This document shows, in pieces, positions 1 to 64,000 of a stretch of 64,000 nucleotides of DNA. Source of the stretch: Leptodontidium sp. MPI-SDFR-AT-0119. Lineage: Eukaryota > Ascomycota > Leotiomycetes > Helotiales > Leptodontidiaceae. Below the pieces are notes generated by a model. The model was not told the DNA's origin. It saw only the letters and a list, made by a program, of their open reading frames with translations, and did no database searches. The stretch spans positions 186,001 to 250,000 of the forward strand of contig JAHLEZ010000021.1 in NCBI GenBank assembly GCA_020726505.1. Direction: 5' to 3'. Made by a program: the position numbers and the translations under genes. Every line of letters starts with the position of its first letter. Positions within the stretch are counted from its first letter, which is position 1.

Positions 1-159
1 AATCGCAGCACCTCTGTTTCTAGCGCACATGGTATTTGCAGGAGTCTACTGCTGTAGTCATTTCTGACGTGAAGGGCGACAGGGACGAGTAGTCTCCTAT
101 CGCCTCGCAGAAGGACAGTCCCACGTCCGTAAGTCGAGGAAGTGCTCCGTATCCATTTC

Positions 160-570
160 CGAGAGGTCCTGATCAGATTGAAATGTGGAGATCGAGTTTA
201 CCGAGCAGCAGAAACAACGCAGGTCCCGATGGATCGGTTTATGGGAACGCACAGAAGCGGGAGCTAGCTCGCATGTGCATCCGCCCCACCATTCTGAGCT
301 TTCGCTGCAGCCTCGTCTCTTTTCTTCCTCAACAACAGCAAACAATTGTCAACCTCCACCACAAGTCCAGATTCGCGTCGCAGATTTTATATCGATTCAG
401 TAAGGCCCAAATACCCCATTTCTGGAGTTTGGAGATCTGCGGAGTTGATTCGACGCCTCTGACGCGTTTGGCGCCAAGTCATGTTCACTTTCTCCGACAT
501 CTTTACAACTCTCCTTCACAACTAACGTCAAATTCCGTCACAGCCAAAGGCGTTGATCGATATTGTAAAC
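160..570. repeat. Dispersed duplicate of 38560-38860, inverted
   Basis: This stretch is clearly similar to the reverse complement of about 38560-38860. Shared blocks include TTTGGAGATCTGCGGAGTTG and a tract starting CCAGATTCGCGTCGCAGAT. The short ORFs across it (for example 183-578) are not conserved in frame between copies, so I treat it as non-coding or decayed duplicated DNA. The rest of 1-1257 shows no gene that I can support. Confidence 0.6.
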
Positions 571-1257
571 CTCAGTAGCAGCAGAAGCACCGAGCTTCTG
601 CACTGCCTCAACTCCGCAACAAAAACAAAACCAACCTCCCGAACGACATCAAACGCCCACTTCAGAATCACTGGAGAAATATCAGCTCCTCAACCAAAGT
701 CAACCACCGCATTGTTTGAAAACGACTGATATTGGTCATTTACACGAGCACATACTATATACTCATATCGGAAGAACAAGGAAACCTGCAAGTAATATGG
801 AAAAGGAGTCGCCAGATTTGTGCAAAGGACGAGGTTGGGTGCTGTTTGTGGAGAACGCCGTTTTTGGACTGTGTTAAAGTGCCCATTTCAAAGTCTTATT
901 GGAGAAGTTGAACGCCGTTTCTGGATGGGGCCGAAATGCTGACCATAGAGGTTAGACAGCGGTCGCTTGTGACCAGATTTTGAAGTGGACTGTTCGACGA
1001 GGTAGCATCTGGCGTCACAGGTAGAATTGGGAGCACGAGGAATTGAAGCCAACGTCTGAATTGAATGATTCAAATGGCTCGATAAAGACATTCGAATTGA
1101 AACTTGGAGACAAATCTCAGATTAAAGATGAGTTGTACTGTACTGTATGTCCGTAACAGCGCTTGTAGGAATAATGGAACGCGTCGGCAGCAAAGCCTGA
1201 AGCATGTAGCAACGGCTGCTCTTGAGGGCTTATGCCCGGAGGCTCAACTTTAACGGG

Positions 1258-1730
1258 TTACCTTTGTGGGGTCCCAGCAGACTTCAGGGCAACGATCATG
1301 CCCATGCTGTTGTCTATCCACTGCAGAACTTGATCCAGCGCAATGACAGGCGGAGCGTTGGCCAGAGCTGGCCTACAGAGTGCCTCTTCCAGGGACCGTA
1401 AGGTGTCGATATCAATCACTCGGTGGGACCTGCCCTCCGCTTCTAAAGACTGGGTCAACTAGCTTGCCCTTGATTCTAGTTCAACCAGTCTCTCCTCTAT
1501 TTCAAACTTTGCCTTGTGTATGTCTCGGAGCTCAGCTTCTACCGCGTCTCTCTGGGAATTCGTTCTTACTTGCAAGTATACGACTAGGCTTTCCAACTCC
1601 TTATGCCAATATCGGAGGCGCGCAGCTCGCAAATCGTCTCGCAGCGCTGCACGAAGCAAGCAGGCGTCTCGAACCGTTTCTTCTACTTTCTTGACAAGAA
1701 TATGTGCGCGACGATGAACAGCGCAGTGCC
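1258..1730 (-). pseudogene. Remnant of a coiled-coil protein, unrecognised
   Basis: On the minus strand one reading frame runs from about 1730 to 1258 and is interrupted by a single TAG at about 1460. Upstream of the stop the peptide is charged and helical (EAELRDIHKAKFEIEERLVE), as in a short coiled coil. Downstream it continues for about 65 codons (TQSLEAEGRSHRVIDIDTL) to a normal stop. The reading resumes naturally after the TAG, so this could be a CAG-to-TAG nonsense change in an old gene. No family is recognised, no clear start codon or exon structure is visible, and a chance open frame cannot be excluded. From 1731 to 2522 I see nothing else. Confidence 0.3.
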
Positions 1731-2522
1731 GGATAGATTTGACGCGCTTGAAAAGGGCTGCCAGCGACTAGCCACGACTTAAAGTAATAGCTGTCGCAGA
1801 GACGAGATATTTTGAGAGCGTCTTCCACCACCCAGTCATTCGACCGCCTCGGGTGCATCTTAGCGATTGGCCTTCAAAAGGGACGGAAACCATTTTCCAG
1901 CGAAGTTATAGCAGCACTCTTCTAGCAGTCGTTGAGTTTGGGTAACGACCAAATGCTGAAGTCTGAAAGGAAAGTATGTGGGATTTATCGGTATGATGTC
2001 GCAATCGCGGGTTCGCTTCAGGCCCTTTTTGTCTTCTCTGTCTGCAAAGGTAGATCGTAGTCAGCGTTGACACTCCGAGAACGATTATTAGGGAGACTTG
2101 TGTCTATACCTTCGCGGAAGAGTTCCTTGGGCACAGCCTCCCCCACCCAACTGAAGTACGGGCTTTGTCATAGCTCGAGTAGGCTTTCTGATACGCCCCG
2201 ATTATCTGTCAATGCGATGCTGTCTGACCGTCGTCTTTAAGGCAGTGGCATTTGGCACTGGAATACCGAGAGAAAGGAGGACGACTGATCGCACTCGTCG
2301 CATTCGAAGATGGTGGCTGGGGAGTTCAGGTGGTGAAGTGCTGTGGTAAGGTGTTCTCGTCATAAACCTCTTTCCGTTTTTGGCTTAGCGGCATTCCAAA
2401 ATTCAACTGGGAGTGCCGCTAACCCAAAATCGCCTAGCGTCTGGGAACTTCTCGAAGGGTATTGTTTCCCACCGTTCCCACCATTTCCAGAAGATGCAAC
2501 AACACGGAACATACGTAACATC

Positions 2523-4547
2523 ATGGAAGAGGCCATTCAAAACCTGCTACGCCAAGCGGTCCGTTCACTCTGTGGAGGAAGTGATGGCAGCGATGACCAA
2601 CTCAAGGAGGAAATTGCTAGCATCTCTAAAACTGGTAACTAATCAACAAAGCTATGCTTTACTTCCTTTGCTAACTCTATCACCGTCAATAAAATCCGAC
2701 TTGACGCAGGAATAAAGGGAGACTTGGAATCAAAGGACTTTGTATTTGTACGCAAGTCCAATCGCATCAAATCTTCTGCTCGAAAAAGGAAATTTGATAA
2801 TCTACAAGGTCTAGCAAGTCCTTGCAAGAGGAAACGGAAGTCGTCCAAGAAACATACCACTTCTGTCAACGAGGATACGACTGTCAAAACACGAGCTGCT
2901 ATTGATAAGTCCCGGGCTGATGTGGATACGGAGGTCAGCACACCCTCTGCAGTCGATGGACCTGGCGTTGAGGTTGCTGTAGAGGATGCGGCGGTCGGCA
3001 CACCAGCTGTTGTCGATGAGCCCGGCACCAATGCGGCTACAGAGGACACAGCGGGCGGTACACCCCCAGCGCACATCGAATCAGTCTCGAGTGAGGTTAT
3101 GACAGATTCCTTGCGATCATCGGGTCAAAGCACTCCTCTGCGGCCTTGGACGTCTGGCTTTACAACAAACAACTCAAGCCCCGAATCATCCTCCACGACA
3201 GAAAATGCCCAAATAGCAGTCCAGCCAAAACCGCTACTCTCGTGCCCACTACCTACTATGGCAGACTTGTTAAACCCTGAGCATGCGAACGTAGTTGCAA
3301 CGTCTGCGCTACTGGAGTGTGTAAATCAACATTATAAAATAGGACAATTCGGCGGCCGCACCGACAAGGTAACGAGCACGACGAACATGGCCAAGATTCG
3401 TGCATTTACAAAGGAGCTTGCTAGCCTGGAATATGAAGCTGCAGTCCATTCTATTGAGAAGAGAAACGCGATGCATGCGGCTAACGGCATACAAATCGGT
3501 AGTGACGAAAACGCCTACTGGGAAATAATCTTGAAAGGCGTCAAAGCCCTCGATCCCGCGACCTTGCCCAAGGGAGCACCTAAGGGACCCCTTGATGGTT
3601 TCAGCGCGGCGGAGAAGGTCGCGACAGAAAACTTTATGAAAAGCGCTAGCTTTGGAACGAGCCCAGAAAACCAGCGGCAGTGTCGCGGCTTATGGAAAAC
3701 CTTGTTTGATATTCGGAAAGCAGGTGTCGAGATGATCACCTGTTACCGAACTGCTGAGTTCAACAAATACTGCAAAACGTACTCGAGAAGATCAGATATT
3801 TCTCTTGTTGACACCATTGTGTCTTGGGAAAAGGTTTACGGACCTCAAATAGCCCAGCTTGAGGGCCGAGTACTTGAACATCGCAAAGGGGATTTTTCGG
3901 GCAAGTCCCGTCTCATGCAAAAGCATGTCGCCGAGAGACTTCAGGTTGCCGAGTCCTCGTGGAATGACGCTTCCAATGAGTGGTACTCGAGTGACGAAGA
4001 AGCTGCTTTCAAGCTTGCGACGACAGTCAAAACTACTTCGTCTAAGAGTCTAGCAAGTCTTTTCAATGATCGTGCTAATACGCAACAGCATCCGAACAAA
4101 GCTATCTTTATGTCTCTTTTGCCAAACGGCGACAAGCGCCTCGATGTCTGTCCTACTATCCCAGTATTTCCAGGGGATTTCTTAGGCATCTACTCTGGGA
4201 CCGTCCGATTCTCAGAGAACTCCAGCCTTTCACACGGCATCCCCGGACCCGAATCAAAACTTTGGTTAGACTACTCGCAGGTCACTGGAACCCTTACCCA
4301 AATGCAAGTTTCAAAGCCTGACGATGACGCGAATGTGCATCTGCGCTGGGAGGCTGTCAATGAACAGGATGAAACAGGCCCTTGCAAATCGTGGAGGGTC
4401 TTGGTCATAGCTAGTAAGGCTATCATGCCCTTTGAACCGCTTGTCCGTGCCGCTCCTCGAAACGAACAATACCTTTTACACCAGGCATTGGGATTCGCGA
4501 AGAGAGGTTTTATGAAAAGTACCTTGGTGACAAAGTTGAAGGCTTAA
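2523..4547 (+). CDS. Unknown protein with degenerate SET-like C-terminus (2 exons)
   Basis: Two exons are supported: 2523-2634 and 2710-4547, giving 649 aa. The intron (2635-2709, 75 bp) starts GTAACT, has a CTAAC branch site near 2670 and ends GCAG, and it keeps the frame. The ATG at 2523 has a good context (A at -3, G at +4). Residues ~40-90 are basic and nuclear-signal-like (KSNRIKSSARKRK, CKRKRKSSKK), followed by a low-complexity Val/Ala/Thr/Asp/Glu-rich stretch. The last ~140 residues resemble a SET fold: FPGDFLGIYSGTVRF recalls the N-terminal SET motif and RVLVIASKAIMPFEPLVR the post-catalytic strand. The usual NHSC and catalytic Tyr motifs are not evident, so methyltransferase activity is unlikely. 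It may be a nuclear scaffold or a domesticated SET-like fold. The family is not recognised by name. Downstream, 4548-4780 has no gene. Confidence 0.72.
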
Positions 4548-4779
4548 CTTATGGAGGTGGTTAAGAGACTCTGATTTTGATTCATAAGTTGATACTTCAA
4601 AGCTCGGTTTGTCACACGAGCGGGACTTATTAGGTGTTGGTCAAATCAAAAGTTGATCTCACATGATCTTTTGGATAGCTTATTTGGATCTTGGTCAAGG
4701 TTGAGAAGCGCTCAGAGAAGAGCTATATAGCAATTGGTGGCATATCTTCATAGGCTATAGTTGGAGTTATTTTATACAG

Positions 4780-5365
4780 GGGTTATGTTTCGTAAGCATT
4801 TGGTGTAGGTCGCGAAGAATTGTACGGTCAAGTTCCGGCCGGTTTTGCACCCGTAAGTCAATCGGTCTCCTTTCATGTTCTCAGAGATGTCTTGTCTTTT
4901 TAAAAGAAAACAAACATATAAGACGGCTGCCATATCTCTTCCTGGACACTGCTGCCACCTCCTTATCCCAGCTGTAGTAACATTCGGGCATCCCCAATTC
5001 ATGGAAGAACGGCTTTAGAAGGAGCCGCGGAGCACGGGCGCATAGATATGGTGCAGTTGCTCTTCAATGCAGGCGTTGAACTTGGTGGACCTCGCGATGC
5101 GCGCTACAGATATTTATTGACACTGGCGTCGCAGAATGGTCATAATACTGTCAAGAAACTTATTGAGAATCGTTATGAAGCGGAGGAAAATGAATAAGTT
5201 AGCTGTGTTCCAAGGTACTAGCTTTTACTTGTGGCTGTGCATCCCCGCCGTGATGTACTCCAAAGGTTCCGCTGATGGTCATCACAGAGCGGACTCAGTT
5301 CTTGCCGATTCTGCGGTCCTCAACTCCATATGTTGTATTTTACTTTTGAACTAAGTTACAGTACA
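4780..5365 (+). pseudogene. Ankyrin-repeat NLR 3' end remnant (copy 1)
   Basis: From about 4988 to the TAA at 5195-5197 one frame encodes the end of an ankyrin-repeat protein. It reads GRTALEGAAEHGRIDMVQLL, followed by a second helix pair (LTLASQNGHNTVKKLIENRY), then the stop. This is typical of the C-terminus of NACHT-ankyrin proteins. No N-terminal part is present, so it is a 3' fragment. The flanks, including about 150 bp of non-coding sequence on each side, are nearly identical to a copy on the minus strand at 18890-19420. That copy lacks about 70 bp present here near 4850-4915. The 5370-5392 tract is a short (ACAGT)n microsatellite. Confidence 0.65.
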
Positions 5366-6179
5366 TTCTACAGTACAGTACAGTACAGTAGCTACAATTT
5401 CTGATATTTCGACCAGACCCGCCGCGGCGGTCAGAGGTCATTAAGCAGATGCGGATAAATGTTCGCCAAAAAAAAGGGCTCTGGAGCAGATTGTGGATCT
5501 GGTGGGGGAGGTTGTTGCATGCCATATGTGGACGCTTCTCAGACACGGCTTCGATGGTGTTGAGTAACTGGAGCGGTTTTGGACTCAACTCGGTCCTTTC
5601 GGGGCGCGAAGTTGGAGGAACCCAGAACCGCGCCATATTTGGCAGGCTGCGTGGCCTAGTACAGGCGCCAGTATTGCAAATCCAATTTGAGAGCCTAGGA
5701 TGGCTACTTCCACGAGAAGACAAGTAAGTTACTGCGATCAATCGGGGGCCTGTGCTCTGAGGCTTTACAGGACTCTATTTCGGATCGGGAAAGGCGCACG
5801 GCACGGGCCGCCCCGTAGGCCATACCCAGTCGGCTGTCGGCCCTCCTCTTGCCGCGTTTCCCTGACTTTGGTAGAACAATTCATTTTCTGAATCTTTGGT
5901 CAACATAAGACTGCCAATAACTCTCGCATTATTTCCACTACGCATAGTTTGAGAGGTATTGTTTTTGACACCGTGTGTACTGTCTTTGCCGATGTCCTCC
6001 AACCTAGCCCTACTGAGGACATTTCTTGCCCTTTGTGCTCTGGAGTCTGGCTCCAACGTTCTAAATGCTTTTATCTTATATTTCTGAGTGGTAGCAGCGT
6101 ATCAAGCATGAAACTTTTCTGTTTTCTACATATATTTACGTTGGCACTGTCAAAAGTATTCCCCGAGTTCAGATGACCA
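5366..6179. other. Intergenic, no gene recognised
   Basis: A short ACAGT microsatellite lies at its left edge. The open frames seen on both strands (for example 5340-5741 minus and 5775-6056 minus) have no recognisable domain and no splice support. Confidence 0.5.
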
Positions 6180-8082
6180 TCACGGCCCTTCAAGACAGAA
6201 TGGAATATGCGAGGAAATCTGAGCACAACCAACCAGGCTCACAAGCTCCTCCTTTCGTGGTGAGTTGTCCAAGAAAGCATGCTAGGGCAGTCAGAACATG
6301 TAAAAAGTGTGGATTGAAGTAACTCACCGACAGAAGTTCTTTAGCCGAACTCGATGCTGTCAACTGCAGAAACTTGCCTGCTTGATGAGACCACTTGTCG
6401 GCATGCTCCAGGGCGAGTCTTCCACGGAGGGGGCTGCCCCGCTCCATAAGTTGAAGCATTACGAAGCCTAGAGCTTCAGTGTCTTCATGCAGCCCGTGAC
6501 TTCGAAGACCAATGTTGATGTAGCCTTCGGGATTGGCTTAGATGAAAGATTAGGAGGGCAAGCAATCCTTAGGCCAGGGACTTACCGATTTTGACATCTC
6601 CGCGAAGAGATAGGAGTATAGTAGAACATGTAATATCTCCATGCATCATGTCTCGGGCGGCGAGGAAATCAAGTCCCGTAAGCACCTACTTCTTAACATC
6701 AAAGTCTAAAGCGTTTCATTGGAACAACTCACCTGATGTACGATTGTCGCTATCTGAATCTCGTTCGGGGGGGTAGCAGATCCATTGAGATCCGTCAGAG
6801 AGACTGCCATGCATTCGGAAACGGTAAAGACCGCATTGTCACACACAAATATTTCATGATAGCTGAGGAAATTTTCATGTCGAACTTGACGAAGGTTTTG
6901 AACTTGATCATTGGGTTCCGATCCAGCTATGCACTTCACCGCGAAAAGCTCAAACGTGGCGGGTTTCTTGCACGCAACAACTACTGAGGCCCCCAATTCA
7001 CGGCGGTATGCCTTGGTATAGTATTGCCATGGTGACGCTCTTCTCAGAGGCAAGGAGTCCAATGGTGATTCGGGTGCCTTAAGCTTTGGTGGAGGCGACA
7101 ATTTCTTTGGTGTCAGTCTTGCTGAGATTCTTCTCGGTAACGGTCCCTCCCACATCTTCGAGAATCCCCCCATTAGACGAGGTTCTCGGACTATGATAAG
7201 ATTACTCATGGAACAAAGAGCTGTCAGTGTCTTCGGGTCACTCGAACGAGCTATGAAAATATGCTAGAAGCTGATGAGTAATGATTGATTCACAGCGGCT
7301 TGATCAATACTCACATCAGAGAGCTCAAAAGGGGAAGCCGTAAATGAGCTTCTATGAAGTTGATCGCCTCCGCTGACCAACGTTCTGCGCCTGTTCGAGC
7401 TAGCGTCTCCTTAGACTCTGTCATCAGCTGTAACATCAATGTCCCTAAGGTACTCGGGTCTGCTGAAGTCTTTTCTCCATCTTCGGGAAGGGAGGTATGG
7501 TCTTAGTGGACATGGTCAGTGTCTGCTTCCTTGTTTGACGATCGTTCCCTTACCGATTTTGACCTCGCCTTTCTGAGAAAGACGAATATTCTGGAAATAA
7601 ATGAGCTGATGGTTAAGTTCCCTTGACCAGATGAAGCGGATGCCAGCTAGCACCTGCTATAATCAGCACACGACATGGATAAAGGACGACATCCAACCTA
7701 CCCGACTAATTATAAATGCTATCTCGGGCTCTGCAAGACGGATGGAATGCCGTAGTAGATCTTCTAGTGAGAAGTCTAGATACTCGTAGACTGCAAAAAT
7801 TTCATTGTTGACATGATATAATTCATAAATGTCGACGAAACTTGGGTGTTGAAATTCAGGAAACCAAGAGCCCTTGCCGTATTGCTCGACAAGGAAAATC
7901 GATATTACTCGCACCTCAGTCCTGCCATTGCAAAGCACCAGGAAGAGGTCTGGTTTGAGTTCAACAAACGGTTCGTAGAATTTCCAGGGGCTGCAACTAT
8001 AGCATGGAATTTTACTCCTTCCTGCTACCCAAAACGTCTTCCGGGGAACCTGGGAAATCGGGCGTGGGTGCGTAGACTCCAT
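6180..8082 (-). CDS. Tandem pseudokinase protein (two kinase-like units, 7 exons)
   Basis: Proposed exons on the minus strand: 8082-7702, 7653-7554, 7501-7315, 7240-6733, 6685-6586, 6524-6328, 6281-6180 (524 aa). Each unit has a kinase N-lobe, a 100-nt exon over the catalytic-loop region, and a short C-terminal tail. In unit 2 FAVKCIAG retains the ATP-site Lys, the HRD motif reads MMHGDITCSTILL, and DFG is absent after VKIG. Unit 1 has no recognisable HRD. Both are therefore predicted pseudokinases. The same exon pattern recurs in the genes at 19.8, 25.9 and 37.6 kb, which supports the splice sites. The link between the units is the weak point: the 7241-7314 intron needs a GAG acceptor. Otherwise these are two adjacent genes, the second starting at ATG 7209. 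Confidence 0.65.
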
Positions 8083-8976
8083 GATGCAGAGGAGGAGCGA
8101 CGTTCTCGGGCGACTGTTGGTTGTGATATTGCGGACGATTTAACATCGGATGTCATTATTTGGGGTTTATCGATAGTGCTGTATCAAGACCGTTGGCGTG
8201 AGTAATTGAAATCTGAAGTTATCAATGTAGTGGACCTGGCTTGTAGGCACTTAGAGATGGATGGATATGAATGCCAAGAAGATTTAAAGCAGGTTGTGGC
8301 CACCAAGGCATGTTTTTGCGTCGCTCGAAAGGGCTGGTCGTGGAGAAAGCTGGATGGCGTCTGGAAGAGATTAGATGTCGTTTGTAGAGAAGTTGAACGC
8401 TGTTTGTGAAGCAGTTGAACATCGTTCACGGTCGTGCGAGGAGGGAGCAATTTTGGCCTTGGATTAAAGTGCAAAAAAGGCTCCAAATACGCCTAAAATG
8501 GAGCCAAAATCCGAATCAACCAAAAGCAAGAACTGCTGCTCAGTCAAAAATGAAAGGTCGAGATATATCGGAGACAGGGATCTGTGCCCAGGTCTACAGG
8601 GTCAGAAATGGGCAATGTTCCGGTCCATTAATGACCCCTGTCTCATAACATCTCAACTTTGGCCATAGCTGCAGATTTGGGCTCGAGTTAATAGGCAGCA
8701 TAACGCATTGTCATTTGTATCTTAATCACTCAATGCATTCCAGTCAATAGCTGGAGCGGCCAAAATCGTCCAAGGTTGATGACAACAGGAGGCTCAACGA
8801 GGAGGGCGTTGTGACGACGGGGCAATAAAGATGAGGTGGATCAAATTCATTTTATTGATGGTTGCTATCTCTGAATACTTAACGCATAGCGAGAAAACTA
8901 GACAGACTGCGTGGCCGTGATAGCTGGGTGAGAATAGCGTAGTAATAGGCTCTCGCATATTATCAACGATTTCTCC
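8083..8976. other. Intergenic, no gene recognised
   Basis: Open frames on both strands at 8184-8648 are short, overlapping and lack recognisable domains. I see no splice-supported gene. Confidence 0.5.
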
Positions 8977-10889
8977 TTACCCAGCCTCAGTAGACATCGC
9001 GTCAGGTACATGTTTCACAAGCTGATTATTTACCTGGATACTGTTCTCAGGAACCAGAAGTATAGTGTTCGACCCATCCGCAATCGCGGCTTGGAAGCAC
9101 GTTCTTGGGACCAACGGGTTGAGCGAGCTATCAAACGGCCGGATGTGCTTCCTCATGTAATTTTTCGCCACCCGCTCGACTTCGGACGGGTCAGAAGAGT
9201 CCACTAGAAGACTTCGATCGGTCCTCCAAACGTCTCGCTCGTAAATTTTGAACTCAATACGCACCATAGAAGATGGAGGAATTATCTGCAGCTGCCTGTC
9301 CGGATTCTGTTCGGATGGTTGGCCGTGAGCACTCGAATCGACGTCGTCGGTACGAATCAAATCCTGGTAGGAGTTGACGAGCGCTTCCAGGTCAGCCGCA
9401 GGCGAGCTGCTCTGCGGTGGATCCTCTGGTTGTTCAGAGGTGCGAGCGAGCCCATCCGCGATGTTTCTCTCACGATTAACGTGAGTACCTCGCCTTTGAT
9501 TTCTCTGTGTTGGTTGTGAAGCGTCACCCCCCTCTCGTACATTATTGCCGGCTTCCACTGATGCTTGCCTCTCATGCAGTCTATTTCGCTCCCAAAGGTC
9601 TTGCGCCATCCTCTCCTGCGCCATCCTAGCCTCCTCTTGAGGGGTTGGGCGTCCTTGCCCCGATACACTCCTTCCCCCGCCCAAAGCACCCAGCCGCTCC
9701 TGTTGCAGATCTACATGAATTCCTCCGCCTGTATGTGGTGCAGGGTTCGAACGACGTTTTGTAGTAGTGTCGCTTGGTCGACCAAAAAATGTAAAATACA
9801 CAGACCTGCGCACAAAGAACGATGTGACGCTCTCGCCATGCTCGTCTACTTCTGCGTGCAGGTTGGCGATAACAAGGGATTTGGCATCTCGTGCGTGAGC
9901 CTCTTCATCTGGGAACCCACATCGGACCCCTGCAGCGGCAGGATCATCGCTGACGAAGGCCGGACACGACTGCTCCAGCGTGAGGGGTGTGGCAGTTGCA
10001 AACAATCGTATGATCGTATCACGGTCCTCCGGACTAAATGCGGCGAAGATCAGGCCACTGGCCAGCTGGCCGTGTATCTTCGAGATAGTGTACGACTGCC
10101 TGTTTCTATGGTGAGCAAGTCACACCTGCTCGTCAGATAGGAGGCTCACCTCGGGGAAGTTCATACTGATCATTTTGTTCAGTGTGCTTATCCTCATCCC
10201 ACCCCAAAGCCCGGGCAGATCTAGGAGATCATCGAATCCCGTATGGAGCTCTGGGTGTCGAAAGAGCCCGTTCAGACATCGCGTCTCACGTTTCGACAGA
10301 TGACTCCACCACCTCCTTTCCGAATACAAATCTCGCTCTCGTCGGTACTGAGAGATCTTGCAGTAGATCTCGCCAGCAGTTGGCGGCTTCTCGTTCGAGT
10401 ACTCCTCGATCAGGGCGGTCTTGAGTCCATAGTCGGCGTCTGCATGATGGTGTTAGTTCAGGGCAACGTCGACTCTGGTGAATGCACGTACCGGCGAGGT
10501 AGAGATCTACCGTCCACCATCTTTCTCTTGGGGTGAGGATCTCGCGCACGGCCTGAATGCGGTGCTTGGAATCCCGCAGGAAATTTAAGAGTTGGGTGGG
10601 GGCTATCATGATTATTCAGCAGCCTCTCAGCCGAGACGCTAGAGTCGTTCAGCGCCTGAGTAAGTTGAGACTGATCGATCACGGCTGGGATATGATTCCT
10701 CGTCACCCGATCACATTGCCCCTTCTCAAAACACTTCTTCAGTTTCTCGATATTCTTCCGGTCTAGTTCCCAAGGCTCGCCCCGTGGGAAATGTAGTGCC
10801 TCAAGCCTAATGCGGGCCGTGCCTCTATACTTCTCCCGGCCCTCAGTTGCCAGCCTCTCCTCCCGATCCGCGAACCTCGAGTGCGGCAT
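8977..10889 (-). pseudogene. DUF3723 protein, decayed by deletions
   Basis: The minus-strand sequence is a broken relative of the intact DUF3723 gene at 27.7-30.7 kb. The first part (from ATG 10889) matches its N-terminus (YRGTARIRLEALHF). A deletion of roughly 20-25 nt near 10570 removes the conserved ECLHGRHR stretch and shifts the frame to HRIQAVREILTPRERWWTVD. Two introns remain visible: about 10490-10441, and 10150-10100 beginning GTGAGC. The middle section after VVHYLE is missing, and the frame resumes at GQLASGLIFAAFSPEDRD. The C-terminal half (from about 10005) is open to 8977, with the conserved end EVERVAKNYMRK. DUF3723 proteins are a recurrent cargo family of fungal Starship elements, function unknown. 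This copy is very probably not functional. Confidence 0.75.
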
Positions 10890-10924
10890 CTTGTGTATAG
10901 CTGTTCACAACTCGAGATGGTCTA

Positions 10925-11355
10925 ACGTCCCTCCCTACGTGCCGAGAAACCCTACGTGCCGAGAAAAAAATAAGGTACTTCAACTTTATTCATTCTTAAC
11001 TCTATATTAGCTTATTAATTCAGAAAATAAAAAGATTAGTAGCATTACAGAGCTATTTATTATCAATTTGACACCTTCCGAAGAAAATTTTATTATCACA
11101 TCGCCGCCCTTTCGCCTGATTTATAAGAAGCCTCCATTTAGGCTTTAGTACCAGTCCTCTACTACAGCTACACTAGCAAGCTCTTTTTATCCCTAACACG
11201 ACTTAAAAGTTCTTATCTGAGCTTCAGATCCATATTTTTTCATCCGAGTCCCTCATAAGCTTTGTGGCTGCTGTGATACGCAAATAGTTGCAGGCCCGCC
11301 ACGCGGTTCGGTACTTCTGATCGACGGAACTAACGATACTCGGCAGGGGGCTGAC
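10925..11355 (+). repeat. Arm A: left inverted arm of NLR cassette 1
   Basis: This is one of five copies of a ~430-bp repeat (A 10925, B 18409, C 39327, D 46992, E 52300). The outer end reads ACGTCCCTCC and then two tandem copies of CCCTRCGTGCCGAGAAA, preceded by TA. Other shared blocks are AATTTGAC(A/C)CCTT, CATCG(C/T)CGCCCTTTCGCC and, near the inner end, GCGGTTCGGTACTTCTGATC. Arm A faces arm B in inverted orientation. Confidence 0.85.
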
Positions 11356-12090
11356 CCCGCACCTCGCCGCAGAGCCTCGGTAGTTTCACCGCAGTTCCGC
11401 TTAAATAATCAGTGGGGAAACTTGGGGCTTTTGACTTGAGGTGAGGACTTATTCTCAACAATAACAGGTCAGCAGTAGCATCGATCGCAATGCCTTATTC
11501 ACACAGATCATCCTAGTAAGGTGTCAATGTACTTCGTCTGCAGAACCCTAAACTCTATATTCACAGCTTCATCTAGCACGCTGACCTGGATGCTGACAAT
11601 AGAGGCAAGCAACGTCGCGAACGTTGCTGAAGTCCCTACCTTCCTCCCAACCTAAACACTCTCTTCGGCACCAAGTTACCCTACGAGCAGCGATATCGAC
11701 ATGCATTTCGCAGGTCTGTGTAGCGCCCATCGACGGGCATGTATTTGAGAAGACGACTGGCCCAAATGCCAGAAGCAACTGGCTTACGAGTTCAAATTCC
11801 TGGCCGCATCTCTTCGATATGGCGGTGCATAGCGTGCATGTACAGGAACACACATACACACAAACAGAAGTCACGATCTGTCGAGAGGTAGAGAACGGAA
11901 CAAGTGGGAAGATAAAGAATCGAACTTGTAAAATCCAAGACCAGCACAGAATGGTGTCACAGTCGGAACAAGGAAGCTTTGATGAAGTAAATTAGCTAGA
12001 GACATGCTATCTTTGTTCCTCGATTGCAAGATCCTTACATTAGGTGATACTGTAGCAGAAATGAGATGCGATAAATTAACATGCGCCCGC

Positions 12091-13815
12091 TCAATACATC
12101 CGCGCCACTGGGGCCCTCCAAGGCGCAGGCTCCAGTTGTCGTTCTGGCTGTGGTTCTGGCTGTGGTCCTGGCTGTGGTTCTGGCTGTGTTCCTGGCTCTG
12201 CTTCCGGCTCCCGTGCCACTACCGCAGTACTTCTACGCCTGCGGATACGAGTGCCCTTGCCCTTTTTCACCCTCTTCGTACTACTCACCACTTCCACTTC
12301 CACTTCTGACTCTGTCTCTGCCTCACTTGCCTCTAGCTCTGCGTTCTTGCGCTTCCGACCACGTTTTCCCTTGCTTTTGACAGCGTCTTTCGCAGCACGC
12401 TTTGCTCGTGCTTCCTCGATGTCCTCAAAACTCATAACTTTCGCTTTCCCTAGAACTACCGACCTAGTCGATCTGCGAACTTTGGCTTCATTGTTTGCCT
12501 CCGTTAAGAATTGGTTTCGATTGTTGAGGAGGGCACATTCGGCAAACGATACTTGAGCGGCATTTGCAAGCTTCTGTACACGCTTTTGAAGGCGCTGTGT
12601 ACTCGTGGCATCAAGTGTTTGAGTATCCTGTTTGATCTGGTTATATAGCGACATAAGACCCTCAGCTGATACAGGCGTCACAGGTGTTTGTACAGCTTCA
12701 TCTTGTATATAAGCAGCCCCTTCTACTGCATCGGTTTCTGGACTGGTCGGTTGGGTAGGGGGCTTTGGTGTGAGTACTCTGTCCGGGTTATCTGGAAATA
12801 AGCCACATGCAGCCCACGCAGATGTGATGTTTCTCTTCGTGAACGCCTTCTCCCTCGCAAAGCTATACAAGGAGGTGAAATGTTCCTTGCCGACGGTGTT
12901 AGTACCTCCTTGAAACAGCCGTTCCACTCGTTCTCGATAGGCTGCCTTTAAAGGTGCAAAGGGTCCGACATCACAAGGCTGGAGCTTGTGTGAGGTATGA
13001 GAAGGTAGACGACATAAAATGATGTTGTTTTCTAGACAAAATTCCAGGATTTCAAGCGTCTCATGGGTCCCAAAGCCGTCACAAATCAGCACCCGTGGCT
13101 TCTGGTTAGCACGTTCTTTTGTCTGTGGGTCGAATACACGCTTGAGCCACTCAAAGCTGATCTTAGAGTCAGTGTATCCAGATTCGGAGCATGCATAGTG
13201 CCATCCAGGAGTAGGGAACGTAGTCCAGTTGCTACGATGGGTAACAGCTGGCCAGATGATCATTGGCAACAAAGACCTACCGTCTGCACTTATACATTCG
13301 ATGGCAGTCACCATCGTCCGCTTGACACCGGCGCCTCTATAGTCTCGCGGGTCATCCTTACTGATTAGGACTTTGACAGAGCCGAGCATGCACAGCATAA
13401 CTCCCGTCTCGTCCATGTTGTAGACATTCTCTGGCCGAATAGCTGGATCCTGCAATACCTTTCCGATCACATCGAACCAGTGTATAATCTTGTCGTATAT
13501 GTTGTTCTCATGACGTTTCCAGTCTATCGCCCTGACTCTTCGTGATTTGAGTTCCGGGTGGCGCCTCACAAAGCCCTGAGCCCAATTCTTGCCAGGAGGG
13601 TTGACCGGTCTCTCGGTCGTCGAACGTTGGCGGGCAATGACAAAGGCCAGGGAAGGTACGAACTTGATCCGCACAGGGTTTCCGAGGTCAGATATTCCTT
13701 TCAGATACTTTTCGAGAGCTTTCTCTTCGGACGGAGTGAGGTATTGCTGGCTCTGCGCTTTCTGTTCTTTCGAGCGCCGCCCTTGCGCACGATGATGGAG
13801 GGTAGTGAGAGGCAC
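12091..13815 (-). CDS. Pogo/Fot1-type DDE transposase, N-terminus missing
   Basis: A single 574-codon frame encodes a Tc5/CENP-B-type HTH region (KNWAQGFVRRHPELKSRR) followed by a DDE_1 catalytic domain. The acidic residues are visible in VYNMDETGV, LICDGFGTHE and LQPCDVGPF. The last two are spaced D35D, as in Fot1/pogo elements. The C-terminus is basic and then a PEPQ-rich low-complexity tail. The frame begins at a GTG in a peptide (GVPLTTLHHRAQGRRS) that looks like the end of the first pipsqueak HTH. An in-frame TAG lies just upstream (13837-13839), so the first ~30 residues are missing or lie on an exon I could not find. No clean TIRs of its own were identified next to it. It sits upstream of the NLR gene, in a position where NLR paralogues C and D have no such gene. 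Confidence 0.8.
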   Translation of the reverse strand: MPLTTLHHRAQGRRSKEQKAQSQQYLTPSEEKALEKYLKGISDLGNPVRIKFVPSLAFVIARQRSTTERPVNPPGKNWAQGFVRRHPELKSRRVRAIDWKRHENNIYDKIIHWFDVIGKVLQDPAIRPENVYNMDETGVMLCMLGSVKVLISKDDPRDYRGAGVKRTMVTAIECISADGRSLLPMIIWPAVTHRSNWTTFPTPGWHYACSESGYTDSKISFEWLKRVFDPQTKERANQKPRVLICDGFGTHETLEILEFCLENNIILCRLPSHTSHKLQPCDVGPFAPLKAAYRERVERLFQGGTNTVGKEHFTSLYSFAREKAFTKRNITSAWAACGLFPDNPDRVLTPKPPTQPTSPETDAVEGAAYIQDEAVQTPVTPVSAEGLMSLYNQIKQDTQTLDATSTQRLQKRVQKLANAAQVSFAECALLNNRNQFLTEANNEAKVRRSTRSVVLGKAKVMSFEDIEEARAKRAAKDAVKSKGKRGRKRKNAELEASEAETESEVEVEVVSSTKRVKKGKGTRIRRRRSTAVVAREPEAEPGTQPEPQPGPQPEPQPERQLEPAPWRAPVARMY

Positions 13816-14240
13816 TCCACTGCGTTTTGATCTGACCTACCTTCGATCATCCATTAGATGTCGAGTGTTCTAGCCTGAAGTCTTAGACTGGCATTTATCA
13901 AGCTGGTATCAAGATATGGCGAGATGTAGAACGTAACTCACCGGCGGGACTGCGAGGTGAAGCCGTTCCACCATCATCCATCTATCCCATCCCATTCTGG
14001 CATCGGCACCACGACGTCATGCACGACCGTGCCAGTGAAGTCCTTGCAGAAGAGCTTGTGCCGGGTGAGTCTCGAACATACGATGCCAGTCCCCAGATTT
14101 CTTTACCCTCCCTTTCAGCAACGAAAACCTGTTATGATCAATCGAGATTGGCTTCGAATATCTTTGCTACTCATGACCTCTACCATTCCTCCGTTGATCA
14201 TGGGACCGGTCTTGCGCGCTTCCAGTGATGTACGACGATG

Positions 14241-14290
14241 CTATTGCCGCGAGGCTGCCGCCAAGCTGAGTGCGCCAGCCGCAACCTGAG
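14241..14290 (+). promoter_or_regulatory. Conserved 5' leader block of the HET-NLR genes
   Basis: A ~45-nt block with GGCTGCCGCC and GCTGAGTGCGCCAGCC is shared by all four HET-NLR paralogues in the window. It lies about 100-155 nt upstream of each ATG (others near 39855, 47560 and, on the minus strand, 57250-57300). It is not in a conserved open frame, so it is probably 5' UTR or promoter inherited with the gene. Confidence 0.5.
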
Positions 14291-14395
14291 CTGAAGTCTT
14301 CCACCTTTGCATCTGTGTCAACTCGACGGCTTAACTACTACCGAGAACTCTTCCTCCTGCGATCCTCGACTCATCGACTCGAAGCCAGTTGAAAA

Positions 14396-17300
14396 ATGCG
14401 TCTGCTGCAGTGCGACAACGATGGCGACTTCAGCCTGACCGAGTTCGCTGAGAATGACATACCGAAATATGCAATACTTTCACACAGATGGGGAGCGGGG
14501 GAGGTCACATATCACGATCTGTTAGACGGCACAGGCAAGAGCAAGGCTGGCTATGGAAAGATACAGTTCTGCGGAGAACAGGCGAGGCGTGACGGCTTAC
14601 AATACTTCTGGGTGGACACCTGTTGTATCGATAAATCTAATGCCGTGGAGTATCAACACGCGATCAACTCGATGTTTCGCTGGTACCGGGATGCGACCAA
14701 GTGCTACGTTTACCTGCCAGATGTTTCGCGACCTCGCTCTGTTCTGGCCGACAATACCAACGAATCTTGGGAATCGTCATTTCGAAAAAGCGAATGGTTC
14801 AGACGAGGCTGGACTCTACAAGAGCTTATTGCACCGGCATCAGTCGACTTCTTCTGCAAAGATCGGGAGCTATTAGGCAATAAGGTCTCCTTAGAACGGC
14901 ACATCTGCGAAGTAACAGGTATTCCAGCTAGAGCCCTTCGAGGAAGCCGTTTGTCTGACTTCACGGTTGCTGAGCGAATGTCGTGGACAGAATGTCGTGA
15001 GACGACCTATAAAGAAGACAAGGCATATTCACTGCTAGGAATTTTTGACGTTTACATGCCACTCATCTACGGTGAGGGGAAGGACAGGGCGTTGGCGCGA
15101 CTTCGAGAGGAGATTGACAAGGCCTCGAGAGGTATATCTTGCTCTTCTGTCATCAAATGAAAGAAGCTGCTAACTCTATCAGGATCTAACCGCGAGGACT
15201 TCTCAGTCACCTTCAGCCTCTCCGATGCTTTCGACGTCGAACACTTCGTGGCCCGGGAAGATGAGCTCTCGAGAATACACAAGGCACTCAGAGGCGATGG
15301 GTCCCGGCGGGCAGTTGTTCTACACGGTCTAGGCGGAATTGGCAAGACACAACTTAGTATTGCATATATGAAGCGGCATAAGGATGATTACTCGGCAATA
15401 TTCTGGCTCAACATCAAAGACGAGGATTCTGTGAAGCAGAGCTTTGCTAAGCTGGCTAAGCAAATATCAAGAGAACACCCGTCGGCCATCCCGGTTAGTA
15501 GTCAAGAAACGAAGCAAAACCTGGATGAAGTTGTTGAGTCTGTTAAGGCGTGGCTGAGTCTGCCTAACAATACACGATGGCTGATGATCTACGACAACTA
15601 CGATACTCCTAAACTATGTAGTAGGATGGATCCTGCGGCTGTGGATATCAGAAAGTTCCTTCCCGATTCATACCAAGGGTCAGTTATTATTACAACGCGG
15701 TCATCGGAGGTCAGAATTGGTCATCTTATTCAGGTTCGGAAGCTTAGCAATATACGTGATAGCCTTGAGATTTTGTCAACGGTGTCGCGACGACAAGAGC
15801 TGAAAACAGGTGAGACGTTTTAGATTTAACATCCATTATCTAATACTTTAAACCAGATCCCGATGCTGTGAAGCTTGCAGAGGAATTGGATGGCCTTCCC
15901 CTCGCATTGGCTACAGCTGGAGCATATCTTGATCAAACACCAAGGAGTTTCTCAGACTATCTTCGTCTGTACAAGGAGTCATGGGCAAGGCTTAAGGAGA
16001 CAAGCCCTGAGCTAAGCTCGTACGAAGACCGCACCCTTTACTCGACATGGTAAATCTCTTTCGACAATATCAAAAAGCGGAACCCCCTCTCGGCAGATCT
16101 ACTTCGCCTATGGGCGTATTTTGACAATCAGGATCTGTGGTTTGAGCTTCTTCGACATGGCGATTCTGAGGATCCCGAATGGATACGAGAGCTCACTAAA
16201 GACGAGGTAAGCTTTGACGGTGCGGTGCGGGTTTTGAGTAACCATGGGCTAGTGGAGGTAGCAACGTCTTCACAAGAATCGACCGAGTCTAAAGGGTATA
16301 GCATTCATGGATGTGTTCACTCCTGGACCATTCATGCTCTGAACCAAGAATGGGATTACGATTTAGCTAGGCTAGCTGTAAAGTTTGTGGGAGCACATGT
16401 CCCTGGAGAGAAGGATAGTCAGCTATGGATGATGCAACGTCGACTTCTCCAGCATGCAGCGAGATGCTCATATATGTTTTCAAACAGCCTGGTAGTAGAC
16501 GATGAGCTAGCAGATGATTGCCACAACCTAGGATACCTCTACGCCGACCAAGGCAAGCTGGACGAGGCCGAGCAGATGTACCAGCGGGCGCTGCAAGGCT
16601 ACGAGAAGGCATGGGGTCCGGAGCACACGTCGACGCTCTCCACGGTCAACAACCTGGGGAGCCTCTACGCCGGCCAAGGTAAGCTGGTTAAGGCCGAGCA
16701 GATGTACCAGCGGGCGCTCGAAGGCTACGAGAAGGCATGGGATCCGGACCACACGTCGACGCTCGACACGGTCAACAACCTGGCAGCCCTCTACGCCGAC
16801 CAAGGCAAGCTGGTCGAGGCCGAGCGCATGTACCAGCGGGCGCTCGAAGGCTACGAGAAGGCATGGGGTCCGGAGCACACGTCGACGCTCAGGACGGTCA
16901 ACAACCTAGGGAACCTCTACGCCAACCAAGGCAAGCTGGTCGAAGCCGAGCGGATGTACCAGCGGGCGCTGCAAGGCAAGGAGAAGGCATGGGGTCCGGA
17001 CCACACGTCGACGCTCGACACGGTTAACAACCTAGGTCTCCTCTACGCCAACCAAGGCAAGCTGGTCGAGGCCGAGCAGATGTACCAGCGGGCGCTCGAA
17101 GGCAAGGAGAAGGCATGGGGTCCGGAGCACACGTCGACGCTCGACACGGTCAACAACCTGGCAGCCCTCTACGCCAACCAAGGCAAGCTAGTCGAGGCCG
17201 AGCGGATGTACCAGCGGGCGCTGCAAGGCAAGGAGAAGGCATGGGGTCCGGACCACACGTCGACGCTCGACACGGTCAACAACCTAGGGAACCTCTACGC

Positions 17301-18267
17301 CAACCAAGGTAAGCTGGTCGAGGCCGAGCAGATGTACCAGCGGGCGCTCGAAGGCTACGAGAAGGCATGGGGTCCGGAGCACACGTCGACGCTCTCCACG
17401 GTCAACAACCTGGGGAGCCTCTACGCCGGCCAAGGTAAGCTGGTTAAGGCCGAGCAGATGTACCAGCGGGCGCTCGAAGGCTACGAGAAGGCATGGGATC
17501 CGGACCACACGTCGACGCTCGACACGGTCAACAACCTGGCAGCCCTCTACGCCAACCAAGGCAAGCTGGTCGAGGCCGAGCGCATGTACCAGCGGGCGCT
17601 CGAAGGCTACGAGAAGGCATGGGGTCCGGAGCACACGTCGACGCTCAGGACGGTCAACAACCTGGGTCTCCTCTACGCCGACCAAGGTAAGCTGGTCCAG
17701 GCCGAGCGCATGTTCCAGCGGGCACTACAAAGCTACGAAAAGGCGTCCGGCCCTAAGCATACAACAACACTCAATGCGGTCAACTGCTTGGGTGTTATCA
17801 TCAAGCGACGGTGTTATGCGGCTACTAAGCTCTCAGCCAGTATCATTGTGCTTATAAACGTCAAGCAATTAGCCGGTCTTTGTATCAAGTTTCAATCCGC
17901 AAGACGTGTGCTATTGGGTAGTATTGGGCGAGTGTACGCCTGGATCGGAGACGATATAAAGTCTACAGCTGCCTTTGCGCATCAATTGGCTCTAACTTCC
18001 CCTGCTTACAATGCCGATTGCGATAGTTGTGATACTAATCTAACTGTCAATACCAGTCGACTCGTTTGTAGGGTATGTGAAGAGAGTGATCTATGTAGAA
18101 GCTGTTTTGATAAATTAGAATGCAATGGACTCGGAGAGGTTTCTTCTTCATGTCAAGGCCACAAGTTCCTCGATTTGGGCGGTGTTGGTATAGGAAAATC
18201 TCCTTTAACCAATGATGCGACATATCGCGCATCAGTCGAGGAGTGGTTGAAGGGTATAGCACTATAG
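14396..18267 (+). pseudogene. HET-NB-ARC-TPR-ZZ NLR with one internal stop
   Basis: Exons 14396-15131, 15183-15809 and 15857-18267 join in frame (1257 codons before the final stop). Residues 1-245 are a HET domain (AILSHRWG, YFWVDTCCIDKS, RGWTLQELIAP). An NB-ARC follows: GLGGIGKTQ P-loop near 294, LMIYDNYD near 378, GLPLAL near 467. Ten 42-aa kinesin-light-chain-type TPRs span ~683-1102. A ZZ-type zinc finger (CDSCD, CRVCEESDLCRSC) lies at ~1175-1210. NLRs of this design sense non-self and trigger incompatibility-type cell death through HET. A TAA at 16051-16053 interrupts the frame between GLPL and the TPRs. Everything after it is intact, so the lesion is recent and probably a CAA-to-TAA change. 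No GT-AG intron removes it without a new stop. Without readthrough the product would be a HET-NB-ARC fragment. Confidence 0.82.
16540..17799 (+). repeat. Ten near-identical 126-bp TPR-coding repeats
   Basis: Each unit encodes 42 residues of the form YANQGKLVEAEQMYQRALEG plus a linker ending TVNNLGNL. Units 7-9 almost copy units 1-3, so the array grew in part by duplication of a three-unit block. The last unit is diverged (ASGPKHTTTLNAVN), typical of array edges. Confidence 0.9.
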
Positions 18268-18408
18268 AGAGTAACCTTGCAAGCACGCAAATCCTGCATG
18301 GCTGAACAGGACGGTGAATATGGAAACAGAAGTGCTGGAAGGGCTTCATTTCGCCATTCCGTCGAACAGGCCCAGCGACTTTACTAATCAAAGCTTCTGT
18401 CCCCACCA

Positions 18409-18840
18409 GGTGTCCCTTCTAGCCGAGAATCGCTAGTTCCGTCGATCGGACGTACCGAACCGCGTGGCGGGCCTGCAATTATTGCACGCCACAACAGCCA
18501 CAAAGCTTATAAGGGTCTCGGACAAAAAAATATGGATCTAGATCTTAGATAAGAAGTTTTACGACATGTAAGGGACAATAAGAGCTTGCTAGGGTAGCTG
18601 TGGTTGAGGGCTCGGACTAAGGCCTGAATAGTGGCTTTATATTAATCAGGCGAAAGGGCGACGATCCGAATGTAAAATTTTATTCGGAAGGGGTCAAATT
18701 GCTATTAAATAGCTATATAATGCTTCTAATATTTTATTTGTGTAGACTTACAAGCTGGTGTGGAGTTGAGAATGCGTAAAGTCAAGGTACCTGATGATTT
18801 TCTCGGCACGCAGGGTTTCTCGGCACGCAGGGAGGGACGT
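18409..18840 (-). repeat. Arm B: right inverted arm of NLR cassette 1
   Basis: This is the reverse complement of arms A and C. Read on the minus strand it starts with ACGTCCCTCC and two CCCTGCGTGCCGAGAAA motifs at 18840, next to TA (18841-18842), and ends near TTCTCGGCTAGAAGGG at about 18409. It lies about 140 bp beyond the stop of the NLR gene. Confidence 0.85.
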
Positions 18841-18889
18841 TAGTTTTGATCGTTAAAGTGAATTCTAGGTAAGGTAGGGTAGGTACAGT

Positions 18890-19420
18890 ACTGTACTGTA
18901 GTTCAAAAGTAAAATAAAACATATGGAAGTTGAGGACCGCAGAATCGGCAAGAACTGGGTCCGCTCTGTGATGACCATCAGCGGAACCTTTGGAGTACAT
19001 ACGGGCGGGGATGCACAGCCACAAGTAAAAGCTAGTACCTTGGAACACAGCTAACTTATTCATTTCCCTCCGCTTCATAACGATTCTCAATAAGCTTCTT
19101 GACAGTATTATGACTATTCTGCGACGCCAGTGTCAATAAATATCTGTAGCGCGCATCGCGAGGTCCACCAAGTTCAACGCCTGCATTGAAGAGCGACTGC
19201 ACCATATCTATGCGCCCGTGCTCCGCGGCTCCTTCTAAAGCCGTTCTTCCATGAATTGGGGATGCCCGAATGTTACTACAGCTGGGATAAGGAGGTGGCA
19301 GCAGTGTCCAGGAAGAGATATGGCAGCCGTCTTATATGTTTGTTAAAACCGGCCGGAACTTGACCGTACAATTCTTCGCGACCTACACCAAATGCTTACG
19401 AAACATAACTGTCACGGAAC
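18890..19420 (-). pseudogene. Ankyrin-repeat NLR 3' end remnant (copy 2)
   Basis: On the minus strand this repeats the ankyrin fragment and flanks of 4780-5365. It has the same GRTALEGAAEHGRIDMVQLL reading and the same stop and downstream segment. It lacks about 70 bp near 19345 that are present in copy 1. It starts about 50 bp outside arm B. It is non-functional because the rest of the gene is absent. Confidence 0.65.
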
Positions 19421-19798
19421 GAGTGCAAGTACGTGGACAATTGCGACTTGGTTGAATTGATTGATTAACTTAGATGATGTTTGTCACATGAGCAGAGGAG
19501 AGGGCTGGGAAATTTGATGGGAGCCATTTCCTGTTGCAGGTCCCAAGACCATCCAAAAACTGGTGCGACTAAGCTCCCATAGTCCAAAAACTGCTGCTGT
19601 CCGGACGAAGCTCACGCAGTCCAAAAACGCTGCCCTCGCTCGTATGCAGGCTCGTCTCGCAGATGCGAAGAGACGCATGTTTCTTGGTCATCACACCTGT
19701 TCTGTTATTCGTTTTGCCTTCGACCTCTCCCCACGATCGACCTCGATGGACATCCATCCTCTCATCTCCGAACCTCTAAGTCCTCACATCATATCAAC

Positions 19799-21521
19799 AT
19801 GGGTTCACAGACCCGACCCCGTACGATTGTCAATATCCTTGAGGCACAAGCCGGGGCGACGTCTCACCCAGCTCCCGAGAGTTCTGACAAACAGCCTAGA
19901 CGGTCCAACAACTCTAGCTTCAGCACAGCCTCAGAGAGTCCTACGAGCAAGCCGAGCAAGAAAAGACGTCGATCTCCAGAGGATAACGAGCTGCCTACAT
20001 CTAATGTTGAGTTAGGTAATCCCAAGCAAGCTGGGATCGGTGGACAGACGACCTGGAAAACGCGAAATGAGTCGCCGTGGGAGAGCTATGAAAAGATTCT
20101 GGAACTCAACCTCGACGGTGCCGTTACCGTAGCACAACTGAGGGCTCCGCACGCTGGACTGGTTGCCATCAGAGTATTTTCCTCTGCGGATGCAGAGAAG
20201 GCGCTCTACAGGCACCAACATGTCAAGCACGATCACATAGTTTCCGTTCTTGATGCCTTCACAACGGAGGCATCTCTCTACATCGTCCTTGAGCACCTGC
20301 CGATCTCTCTTGAGCAGATCGTGGAAGGTGCCAAGTATCCTACTGAGTTGCAGCTAGCAGCTATTCTCAAACAGGTAAGAGATGGCTACCACTGGCATAG
20401 AACGCTTGCTGACTCGGAGCACCCAAGGTCCTCAGTGGTTTGGTTTATCTCGAAGGTGAGGGATTTGAACATGGATCGCTCAAGTGCTCGTGTATTCTTC
20501 TCAACACCCAGGGCAATATCAAAATTGGTTAGTTCCACGATGGTTCCGTGGGATTCTCTATTGACCAGTACAGCCAACCAGCAATGCTTTGAAAGCGTAC
20601 GAGGAGGTGGGGAGCCTCGGGATGTGAGGGCGCTCAGTCCAATCATGATGGAACTAATGCAGGAATATATCAAAGACGACGGTGCAGTCGGCGTGGACAA
20701 TTTGGTTCGTTGGCCCTCTGATTGCGACGCCGTCACTTTCCTTTCACACACGACATCGGCCATGTCTGCACGCGAATTACAAAATGTACGTGGTTCACTT
20801 CTCTGAATGATGAGATGCTGACATTTCTCAGCACGCGTTGATGATACGTCGTACCCGGAAAGAAGATCTGATGGGCTTGATATTTTTGCTCCTCCTTCGT
20901 TGTGATCTGGCTGGTCTAGGAGCTCATTCAGATACAGATATTGGATTGGATCCCATTCCTGGGTCTTTAGTTGGCCCTTGTCCTCCTTTCTCGCATCCTC
21001 TTGACTGGGTCGTCATTTCTGGCACAATCGTGCTGGTTGAGCAGCCTCCAATCTTGGCTGCCACACCTGCTCCACTACCCGTTTTGTGCTGCCCTTCTAT
21101 ATGCTCCCAGGTTGACATCTTTTCGCCTTGCCTATGCCAAAACAACCTTTGGTGGGCTCATCCACTTTCTCGTCTCTTCCTCCACTTCTTTCCTCCCTTA
21201 CTTTCTGACTCTTCACCTATCTTCACTCCCTTCCAGAGATTCACTCCTTCTCGAACCATCTCTCCCTTCACATCCATTACTCTATCTTCTCATAGAAGCC
21301 GTTTACATATATGCGATATGTGTCAGCGGCATCTTTGCTGCGTTCTTCCTGATCACCTTTCGTTCACGTTTTGTGCAATTCGTCGAATATGTCAATCTCT
21401 TGATGTTCAAATACGTGATAATCCCGCAGATCCTCCGCCGTCATTCATCATTTGGCCCATGGACTCTGGCGGGCATCATCGTAAACACCACGTACATCTC
21501 TGCGAACGTCTACTGTCTTGA
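19799..21521 (+). CDS. Pseudokinase (HGSLxCSxILL family), 4 exons, 3' end unclear
   Basis: Exons 19799-20374, 20428-20527 and 20574-20785 are well supported, with the fourth starting at 20832. Exon 1 (576 nt) and exon 2 (100 nt) have the same lengths as in the gene at 25.9 kb. The protein has a basic Ser-rich N-terminus with an NLS-like KPSKKRRRSP, then a kinase fold. The β3 Lys is replaced (VAIRVF), the catalytic loop reads FEHGSLKCSCILL, and DFG is absent after IKIG. It is therefore a predicted pseudokinase. Exon 4 begins with the family tail (HALMIRRTRKEDLMGLI), but no stop follows where relatives stop. The frame stays open to 21521 and overlaps the ferric reductase region, so the native end was probably near 20920 and the stop has been lost. 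It lies directly upstream of the ferric reductase, as its paralogue at 37.6 kb also does. Confidence 0.68.
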
Positions 21522-23089
21522 GTTCTGGAAGATGACGGCTACAGAGGTTGGCCTTCGCGCCGCGAACCTCGCTTTGATCAACATGATGCCGCTCTATCTT
21601 GGGCCCCACCTTAGTTTCCTTGCAGATCTCTTTGGTATGTCCCTAAAGTCATTCCGAATGGTCCATCGTTCGGCAGGTATAGTATCGTTCGTCCTCGTGC
21701 TTCTCCACATCTTCGCCGTGATCGCTGGTGGCATCGGAGACTTCTCTTTAAGGGTGCCCGAGAATCTCTATGGAGTAGTTGTTAGTCTCCCGATTCCTTC
21801 ACGATCACAATGCTAACCTCGAATACCCTGCAGGGCGGGTCGGCTTTGCCTCTCTTGATCCTCCTCTCGATCCCAACCCTCCGCAAACCGTCGTACGAGC
21901 TTTTCCTCCGCATACATCAAGCCTTAGCGGTGCTGTTGACGTGCGCCACGATACGACATCTCTCGTCGATATCTCACTTCCGATGGCTCTACGTTTACAT
22001 CTTTGTGGGAATAGTCTCTGCGTTGCTTGTCTTTCAATGTGGCTGCGTGGTCTTTCGGAATCAGACCTGGGGACGCGAGTTTGCTCGAGCCTACATCACT
22101 CGCTTTAATGACACAGTCCGGGTCCGGATCACGGTGTCGCGGCCAGTCGAGGTCAAAGCAGGTCAGTATATCAACTTGTGGATCCCCTCCATCAGCTGGT
22201 ATATCTTCCAGAGCCATCCCTTTGTGGTGACCAACTGGGCCGAGGGCAAGCAAGGCACGTTGGAACTCTTCATCCAGCCACGGGGAGGCTTGACCCGCGA
22301 GCTCTTTAGTCACGGAACGCTTGATACGCGTGACGCCGTACCTCGCCGAGCGTTTTTTAGCGGACCGCACGGCATCAGCATACCAGTCGTGGAGTATGAG
22401 ACCATTCTCATGGTCGCGACGGGCTTCGGTATTGCTGCGCAGCTACCATACCTCCGTAAGCTCATCCACGGCTATCAGACCTGCAAAACTCGCACGCGCC
22501 GAGTTCATTTGGTGTGGCAGCTTCAGAGCCTCGGTAAACTCCTTCCGATGTTGTATGACTACATACAGCTAACAGCCGCAGACATTGGCCTGGCTGCGGA
22601 GTCACTGTTGAATGATGCCTTAGATGAAGATACGCTAGACAACAGCTATGTAAGTAATGCAGTGCATCGTGTCGCCGTTTCAACTCATCTTGGGATAGAT
22701 CCTCTGTATCTCGATATACGTTGAATCAGAAGGTGTTGCCAAGGTGCCCTTCGGCCAGCGTGCAACGATCTATCCAGGGACGGCTGACCTTGAAGGCATC
22801 CTTCAAGATGAGGTAACTGGGAAGTATATCCAAAGGCTGCAGACAGTATCAGAAGAGAGGGGCAAGATACTTATGATGGGTAGAAAACCATCCTGTACTC
22901 TCAGAGCTGCAAAGGTACTGATGCATAGTAGTGTCCGGAAGTGGCGCGCTTAGGGACCATCTGCGAGCTCTTGTCCGTCCACACTTGAATGATGGAGTAC
23001 GACTGCAGGAATTAGAATTTCAACCGAGTAACGATAGCACTCGTGGTTGGAATTTCTGTTGGTTGAGACTTAAGCCAAGACCTACATAG
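21292..23089 (+). CDS. Ferric reductase (FRE/NOX-type), start codon apparently ATA
   Basis: Exons 21292-21780, 21834-22533, 22582-22649, 22699-22879 and 22929-23089 join in frame and match the paralogue at 32.5-34.3 kb exon by exon. The family moves electrons from NADPH through FAD and two hemes across the plasma membrane to reduce iron or copper. Visible features: an N-terminal hydrophobic helix region, heme His pairs (MVHRSAG with LLHIF; RIHQAL with IRH), FAD motif HPFVVTNW, nucleotide site GPHGISIP plus ATGFGIAAQLPYL, and a C-terminal VSGSGALRDHL. The homologue starts with ATG; here the aligned codon is ATA (21292-21294). No in-frame ATG lies between there and about residue 40, and a CT-rich leader sits immediately upstream as in the paralogue. 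The start is probably lost (G to A), unless an undetected upstream exon uses the nearby TCATAG acceptor. Confidence 0.78.
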
Positions 23090-24777
23090 CTCAGAATAGA
23101 TAGATCTAATAAATATATTGCAAGTTGTTAGAGACCATCAGGGAGAGAAGTTGCTTTGTCGTCGCCCAAACAGTTGACATTAAATGTCCATTCGTTTATT
23201 CATGGTCGAGTTTTGACTCCTGTGCATCGCCGGTTACCCGAAGAAAGCACTGTGTTTCGAGACGAGAGACTTGTAGAGGTGGGAGGGATATATGGAGACG
23301 ATGGTAGTTGAAAATGAGCAGTGCAGAGTAGTGGAGTTCGAAAACAAGGGAAATAACCTGGGCATTATTGGAAGGGAACGTTTCGCGAGCTGTGACGGGA
23401 CTTTTGTCATGGGGTGGACCCGTGTGATGGGAAGGTTCTGCGTACTGAGTGATCAACTGCCTTGACTCGTAACTTTGAAAGATGTAAGAAGATGCTCGGG
23501 AAGGGAGGTAGCGGGCTCGGTGCAAAATGCAGGTGAATGTCATTCGGGACCTCTCCTTCCTCATTGCTTCCCTATATCATCCCGCGCATCAGAGCCCATG
23601 ACGGCTGCCGAAGAAAATTAGTTTGGATTGGGAGGGAAGGCGGAGGGAGTTGAAGGACTTGAAGCAGGGAACGAGAAGCAATGAGGAAATCACTGAAATA
23701 GGCTACTATGCATCAATTTTGCGGCAGCAAGAACTGCAGGTACAATTGTCTACATATGCGGCTGCTTTCCATTTTTCGGACCTTCTTGATCTTCTATCCA
23801 TTCACAGGTTGTCCAACTACCTTCCTGGTTTTTCTTCTTTGGCAATTTCCCTCCTCTCGTTCTTTTTGGAACTGCTGTTCTCGATGTCTTCAGGTAGCAA
23901 GTTCTTCGGGAGGGGATAGGCGGTTTGCTAAACCAATATTAGCACTGTCGAGTATCCCACCACTCGACTTACTATTTCTCTGAATGATGACTGTTGTGAT
24001 ACATAGCCCTTGGATTTATAAGTCGTATATTTGCCATGCTTCCATATGAGCAGTGCTACCTCGACACCTTCAAATTCCCCTAATTCGTAAGCCTTATTAA
24101 TCAACGTGTTTTCCCTCCTCTTGAGTCCCTCATTCTCTCTTTTTTTCCTTCTCCTCTGTTCGTTGAGTTTGACGTCTGTGTTATCCATAGAAGTCCAGGT
24201 GTTCTGTTCAATTCCGCTTGCACATCAACTAGACAAAGGCTGTCTTTTGGTGATGATCCTGAACTTATAGCCCTGTCACCCATCGAGGAGCCTGAAAGGG
24301 TCCCCTTCATACCAAGGCGATGAGCTAAAATTAAACATACCTCTTTCGAAATGGCCATCATCATCAAAGACCACCTAACTGACCCACCCCTCAAAGTAGA
24401 AGGCGATGTGGGGTGGGATTGCGAAGAGCGCAACCATCAAGAAGTAGATGGGGATGACCAATGACACACTCGTGGTCATCATGGTGAATCCGTTTGGATT
24501 CTGATGACCAGTATACGAATTTGTCTTCTATAGTTTGCATTATGGTCACCGTGCCGTAATACTTACGATGATGGAGGCATGTCACTTGTCTGTTCGACAG
24601 TGATCACATTCTCAAAATTCGAAGGTGACAAGCACTGCATACAGTTATCACAAGTCGCGAAGAACCATAGAACTCAAGATTATGGGATGCCCAAGATAGT
24701 CTGCGGCTTCCCATCTCCTAAACATGTCTTCATAGAAATATATGGTAGTAGTGTATATGCCAAGAGCAGACTTGACC
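23090..24777. other. Intergenic; one dispersed repeat, no gene
   Basis: About 24460-24700 resembles 61190-61400. Shared blocks include ACTCGTGGTCATC and AAGGTGACAAGCA(C/T)TGC. Short frames on both strands at 23196-24585 have no recognisable domain. I see no supported gene. Confidence 0.5.
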
Positions 24778-25890
24778 CTATTTATAACGCCATCCTCGGT
24801 GAGTAGTGACTGCCGCAAGTGCCACTATCCATTTGAGATCCCCCTCCCTCCAGTCACAATCTAAGAGCGGATGCTGTGAGTGTCAGCAACGAGTTTTTAG
24901 ACGATTAGCCCTACTCACAGACAAGAGCTGTTCAAGCGACGTCGCTGACGTGGTCATCGCTAGAAAGCTAACCGCTTTACCATCAGAAGGCCAGTATCTG
25001 AAGTCCTCCAAGCCCATAGACCCACTGCTACTGAGGTATTTTTGCATGAGTTCCATGGTTACATACCCTAAAGCCTTCAGGTCTTGTATAGGGGTGATCT
25101 CCTTGCAGGACTCATGACTTGCTATTCAATGCGTCAGCACAGATTCGGTACATCCATTTCCGACTTACTCATTTTCACAGTACCATCAGCGTCGAGAAGG
25201 ATATTTGAGCAATTGTAGGGACCCGGTTCTAAGCCGTTCGCCGCAAGATACGCGAGACCATCAAGGATCTCCATCAGTTAGCAACGGAATCACAGACCAA
25301 ATAATGATACTCACCTGTCCTACTATAGCCGCCAGCTGAAGCTCGGTAAGGAAAGGGGGGGAGCATGCAATATGTGCAAGGGAGATGGGCTCATAGCCAA
25401 AAACGGCAAAGTAAGAGTCTTCGAGGCTGAAACATTCCAGCATTTGATGCAAGTTTCTGTGGCCAAGTGACTGTAGCATGCGGACCTCGTCAGCACCCTG
25501 AAAGCGCTTCATCGTAAAGAGATCATGAGTGGCCCTTCGGGAAACAACGATGACAAAGCTACCGAGCCCGAGCTCGAAGACTTGTTTGTAATGATCCCAC
25601 GGTGACTCCAATATCATCTTGGGCGTCCCGATGGCTTCAGCAGTCGGTACCAGTGCCTGGCTGTGTGGTACAGGTTTGGCTATGACGGTTGGAGTTGCAG
25701 GTGTGTTACCTTTAGAACAGTTCGTTCCATGGTGCGTCTCTGAAGGTGACACTCTCCTCTTCTTCGAGCTTGGTATCACCTCGTGCAACGGTAACGAGCG
25801 CTCAGGTGTATGTTTTTGCAGTAATATTTCAATCTTAAGTACAAGATCTATGTCAATCTTTGTGCTGCGATCTAGGACGGTGGAAGCCAT
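24778..25890 (-). CDS. Pseudokinase with degenerate catalytic loop, 4 exons
   Basis: Exons 25890-25315, 25268-25169, 25121-24919 and 24873-24778 give 324 aa with canonical GT-AG borders. Exon lengths (576 and 100 nt) match the paralogue at 19.8 kb. The N-terminal ~80 residues are charged, with an NLS-like SSKKRRVS. The kinase fold keeps the β3 Lys (LFTMKRFQG), but the catalytic loop reads LEPGPYNCSNILLDADG, so HRD has become EPG. DFG is missing after VKM. The tail (HPLLDCDW to GWRYK) matches the end of the 37.6-kb gene. It is predicted to be catalytically dead and may act as a scaffold or decoy. No partner is evident. Confidence 0.8.
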
Positions 25891-26025
25891 ACTGAACAGA
25901 TATCAAGAGGAATGATTGTTGTGAGAGGATAGACAACCCAAAGTATTTGTGGGTTGTCTTGATAAGTCAGCAGTCAGCAGCTTAACCAAGGTGATTCAAC
26001 TACCGGTGGTCATAAGCGGGTGGGA

Positions 26026-26205
26026 GCCATCAATTTCTGGAGGCATCAATTTGGCATCCATTAATTTGGCATCCATCAATTTGGCATCCATCAACTTTGG
26101 CATCCATCAATTTGGCAGCCCTCAACTTTGGAAAGCATTTTAGGATCCATCAGTTTTTGGTGGGATCAATTCTGGGATCCATCAACTTTGGGAGCCATTA
26201 CCATC
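26026..26205. repeat. Degenerate 15-16-bp minisatellite
   Basis: About a dozen units of ATCAATTTGGCATCC follow each other. They are cleanest at 26043-26120 and degrade on the right (ATCAACTTTGGGAGCC, ATCAATTCTGGGATCC). Reading through gives SINLASINLA, but the units vary in length (15, 16), so it is not a coding array. Confidence 0.85.
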
Positions 26206-26748
26206 GGTTTTCGGAAGCGTCCATTTTAGGCCACTGATTGAAGACTAGGTGATGTACCTGACAGGGTGCTTTCGCAAAGATCGATGTCGCCGGTTAGAGG
26301 TGCGACACCATATCGAACTCCTGACTAATCAGCCGAACGCAGTTGGTCTTTCCGCAAGGCTTTCAACTGGCGTGTCTCGATGGACAACGCAGTATTCACG
26401 CTGCGCGGAAGTTCCTCCTCGGTGGACGGTCCATCTCTATACATCCGGTGAGCAGCTTGCTCTCTGCCTGGAATGAAAGCTGATCTCCGCTAGATATCAA
26501 CGAGGACCTGAAAAACATGTCTCAACGAGCAGCATTTCACCGAAGACTGCTTGTGAATTGAGCTCTCGGAACGCCGACAACGACCACCTCCTCCACCACC
26601 GCAGCCTCCTAACTATACGGGAAAATATCCAGCCTTTGTCTGCGACTCCTGCATATGCACGACGAACTACAACCTGCACGCAGCATGCGCGTTTAGGCTC
26701 ACCTTAGACCCTCGCCCTCACGCCCGCCCGACATCTTCTCCTATTGAT

Positions 26749-27136
26749 ATGGCTGGGATTGGAAACCGTCAATTTGAATTGTATTGGAGAACGCAAGTGC
26801 TACAACTCTTCACATTAGTAGTCACGAAGTTAGTAACTCAACAATACCTCAGCAAAGCTTTTGCACATCCTAGCGGTGCCATATTCTTCTTCAACTTCTG
26901 CATCAAATTTGGAGAGTCCGTAACCCTCGCGGAGGCACACACGCTTCGATTCATTGCAGAGCATACCTCCATTCCCGTACCCAAAGTACACCATGCTTTC
27001 GCACACCGCGGCAAAACCTATATACTTATGGAAAGGATTCGTGGCGAGACTATGGCAAAGAGATGGCGTTCGCTATCGAACATGTCGAAGGCATCAATTT
27101 TCAACCAACTCAAGCAAATGTCATTCGTACGAGTCA
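26749..27136 (+). pseudogene. APH-family phosphotransferase, N-terminal fragment
   Basis: The frame carries the start of a fungal aminoglycoside-phosphotransferase-like (APH) domain: TLAEAHTLRFIAEHTSIPVP, then KVHHAFAHRGKTYILMERI, GETMAKRW and QLKQM. This is the N-lobe and hinge. The catalytic HGD and metal-binding DxD that should follow are absent because the gene ends where the 17-bp repeat array begins at about 27139. An upstream exon may lie near 26510-26700 but is not clear. It is a truncated, very probably inactive gene. Confidence 0.6.
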
Positions 27137-27138
27137 AT

Positions 27139-27446
27139 GGCTGGCACAAAACTTATGTTGGTACTAAAGTCCAGTTGGTGCCATGAAATTATTAATACAA
27201 ATAATTTGCTGGTGCTAAAGAACTTTTGTACCAAGAAATGGTTAGTGCAAACGGATAGGTGGCACAAATAGAGCATTAGTACCATCAAAGTACTGGTGCC
27301 ATTGTATTTCTAGTACAAACAAGCTGTAAGTACTAACGGTTTATTAGTACTACCATATTGTAGGTACAAACAGTTTGTTGGCACCATAAACCGAATGGTA
27401 CTAGTAAGTGATTGGTGCATACAAGTTGTTGGTACAAGTGGTCTGG
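27139..27446. repeat. Degenerate 17-bp minisatellite, about 18 units
   Basis: Units such as TTAGTACCATCAAAGTA, CTGGTGCCATTGTATTT and TTGGCACCATAAACCGA recur every 17 bp for about 308 bp. The core TTGGTRC(C/A)A is conserved and the rest varies. A 17-bp period is not a multiple of three, so the array is non-coding. Confidence 0.85.
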
Positions 27447-27671
27447 CCCTCAGTGTCTAGATGGTCCTATACCACCTAAGGCTACTCGTGCATCTTACAA
27501 CTAGCTCACGTGTTCTAGGGCGGCTTGGCTTACTTACGCTCAACGTGGAGAGGATGATCGGGCACAAACTTCTGATGAGAGATGGCACGCGTGTTCACTG
27601 CAGGCTATAGTTCAGGGACAGTTCTAGGTTAAATTTTGATAGAAATAAACAGTATAAAATCTATAAGAACC

Positions 27672-30600
27672 TCACTCGATCCTAGATTCCGTCTGCAACT
27701 CCGCTTCAGACAAAAGCTGAGAAATAGAAGCCTCCAGCTCTTCGTTTATGTGAATGTCCCTTTCCGGGATTAGAAGTAATATGTGAGCCCGATTGGCGAT
27801 CGCCGCTTCGTAACACACTTGTGGGGTCAGAATATTCAAGTCGGTATCATAAACCCTTATTCGATCCGCTTTCCTCATATACTTCATGGCTATTCGCTCA
27901 ACTTCGGATGGATCAGACGAATCAACGTGAAGGGTTTGGGCGGTCCTCCAAACGCCTCGTTCCCGAATCTTGAACGTGATCCAGGAGTCCGACTTCTCCT
28001 GAGCTAGCGGAGTTGAATCCTGCAAAAGTGAGCCTGCCGAAATAGATAATCGGGAGTAGGATCTTACCTGGTGCTTTCTAGCTCTTGGTGTGGTACGATG
28101 CTGTTGAGCTGGTGCAGGATGTTCGTCTGAACCTATTGACTTCTCCCGTTCTAACCTCTCTTGGTTTCGCCTACCTTGTCGCTGTCTCGCCTCTTTCTGT
28201 AAATCTAGTTCCGGTTCTTGGCCTGATTGCAAATTCAAGCCTGTAGTCCCCTGGCCCCCATCATCACCTGTCTGAGCTTGTTGACGTTGATGTGCTTGGC
28301 GTAATACAGCGGCAACTCTCTCCATATCAAATTGCGTGCGACGCTTTCGCTCTTTCTCGAGTTGTTCTTGCTCCAGCCTCTCTTGTTGCAGCCTCTCTTC
28401 CTCCTGCCTCTCTTGGTCCAATCTCTCTTGTTCCAGTCTCTCTTCCTCCTGCCTCTCCTGTTCTAGTCGCACTTGCTCCAATCGCTCTTGCTCCAGTCTC
28501 TCCTGTTCCAGTCTCTCCTGTTCTAGTCGCTCTTGCTCCAATCGCTCTTGCTCCAGTCTCTCCTGTTCCAGTCTCTCCTGTTCTAGTCGCTCTTGCTCCA
28601 ATCGCTCTTGCTCCAGTCTCTCCTGTTCCAGTCTCTCCTGTTCTAGTCGCTCTTGCTCCAGTCGCTCCTGTTCCAGTCTCTCCTGTTCTAGTCGCTCTTG
28701 CTCCAGTCGCTCTTGTTCCAGTCTCAATTCCTCCTGCGTCTCTTGGTCCAGTCTCTCTTGCTCTAGTCTCTGACGCTCCTGGTCTTCCAACCAGTCTTGC
28801 ATACTCTCATCTATACTTCCCTCTGCTCGCTCCACAGCCCCTTCTTCCGTGATGTTCGAACGTGCGGGTGGCTCACCCCTATCGTCTCTCTGCTGGTACA
28901 GTGTCAATATACCATCGTAATTCTCCATCACGTGGTCTGGCGATCGCTGAGACTGGTTCGTGTTGTCATCTAGTGAGTAATTGGATTCGTCTATTCCTCT
29001 GCCTTGCGGCGAACCGCCTACGCTCTGAGGGAGGTCATCTGGCTGGCCGATGTCATGTGTCGCCGACGGTTTACCAAAGAAAGCGAAGTAGACTGATTTC
29101 CGGACAAAGAACGATGTGACGTTTTTCCCTTGCTCTTGTCGTCCATCATGTAGATGGTTAACGAATAAAAACTGTCGGTCCTCTTCGAATTCGCGAGTGC
29201 TCTGCTTCCCACACCTTTTCTTAATGTGAACGCCTTTCCCAGACGTGACAAGATTGGGTCTCGACTGCAGGTGTTCTGTTGGCGCATTTCCACGCCCTGG
29301 ATACTGCTGCAAGTCGGTGATCTGGTCTGACTCGAACCCTAATTTGGCTGCGAAATCAGCAAAATTGCGAAGTGTAGCCGGGTCCGCTTTGGTTGGAGGT
29401 TTCATCTGGGGGTCTTCTTTCTGGGGCTTCTTGGGCATATCGGGCCAATGTCGCATCGCAAAGGCGTATATCTGTCGATACCCAAGGTCGACTTGGTCTT
29501 CGGGGGTGCCCTTCCTATATATGAATTCATCCTCGGTGACTTGCAACTTCACTTGCCCTGACTCCTGGTTCACACCAGTAAACCTTCGTTTCATTGCGGT
29601 TGAAAGACTCTGCCCGGGGGACAACGTCGTGAGCCTTTTCACGCAGTTCACGCAGTTTTCCAGGTAGATGACGTCCCTGAAGAACGTAAGAATTGATGGG
29701 ATCAAGCCCTCGATCATTCTTAGTTTGTTCCATATGTCCTCCCGCTCACTTTCGTCGAAGGCGCTAAAGATCTCACCGGCTCGAAGTTGGCTCCGCAGTA
29801 GCTTGGCATCCGTCGTTGACGCCCGTGGCGCTCTCATCTGCAAGGCCTGTACCGTAGCTGTGTCGATTCTTGACATTGCGTCCTTGTTGCCTCCAACCAG
29901 TCCGGACCAGACTCTCTTGATGTGACGGAGGTAATGTAGCATCTCCTGTTCCCACAGCGTTAGCAGATCGCCAATCACGTCAGAATCACCCACCTCATCA
30001 CATCTCAACGGGAAGTGCTTATGAATCGTGGTGAGCTTCATATCATCCCACAGTCCGGGGATAACTAGCAAAGCGTCAAAGGCGTCTGTGAGATCCTCAT
30101 GCTTGTAAAGTGTTTTGAGACTTTTTGGTCGGATCCCCTGCAGGCGGGATTTCCACCGTAACTTGGAGTCAAGGTTCCTCTCAGCATCATACTGGCGCAG
30201 CTTGCGGTAGATCTCGCCGTCCGTGGGCTTCTGCTCGTTGGAATATTCCTCGACGAGCCATGATCTAAGATTGGTGTTAAGTTTTGGAAGGTAAAGATCG
30301 ACGGTCCACCACCTGTCCGTTGGCAAGAGGAACTCTCGCGCAGCTTCAATCCTGTGTCGGCCATGAAGGCATTCAAGGTGACAGCTGGTCGGAAATTTTA
30401 GCATCGGATAGCCGCCTAGGTGACCCGCTAACAGCTGTTCTGTGGAGACACCAGAATGGCGCATCGCATTGGCTAGTTGCTGCTGACTAATTAAGGCTGG
30501 CACATGATTCCGAACTGGCAACCGTTGACAGTCTTCATTGCGAAAGCATTCCGTGAGAAACTCCACGTGATCTAGATCGAGTTCTCGTGGCTGGTCCCGC

Positions 30601-30689
30601 CCAAATTGGAGCACGTCGAGGCTGATGCGCGCCGTTCCTTGGTACATCAACCTTCTTTCTGCCTCGAGGAGGGAGTCTTGTCGTTGCAT
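27672..30689 (-). CDS. DUF3723 protein with long Glu/Arg coiled coil
   Basis: An open frame of 1005 codons runs from ATG 30689. Residues ~15-380 match the fungal DUF3723 family as I recall it: [69 protein letters not shown] middle part ends in [18 protein letters not shown]. Residues ~620-800 are a run of EQERL units (coiled coil). The C-terminal ~85 residues form a conserved block ([26 protein letters not shown]) shared with the decayed copy at 9 kb. At least two in-frame introns may lie inside: near 29990-29943 (GTGGGT, CTAAC, CAG), and about 28070-28023 (GTAAGA to TTGCAG). The mature protein may thus be 30-40 aa shorter. DUF3723 genes are frequent Starship cargo. The function is unknown. 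Confidence 0.83.
28340..28790 (-). repeat. 15-bp tandem repeats coding EQERL, with 60-bp higher order
   Basis: The 15-bp unit TCTTGCTCCAGTCGC and variants are arranged in larger blocks, several of about 60 bp being near-identical between 28480 and 28690. In frame they give repeated LEQER pentads inside the DUF3723 protein. The array is likely length-polymorphic. Confidence 0.85.
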
Positions 30690-32534
30690 GTCGACGAATC
30701 AACTAGGGTAGAAAATGGAATAGAAAAAGGAGTAGAAGAAGAAGAAAAGGAGTAGAAGAAGAAAAAAAAGGAGTAGAAGAAGAAAAAAAAGGAGAAGAAG
30801 AAGAAGTCGAAAGCCAAGTGGCCATGGAATCTGGGCCTTCTTATACCGCTCAGAGTGGTCATCCTAAAGAAGACCCTCTGTCAGAGTCATCAGAACAGAA
30901 TGCTACTTTCTTCTCCGCTCCTCCTCCACTCTCCAAGCTTAATCAGGTGCACGCCGTTAAACCTAGGTGCATGTGTCAGCTGGGAGACCTCTAATCGGAG
31001 AACATGGCATGTAGGAGACGGAAGTAATTAGGAGCAACCTTGGCGGAGCGAATAGCATCGAGGAGCAATCAGCGAGGAGCCGTGGACAATTCGGAGAGAG
31101 GAGCGAGGAGCGTGTTGCACTGAGGAGTGGCTGGCTCCTCGATGCCGTCTCCTGCATGCTGCTGGCTCCGCGTAGTGTGGGGTGGGGAGCCATTTTCTCC
31201 TTGGGACTGGGCCCTGCATATTTTCGTTTAGAGGCACGTGTAATGTTCAGGCCGGATCTTGAGCCTGACTCTAAATAGTGAATTGTTTTGTTGAAGAATT
31301 GGTACGATACTCATTTCGCAGCCAAGGCCACTGTGGTCAAATCTTGGGTTCATTCACATTGGTCATGAGTTGCCAATACTAATTATTTTGAGAGATCACG
31401 TTTGACTTGAGATGCGACCGCTAGTCCCTTTGCATCTAGTACACTCGCAGTCTGATCTTCACTTGAATAACAACTCGAACAATCAAGTTGGAATTTTTCG
31501 CGGGGATGGCTGAGACCCTGAAGGTTCGTGCTGGAACCGAGCATATGCCAAAATAAGCATAAGTCAAGCGACAATTTAGGGGTAGAATTTTGAGTTTTGG
31601 GGATGGTCTGTTAAGTGGAGCAGCACACCTCCATTACGTGGCTTGTAAGAACCAGCCCAGTTCTCTCTGTTCAGGGTCTCACGTATCCCCTCGACTGAAA
31701 GGCTCACAAGTTGTAATTGAGTAGAGTAGGAATTTGGCGCCCTGTGGCATGTTCGAAGTGAGGCTGGCTCCAGCATCTGTGAGATTCGTCAAGGTCCCCC
31801 AACACGAGCTTCTTCAGGACTCGAGCTGGTGCATCGTACCTGACGGAATTAATGACGTCATCGGACCTTCACAGACGCAGCCTTACCCGTCCGACGCTAC
31901 TGCCAAGACAACAGTTCCTGAATTTTACCCTTTATTCCTGCCAACCACCCCCCTATCTACGCCAGCTTGTACCTCCCAGCTTCCTCCTCCATAAAACATG
32001 CACTACTCGATTACTGTTATGCATTTGTTTGTGCAGCCTGTGCATCTAGTCGTGCATCCGGAAATGGTCGACTAAAGGCTGAGTGAGGGTGGAGTGGCCC
32101 ATCGAGATGATCTAACGGGGCCAAATTCTGCTGCCCTCCATCAGGGAGTCATCGCTCGAATTATTCGAGATGATCCGAGGGAGCCAGATTCAGCTGCCTC
32201 TATCTCAGGCTGTTCTCGATCAAAATGCCCCTACCATAGAACTCGTCCAGGTGAGATCATTCACAACCCACGCATCTGAATGATAAAACATTCAGCCATT
32301 AGACAACTGAATCTTGCACCATTCTGCCCCATGCTGTCCTGTTCCGGGCTCGCTACCGACGTCTGATACTGATGCCATATTTAGAAGTGAGATACAATAC
32401 TACTACTTCACGAAGTATGGCTCACTTTGGATTTATAATATTTAAAATTGTACTCTATCTAAATAAATATCGGCGGGCGGAGCCTGAAGCATAACATAAT
32501 TTCTGCTGTCTAGCTACCCTATCTACCTCACTGA
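30690..32534. other. Intergenic; purine-rich leader and a dispersed repeat
   Basis: 30715-30810 is a GAAGAAGA/GGAGTAG purine tract in the 5' region of the DUF3723 gene. 31040-31170 is rich in GAGGAGC. 31470-31640 is a diverged copy of 57725-57880. Shared blocks include GGGGATG-CTGAGACCC, AATAAGCATAA and AGGGGTAGAATTT. Its short frames are unsupported. No gene is recognised. Confidence 0.5.
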
Positions 32535-34319
32535 CTACGAAGGTTCGTAATCAAGTTCGAAGAAGCTCACTCCATCTGTCAGATGGCCTCGCACGACGCT
32601 TCGTAATTCATCTCGGATCTTGTCGTTGCCCGACACTTTCACTTATTAGCACGCAATAGCCATAACGATAAAATATAAAACTCACCCATGACAAGTAATT
32701 GGCCATCTCTCCCAGTATGCCCACCTGTTTTGAGCTCTCCCTCCACGCGGGCCCTTGAAGCCCAGTCGATATCACCGACTAGCTTCTTCTCAATGTGGTC
32801 TCCTGCAACTTCTGCCTGAAGGATCTGCCTCAAAGGGGCCTTGCCCGGATAGACCTTTGCACGTTTCCCGAAGGATATCTCGCCAATATCGCTTGATTCG
32901 CAGTAGATTGAGATGGCTAGAATCTGTTTTCTGCTATTAGTAAGACGAAGATCATGGCTCTCGTAGTACGTACCCATCCATCGTCCAGCGTATCCTCGTT
33001 TAAAGCACCGTTCAGGAGCGGCTGGGCCGCGATGGTGACGTCTGGCTCTGTCAGATATCCATCCTAGAGGTGAGGGTCATAACTTACCAAGGTCCCGAAC
33101 CTGCCAGACGAGATGGATTCGACGAGCACGAACTTCACGGGCATTGTAGCCGTGAATAAGCTGTTTGAGATATGGCAGATGTGCTGCGACGCCAAAGCCA
33201 CTAGCCACCATAAGAATGTTCTCGCTGTCGTCCATGGGAATGCTCTTCCCGTGAGGTCCAGTGAACAGCACCCGGGGGTTCATGGCATGCCCACTCTTAG
33301 CATAGTGCAAGAGTTCTCGGGTCAGTCCTCGTCGAGGCTCGATAAAGAGATCTAGATGGCCCTGCGGCTGCTCTGCCCATGAGATCACCACAAATGGGTG
33401 ACTCTCCAAGAAGGACCAGAAACTGACAGAAGGTATCCACATCCAGAGATTAATAGCCTGCCCGGCCTTGACTTCGAGTGACTTCTGAAGCTGGATGCGA
33501 ACCCTAAGCGCGCCGTGTTCGTGGGTAATGTGGGCTCGGGCGCCACCGTAACGAAAGAGACCGTTGCGGCGTACGACCACGCAGCCCTGGCCAATGCACA
33601 TGAACAGAAACAGACCTGCCGAGATGTATAGGTAGACGCGGGGGAAGGCCTTATCAGAGGGCAGGTGTCGCCAGATAGAGTAAGCAGCGAGCGCGGCCAA
33701 GGCTTGATGGGTGCGAAGGAAGAGTTCGTAGGAAGGTCTGCGGAAGAACGACACCGAGAGTAGAATAATGGATCCTAGTGACGATGCTCCCTATATCGTG
33801 TCAGCGGAGCTGTGTAGCCAGGAGTCTACTTACAATGACCGCGAACTTGTTCCGGGTCAGGTCTAAAGGAAAGGAGGGTTGCGATGCTATCATGACGAGT
33901 AAGTGGAAGATGCTGAGCAGAACCGCCATCACGCCCGCCGAGCGATGGATCTGATGACACGTGCTGAGGGTCACACCTAGCAGATCTGCGAGGGTGCTGA
34001 GGTGAGGGACTGCAAGTAGTGGGATAAGGTTGATTATCGCGAGCGTCCCGGCTCGAATTCCTGCTCGTGAGACGGTTGTATTCCAGAATTTAAGGCAACA
34101 TATATTCCCTGCGATGTAGATCAGCTGAATCAAAATGCCGGCTCGACTCCACGGGCCCAGAAGCCTGTGTCGATGGACGGTGTAGCGGTAGGTGAGGTGC
34201 TTTGAGAATAGAGGAGAAAGGTACTTAATGAGGCGGATAATCATGGGAAGACTATTGATGAGCAGTAGGAGCAAGAAGCTACCACCCAGGGCAATAGCAT
34301 AGATATGGCTAGTATCCAT
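32535..34319 (-). CDS. Ferric reductase (FRE/NOX-type), intact, 5 exons
   Basis: Exons 34319-33834, 33790-33088, 33047-32974, 32923-32686 and 32641-32535 give 535 aa with all junctions in frame. The N-terminal ~260 residues hold several hydrophobic helices (ALGGSFLLLLLINSLPMII) and the heme-His region (HQIHRSAG, SIFHLLVMI; RTHQALAAL). FAD motif HPFVVISW sits near residue 295. Nucleotide-binding motifs GPHGKSIP and MVASGFGVAAHLPYL follow. The end LRSVVRGHLTDGVSFFELDY is the usual FRE C-terminus. It should reduce ferric or cupric ions, or act as an NADPH oxidase-like enzyme, at the plasma membrane. The β-face helices are fewer than in full Fre proteins, but this is common in short fungal forms. 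It is the intact counterpart of the 21.3-kb gene. A pseudokinase gene lies upstream in the same orientation. Confidence 0.86.
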
Positions 34320-34376
34320 GATGAGTGAGGCTATAGTGAGGATGACTATCCGCGATGTAGATACATACAGACGGTT

Positions 34377-34480
34377 GTGGAGGACAAGAAAGAAGGTATT
34401 GAGGGAAGGGAGGGAGAGAGGAAGGGGGAGAGAGGAAGGGAAGGAGAGAGGAAGGAAGGAAGAAGGAAGGAAAAGATATC
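34377..34480 (-). promoter_or_regulatory. CT-rich (pyrimidine) promoter tract of the ferric reductase
   Basis: Read in the gene direction, this is a C/T-rich tract (CTTCCTTCC repeats) about 60-160 nt upstream of ATG 34319. A comparable CT-rich tract (about 21150-21290) lies immediately upstream of the other ferric reductase. CT tracts near the start are typical of fungal promoters. Confidence 0.55.
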
Positions 34481-36463
34481 TGAGCCAGTGACAAAAGGTT
34501 GCCTAAAAGTTCTCGCAGCAAGATGGAATGTAAAGAACATGAGGGAATTTCTTGTGTTGAGATGGTCTCCCTCAAAAGGTTGCAGGCCAGAGGTGGTTGC
34601 TCTGCGGGTCCCAGAAAGACGTCAATGGTCATCCCCATCCAAAATGTGTAGTCGGATCCTAGATTGTAAACGCTTGACAGGACAGAGCCTAAACTGGACG
34701 CTCTCTATTTTACAGTCCTTCGATAGGGACTTGCCTAATCAAAGGAAGCCATAATCGACTGCTGCTAAAGCAAGGTGGATTAAACTGCCTATCGAGGGTC
34801 GGTCTTGATCTTAAAAATGTACATGCTTATCAAGAGAGAGCCCGAATTGGACGCCGACGATTTATGGTGAAGGAAGTGGCTAGTGCAGGAATTGGAGGGG
34901 TCGAAATTGAAACCGAATTTCTTCGATTCGGGACCCATCACATCTCCCAAAGCTAACGTTCAAGCCATCCGTTCTGTCATCCTGCCACAGTGACGTTGGG
35001 CAGATGGCGCTTCTGGCTAGCGAATTAAATATGGGCCCTGCGAAAGTTGGTCTAGTCGTACCAGGGTCGAATCGAACCAAGCGAATCGGGTCTGATTGCC
35101 CACCTCCACAACGCATGCACAGGCAAAGGGGATGGCTTCGGCGCTCTTTGAACGTCGACTCTCCATCATCTGCCACACAAATGAAGGTATTCAGCTATCT
35201 GGTCCGCCTGCTGCGAAGCCCCAACGTTATTCAATGTAGCAAAAATCACCCTGCCGCTTACAACGAAGTCCTTGCAGCCGTTCAAGAAATTCCACTGCCG
35301 AAGCGCTTACCAAGTCCCTCCCCACCTCGAGGAGAGCCTGCCAATGACGGCCAAGCTGCTCAGCGCATGAAGAACCTCATCGGCTCTCACGATCATGACT
35401 CCGTACCGATTAGGCAAGACCTCAGCCATAGGTTCGACCTTTAGATCATGCGTATGCCGAGCCCGCACATGGCCAGCTTCGAGCCGACCAGCGACACTTC
35501 TCAGCGTTCGGCTTCCATCTGTTCACAAGAATGATTCTGAACCGACCACTTCCTCTTCGTTCCCGCACTGGCTGGAAACTCGACAACATACATCTTCTAG
35601 ACAAGCAGGACTTTGAGGATTTTAGCGTTCAAAACGCGCACATATCGAGGTCCCAGGCAGGATCAAGGCTGCTACAACAATACAAAGGGTTTGGCGCGGC
35701 CAGGCGCCACGTAAGAGCTTCAAAGCTTGTTGCAACAACGTTACCCTGATATAAGCGGTAGCGAAGGGCTTCCTGCGAAGAAGGAAGATCGTGGACACCC
35801 GCGTTAGGGAGGCTGCAGTATTGATTCAGAGAACGTGGCGCTGGGGAAAACACATGAAGAGCTGAAGACGGTATAGGCGCAAGGTAATCACTGTCCAGGT
35901 GCTGTGGCGAGGCAAGTGTGCTCGCCGCAGATGCGAGGAAATCCGCAAGCGGAAGCTTCGTCCGACGTGGTGGCTTAAGGGAACTATGAGAACGGTTGGT
36001 TTGCAGAGTAACCTGCGCACTGGCGAACATAGCTGATCAGGTCCAAGTGAAGCAGCATTCTTTGATTTTGATAGCTTCATCGACTGCTCTCCTCGAACTA
36101 TACCCTAAGTCGCGTCTACACCCGCACAACCTATTTCTAATTAAAGCTTGTCAGCACTTCTTGTGGACATGCCGGAGCCTCAACGCCGCTACAGTTCCTT
36201 GGTGTAATCGCCCTTGGATCTACTCTAAGTGCTGAGCCCAGGGTAATTTCCAGCTCTTGTTGATGCTTGCAAAGACGAAGCCACGGACTCCTCGTGGCAA
36301 TGGCACTGCATGTATCTGTCTCGTAAACGACATAAAGCATATCATTTTGTATCAAGTCTTGGGTAGAGCAGGAGTATAGGGTTCAAACATTTTTAGATCT
36401 AAATAGAAGCTCAATGTAACAAACTTATCCACTCAAACTCCGTTTCTATTACCAAGCCCCGGG
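34481..36463. other. Intergenic between ferric reductase and pseudokinase, no gene recognised
   Basis: Short frames occur on both strands (35004-35444 plus, 35629-36030 minus), but none has a domain, a splice-consistent continuation or a homologue in the window. Some may be remains of a decayed gene. Confidence 0.5.
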
Positions 36464-37561
36464 TTACTCCTTTGGCGTATACTTGTAACGACCTCGCATA
36501 CAGATCTGGGCCAAAGATACAAGGCCTATGAGGGACTCTTTCTGGTGCGGACGGCTTAAGAGTGGATGCTGCAACTGTCAGGAAAAGGTACTTGCAGTGT
36601 AGAGATGGGTCATACCTCGAGCAGCTCTGCCGCAGACGCGGCAGATGTCGTAGCAGATAGAAACCCGACAGCGTCTGAGTTTGAAGGCCAGCGATGTAGA
36701 TCGTCGACACCGACAGCCCCATCCTCTTTAACGTACTTCTGCATCAACTCCATCGTGATTGAGGAAAGCGCCCTGATATCACGAGGTCTGCCATCCGACT
36801 TGACGTGACAGCATTCTTGATTTGCTATTCGGCCGGGTCAGCTCAGCTATCGCCTGTGTTGGGACGTCCTGCCCACCAATCTTTACATCGCCGTCTGTGT
36901 TCAGCAGTATATTCGAGCAGGTGAGGGACCCGTGTTCGAATCCTTCTGCTGCGATGTAGGCTACGCCGGTGATGATCTGCTCTCATCAGTAGATGTTCGT
37001 GAAGCATTTGGAGAAGCCTACCTGGCCGAGGATGGCTGCGAGTTGTCGTGCGTCAGGATAAGCTGGCGACCTCACGATCGGCTCGAGGGAGAGGGGCATA
37101 TGCTCGAGGACAATGTAGAGGCCGCTGTCAGTCGTGAAGGCTTCCAGGGCGGTGACAATATTTGGGTGCTGAAGCTGTCGATACACGTGCAATGTCTTTT
37201 CAGCCGCCTGGGTTACGAATGCTCTCACATGGACGAGCTCAACGGGAGCGGCCTTGCGAATGGCTACTTCCACGGGGCCGCCGAGTTCAACATCGTAGAA
37301 CTTCTCGTACTTCTTCCATGGGGATTCCCACGCTGTTCTCAGCTGGAGGGGGCCACTCGTTGCAGATTTGGCAGTCCTCGATTGTGCCTGTTCAGTCCCG
37401 GCCGTGGCTTCTGAGGCACGTCCTCGAGAGCTGCCTGTCTTCTTGCTCGGCGCAGCCCTGGGGGTCGAGCCAGCACGTTCAAAGACATGATTTGGTGCTT
37501 TTGCCTCGAACACAGCGAGCATATCAATTTCTGTGTTGCGACGATTATCGGAGGGGCCCAT
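36464..37561 (-). CDS. Pseudokinase (HGSLTCSNILL family), intact, 4 exons
   Basis: Exons 37561-37022, 36976-36877, 36824-36616 and 36568-36464 give 317 aa with clean GT-AG introns of 45-52 bp. The ATG at 37561 is chosen because it aligns with the start of the 19.8-kb paralogue (MG then a short acidic/basic leader). The N-terminal ~95 residues are disordered and Ala/Arg/Ser-rich. The kinase fold then starts at WESPWKKYEKFYDVEL. The β3 Lys is absent (LVHVRAFV), the catalytic loop is FEHGSLTCSNILLNTDG, and DFG is replaced after VKIG by ANQE. The end (HPLLSRPHQKESLIGL to YTPKE) is complete. It is predicted to be catalytically inactive. It lies upstream of a ferric reductase in the same orientation, repeating the arrangement at 19.8-23.1 kb. 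Confidence 0.84.
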
Positions 37562-38559
37562 CTTGGGAGTATGGATGAGGAATACAGTTGTGGAAGTTGG
37601 TGCGGCGTGTCCGATGAAAGCGACGTCAAAGGGCGCTTGGTGGGAAGTAGGTCGCGCGCTCTCGTCGTGCGTATGGTTTGGAAGGTACTCGAAGACTCGG
37701 ACAGGTCGACACTGCCGAATTAAGACTGTGACTGAATAAGAGATGACGGGCAGCAGAATTTGGCTCCTCGTCTCACCTCGACTGGATGATCCTTCCCACC
37801 CTCCCCTCCGCTCCCTACTTCCCCCTTTCAAGTACCTTCCGTACCCATCGCTGTCCCAATGATTGCTGACCTTCCAGCCTATCTGCAATTAACATTCAAA
37901 CATACGCGGATCTCAGTTCTCCGAACGAGAGCTGAGGCTCTAGACAGAGCGAAATGTCAAGTACAGAGGCAATGCGTGTGCGGCTCGAAGCGCTTCATTC
38001 TAGTGGAATGAGCCGAGGGGACTCAGTCGGGTGAATATCGAGAGGCTGAAGGAAATTGTCGGAGGAAAAAGTGTCTTTGGCTGGGCCCTCGAAACCACAT
38101 TCCTGCAGTGACTGAGCAGGCCGATCTTGGGTTGGTTGGGGGCGGTGGTGAGATGTGGCTGGTGCTGGCGCTGTGTGGCTGATGGCCAGATTTGTCGCCG
38201 ATTTGACTTTTCTGCACCAAGAGAAAACGCTAGTGATATCAGCAGCCATTCCGGGAACCAAATTACTTCTTGACGTCGAGATGGTGAGCTATGCCGATGG
38301 AAGTTGGTTTGCTGTGCATGCGGATTGCCTCCAGTCCTCCTATGATTCCGGCATCTCAGATTCCCTTCTTGTCTTTGTTTTTCGGCGAAGCCACAAGGAA
38401 CAGTAATCGTCGAACTCGCAAGGCTGGGCCACAGTTGCTTAGTTTGATATCTCCGGCCGCTGGGCTCTCTCCTATCTGTCCCTCGAGGTCCCTAGACCCT
38501 CTTCGTTCGGTGTCTTTTGGTTGTGACGAAATGGTTGTGAAGGGGATTGTGGAGGAGAA
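37562..38559. other. Intergenic, no gene recognised
   Basis: This is the upstream region of the pseudokinase gene. The open frame running upstream of ATG 37561 to 37888 is not conserved in the paralogues. No domain is seen in the frames at 37995-38566. Confidence 0.5.
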
Positions 38560-39030
38560 GTTGTAGAGACGTCGGAGAAAGTGAACTTGACCTGACGTTA
38601 AATGCGTCAGAGGCGTCGAATCAACTCCGCAGATCTCCAAACTCTAGCAATGCAGTATTTGGATATTTTTAAGTCTATCTAGAATCTGCGACGCGAATCT
38701 GGAGTTGTGGTGGAGGTTGGCAAATGTTTGTTGTTCATGAGGCAAAAAAGCAACGAGGCTGGAGCGAAAGCTCATGAGTGGGGCTGCATGCACATGCGCG
38801 CTAGTGACACTAGCTCCCGCTTCTGGCTGGAAGGCGTTCCTGGTGCAATCCAAAAACGTCGTTGTCTGACTTGAGGATCTCATCAACGCGCAGCGAGAAA
38901 CTAAGCCGCCATATGATGGGGTGAAGTTCAAGAGGAGGATTGGTACAGTCGCTTGCAAAATCGGCTTCGCGTTGTCTAGCTTAACAATAATATGAGCACA
39001 GGACCACCTACGCCATTTTTGGCCGACGTC
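38560..39030. repeat. Two dispersed duplicates (partners at 160-570 and 57605-57690)
   Basis: 38560-38860 is an inverted copy of 160-570. About 38935-39030 (minus) repeats 57605-57690 and part of 60600-60640. The shared core is GAAGCCGATTTTGCAAGC, flanked by CCAAAAATGGC and GGTGGTCC. These may be ends of an unrecognised transposon family. Confidence 0.55.
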
Positions 39031-39326
39031 GGAACGGGCCGCCCCCGTTTGTCGCACGACATCTTGGGAAATGATTGGGGAGACGAAGTGACCGAGGAGA
39101 CAATACTTCCTTGAACCCTCGCATCTCATACAATACACTGTACAGTACGAACCCGTAATCAAAGTCCTCTCACAATACTTCATGGAAGAGATGTACTTTG
39201 TAGAGCGAGCAATAGGTTGAACGGCCAATTTATTCTACCCTACATGTCGCGTGAGATGTGTTGATTACATGGGCGATATCACTAGCACTGCACATGATCA
39301 ATAGAAGATTCTAGAAGTGAGGAGTA

Positions 39327-39765
39327 ACGTCCCTCCCTGCGTGCCGAGAAACCCTGCGTGCCGAGAAAAACCACAGGTACTTTGACTTTAAGCATCTCAA
39401 ACTCCACACCAGCTTATGAGTCTCTAAAAATAGAACATCAGTAGCATTCCACGGCTATTTATTAGCAATTTGACCCCTTTCGAAGAAATTTTTGGATTCG
39501 CATCGTCGCCCTTTCGCATGATTTATGAGAAGCCTCCATTTAGGCTTTATACGAGTTCTCTGCCATAGTTATACTAGCGGGCTCCTATTATCCCTTACAC
39601 ATCTTAAAAGTTCTTATCTGAGCTTCAGATGGTTTTTTTTTTGGTCCGAGACACTGATAAGCTTTATAGCTGCTGTGGCGTGCAAACAGTTGCAAGGCCG
39701 CCACGCGGTTCGGTACTTCTGATCGACGGAACTAACGATTCTCGGCTAGAAGGGAGGGACCCCGC
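39327..39765 (+). repeat. Arm C: inverted-arm copy upstream of a truncated NLR
   Basis: Complete outer end: TA (39325-39326), ACGTCCCTCC and two CCCTGCGTGCCGAGAAA motifs. The inner end reads TTCTCGGCTAGAAGGG. It is followed by a run of about 26 C residues (39768-39793). No opposing arm is found downstream. Confidence 0.85.
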
Positions 39766-39989
39766 CACCCCCCCCCCCCCCCCCCCCCCCCCGCCACCAG
39801 CCGCCGCAGCTCCGCTTATATAATCAACAGGCTTGCAACAGCTTATGGCTCTGCCGCTAGGCTGCCGCCGAGCTGAGTGCGCCAGCCTCAACCCGACATG
39901 AAGTCTTCACCCTTCGCATCTATGCCAGCTCGACGGCTCAACTACTACCGAGAACCCTCCTCTTTACTATCCTCGAACCTAATCGACTA

Positions 39990-40912
39990 ATGCGTCTGCT
40001 ACAGTACAACAACGATGGCGATTTCACCCAGACCGAGTTCTTTGAAGGCGATATACCCAAGAAGTATGCTATACTTTCGCACAGATGGGGAGCAGAGGAG
40101 GTCACTTTGGCAGATCTGAAGAATGGCAACTGCAAGAGGATGGCTGGTTATAGCAAGATACAGTTCTGCGGAGAACAAGCGAAGCGTGACGGTTTACAAT
40201 ACTTTTGGGTGGACACCTGCTGTATCGACAAGTCGAACAGCACTGAGCTCGCAGAGGCTATCAACTCGATGTTTCGTTGGTACCAGCATGCGACCAAGTG
40301 CTACGTCTATCTGCCAGATGTTTCGCGGCCTCGAACTAATTCGGCTGATGGGTCCAACGAGGACTGGGTATCAATATTTCGGAAAAGCGAATGGTTTAGA
40401 CGAGGCTGGACTCTACAAGAGCTTATTGCACCGGCATCAGTCGACTTCTTCTGTAAAGAGAGAAAGCTACTGGGCAACAAAGCCACCTGAGAACAGGACA
40501 TCTGCGAGATAACAGGGATTCCAACCACGGCCCTTGGAGGGAGCGTGTTGTCAGATTTCAGCGTCGCTGAGCGAATGTCGTGGACAGAATATCGTGAGAC
40601 GACCTATGAAAAAGACAAGGCATATTCCCTGCTAGGAATTTTTGATGTTTACATACCACTCATCTACGGTGAGAAGAAGGACAGGGCGTTAACGCGACTT
40701 CGAGAGAAGATTGACAAGGCTTCAAGAGGTACATCTTTCTCTTCTATCATCAAAACAGGAAGCTGCTGACTTTATCAGGATTCAAGCATGAAGACTTCTC
40801 AGTCTCCTTCAGCCTCTCTGATATTTCCGATGTCGAACACTTCGTGGCAAGGAAGACAGAGCTCGTAGAGATACACAAGGCACTCGGAGGTAATGGCTCC
40901 CGCCGTAGGCGC
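39990..40912 (+). pseudogene. HET-NB-ARC NLR, truncated before the P-loop
   Basis: ATG 39990 begins a HET domain very close to that of the 14.4-kb gene (AILSHRWGAEEV, YFWVDTCCIDKS, RGWTLQELIAPASVDFF). An in-frame TGA at 40488-40490 interrupts it. The frame then continues (CEITGIP, AERMSWTEYRETTY, LLGIFDVYIPLIYG) up to the conserved phase-1 intron at about 40729-40779. The next exon opens with the pre-NB-ARC linker (EDFSVSFSLSD, VEHFVAR) and similarity stops at GNGSRR near 40910. That is just before the P-loop residues. The sequence beyond is unrelated. The gene is dead: a HET remnant with both a nonsense codon and a 3' loss. Confidence 0.85.
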
Positions 40913-41093
40913 AAGGGTGACAGAACGTCACGGTCTGGCGATACAGTAGTATAGAAGGGAACGAATAGGAAGAATCGAACCTGCAGAGTTCAAAGTTAAG
41001 CCATATTCTTAATCACCAAAGGACAGAGAATGCCACATTGCGCAAGCTAGCAAGGTCCCACTTCCTCAGATCTAGTGTCTTTCTCAACTTTCA

Positions 41094-44000
41094 TCAGACA
41101 TTTGTCCACCTGAATATAAGGAGCGAGACTGCAAGTTGAATAAAAAACCCCCCCACCGTAAAAGCTACCATTATTGGAACTGTCGCATTCTGTAGGTCGT
41201 CAGGATGCTCTTTTAGCCAGGAGGGTATGAACCAAAGGGTGGCTCCAAGAGTAAGCAAGAACATAAGAGCCGCTGGGATGAAAATCGCGAGGGCAGAGTA
41301 CCGCTCCTCAATATGCACACCAAAGGCTCTGCTACGAGATACAATGGGACCTTTAAATCGTGTTGGGAGCATCTCTTTCAAGTCTGTGGAGGTCCCGCAG
41401 TCTTCTGGGTGCATAAAATAGTGCCAGACCTCGTGCCTCAGAAACGGGGTTTCTGATGGCCATGGCCGAGGTCTGTAGTAATAGTCTTCAAATTCCGGGT
41501 CGCCCATTGCAGGATATCGCTCCTTGTCAGAGTGGATGTCAACATAATGGAAACACAGTGTCTCTTTGAAGAGAAAACTGTGGAACTACGCCATTGTTAG
41601 CTGCATATTCCAAGACGAAAGAGTTCAACCAAGAGAAAGGAAGACTGAGTTGGAACGTACCCTGAAAAATTTGATTCCAGTTGCTCGCTTGAACCTAGGC
41701 CATCTAGATGGGATGCTTCGGTAGGCCTCATAAAGGCATTGGAAAGTTGCTTTGTCAGTTGTGCCTGGCACGATTGTCCGAGCAATTGACTCGTTCAATC
41801 CAGTATAAACGCTAAGGAAGAGGACAGGGCTTTCTTGACCATCCTCGTCATAAGGAGTATCAATCGCATCGCTAACAATGGCTGCTTTTGGCGGCCTCCT
41901 CTTCTTCAGCTTCTTTTTTGAGCGGCTGGCATGCAGACTAATCGTGGTACTAGCCCCCCCTGTCATCTGTGAGACCTCGCCATGCTGGCTGCTACTGCTA
42001 CCAGGTGCAGGTTCGGCAGCTGAGTGAGTATGTTCCCGTCTCCCAAATACATCTGTCTGTTTTAGCATTGGATTGTACGGTTCATGCGCCGCCTTGGCCA
42101 GCTTGCCTACCTTGCTCAGCAGTGTCTCCATTGGGTTTCGAGGTAAATTGGATAAGGAGAAGGCGCATCAGAGTTGTATTGTGGAGAAGAACAGCTTCGC
42201 GACCTAAGAATCGCCCGTTGCATTCTGGCGTAGAGGTGCGATGACAAAGAAGCTTGGGAAACAATGACTCCGCAAGGGGTGTCGGAATATCATCATAAAA
42301 GCGCCGGCCTCGCTTATAAGATTGTATCAGTGGAGTGACTGCTTAACAAAGGAACTTGGAACTTACAAAAGGCATAGAGTATATTCGAACGTGGTTCGGT
42401 CTCAATTTGTCTTCTGGCTCTGCTAGGGGCCACCAGGATAACTGGCAACCGGCTAGATGCTCAATGCCTGTTTTGCATATGTCCTGGATGGACGAGATAA
42501 AGCCTATTGGAAAGATGATATCGTAGTCAAGGTTGAGTAATCCGCTTTCCTTTGTTCTTGTCGCCTGAATGCTGCTGAGAGGATTATGGTCTGAGTTAGC
42601 CGCCGGTCGGACAGGTTGGATGAACGCGCGCAGGTTCTCTTTATAAAGGCGAAAGGGTCTTCCAGAGATAAGAAAACCTGCCGCTTCTGCTAGGTTCGGA
42701 GGGATGCCGATATCCTCAAACTCGGTCTCAGATTCATCACTGCTCATATCTTCATCATTTTCGTCCTCTTCGCTCTCTTCGCTTTGCTCGTCCCTAATTT
42801 GAGGCTGAAAGAGTGGCACACCGCTTGTCAGTGCTTCCTGCGCTGCTGAATCTCGTTCGATAAGAAATCGATCAATCAGAAAGAGATTGCCTTGTTCCTC
42901 CTTGAGCATGAGGTTGATTTTCTCTCGGACAGTATAGTCTGAGGGCATAAGCAGACGGCAAATTTCCGAGGAGATCTGGGTTCTCTTGATCCGCGATCTC
43001 AAGAATCGGGTGGCAAGGTTTTGGGAAGCACCATGTCCCTCATCGCGCAGGTCAAGGAAGAGTCTTTTCAGCAAACGCCGATTATTTTTCACGAATTTGG
43101 CCTCGCTCATACAATGAGTTGCCTCCTGATATAGAGCCAGCAGCTCCAACTCGTCGACGAAGATTTTGACGACATATTTTACAACAGCTTCTTGGTAATG
43201 CATCATCTCTGAGGTAGATTCCGCTAGAGAGTCAATATCACCTGGTGTAGACTCGACAGACTGGATATCACTGTCTCTTTCATCCAGCTTAGGTTCATTT
43301 GCTGACGGTTTATACCTGTAGAAAGTCATGGGCAAGCGACTGCTTATCACTTGTTCCATGTCCACAGCAACATGTGACATTGAGGACGGATTTGTGGAAC
43401 GTGCTTGATCTGACCAGAAGGCGCTTCGGTGATCTGTAAAGGTGGTACTGGCCTCATCGAACTCTTCGGCTTTCTTCCGTCGACCTTGATTGCGATACGT
43501 CAATGCTAAGTTAGCAATGCTGGCTAGCGTATCTGGATGGTCTGCTCCGAGTATTTTCTTGCTCTTCTCTAACACTTGTAGCTCCAGCTCTTCGCTAGCA
43601 TCCCACCGGCCTTGAATGCTTTCAAGACCGAGATAGACATTGAGCTATATTACAGTAGTTAGCCTCCGCACACCCCTCAAATCGTTGGATACAGCCCGAC
43701 TTCGGTTTTAGAATAGAAAGTGGACTTACACCATCCGGGTTGTCCTCGCGCAGTTCCTTTTCCAAGACTCGCAACTTTTGAAGATGGGCCTTCAACTTTC
43801 CGAAGGCCGTTTCAATAGGGATAACCGAATAATCATTAAAGTAATAGATTTCGTTTTCCCTAAATGAGTCCCATGCTGCGACGGTGTCGGAAAGTTTCAT
43901 TCCTAATAGCCGCAAGAAATTCGTCATGTAGAGATTCCACCTAATCAAATTCGTTACGTCCTGTTTGGATTTCGGGTTGTTGGGCGACAGTGCGGAAAGG

Positions 44001-45618
44001 AGTTTCATTCTGGACCTGTTCGCAAAAAAAAAGTCAATCATTCGTTGGCAAACAACACCACTCACGTCCCAAGTATATCTGGATCGAGATGGCAGAACAA
44101 GAACCATCGCGAACACATCAATCTCGTACGAAACAAAAATCAATTCCAATTAGCAACCCTAGTGCAAAAGTGCGTAAATACCACTGACGAAGCCCCCACA
44201 ATATACGTACTGTTTAACTTCACTCTCCATCCTGTTTATTATCTGAATCCATTCCATCAAAGCGAGCCCCGTTCGGATCTCGACCACCTTGAGAAAATAC
44301 TCCCTGGGATCCCATAATGGCTCATCGGCGTTAATCTGGCCATTCGCAAGAGGATCTGCCCGCCCCCTACGCCGTCCTTTCATTTCGTGGTGGTAGCCGT
44401 CCACAGACTCCCTCGAATCCCAATAGGTGTCGAAAAAGCCATATGCAGCCCATGTCCAATGATCATGCCCTGTCACTCCAACCGATGTCATGGCCTCGTA
44501 TAAACAGTAGGGCTCATCCGTGGATGCTGGCTTATTATTCGTGGGCATGGACAGGAAAGGTAGCTCCAAGAATTGTCTTAGAGGCTCACCATTGGATTTC
44601 TCCCGAGTATCTCTCCACGACTTTTTACTTTCCCTCAATACATAGTACGGAAGGTGGAAATCGAGAGTAAAATTTTGGAACCCAGAATGCTATGAAATAA
44701 TAATTAGCATCAGCGATGAAGATACGCTGTTGACGTTTAATCCACTATTACTTACCTTGATAGTCACCCCTATGGATGCTGTGCTCGTCAAGTGTTTGTA
44801 AAACAAATTCTGCAGAGCTGGGACCTGTGTGAGCGCTACCGTTGTTACAAGAGCCTCAATTGCGGACGAATCTAAATCGGTGATGAAGCTAGGCGGATTA
44901 GCTTATTTGAAATACTTAAAAGATCCAAGTTCTATAACTTACACTATTCTCCGAGCCGCATCATGTTGCTCATCTTCAAGTGCGTGGGTGGCGAGGTCTA
45001 TCTCCGAGTCGGTTCTAAAACGCTGTGTAGTTTGTTAGCTAGAGCTCTGATGACGGCATGAAATCGGACTTGCCTTTCTGCTCAATCTTTCGCGCAACCC
45101 TTGACACGTTAATGGTCCCGGATATGGCCTGTAAAAGCCTCTCTTGCCGGTCCTAGCACCACCCATGCACCTTTCATCGAGTAATGCCACATGCTTCTTC
45201 TTCTCCCTCTCATTTGTCTCGACCTTCGATTTCTCGCAAAAACTTGCAACCAGGTCAACTTGATCGCGAGACATCAGATTGTCATCTTCCCCCACCATAC
45301 CTATCATGAAACATCTGGCATTGCTCTGCTCATTGCAAGATTCAGCGTCCTCGTCCTCGTCCTCATCACTTGGGACATCATCTTCATCCTCTATCTCGTC
45401 CTCATCACCTTCGTCCTCATCACCCTCGTCCTCATCAGCCTCCTCAAAGATTGTTGCGAAATACTCGATGAAGGGTAGGTTTTCGACTTCGCGGCTACGG
45501 CGATTAAATATTCGGCGTGCAGTGAACAGCTGAGGCCAAATACAGTGCCAGTGTTGACGAGGAATGCCCTCAGGTATTTTTGCCGCCATTTCCACAGTCG
45601 ACTGCTGCCAGGTATCAA
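41094..45618 (-). CDS. Large multi-exon protein with TPR, acidic region and two C-terminal TM helices
   Basis: Approximate exons on the minus strand: 45618-45074, 45022-44943, 44888-44756, 44689-44210, 44015-43730, 43644-42367, 42312-~42090, ~42070-41660, ~41590-41094. Recognisable parts in order: WPQLFTARRIF with a D/E-rich stretch; FTLDFHLPYYVLR; a DxxLWDPREYFLKV block; a TPR piece (LGADHPDTLASIANLALTY); LDYDIIFPIGFI; FYDDIPTPLAESLFP; then two hydrophobic helices near the end (ALAIFIPAALMFLLTL and PIMVAFTVGGFFIQLAV). One exon uses a GC donor (45073). Junctions in the last third are not fully resolved, and an upstream exon may lie at about 45862-45990 (INGLFYMIWPQPLVCLQ). I recall similar fungal hypothetical proteins, sometimes labelled CorA-like, but do not assign a function. 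It is probably a membrane protein. Confidence 0.5.
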
Positions 45619-45990
45619 CTAATGAATGAATCAGACTGATAGCGGTTCACAGCTATGCGATATGAAACAAGAAGATAACCTGTATTCCAAGGCACTCAGT
45701 CAAGTAATAGAGTGATATGAGTTGATATTGTCAAAAGACTGCGACACGAAAAGAAAGGGGGGGTTCTAATAGTTGTGACGACGAAGAAGGCAGACCTGGT
45801 AGATGAATTCTGCCTTATGAAGTAGGTTATTGGACTATTGATCGCGTGGCATTATACTGACCAGTCATTTCCTTTCGCAACCCTGGGAAGGTCTCGCGAA
45901 GACAGCCCAAAGCTACCCAACCGGCCTGAAGGCATACCAACGGCTGAGGCCAAATCATGTAGAAGAGTCCATTAATGCTGAGTTGGTGTG

Positions 45991-46560
45991 CCACACGTAC
46001 GCAGATGGTCCTGCTAACGGCCGCGGATGTGCTGGATTATCTTCTATCAGATCGAGAAGCGAATCGAACGCCCTACGTGACTTAGTCTTCCGCCAAGCAC
46101 ATGGGAATTTCTATCGCGGCGAGCGGAGTATCTGGAAAGAGAAGGCAGCAGACATTGCAGTGTAAGGTGAACATATTCTAGCTTGTTCAGGGAAAAGGTT
46201 ACGATGTACATGTCTCTCCCGTTAGTGCTAAGTCGATGTATTGAGTGAACTGAATAAATTCTACGCCTGTAATATAGGGCTTGTCCCGTTATCAGTTACC
46301 GCCTACCCGTCACACCTGGCTTTTGACCCCGCTTTCGAGGCGTTCCTCCTTGCTTCGTGAAAAATTTCTCTTTTAATGACGGCAGGGTGTGGCCTGGGAA
46401 GTGCCGGTCCTATCTCTCTCCAAGTCTTGTCTTCGAGGACTGTCTTGGCTAACAGACTCTTTTGATTCTTGGTTATCCGCAACTAGTGCCGACTTCGCCG
46501 GGTAGCTCCAACTGAGGGACTGCGTGAGGTAGGCGGGGTGCAGTGGTGCAGTGGTGCTTG
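45991..46560. other. Intergenic, no gene recognised
   Basis: A short plus-strand frame ending at 46165 shows no domain. No repeats are recognised. Confidence 0.4.
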
Positions 46561-46975
46561 CTAATTATCTACCGGAGTTGATAGATGTTGGTGATTAGCT
46601 TGGGGCGGCGACTCATCTCTTTCAGGGTGCGCGGTTGAGAATGGCGTATGGCTGTGAGGCCGTCTGAGTTGGGGTGTTGGGCTATGCTCAAGAGGAGGCG
46701 TAAGAGCCACGTCGGTCACAGGTCGTGGTTCCTCGCCCCCTTTGTCATGACTGCGTTCGTTACCCTCGCACTGACGGATGCCGCTGCTGGTCTCCTCAGC
46801 CACGCCCTTGTGCCGTCGCTCCTCTCCCTGTTGCCCCTGCGGCTCCTCTTCGTCCTGGTCCTCATTACGGAACGGTGAGCCGTATCCTGGCCACTTGAAT
46901 CTGCTATGGTTGGATACTGGAGTGACCCTCGAACGCTGGTCAGGCGGGGAGTGAGATATCGAAGAGTGTAAGTTA
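46561..46975 (-). pseudogene. Disordered C-terminal tail of an unknown protein
   Basis: On the minus strand about 135 codons stay open from 46970 to the TAG at 46561-46563. They encode a charged, Glu/Pro/His-rich tail (EDQDEEEPQGQQGEERR, RPHSHTPFSTAHPERDESPP). There is no start and no folded domain. The coding signal stops close to where arm D begins, so the gene may have been cut by the rearrangement that truncated arm D. The family cannot be told. Confidence 0.3.
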
Positions 46976-46991
46976 AAGGATTAAAAGGATT

Positions 46992-47305
46992 TTATAGCTA
47001 TTTGTTAGCAATTTGACCCCTTCTAAAGAAAACTATGTATTCGCATCGTCGCCCTTTGCCCGATTAATATGAACCTTTCATTTAGGCTTTCGTACAAGTC
47101 CTCTACCACAGCCACACTAGCAAGCTCTCATTAATCCTTACACGTCTTGATGGTTCTAAGTCGAGCTTCAGATCCATATTTTTTGGTCCGAGACCTTCAT
47201 AAGCTTTGTGGCTGCTGTGGCGCGCAAACAACTGGAGGGCCGTTCTGTGGTTTGGTACTTCTGATCGACAAAACTAACGATTCTCGGCTAGCGGACCCCG
47301 CACCT
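46992..47305 (+). repeat. Arm D: left arm of NLR cassette 2, outer end lost
   Basis: Similarity to arms A-C begins at TAGCTATTTGTTAGCAATTT and runs to TTCTCGGCTAGCGGACCCC. The outer ~110 bp, including the two 17-bp motifs, are missing. It pairs in inverted orientation with arm E. Confidence 0.8.
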
Positions 47306-47554
47306 CCCGCAAAGCTTTGGCAATTTGTTTCGCCGTGGCCCGCTGAATAAAGGCCAGCCTGAGACCTAAGGCTGGAATTTGACAGAAGATGGATGATCGA
47401 AGGTGGACTGTGTCCTGAATTTCTTTTGGATTCGCTCAATTCCCAGACTTTTCTAGGTTCCGTCTTAGCAACAAGAATCTACTATGCTCATGATTTTCAG
47501 CATTCCTGCCGTGAGCCTGAGCGACTGGCCCGGTCTTGCACGCTTCCAGTCATG

Positions 47555-47605
47555 TCCGACGATGCTATTACCGCGGGGCTGCCGCCCAGTTGAGTGCGTC
47601 AACCT
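47555..47605 (+). promoter_or_regulatory. Conserved 5' leader block of HET-NLR gene
   Basis: This matches the block upstream of the 14.4-kb gene (CGGGGCTGCCGCCCAG, TTGAGTGCGTCAACCTCC). It ends about 100 nt before ATG 47707. The sequence before it (CGGTCTTGCACGCTTCCAGT) is also shared with 14210-14226. Confidence 0.5.
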
Positions 47606-47706
47606 CCATCCGATATGAAGCCTTCACCATTCACATCTATGCCAACTCGACGGCTCATCTATTGCTGAGACTCCTCCTCTTCACGATCCTCGAATCTAGT
47701 CGAGTA

Positions 47707-50700
47707 ATGCGTCTGCTGCAGTACAGCAACGATGGCGATTTCCGCCTGACCGAGTTCTTTGAAGGCGACATACCCAAGAAGTATGCTATACTTTCGCACA
47801 GATGGGGAGCAGAGGAGGTCACTTTCAAGGATGTGACAGGCGGCACGAGCAAAGGCAAGGCTGGATACGGCAAGATACAGTTCTGCGGAGAGCAGGTGAG
47901 GCGTGATGATCTGCAATACTTCTGGGTGGACACTTGCTGTATCGACAAATCCAATGCGGTCGAGCTTCAGGAAGCCATCAACTCGATGTTTCGCTGGTAC
48001 CGGGATGCGACCAAGTGCTACGTTTATCTGCCAGATGTTTCACGACCTCGAACCGATCCGGCTAATGGGTCCTACGAGGACTGGGTATGCCAATTTCGGA
48101 AGAGTGAATGGTTCAGTCGAGGCTGGACTCTGCAAGAGCTTATTGCGCCGCCATCAGTCGACTTCTTCTCTAAAGAGGGGAAGCTGTTAGGCAATAAAGC
48201 CTCTCTCGAGCGAAACATCTGCGAGATTACAGGTATTCCAGCCAGTGCACTTCGTGGGAGCCCTTTATCTGAGTTTAGCGTTGATGAGCGATTATCGTGG
48301 GCTGCAAGTCGTGAGACCTTCCGGCAGGAAGACAAAGCATACTCACTGCTGGGCATTTTTAATATCAACATGTCGCTCATCTATAGCGAAGGAAAAGAGA
48401 ATGCGTTCAGACGGCTGAAGAAGAAGATCCAAAAATCGCTGACAGGTGAGCACACGATAAATCGTTTTACCTTTGGCTATCTGCTAACCGCTTTTTGCAA
48501 GAAGACGAGCAGAATCCACTCGACCCTCAGAGCCAAAGCTGTATACAAGACCTACGGATAACAGATCCCCGCGAGGACAAGAAGCGGATTGAAGAGACGA
48601 AGGGAGGGCTGCTGCGAGACTCTTACCAATGGATTCTCGAACATCCCGATTTCCAACAATGGCGTGACGATACACAGAGCCGGCTACTCTGGATTAAGGG
48701 CGACCCAGGTAAAGGCAAGACAATGCTTATTAGCGGTATCCTCGATGAAATGAGCCCTTCGACGAAGCTGAGAGACAAACAGGCAACTACGCTCTTGTCT
48801 TACTTCTTCTGCCAGGCCACCGATGACCGCATTAATAATGCGTCAGCCGCGCTTCGCGGTCTTATATACCTGCTCATCGACCAGCGACCATTGCTTATCT
48901 CGCATGTGCGGAAAAAGTACGACCATGCTGGCAAGGCCCTCTTCGAAGATGCAAACGCCTGGGTTGCATTATCTGAAGTCTTCAGAAGTATTCTGCAAGA
49001 CTCAAGCTTGGAGACTATTTATTTGATCATCGATGCGCTCGACGAATGTAAAGCAGACCTTGACAAGCTTTTGGATCTCATCAGTCAGACTGCATCAATA
49101 TCGCCTCGCGTCAAATGGATTGTGTCAAGCCGCAATGAACCCAACATCGAGGCGCGGCTCAGACTTGATCATACGCAAACAAGGTTTAGCCTTGAGCTTA
49201 ACGAGGAGCATGTTTCTCGTTCTGTCCAGGTGTTCATCGATTTCAAGGTTGCCAAACTACGCCTTATTGAGGACGACACCTCGCTACAACAGACAGTTCG
49301 TGGTCAAATCTACGCTAAGGCCAATGGGACTTTTCTCTGGGCGGCTCTTGTTATAAAAGAACTTGAGTCCGTAGAGAGTTGGGACGTGCTCGACGTACTG
49401 CAGGACATGCCGCCCGAGCTGGAACCGCTCTACGATCGGATGCTATGTCAAGTCGAACAGCTACAGCGCAGAGACCCCGAGTTCTGCCGTCGTGTCCTTT
49501 CGAGTATAACGCTTGCGTACCGCCCACTCCACCTCCTCGAACTAGGGGCCCTCTCTGATCTTCCGCCGCAAATCTCGTCCAATCTCGATAAAGTCGTGAA
49601 AGTTGTGAGTAAATGCGGCTCATTCCTTACCGTACGACACAATCGCGCGTACTTCATCCATCAATCGGCAAAGGACTTCTTGCTCGAGAGGGCGTTTGAT
49701 AGAGTATTTACCTCTGGAAAGGCAAATAAAAACTACACCATGTTTTCAAAATCGCTCGATATTATGTCCAAAGCACTTCGACGTGACATATACGGATTGT
49801 GCGCCCCTGGGTTCCCGATTGAGATGGTCAAGCCGCCAGTTCCAGATTCACTCGCCGCAGTACAATACTCGTGTCTCTATTGGGTTGACCATCTACTTAA
49901 CTGTGATAGAGGACTCACTACCATTGATCTTATAGACGGTGGCTCCGTTTATCAATTTTTAAGAACGAATTACATGTTCTGGCTTGAGGCGCTCAGCTTA
50001 ATGAAAAGCTTGCCTGATGGTATTGTGATGATAATGAAGCTCGAGAACTTGATCAAGGTAAGTCACATTGCGATTCGAAGACGCCTTAGGGAAGACTCTA
50101 CTGACTTACATAAGTTTGATGAAAGTCCTATTGGGCATGCATTTATACGTGATGCAAGGCGGTTTATTGTTTTTAATCGATCAATTATCGAACAAGCGCC
50201 TCTTCAAGCATATTGTTCTGCTCTTGTCTTTGCCCCAGAAAAGAGCATTGTTCGAGAAACATTCAAGAAATATATTCCATCTTGGATCCAGAGAGAGCCT
50301 AGAATAGAAGCATATTGGAATGCGATGCTTCAGACGCTCGAGGGCCATTCTGACTATGTCACGTCCGTGGCCTTCTCCCCTGACGGCAAGCAGGTCGTGT
50401 CAGGATCTGACGACCGGACGGTGCGGCTCTGGGAAGCTGCGACAGGAGCCTTACAGCAGACGCTCAAGGGCCATGCTAACTGGGTCAGGTCCGTGGCCTT
50501 CTCCCCTGACAGCAAGCAGGTCGTGTCAGGATCTGACGACCGGACGGTGCGGCTCTGGGACGCAGCGACAGGAGCCTTACAGCAGACGCTTAAGGGTCAT
50601 ATTGACAGGGTCACGTCCGTGGCCTTCTCCCCTGACGGTAAGCAGGTCGTGTCAGGATCTCACGACGAGACGGTGCGGCTCTGGGACGCTGCGACAGGAG

Positions 50701-52085
50701 CCTTACAGCAGACGCTCGAGGGCCATTCTGACACGGTCAAGTCCGTGGCCTTCTCCCCTGACAGCAAGCAGGTCGTGTCAGGATCTCACGACGAGACGGT
50801 GCGGCTCTGGGACGCTGCGACAGGAGCCTTACAGCAGACGCTCGAGGGTCATTCTAACAGGGTCAGGTCCGTGGCCTTCTCCCCTGACGGTAAGCAGGTC
50901 GCGTCAGGATCTGACGACGAGACGGTGCGGCTCTGGGACGCTGCGACAGGAGCCTTACAGCAGACGCTCAAGGGCCATTCTCACTGGGTCGCGTCCGTGG
51001 CCTTCTCCCCTAATGGCAAGCAGGTCGTGTCAGGATCGTACGATGAGACGGTGCGGCTCTGGGACGCTGCGACAGGAGCCTTACAGCAGACGCTCGAGGG
51101 TCATTCTGACTGGGTCGCGTCCGTGGCCTTCTCCCCTGACGGCAAGCAGGTCGTGTCAGGATCTCACGACGAGACGGTGCGGCTCTGGGAAGCTGCGACA
51201 GGAGCCTTACAGCAGACGCTCGAGGGCCATTCTGACACGGTCGCGTCCGTGGCCTTCTCCCCCGACGGTAAGCAGGTCGTGTCAGGATCTGACGACCGGA
51301 CGGTGCGGCTCTGGGACGCTGCGACAGGAGCCTTACAGCAGACGCTCGAGGGCCACTCTCACTGGGTCGCGTCCGTGGCCTTCTCCCCTGACGGCAAGCA
51401 GGTCGTATCAGGATCGTACGACGAGACGGTGCGGCTCTGGGACGCTGCGACAGGAGCCTTACAGCAGACGCTCTCGGGCTATTCTAACTATGTCACGTCC
51501 GTGGCCTTCTCCCCTGACGGCAAGCAGGTCGTGTCAGGATCTGACGACCGGACGGTGCGGCTCTGGGACGCTGCGACAGGAGCCTTACAGCAAACGCTTA
51601 AGGGTCATGCTAACAGGGTCGCGTCCGTGGCCTTCTCCCCTGACGGTCAGCAGGTCGTGTCAGGATCTTACGACGAGACGGTGCGGCTCTGGGACGCTGC
51701 GACAGGAGCCTTACAGCAGACGCTCAAGGGCCATGCTAACTGGGTCAAGTCCGTGGCCTTCTCCCCTGACAGCAAGCAGGTCGTGTCAGGATCTGACGAC
51801 CGGACGGTGCGGCTCTGGGACGCTGCGACAGGAGCCTTACAGCAGACGCTCGAGGGCCATTCTGACACGGTCGCGTCCATGGCCTGCTCCCCCGATGGCA
51901 AATACAGTCCGACTTTACACGTATCTGGTGAATGGCTAGTAGAAGGTACTGTTAGGTATCTCTGGCTGCCTATCAATTATCGACCTACTTGTGAAGCTGT
52001 GTGGGGCAAGATTGTGGTTTTAGGGCATTCATCAGGGAGATTATCATTTCTTCAAATTCAACCAGGGCTACACCTACTAATTTGA
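47707..52085 (+). CDS. HNWD-type NLR: HET-NACHT-WD40
   Basis: Exons 47707-48445 and 48502-52085. A 57-bp in-frame stretch at 50058-50114 (GTAAGT to ATAAG) is very likely a further intron, because the paralogue has one there; that gives 1421 aa. The HET domain is ~1-235 (AILSHRWGAEEV, CCIDKSNAVEL, RGWTLQELIAP). The NACHT has its P-loop at ~314 (WIKGDPGKGKT) and Walker B near 428 (YLIIDALDEC). From ~836 twelve full WD40 units plus a partial one follow. The short C-terminus (WLVEG, INYRPTCEAVWGKIV) is shared with the next gene. This is the architecture of Podospora het-d/het-e incompatibility genes: WD40 recognition leads to NACHT oligomerisation and HET-driven cell death. All key motifs are intact. 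It lies between arms D and E. Confidence 0.9.
50328..51890 (+). repeat. 126-bp WD40-coding tandem repeats (12 full units plus a partial)
   Basis: Each 42-residue unit reads SVAFSPDGKQVVSGSDDRTV, then RLWDAATGALQQTLEGH. Units are almost identical except at a few codons: the residues after GH (SDY, ANW, IDR, SDT, SNR, SHW), the residue before S (T/R/K/A), and S(D/H/Y)D(R/E)TV. That is the pattern of positively selected propeller-surface positions in HNWD genes. Confidence 0.92.
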
Positions 52086-52299
52086 AAAGCGGGACGGTAC
52101 ATGTCAATGGATACTAGATAAAGCTCGTATTATAATATATCTTTTTTCTTTCATCTCATGTTATAGAGGGTCCCAGGGGAACTCAAGACTTTATAGCAGT
52201 TTGATAATTATCAGTCGCTTCGAGAATCTTCAAAGACGAGCTGATGTGGTTATATAAGTTAACTTTCTACTAGTAGGCTATCAAAGCTTGGCAGGAAAT

Positions 52300-52737
52300 G
52301 CGGGGTCAGTGCCTACTAGCCGGGAATGGTTAGTCTATCGATCAAAAGTACCGAACCGCATAGCGGCCCTGTAATTGTTTGCGCGCCACTGCAGCCACAA
52401 AACTTATAAGAGTCTCGGACAAAAAAATATGGATCTAGAGCTCAGATAAGAACTTTTAAGACGTGTAAGGGATAATAAGAGCTTGCCAGGGTAGCTGTGG
52501 TTGAGGGCTCGTACTAAAGCCTGAATAGTGGCTTTATATTAATCAGGCGAAAGGGCGACGATCCGAATGTAAAATTTTATTCGGAAGGGGTTAAATTGCT
52601 ACTAAATAGCTATATAATGCTTCTGATATTTTATTTTCGTAGACTTACAAGCTAGTGTGGAGTTGAGAATGCGTAAAGTCAAGGTACCTGATGATTTTCT
52701 CGGCACGTAGGGTTTCTCGGCACGCAGGGAGGGACAT
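52300..52737 (-). repeat. Arm E: right arm of NLR cassette 2
   Basis: This is an inverted copy of the arms. The outer end at 52737 reads, on the minus strand, ATGTCCCTCC (versus ACGT elsewhere) then the two 17-bp motifs, next to TA (52738-52739). The inner end continues to CTGACCCCGC at about 52305. It sits between the convergent 3' ends of two NLR genes, 125 bp from the stop of the second. Confidence 0.85.
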
Positions 52738-52864
52738 TAATTATCAAACTACTTTGTATTATAAATTCTTAGGCTCCCCTAGGATCCTCTATGAAATAGA
52801 AGGAAAAAGAAAAGACATATGATATTAAGACCTTCATACATTGTTCATTGACAAGTATTACTTT

Positions 52865-55800
52865 CTATGTCACAAGCTTTAGCCCTTGTTGAAGCTCAAG
52901 CACTGAGAATCCCCCTGACGAATGTCCTAAAGCGACAATCCCGCCCCATGCAGCTTCACAAGTAGGTCGATAATTAGTTGGTAACCAGAGAAGTTTAGTG
53001 GAACCTTCTACTAGCCAGTAGTCAGACACGTATAAGGTCGGAAAGTGCTTGCCGTCGGGGGAGAAGGCCACTGAGCTGACCCCATCCGTATGGCCCTTGA
53101 GGGCTGGCAGCAGCTGCCCTGTGGCCGCATCCCAGCGTCGGACGGTCTTGTCGCGAGACCTAGACACGATCTGCTTGCCGTCGGGGGAGAAGGCCACTGA
53201 GGTGACCCCATTCGTATGGCCCTTGAGGGCTAGCAGCGGCTGCCCTGTGGCCGTGACCCAGCACCGGACCGTCTTATCCTGAGACCCCGACACGATCTGC
53301 TTGCCGTCGGGGGAGAAGGCCACTGAGCTGACCCCATTCGTATGGCCCTTGAGGGCTAGCAGCAGCGGCTGCCCTGTGGCCGCGTCCCAGCGCCGGACCG
53401 TCTTATCCTGAGACCCCGACACGATCTGCTTGCCGTCGGGGGAGAAGGCCACTGAGGTGACCCAATCCGTATGGCCCTTGAGGGCTGGCAACAGCGGCTG
53501 CCCTGTGGCCGCGTCCCAGCGCCGGACCGTCGTGTCCCAAGACCCCGACACGATCTGCTTGCCGTCGGGGGAGAAGGCCACTGAGCTGACCCCATTCGTA
53601 TGGCCCTTGAGGGCTGGCAACAGCGGCTGCCCTGTGGCCGCGTCCCAGCGCCGGACCGTCATGTCGTGAGACCCCGACACGATCTGCTTGCCGTCGCGGG
53701 AGAAGGCCACTGAGGTGACATAATACGTATGGCCCTCGAGGGCTGGCAGCAGCGGCTGCCCTGTGGCCGCATCCCAGCGCCGGACCGTCTTGTCGTGAGA
53801 CCCCGACACGATCTGCTTGCCGTCGCGGGAGAAGGCCACTGAGCTGACCTCACCCGTATGGCCCTTGAGGGCTGGCAGCAGCGGCTGCCCTGTGGCCGCG
53901 TCCCAGCGCCGGACGGTGTCCCAAGACCCCGACACGATCTGCTTGCCGTCGGGGGAGAAGGCCACTGAGGTGACCCCAACCGTATGGCCCTTGAGGGCTG
54001 GCAGCAGCGGCTGCCCTGTGGCCGCATCCCAGCGCCGGACCGTCTTATCCTGAGACCCCGACACGATCTGCTTGCCGTCGGGGGAGAAGGCCACTGAGGT
54101 GACCCGACCCGTATGGCCCTTGAGGGCTGGCAACAGCGGCTGCCCTGTGGCCGCGTCCCAGCGCCGGACCGTCATGTCGTGAGACCCCGACACGATCTGC
54201 TTGCCGTCGCGGGAGAAGGCCACTGAGCTGACCCCATCCGTATGGCCCTTGAGGGCTGGCAACAGCGGCTGCCCTGTGGCCGCGTCCCAGCGCCGGACCG
54301 TCTTATCCTGAGACCCCGACACGATCTGCTTGCCGTCGGGGGAGAAGGCCACTGAGCTGACCCAATCCGTATGGCCCTTGAGGGCTAGCAGCAGCGGCTG
54401 CCCTGTGGCCGCGTCCCAGCGCCGGACCGTCTTGTCCCAAGACCCCGACACGATCTGCTTGCCGTCCGGGGAGAAGGCCACTGAGCTGACATAATACGTA
54501 TGGCCCTCGAGGGCTGGCAACAGCGGCTGCCCTGTGGCCGCATCCCAGCGCCGGACCGTCTTGTCGTGAGACCCCGACACGATCTGCTTGCCGTCGGGGG
54601 AGAAGGCCACTGAGGTGACCACACCCGTATGGCCCTCGAGGGTTTGTAGCATCGCATTCCAATGTGTTTCTACTCTAGGCTTTCTCTGGATCCAATGCGG
54701 AATACATGTCTTAAATGTTTCTCGAATAATACTCTTTTCTGGGGTGAAGACAAGAGCCGAACAGTATGCTTGAAGAGGGGCCTGTTCAATAATTGATCGG
54801 TTGGACACGGCAAAACGCCTCGCATCATGTATAAAATCATGTAAATTCGGACTTTCATCGAACTGATTGATTTTAGTAAGTGTCTCTAATAACGGTAAGA
54901 GAAGACACATTGAAACGTACTAGAAGATCTTCAAGCTTCTGGATCATAACTACGCCTTCTGACACGCTTTTCAACAGGCTCAGTGCCTCAAGCCAGTACA
55001 AGAAGTACTGGCGAAGGAAACTGTAGACTAAGCCACTGTCCTTGAGGTCCTTGATTGTGTCTTCTCTAGTTTGGCAATCTAGTAGATGATCAACCCAGTA
55101 AAGACAGGAGTACCGTACGGCGGCGAGGGGATCAGGATCGGGCTGCTTGACTTGTTCAATAGAGATTCCGGGAGCTCTTAGGCTATAAACATCGCGCCGT
55201 AGTACCATACGCAGGACTTGTAGCGACCGCGAGAATATAGCGTAGTGAATATCGGCCATCCCAGAAGGAAAGACAATATCAAGAGCCTTGTTAATCAAGA
55301 AGTCCTTAGCAGACTGATGGACAAAAGAAATAGTGCGATCTCGAAGTGTGAGAAAAGAGCCACAATGTCCTATGATCTCTGCGAGAGCCTTGTAATTACT
55401 AGAACTTTGTGGTGGCATGTCGACAAAAGAAGGCAGCTCGTCTAGTGTAATGGGCCGGTGTATGACCGAGACGACGGCCAGTATACTTTTGCAGCGCTTA
55501 GCTGTCCTTGAAGTACTGATCTGCTTTATCATCCGCATATAAAGGGCATCAAGTCCGGGGGGGAACGCTGACAACATTTCTTCAACCTCCCATCCTGAGA
55601 TAACGGCGAGCTCTTGGCAAACCAAAGCAACCCAAAGGAATGTTCCGTTTGCATTTGAGGACAAGTAGCGCTGGACAGCGTCTCGGGTATCCATGTCGTA
55701 TTCTTGTCGCTCCGCTAACCAATTTACCTTGGATTTGATGTATGTAGTGACGGCTGCGGAGACAGACTTTTCGTTCAGCTCAAGACACATGCTTGCTTTC

Positions 55801-57146
55801 TGCGTCGCTCTGTCGAGGTCCTTCTCAATGCTCGGCCAGTTGCGACTAGAAACAATCCACTTGGTCTGAGGAGATATAGACGAAGTCTGTATAATGAGGT
55901 CCAACAATTTCGGCAAATCCACTTCGCATTCGTCGAGCGCGTCGACGATTAAGAACGTGTTATTCAGTTTCGGGTCTTCTAGAATGTTGACAAAAATTTC
56001 GGATAAAGCAACCCAGGTATTTGAATCCTCAAAGAGCGCTTTGCCGGCCTGATCATACTTCGTACGTACATGTGAGATAAGAGACGGCTGTTCATTGACA
56101 AGCAGATAGATCAGACCTCGTAGCACGGCCGTGGCATTGTTAATTCGAGATTCCGTCGCTTGACAGAAGAAGTATGATAGAAGAGTCGACTTCGGTAAAG
56201 ACTTCTTCAGCTCGTTGATAATGCCGCAGAGCAACATTGTCTTGCCCTTGCCGGGATCTCCTTTGATCCATAGCAGCCAAGTCTGCGGGTTGTTCCACCA
56301 TTGTTGGAAGTTGGAGGTCTCTAGGGCCCAGTGATATGAGCCCTCTAGCAAGCCACCCTTGGTGTCCTCAATACGCGTCTTATCATCGCGGGGATCGCTG
56401 AGGCGTAAGTCTTGGAGGCACTTGTTGAACTTGTCGATTTCCTCTTCGAGCCGTTTGAATGCATTCGCCATCCCTTCTCCATAACGGAGGGGTATTTGGA
56501 CGTCAAAAATGCCGAGTAACGAGTACGCTTTGTCTTCTTCGACTGTTGTCTGGCGGGGTTGAATCCATGAAAATCGCTCTTTATCGTTGAACTGCGACAA
56601 ATAGGCTCCTTGAAGTGCCGATTTAGGAATGCCTGTGATCTCGTGAATTTGCTGCTCTAGAGAACTCTTACTACCAATCCGCTTAGATTCACGGCAGAAG
56701 AATTCAACTGATATCGGAGCAATAAGCTCTTGAAGAGTCCAGCCTCGAGTAAACCATCTAGATTTCCGAAATGCCGATTCCCAGGCCAGTTCATCAGTGT
56801 TGACGGTAGTTCTGGACACATCTGACAGATAGACATAGCATTTAGTCGACATGCGGTACCAGCGAAACATAGAGTTGATAGCTTCTGCAAGCTCAGCGCT
56901 GTTCGATTTATCAATACAACAGGTGTCCACCCAAAAGTATTGCAAGCCATCACGCCTAGCCTGTTCTGCGCAGAACCGTATCTTCTCGTAACCAGCCTTC
57001 CTCGTGTCGGTTCCATTCTGCAGATCTTCAAAGGTGACCTCCTCCCCTTCCCATGTGTGCGAAAGTATAGCATACTCGGGTATGGCGCTCTTGAAGAACT
57101 CGGCCAAGCTGAAATCGCCATCGCTCTTATAGTATAGCAGACGCAT
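52865..57146 (-). CDS. HNWD-type NLR: HET-NACHT-WD40 (second gene)
   Basis: Exon 1 is 57146-54921 and exon 2 is 54862-52865 (1407 aa); the 59-bp intron begins GTACGT and ends ATCAG. ATG 57146 is chosen by alignment with the MRLL starts of the paralogues, although the frame is open to 57299. HET domain ~1-240 (AILSHTWEGEEV, YFWVDTCCIDKS, RGWTLQELIAPIS). The NACHT P-loop is at ~292 (WIKGDPGKGKTMLL), Walker B near 410 (FLIVDALDECE). Twelve full WD40 units and a partial one span ~815-1350. The conserved end is LVEGSTKLLWLPTNYRPTCE. There is no intron at the HET-NOD junction, unlike the other three paralogues, and the linker is shorter. The gene appears intact and is predicted to be an allorecognition receptor. 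It converges with the 47.7-kb gene. Confidence 0.9.
53050..54645 (-). repeat. 129-bp WD40-coding tandem repeats (12 full units plus a partial)
   Basis: Each unit encodes 43 residues of the form SVAFSPDGKQIVSGSQDKTV, then RRWDAATGQPLLPALKGHT. Variable positions are the residues after GHT (GV, YY, DW, DG, GR, VG, GE, NG) and S(H/W/Q)DKTV. Unit 6 lacks one codon (SWDTV). Units 11 and 12 are diverged (CWVTATG, SRSRDKTV), as usual toward the array end. Confidence 0.92.
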
Positions 57147-57249
57147 TATGCGACTAGGTTCGAGGATCACAGGAGGAAGGGTTCTCAGTAGCTGTTGAGA
57201 CGTCGAAAGAGCATAGATGTAGAGTGAAGTGAAAGTTGTAGAAGACGTT

Positions 57250-57300
57250 GCATTGAGGCTGGCGCACTCAGCTGAGCGGCAGCCTCGCGGTACTGACACC
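57250..57300 (-). promoter_or_regulatory. Conserved 5' leader block of HET-NLR gene
   Basis: The minus strand carries CCGCGAGGCTGCCGCTCAG and then CTGAGTGCGCCAGCCTCAA, the same block as upstream of the other three HET-NLR genes. It ends about 105 nt before ATG 57146. No arm copy is seen further upstream. Confidence 0.5.
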
Positions 57301-57604
57301 AGCGAGCATCACCGCGGAAGACCTGCCAATCGCACTGGCTTACCGACCGCAGAAACTCGGGAAGTCATATAGGGGAGGATGTAGGATTTCGGGAGGTACT
57401 CTCGATTGAGCATGATGTATTGATGTCGCTGAGGGAGGAGCCGAAGTAAATACACAGTGAATTCCCAAGCTTTAACTTTCTGCCATGCCTCGATATATCT
57501 AGCCCTAGCCCTAATTATTAGGCTGACGAAGTGCGGGGGGGTGTGGGGGCGGTTTACAGGACCCTAATCAATCTCGTTAGTCGGTCCGATTCGAGGCCCG
57601 ATCC

Positions 57605-57880
57605 GGCATCAGCCAAAAATGGCAGAGGTGGTCCGTGCTCACATTGTTTTTAAGCGAAACGGCGCGAAGCCGATTTTGCAAGCTACTGTGAACAGAGGAA
57701 AGAGAGGGTTATGTTGGAATTGTAATTGTCGGCGGGGATGCCTGAGACCCGGTAAAATGGCCATTATTGTTCGAAGCATATGTCTAAATAAGCATAAATT
57801 AAGCGACAAACTAGGGGTAGAATTTCGAGTTTTTCGAATGGCTTGCTAAAGTGGAGTAGTACACCGTACACAAAGTAACT
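57605..57880. repeat. Two dispersed repeats upstream of the HET gene
   Basis: 57605-57690 repeats (inverted) 38935-39030, with GAAGCCGATTTTGCAAGC. 57725-57880 is a diverged copy of 31470-31640, with AATAAGCATAA and AGGGGTAGAATTT. The remainder of 57301-58023 shows no gene. Confidence 0.55.
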
Positions 57881-58023
57881 TAGTGGACCTACCATATCAC
57901 CGGTGCCTAGATCACGTTTGAAAATCAGCTCCTAATGTGCCAAAGCCGGCGGCCTGTGGGAAGAGAATCTTCTAACCGTTCAAGACTCATCCAAATCATA
58001 ATAGGGTTCGAAGTAGTACCACC

Positions 58024-60078
58024 ATGGCTACCCCGAAGACAAACGGATACGAATACCGAACATTGCAGCATTCCAGGAACGAGATTAGGCTATTAAAACT
58101 CCTACCATCAGATGGAAACGGAAAACTCAAACACATCCCCGCTTGCCACATGTTCCACGCCGCCCTTCACGAGCATCCGAAATTTGTAGCCCTGTCCTAT
58201 GTTTGGGGAACTGCCACTGATGTCCGAGTGATACTCGTTGAAAATTCAATGATTCGAGTAACCAAAAATCTGTACGACGCGATCATGGTACTCAGGCCGC
58301 CCAAAGAAGACCTTGTGATCTGGATCGATTTCCTCTGTATCAATCAGTCAGACAACGAAGAAAAAAGCTGGCAAGTTGGGCTTATGGCAGATATCTACCA
58401 AACAGCATGCAAGGTCGTTGCTTGGCTTGGTCCAGCACAGAGTGACGATGTTTCAGTAATGAAATATTTAAACTCCCTCGGAGAAAAAGCAGAGGCATGC
58501 GGCATGCATAATGGACCCGAGCCTTACCAAGAAGTCTGGCAAAAGCTGGCGTTACAGCCTCGTGAGCCCCATGATCGAAGGCGACCAACTGTCATGCTGA
58601 CCACGCCCGTTGGCATACCCTTCACGTTCCACCAAGATACATTGCACAGTCTGCACAGTCTTTTCTATTCCATTAGCGGCTGGCACGACCAGGATTACCT
58701 GTTGCCGATGGCTGGCATAAAGCGGTTTTTTACCCGGCCTTGGTGGGGACGGATATGGGTCCTTCAAGAAATAACCCTCCCAGAGAATGCGGAATTTCTC
58801 TGTGGTAGCGAGAGAATTACACGACGCCGATGTAGCGCCGCTCTTAATTCGTATTGTGCTCTGTGGTCTGTCCTCATGGCGACAGTTACCAACCAGCCAC
58901 ATTCTTTGACTCGCTATCAACTTGGAATTGTCTCGGACGTGTTCCACCACAGACCAAGTATCATGCTATCTTCCTGGAATATATACAGATACTCCAGATT
59001 TCCATTGGCGGCTCTCCTACGCGCAACATGTGTTGGTAGTATAAATCTACATCGCCATGGGCCTCACCATTTGGAGTCAACTGACCCTCGGGACAAAATT
59101 TTTGCTTTGTTAGGTCTAGCAGCAGATCGAGAGGAGTTAGAAAGATCGGGTCTTTTTCCAGATTATTCGAAATCGTGCAGAGAAACGTACACGACTGCAA
59201 TGGTAGTTCTGCTTCAGCAGGGTCATATATCACTACTCTCGTTCTGCCAGACGCCTAAAGTCCAATCCAACCTGCCGTCCTGGGTCCCAGATTGGTCTCG
59301 ATCCGCAACAGATATGCTATAAGATGTGGAGAATGATCATATCACCGCCTATCCCAAATTCGGCGCATCCGGAGTACAATCACATCATTCTAAAGTTACT
59401 GCTATTAGGAGGGAAGGTGTAATTGAGCGTATCTCAGTGGAATGCCATGTATATGATGAGATCTACGACGTGGGTTCTTTTCCTGACAGAGCTTCTAGTC
59501 ACGAAGTACCTCTTGAGGAGACGGTTTCATGGCCGGTAAAGTGGCTAGTTGAGATTCTTCGTCTGACATACAAGCGGGGGCAATTTTTCGCAGACTTCAG
59601 CGATCGTCTACGTGCAGCAGCGAGGGCCTCAATTGGAGGCGTTAGATACAGCCAAGACGGGAAATTGACAAGGGTTGGTGATGACCGCTTTCTCGATGCT
59701 GCTATGCTTTTGGAGAATGACATAAAGCACATCAAGGGGAATAATATCAAGCGTGGGGTTCAGCAGCTCTTGAACAACAAAGTTTTAAAGGGTAACGTAA
59801 GGAACAGGACTCCTAAGTTGTCGAGGCTGGGCTCGGAAATCATTGGGAAGAGCTTAGGGCGACTTCCGTTTATTACTAGAAAGGGGCATTTAGTCCTTAG
59901 TTCTGAGTATGTCAAGCAAGGCGACGTCGTCGCACTAATAAAGGGAAGCCAGGTTCCCTTTATTCTTCGGCGCGAGAGTGATGGACAGTACCAGCTCATA
60001 GGAGAAGCCTATGTCGATGGCATTATGGATGGAGAGGCGATGGAGAACTCCGAATGGTGCGACGTAAATATAGTTTAG
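58024..60078 (+). pseudogene. HET-domain protein with one internal stop
   Basis: A single frame of 684 codons is interrupted only by TAA at 59320-59322. It is a different HET subtype from the NLR genes. Residues ~50-240 carry FVALSYVWG, IWIDFLCINQSD, MADIYQTACKVVAWLGP and RPWWGRIWVLQEI; DPRDKIFALLGLA follows. The region after the stop is the usual C-terminal half of such proteins and ends with GDVVALIKGSQVPFILR and LIGEAYVDGIMDGE. TAA sits where the flanking sequence expects a Gln (WVPDWS then ATDML, stop, DVENDHI), consistent with CAA to TAA. An intron removing the stop would delete the conserved WVPDWS motif. No intron is needed elsewhere. It would act in heterokaryon incompatibility if intact; readthrough or RNA editing cannot be excluded. 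Confidence 0.8.
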
Positions 60079-61611
60079 CGGCATTGATGTGTAGGTATCT
60101 AGCATTGTTAATACTCAGCTTATAAACCAACCTCGACGTTGCCAGTCTCAAGCAGCGGCTTGACGACAACTCATCGCCATCCTCAGCAGCCCTTGGCAAG
60201 GTTGAAGTTCAGGGTAGGGCCACCAGAAAGACGTTATGCAGTATGCTCACTCCTCGAAAATAGTAGACTGCAATCACAATAACTACTAGGCAGTCAAATT
60301 TGTTGTAATATAACTAACAAAAAGAGTTGATGAGTCCGGAGACTACAAATATAATAAGGCAGACGGTTACTCTCAGTTGGTGGAAATTGGGGCTGGAAGA
60401 CTGTAACTTAAATAAGGAGGGGCTTAAGGGAGGTGGTTTATCTATATATCATTCTTATGATATTTTATTCATTCTGTACAGAGAATCTATTCGAGGCAGC
60501 TCAAACGTATCGTGACCTGCTGTTAACTAACTAGTAAGTCCCACGATGGATCGTCCAGCTCCCTCTGATAGGTGGGGCTAAGAACCTTTTGGTGGGTGTG
60601 GACAGGAAGCCGATTTTGCAAGCGACTGTAGTATCCATAATCCGAATATGAACGCGGTTCGAGCGACGATACGGTTCGCAATAGCCACAGGCCGAATTGA
60701 TGCGAACCAACTGCAGATAAATCAGGACACCTAATCCACTACACCCGACTTCACCACTATCACCTCGTGCCACAGACAGCAGGCACCGCTTCAGTTGCCG
60801 AAGATAGGATGCTGAACACTTGGAGAATTGCCTTCAAGCTAGCCCACTAACAATACTACTAACCCACGAGAATCCGCAAGAAATAGGAAAGAAGAGGAAG
60901 CATAGGTTAGAAATGAACTCTGTATGGGCTCGAAGGAGACTAGGGCAATTCTTGGGAAATGTATTAGTAGATCAGTGATAGTTGCCCTCTCGGCTCAGCC
61001 GCCGGGCGTAATAAATTGTGTGTGTGTGTGTAGTATCCATAAGCGTCCAGTCGTTCTGATAAATGTCGAATAAAATGTCCGGTCAATTTCAATTTTGTTT
61101 GAGTATGCACCAAGAGATAAATCAGAACCAAGAGTTACTCTTGGTTGTGTATTTTTAGAAGTCGTAACCATCAACAACAAGAGGGTGATGATCTAATAGC
61201 CCACTCGTGGTCATCTATCGTTTTGACCGTGCTGCAACACATACGGTGCTGGAGGCACGTCAGTTCTCTGGTATCTTTCGCGGTGATCGAGCCCGAGTGT
61301 TTTCTGGATATCAAGGTGACAAGCATTGCGTTCTCCAGACTGGAGAAACGACACATTGAGCAAGGCGCCACAGTCGGGTTAACGATTCAGTGGGCTTCCT
61401 TCAGTTGAAGTAGACCGTGTTACTGTATCAGCAATCCTCGGTAGCCTAAAGATCATCCCAGTGGATCGGAGCAGTACTAGCAAGAGAGCTAAGAGTGGGG
61501 AGAGACCGTCCTGATATAAATCTTCCTGCAACTTCTTTTTTTAATCAATGCGACCTTGTCCATAACTCCTCATCTTGATCTGGATGCACTGGTTCGAACC
61601 CTGAAATCAGA
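60079..61611. other. Intergenic; two dispersed repeats and a TG microsatellite
   Basis: 60600-60640 again carries GAAGCCGATTTTGCAAGC. 61017-61033 is a short (TG)n run. 61190-61400 resembles 24460-24700. No gene is recognised. Confidence 0.5.
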
Positions 61612-62790
61612 ATGACCATCAACCCTTCGAAAAGCAGTCGCTTCGAAACTCTGCCAACAGAGATTTCTCGTATCATTATTGACCGTCTCCCACTCTGGGA
61701 CGTCAAAGATTTGTCTCGTACTAGCAAAAGTGTGAGAGAAGCATGCATGCCATTCCTCTTCCGCTGTGTCGAGATTCCGTTCTCGACCGACGGGTTCAAC
61801 AATCTCAAAAGCCTCATAAATACAGATGCTCGTTACCACATTGTCTCTTTTACCTATGTAGTCCCGGAACTACTGAAGGCTGGTAATATTCTCTCCTTCA
61901 TGCTGAACAAATCTGCTGGAATTACGCTGACGCAGCCCCTATCTCGCACAGAAATATTAGATTTCAGTTGCTTCAAGTACGATCTTTTGACTCCCGACAG
62001 CTATGTGGAAACAGCGAAAGAGATATACGACGGGGGCGGTAGGGCGGATGAATACCCTTCATACATGGCTATTTACGAAACCTTACACGATATATGCGAG
62101 GAGCAGCGCAGCATCGTGAACAACGGCGTTGACCTCTCGGTTTTAGCCTCAACCTTTGGAGCACTTCCTCGACTGACGGAGGTGGGCCTGTCATTCTGCG
62201 AGGCGATAGAAGACGACTCATCGCTCTCACCTTTCACCCTAGGCATGACTACAGCAGAAGACTCCTATGAATACCATTTACGAGTCGTATCTGATGCCAT
62301 CCAGAGTTCCAGAAATAGAGGCGTTGCGATCAATACCATCAGCTTATCGGGGTTCAACCTTCCGTATTACCATGCATGGGAGGTTCCCGAGCTGAGCACC
62401 TTGTCAGAGTCTCTCAGAAAGCTGTTGCAGTCTATTCGGGTCCTACGCCTGAGTTATTCGAGTTCTCCCCTGGAACTACTGTCCCGTTGCGCACTGGATA
62501 CATATCAGCTTGACATGTGCTGTATGGTGGTGAAATGCAATGCTCTGGAGGACTTCTTGGAAACGAATAAGAGATCCCTTCGCTCTATTGGCTTCCACGA
62601 TGTCACGATCACCGAATCGAGCCGACTGGGGAGCCTTTCCGGGCTGTCCTCAGATATACTCTGCAAAATGATGAAAGTTTCACAGTCCTCGTCGTGTCGA
62701 GCAGCTGATTGTGGCTGCCTTCCCTTTCGGAAAGAAGGATGGAGAATGCTCTTGAATGGTGATGATCACCCGCAACGGTCGGAAACATGA
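61612..62790 (+). CDS. F-box protein
   Basis: A single-exon frame of 392 aa. The F-box lies at about residues 10-55 (FETLPTEISRIIIDRLPLWD, then VKDLSRTSKSVREACMPFLF). The rest is a leucine-containing region without clear LRR periodicity, ending in a Cys-rich piece (SSSCRAADCGCLPFRKEGWR) that I have seen in similar fungal F-box proteins. F-box proteins recruit substrates to SCF ubiquitin ligases through Skp1. No lesion is visible and ATG 61612 precedes the F-box directly. Its substrate is unknown. Confidence 0.8.
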   Translation: MTINPSKSSRFETLPTEISRIIIDRLPLWDVKDLSRTSKSVREACMPFLFRCVEIPFSTDGFNNLKSLINTDARYHIVSFTYVVPELLKAGNILSFMLNKSAGITLTQPLSRTEILDFSCFKYDLLTPDSYVETAKEIYDGGGRADEYPSYMAIYETLHDICEEQRSIVNNGVDLSVLASTFGALPRLTEVGLSFCEAIEDDSSLSPFTLGMTTAEDSYEYHLRVVSDAIQSSRNRGVAINTISLSGFNLPYYHAWEVPELSTLSESLRKLLQSIRVLRLSYSSSPLELLSRCALDTYQLDMCCMVVKCNALEDFLETNKRSLRSIGFHDVTITESSRLGSLSGLSSDILCKMMKVSQSSSCRAADCGCLPFRKEGWRMLLNGDDHPQRSET

Positions 62791-63032
62791 GGGAGACGGC
62801 CAGGAATTCAAAGGCCCAACGGATCGCATACTAGCACGGGAGGAAGTTGTGACTATCACTGGCATTTTTCACTAGGCGCTTAACTTGTACCAGCTATAGT
62901 TTCCTTTTGATCGATTCGACTGCTTCTAGAGCGTCCTGAAATTTGCCCTTTGAATTTCTACTCAATTCCTACATCGTGCAACGTACAACTAGTAGTATAC
63001 CAATCTGATATCAAAGCACCAGATCCATCACT

Positions 63033-63425
63033 ATGTGTGAGACATCGGTTGTAGAAGTCTCAAGGACTGGTACAGCTGGTCCATCGGTGCCCAACAAGCG
63101 AAAACTTATCATTCCGGATAACGCCACCTTCGAAATCGAAGTTCCCATCCGAGCAGCTGCTTCCTCTGAGGACAAAAGCGTGACCGAAGGGAATTCCTCT
63201 GATGGCCCGGACACACCAGAAGAAAGCGACACGTCCTCGACGCGAGAGAATTCACGACGTCCAAGCCAGAAGTACACGCTGTCCATTGGGGGAGACTTCA
63301 CAGTTGTATTGGGTACCGAAGAGGAAGGCCAGGTGGAGGTCCTTGTCTTTTCGCAAGCCTTGTGTATGAGCTCCCCAGTCTGGGAGAAGATTTGTTCCAA
63401 CGGCTTTCACGAGACCATGCAGTAA
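63033..63425 (+). CDS. Short protein with the start of a BTB/POZ-like domain
   Basis: This frame encodes 130 aa. Residues 1-85 are disordered and Ser/Glu/Pro-rich. From ~88 a BTB-like start appears (GGDFTVVLGTEEEGQVEVLV, then FSQALCMSSPVWEKI). The frame stops at TAA 63423-63425, where a typical fungal BTB domain would continue for another ~60 residues. No intron is seen that would extend it. It may be a truncated gene or the stop may be a nonsense change. No further BTB sequence was found downstream to 63814. Confidence 0.5.
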   Translation: MCETSVVEVSRTGTAGPSVPNKRKLIIPDNATFEIEVPIRAAASSEDKSVTEGNSSDGPDTPEESDTSSTRENSRRPSQKYTLSIGGDFTVVLGTEEEGQVEVLVFSQALCMSSPVWEKICSNGFHETMQ

Positions 63426-63814
63426 AATATCCTCGATTTAGATTCCATATTTCGAAATTATAAATTGTACATCCTCAAACTACTCGCTAATAAGCTTTGG
63501 GTCTTCACACAAGGGTCGCTGATAGTCGTATTTTCGTTGGAACCGTGTCCGGCGTCCTGGGTGGCGTTTGACAAAGTGGGAAGCCCAACGCGTCCCGACG
63601 CGCAGGGTAAAGCGCGTTATGCGCGAAGACGACTTGCCATATCTTCAAACAAAAGACAACCTAGAGGAAACCCTTTGGCAGCTAGATTGAGTACATATTC
63701 ACGTAATCGCGTCACGGTTTAGCTGCCGCTATGTACCCACGTCACGTTTATGATCAATATTGATCTTGTTAAACCCAACAATGGAGTCGAGACTTAGCAA
63801 TCAATTGTAATGTT
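63426..63814. other. Intergenic, no gene recognised
   Basis: The 63465-63722 frame has no recognisable domain. Confidence 0.5.
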
Positions 63815-64000
63815 CTACTGCGATGTGCCCCAGAGCCGCACTGTAGAGTCCCACGATGCCGACGCCAGCAGCCTCGAGTCGGGCGAGAAGGCTACTAAAA
63901 TGACTCCGTGGTTGTGCCCCTTGAGCTTCTGCTGTAATACACCACTAGCCACATCCCAGAGCTGCACTGTCTTGTCAAGCGATGCCGACGCTAGTAGCCT
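63815..64000 (-). CDS. WD40 protein, C-terminal part only (runs off the window)
   Basis: On the minus strand about 61 codons remain before the TAG at 63815-63817. They encode one and a half WD40 units: [20 protein letters not shown], then [20 protein letters not shown] ending DSTVRLWG. The spacing of 42 residues is like that of NWD-type NLR genes, so this may be a third NACHT-WD40 gene. The N-terminal part lies beyond 64000. Confidence 0.8.

Follow-up and report, generated by a model that had tools for sequence, protein, structure and literature searches.

Introduction

Pogo elements of the Tc1/mariner group use TA as their target, and Pack-MULEs exemplify Pack-type DNA transposons, non-autonomous elements that have captured host genes. 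Starships are mobile elements of fungi that can carry NLR/HET genes, encode a tyrosine-recombinase captain and reach up to approximately 700 kb (PMC12134995, PMC9594970). The fungal pogo elements reported from Sclerotinia have terminal inverted repeats (TIRs), a DDE transposase with an HTH and short non-autonomous relatives, and five rows of a table in that report give element lengths of 1.4–2.0 kb and TIRs of apparently 44–70 bp (PMC4188875). ToxhAT is described as a transposon with one gene unrelated to transposition, an effector gene (PMC12506042, PMC6737239). At het-v of Podospora anserina, Tc1/mariner-like and other transposons stand in place of genes in one strain, and the cluster that replaces them is reported not to be needed for the phenotype (PMC9262711). 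Podospora-type HET-NACHT-WD40 NLRs are described as having internally conserved repeats prone to RIP, and the text of that paper holds no word starting with 'transpos' (PMC4986451). Across Sordariales, only weak correlations are reported between NLR number and repeat content or RIP (PMC12258605). No NLR-bearing TIR element of the kind described here was met in the literature searched, a weak absence given that most subscription papers and bioRxiv preprints lay outside its scope.

The locus analysed here resembles the pogo elements of fungi in its TIRs, DDE transposase and TA target, but differs from those of Sclerotinia in that arms of approximately 430 bp enclose 5–13 kb and an NLR gene is common cargo. 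Unlike Starships, it has a DDE-type transposase and a TA site, and its principal genes are one or two NLRs. Pack-type elements likewise place transposon ends around host-type genes, and four members (L041, L042, L043 and L044) gave no transposase match; the cargo here, however, is repeatedly a multi-domain NLR, with a HET exon that is often open and has low dN/dS, and not varied gene fragments. The NLRs share the domain architecture of the Podospora-type genes, and here they sit between transposon arms. Whereas het-v is an allorecognition locus with transposons, the receptor gene here lies inside the element, and the cargo differs from that of ToxhAT in being receptors in many copies.

Searches and scope

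Positions are given within the window, the whole 64,000-nt stretch of DNA analysed, which is part of contig C14. Genome searches were scored for part of their candidates (arms, 40 of 62; transposase, 75 of 351; HET, 150 of 367, with 150 rows used; joined flanks, 40 of 122), so each count is a minimum and each absence is soft. Fragments were counted separately among the transposase and HET rows. For most regions the HET or transposase positions were known before the sequence was retrieved, and content fractions among fetched elements are therefore biased. The family tip was written as ACGTCCNTCCCTRCGTGCCGARAAA plus two tandem motifs plus TA. Exon joins of the NLR were set by comparison and by eye, and the start codon of the transposase was placed by comparing reading frames.

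Structure of the W1 element

W1, the decayed member studied, runs tip to tip from 10925 to 18840. The initial annotation had described two inverted arms with transposon-like tips abutting TA, and each part of this was borne out. The arms formed inverted pairs at 10922–11275/18490–18843 (354 nt, 81% complementary) and 11283–11344/18422–18483 (92%), and a single alignment gave 81.7% over 420 nt. The left arm (10925–11344, + strand; 5' relative to the NLR) carries the tip ACGTCCCTCC and two 17-nt motifs at 10933–10966, and the right or 3' arm (18422–18840, − strand) carries the tip and two such motifs at 18799–18840. ACGTCCCTCC was exact at 10925–10934 (+) and 18831–18840 (−), and the 17-mer CCCTRCGTGCCGAGAAA was exact twice at each end (10933 and 10950; 18799 and 18816). 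Read from the sequence, the left and right copies of the TA target dinucleotide adjoin the tips at 10923–10924 and 18841–18842. At up to one mismatch the 10-mer gave 8 matches in the window with 3.57 expected, and by itself is weak evidence for the tips; at up to three mismatches CCCTRCGTGCCGAGAAA gave 8 matches with 0.25 expected, all of them exact and all at four tips.

The pogo-type transposase annotated inside the arms was recovered as a DDE_1 ORF of 581 aa (12091–13836, − strand), matching PF03184 in Pfam (E 1.9e-31) and having three acidic motifs of the DDE/D kind, with the first Met inside the first catalytic motif. A 255-bp segment (13835–14089), inverted relative to sister copies L039 and L040, holds the start codon and the initial residues of the ORF in the wrong orientation, and the W1 transposase lacks a start because of this inversion. 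With that start inverted away, a candidate N-terminal HTH (PF03221) reached 21.1 bits, below the 22.2 cut-off; the L039 copy scored 21.4.

The NLR gene (14396–18267, + strand) comprises a HET exon from 14396 to about 15130, an NB-ARC domain in the piece at 15161–15823, and a TPR/C-terminal piece at 16054–18267 in which an array of highly alike 126-nt (42-aa) units occupies 16523–17830 (+). This is the layout of fungal NLR (STAND) receptors, with N-terminal HET, central NB-ARC or NACHT and C-terminal repeats. Of the HET-NB-ARC-TPR-ZZ architecture first proposed, HET, NB-ARC and TPR stood, on the + strand, and ZZ did not, being absent among 25 of the 27 Pfam rows for the C-terminal piece. An in-frame TAA (16051–16053, +) interrupts the gene where sister copies L039 and L069 have Q. 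W1 is thus decayed, and neither of its genes is whole. By eye only, a cysteine-rich stretch was seen in the C-terminal piece.

A second member in the window

A second member, W2 (39327–52737; 13,411 bp), has TA at both ends, arms 81.8% alike and two HET-NLR genes. The HET exon of the first (39990–40727, +) has one stop and is followed by an NB-ARC fragment; the second, W2b, is a HET-NACHT-WD40 gene (47521–52085, +), and an inner 5' arm without its first approximately 104 nt lies at 46974–47360. W2 is inserted just past the 3' end of an older HET-NACHT-WD40 NLR (52865–57308, −). Its left flank (39017–39326) matches C3:62785–63092 and its right flank (52738–52947) matches C3:63091–63310, in one and the same uninterrupted copy.

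Dispersed arms and empty sites

Arms at other insertions with different contents were also found, at dispersed sites. Genome-wide there were at least 42 arm matches including the query, 38 of them at 77–89% identity, and 91 family tips, with none in the reversed control; TA adjoined all of the 30 best tips. Terminal inverted repeats were present in all six element pairs compared, with arms 79.7–82.3% alike in five and 91.5% over 71 nt in L044. When neighbouring inward-facing tips no more than 16 kb apart were paired by eye on coordinates alone, a HET exon lay within 9 of the 14 pairs, some of which span two elements. An arm tree of 25 rows, from which the 5' arms of W2b and C37_264 were dropped, grouped four 5' arms together and several 3' arms apart, and placed the W1 5' arm among 3' arms; it supports nothing firm. 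Rfam gave no match at gathering scores, viral_contigs held no exact tips and no relatives of the transposase or HET, and a phage collection, a poor choice for the purpose, gave no match to the transposase.

Joined flanks were matched across the junction for four of six elements (W2, L041, L042 and L043) among the best 40 of 122 candidates, and three of these four carry an NLR. Twelve empty-site copies were fetched, of which 11 cross the junction, all 11 with a single TA; they are paralogous copies in one genome and belong to members other than W1. The same 40 candidates included no empty site for W1 or for L044, and of the W1 flanks only the right one matched elsewhere. Because the flanks meet uninterrupted at a single TA in other copies, NLR-containing elements were inserted as units. 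A TA target with duplication on insertion is seen for the family, W1 itself showing TA at both ends only. The original proposal of a TA-inserting Tc1/mariner-like element with an NLR is supported by the dispersed arms, their varied contents and the empty sites of relatives.

Cargo of the family

W1 carries HET-NB-ARC-TPR, and L041, L042, L044 and W2b carry HET-NACHT-WD40. An element at C3:61611–68389 has TA at both ends, HET and WD40, and a weak NACHT match. L043 (2.4 kb) has no HET and holds a Poa1-like ORF, which matched Poa1p only via phmmer against PDB sequences and no Pfam family, and of which no other copies were found; the 331-aa ORF of the C56 element also matched no Pfam family.

Among the best 150 of 367 HET exons, 14 lay up to 2.5 kb inside a tip (0.24 expected; 2 in the opposite-orientation control), and many had no detected tip nearby. 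Eighteen had an inward end up to 4.5 kb upstream; 13 start 636–955 bp inside that end, and three transposase-bearing ones start 3426–3468 bp inside. By a loose coordinate rule 25 of 42 arm-bearing ends were given a HET exon, and by hand count 22 of 42, three being removed since another end intervenes (both ends of L043, and C69:1596659). The median dN/dS of HET exons was 0.23 (51 of 91 pairs, dS below 1.2). The 5' region of L041 aligned end to end with four members elsewhere, one of which (C23) is of NB-ARC type, and in two alignment blocks with W2a, C34 and C14_184, in which the spacers are shorter.

Transposase association and relatives

W1, L039 and L040 contain the transposase, of which L069 retains a fragment. 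Among the best 75 of 351 matches, 8 of 27 at 45% identity or above lay within 2.5 kb of a HET exon, and none of 48 below 45%. Chance association of NLRs with the arms was ruled out by these counts and by the HET-tip counts with their control. L039, with a near-identical transposase copy, lacks the first approximately 115 nt of its left arm; at L040/L068, also with a near-identical copy, a right tip was not detected. L040 combines a W1-like arm and transposase (88.5%) with an L041-like NLR. Arm and HET distances were uncorrelated (Mantel r −0.25, p 0.94, n 13) in a set that omitted L044 for its diverged arm and in which two arms (W2b and C37_264) were truncated and placed by assumed offsets, which inflates distances. 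The NLR is thus not simply co-inherited with the arms, simple co-inheritance of the two being unsupported by the Mantel test, and these uncorrelated distances suggest that cassettes were swapped between members.

The same layout is seen in a diverged sister element, L065 (5209 bp), with TA ends and a transposase divergent from a HET-WD40 gene, and in a second fungus, where locus L104 shows matches to the arm together with an NLR roughly 1 kb away from a tip. In the latter genome tips also bound stretches of 180–181 bp without an NLR, and the same tip family carries a PCA1-like metal P-type ATPase.

Discussion

W1 is best explained as a decayed member of a dispersed, TA-flanked inverted-repeat family, many members of which hold a HET-type NLR, and which was most probably mobilised by a pogo-type (Tc1/mariner-group) transposase encoded by some members only. 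That NLR genes and their flanking repeats simply spread by segmental duplication is highly improbable. NLR families do expand by duplication, and several HET-gene copies cluster on C14; both flanks of four elements nevertheless meet at exactly one TA in other copies, and these single-TA empty sites contradict segmental duplication. It is also rather doubtful that the NLRs travel as cargo of giant Starships, with the TA-flanked arms belonging to small transposons that happen to lie inside these. About 25 kb right of the window, at C14:275163–276485, there is a DUF3435 match split into three pieces with long open frames, and the window holds DUF3723 and ferric-reductase genes, which PMC12134995 names as prevalent or notable cargo of Starships. 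Against this, the empty sites with one TA delimit precisely the stretch from tip to tip, NLR included, and among 100 of 144 candidates scored for the captain domain (PF11917, DUF3435) none is listed within W1 or on contigs C2, C3 and C37, where other members lie, the match above being the nearest on its contig. The two readings are compatible, as the window may represent a Starship with NLR elements inside it.

Another reading, unlikely if less so than the Starship account, has short arm-only elements inserting at TA before NLRs came into their interiors, or took the place of these, through recombination or gene conversion involving the ends. The differing histories of arm and HET speak for it, as do the short NLR-free stretches between tips (180–181 bp in the second genome; L043 at 2.4 kb). 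The L041 5' region is collinear end to end with members at other sites, however, and transposase and HET adjoin in copies at 45–100% transposase identity, both of which point to an old composite. About as doubtful as the Starship reading is the view of the transposase as a nested pogo unit that does not serve the arms. It would fit the four members without a transposase, and the near abutment of arms and post-transposase sequence in L041-type members; but in three copies the position and spacing of the transposase agree, among the 75 matches scored those of this transposase clade and not of others adjoin HET exons, including in TA-flanked L065, and in none of W1, L039 and L040 is the module flanked by an inverted pair. 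From the association of close transposase matches with HET exons, we infer that the pogo transposase moves the family.

In the mechanism proposed for this transposon family, the transposase would bind the tips and act on members both in cis and in trans; when members recombine, one backbone of arm and transposase would be joined to different NLR cassettes; NLR clusters would grow as members nest in one another; and RIP would later decay copies. Judged from sequence, the NLRs may act in non-self recognition and serve allorecognition. The family has likely spread and reshuffled predicted NLR receptors around the genome. More tentatively, it might be a pogo-derived lineage with NLRs as standard cargo, a mobile generator of receptor repertoires that jumps, nests, swaps cassettes and is trimmed by RIP, through which non-self recognition genes would expand and diversify by transposition, the same tips also carrying other host-type genes (the Poa1-like ORF and, in the second fungus, the ATPase). 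For the expansion and variation of fungal NLR sets the family gives a concrete and testable route, through which NLRs could be gained, lost and clustered independently of Starships, with whole NLR genes, varied receptors between the same arms, and TA footprints.

Arms and tips of the element family

The sequence confirmed what the initial annotation had described for the element at window 10925-18840 (W1; 7,916 bp): inverted arms with their tips, two 17-nt motifs in tandem, and an adjoining TA. The source genome (77 Mb, 69 contigs), in which the window is C14:186001-250000, was searched with the W1 left arm, and at least 42 places were matched, that arm counted, with 40 of 62 candidates scored. 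The 25-nt tip, with up to three mismatches allowed, occurred 91 times in this genome and its backwards-read pattern 0 times; subfamilies such as ACGTCCATCCCTGCGTGCCGGAAAA fall in the three-mismatch class. TA adjoined each of the best 30 of the 91 tips, which were fetched as loci; in the window as background, TA makes up 4.7% of dinucleotides. The tips at contig positions C8:116810 and C25:347406 are continued by CTGTTGG and perhaps form another tip group.

Empty sites

For six tip pairs, 200 nt from each flank were joined without the element and the genome was searched with the product. Junction-crossing matches were obtained for W2, a second member (window 39327-52737), and for the family loci L041, L042 and L043. 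The joined flanks of W1 and L044 gave no junction-crossing copy among the genome matches listed. Twelve such copies were fetched; 11 reach the junction, all 11 with one TA and at 76-94% identity, and the twelfth (L057) starts beyond it. The single-TA empty sites proposed as a check by the initial annotation were thus found for these four relatives and not for W1. As W2, L041 and L042 hold NLRs, arms and NLR lie within one inserted unit. Movement as a unit was demonstrated for these relatives, and the initial reading of a TA-inserting element carrying an NLR is supported beyond the W1 locus.

Cargo between the tips

Arms with different contents, which had also been proposed as a check, were found at dispersed sites with varied cargo. 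W1 carries a transposase and a HET-NB-ARC-TPR gene; L041 (5,378 bp), L042 (5,255 bp; HET from a separate search) and L044 (5,762 bp) carry HET-NACHT-WD40 genes, and W2 (13,411 bp) carries HET/NB-ARC remains and HET-NACHT-WD40. The element at C3:61611-68389 (6,779 bp, TA at both ends) contains HET, WD40 and a weak NACHT match. NB-ARC NLRs (L060, L061) and NACHT NLRs (L062, L063) were located at members with one end seen. L043 (2,366 bp) has a Poa1p-like ORF (ADP-ribose 1''-phosphate phosphatase, E 2.2e-7) at 1034-1543 (C14:162234-162743, minus strand), inside the TA-flanked element, and no second copy was found in the genome search. L059 on C56 (3,499 bp) has arms unlike at the two ends and one ORF without assigned family, and HET and transposase searches gave no match there. 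By a loose coordinate rule, a HET exon lay inside 25 of 42 arm-bearing ends; after removal of three with another end between, 22 of 42 had a HET exon and 20 had none.

Gene order

Eighteen HET exons have an inward end within 4.5 kb upstream. Thirteen start 636-955 bp inside that end, the offset of the second HET-NLR of W2 being measured from an inner truncated arm. In three transposase-bearing members the start lies 3,426-3,468 bp inside (measured from a truncated arm for C37), and in the remaining two at 2,106 and 4,064 bp. When the upstream distance was limited to less than 2.5 kb, 14 of 150 listed HET exons had such an end, where 0.24 would be expected; the opposite-orientation control gave 2. 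End-to-end alignment with the L041 5' region was obtained for members C2_1600, C23 (NB-ARC type), C37_256 and C14_169, and alignment in two blocks for C34, C14_184 and the first HET-NLR of W2.

Among the transposase matches listed, 27 were at 45% identity or more, and 8 of these had a HET exon within 2.5 kb: five were divergent from it at 372-662 bp, a sixth at 2,039 bp, and two were in tandem with it. Of the 48 matches below 45%, none lay that close. No inverted pair bordering the transposase module was found in W1, L039 or L040.

In the sister element L065, a transposase (55% identical) is divergent from a HET-WD40 gene, both between inverted arms; a NACHT query gave no match to it. Its ends, AGAGACGTCCC and AGAGAGGTCCC, each adjoin TA and are 5,209 bp apart. 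The arm was matched three times in the genome: by its own copy, by the opposite arm and at one site on C20. An L065-type end at C20:403543-403656 lies upstream of a further HET exon (C20:399822-400499), at a distance of ~3.2 kb.

Probable cassette exchange, constraint and decay

L040 has arm and transposase in common with W1 (88.5% over 2.9 kb), and its HET protein is ~60% identical to that of W1; among the members compared, its nearest HET in the distance table is that of L041 (DNA distance 0.18), then C14_169 (0.19). The HET of C45 diverges from that of W1 by 3%, and its arms by 25%. Arm and HET distances were not correlated across 13 members (r -0.25, p 0.94). These comparisons suggest that arms have swapped NLR cassettes; the same picture would arise from gene conversion among the NLRs.

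Nine of 14 HET exons were stop-free (C2_1600 among them being only a partial exon) and dN/dS was low (median 0.23, maximum 0.45; 51 of 91 pairs), which indicates that the HET exons evolved mostly under constraint in the past. W1 is a decayed copy: compared with L039 and L040, a 255-bp segment is inverted, and the transposase start is lost with it. The first methionine that remains falls within the first catalytic motif, and TAA at 16051-16053 interrupts the NLR. The RIP index was -0.24 for W1 and 0.92, with a RIP-like profile, for L066. The latter (C69:926101-936000), a transposase and HET-WD40 member, is heavily RIP-like, with GC 0.39 and many TAG/TAA.

Tips in a second genome

In a record titled Deltaproteobacteria MAG CPC1, exact tips were present on two contigs. 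Contigs of this record (L045, L046 and others), filed as deltaproteobacterium, carry fungal-type HET genes and pogo transposases, and these matches suggest fungal contamination. With at most one mismatch, 16 tips were counted vs 5 for the backwards-read pattern, so single tips in CPC1 are weak evidence. L104 has arm matches and a W1-like NLR 1 kb from a tip (HET 74-78%, NB-ARC 68-72%, next piece 86% vs W1); a short element seems to lie within its outer arm, so we infer L104's own tip. TA-flanked L103 (6,945 bp, 203-7147; 44-bp inverted ends, 97.7%) carries a PCA1-like heavy-metal P-type ATPase, and metal-tolerance genes may be moved by this tip family. In L102, also TA-flanked (7,603 bp), a transposase remnant lies together with two long ORFs for which Pfam gave no match. 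A CAGTTGRRGATYRGAAGAA-like sequence replaces the second motif after the tips at C17:22386, C14:185646, L045, L046 2848 and L104 507. Two inward tip pairs of the second genome (L045 1349-1529; C96:93614-93793) are 180-181 bp apart and MITE-like in look.

Classification and surroundings

The window holds known Starship cargo gene types and may lie inside a Starship: DUF3723 at window 8977-10119 and 27672-30698, and ferric-reductase pieces at 20971-22724 and 33077-33790. A DUF3435 gene with long open frames (C14:275163-276485) lies ~25 kb right of the window. By the captain criterion W1 is not classed as a Starship, as none of the DUF3435 matches listed (100 of 144 candidates scored) lies within it; NLR cargo is common to both kinds of element. 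In the cited passages, NLRs occur as Starship cargo (PMC12134995, PMC9594970) and transposons at the allorecognition locus het-v (PMC9262711), and no element like the NLR-bearing TIR family is described there. A further HET-domain gene (window 57976-59322, plus strand; Pfam HET only) lies beside the NLR cluster.

Of the pogo-group features, TA, TIR and DDE_1 were found, and the transposase HTH score was under the cut-off. The family appears to work as a pogo-group transposon that inserts at TA and has non-autonomous members carrying genes. The pogo transposase, putatively acting on these ends, would be its mover, and the predicted NLR receptors would function in allorecognition. The NLR at window 52865-57308 is older, and W2 was inserted just past its 3' end, in a paralogue of C3:62785-63310; this illustrates how an NLR cluster can be built by nesting.
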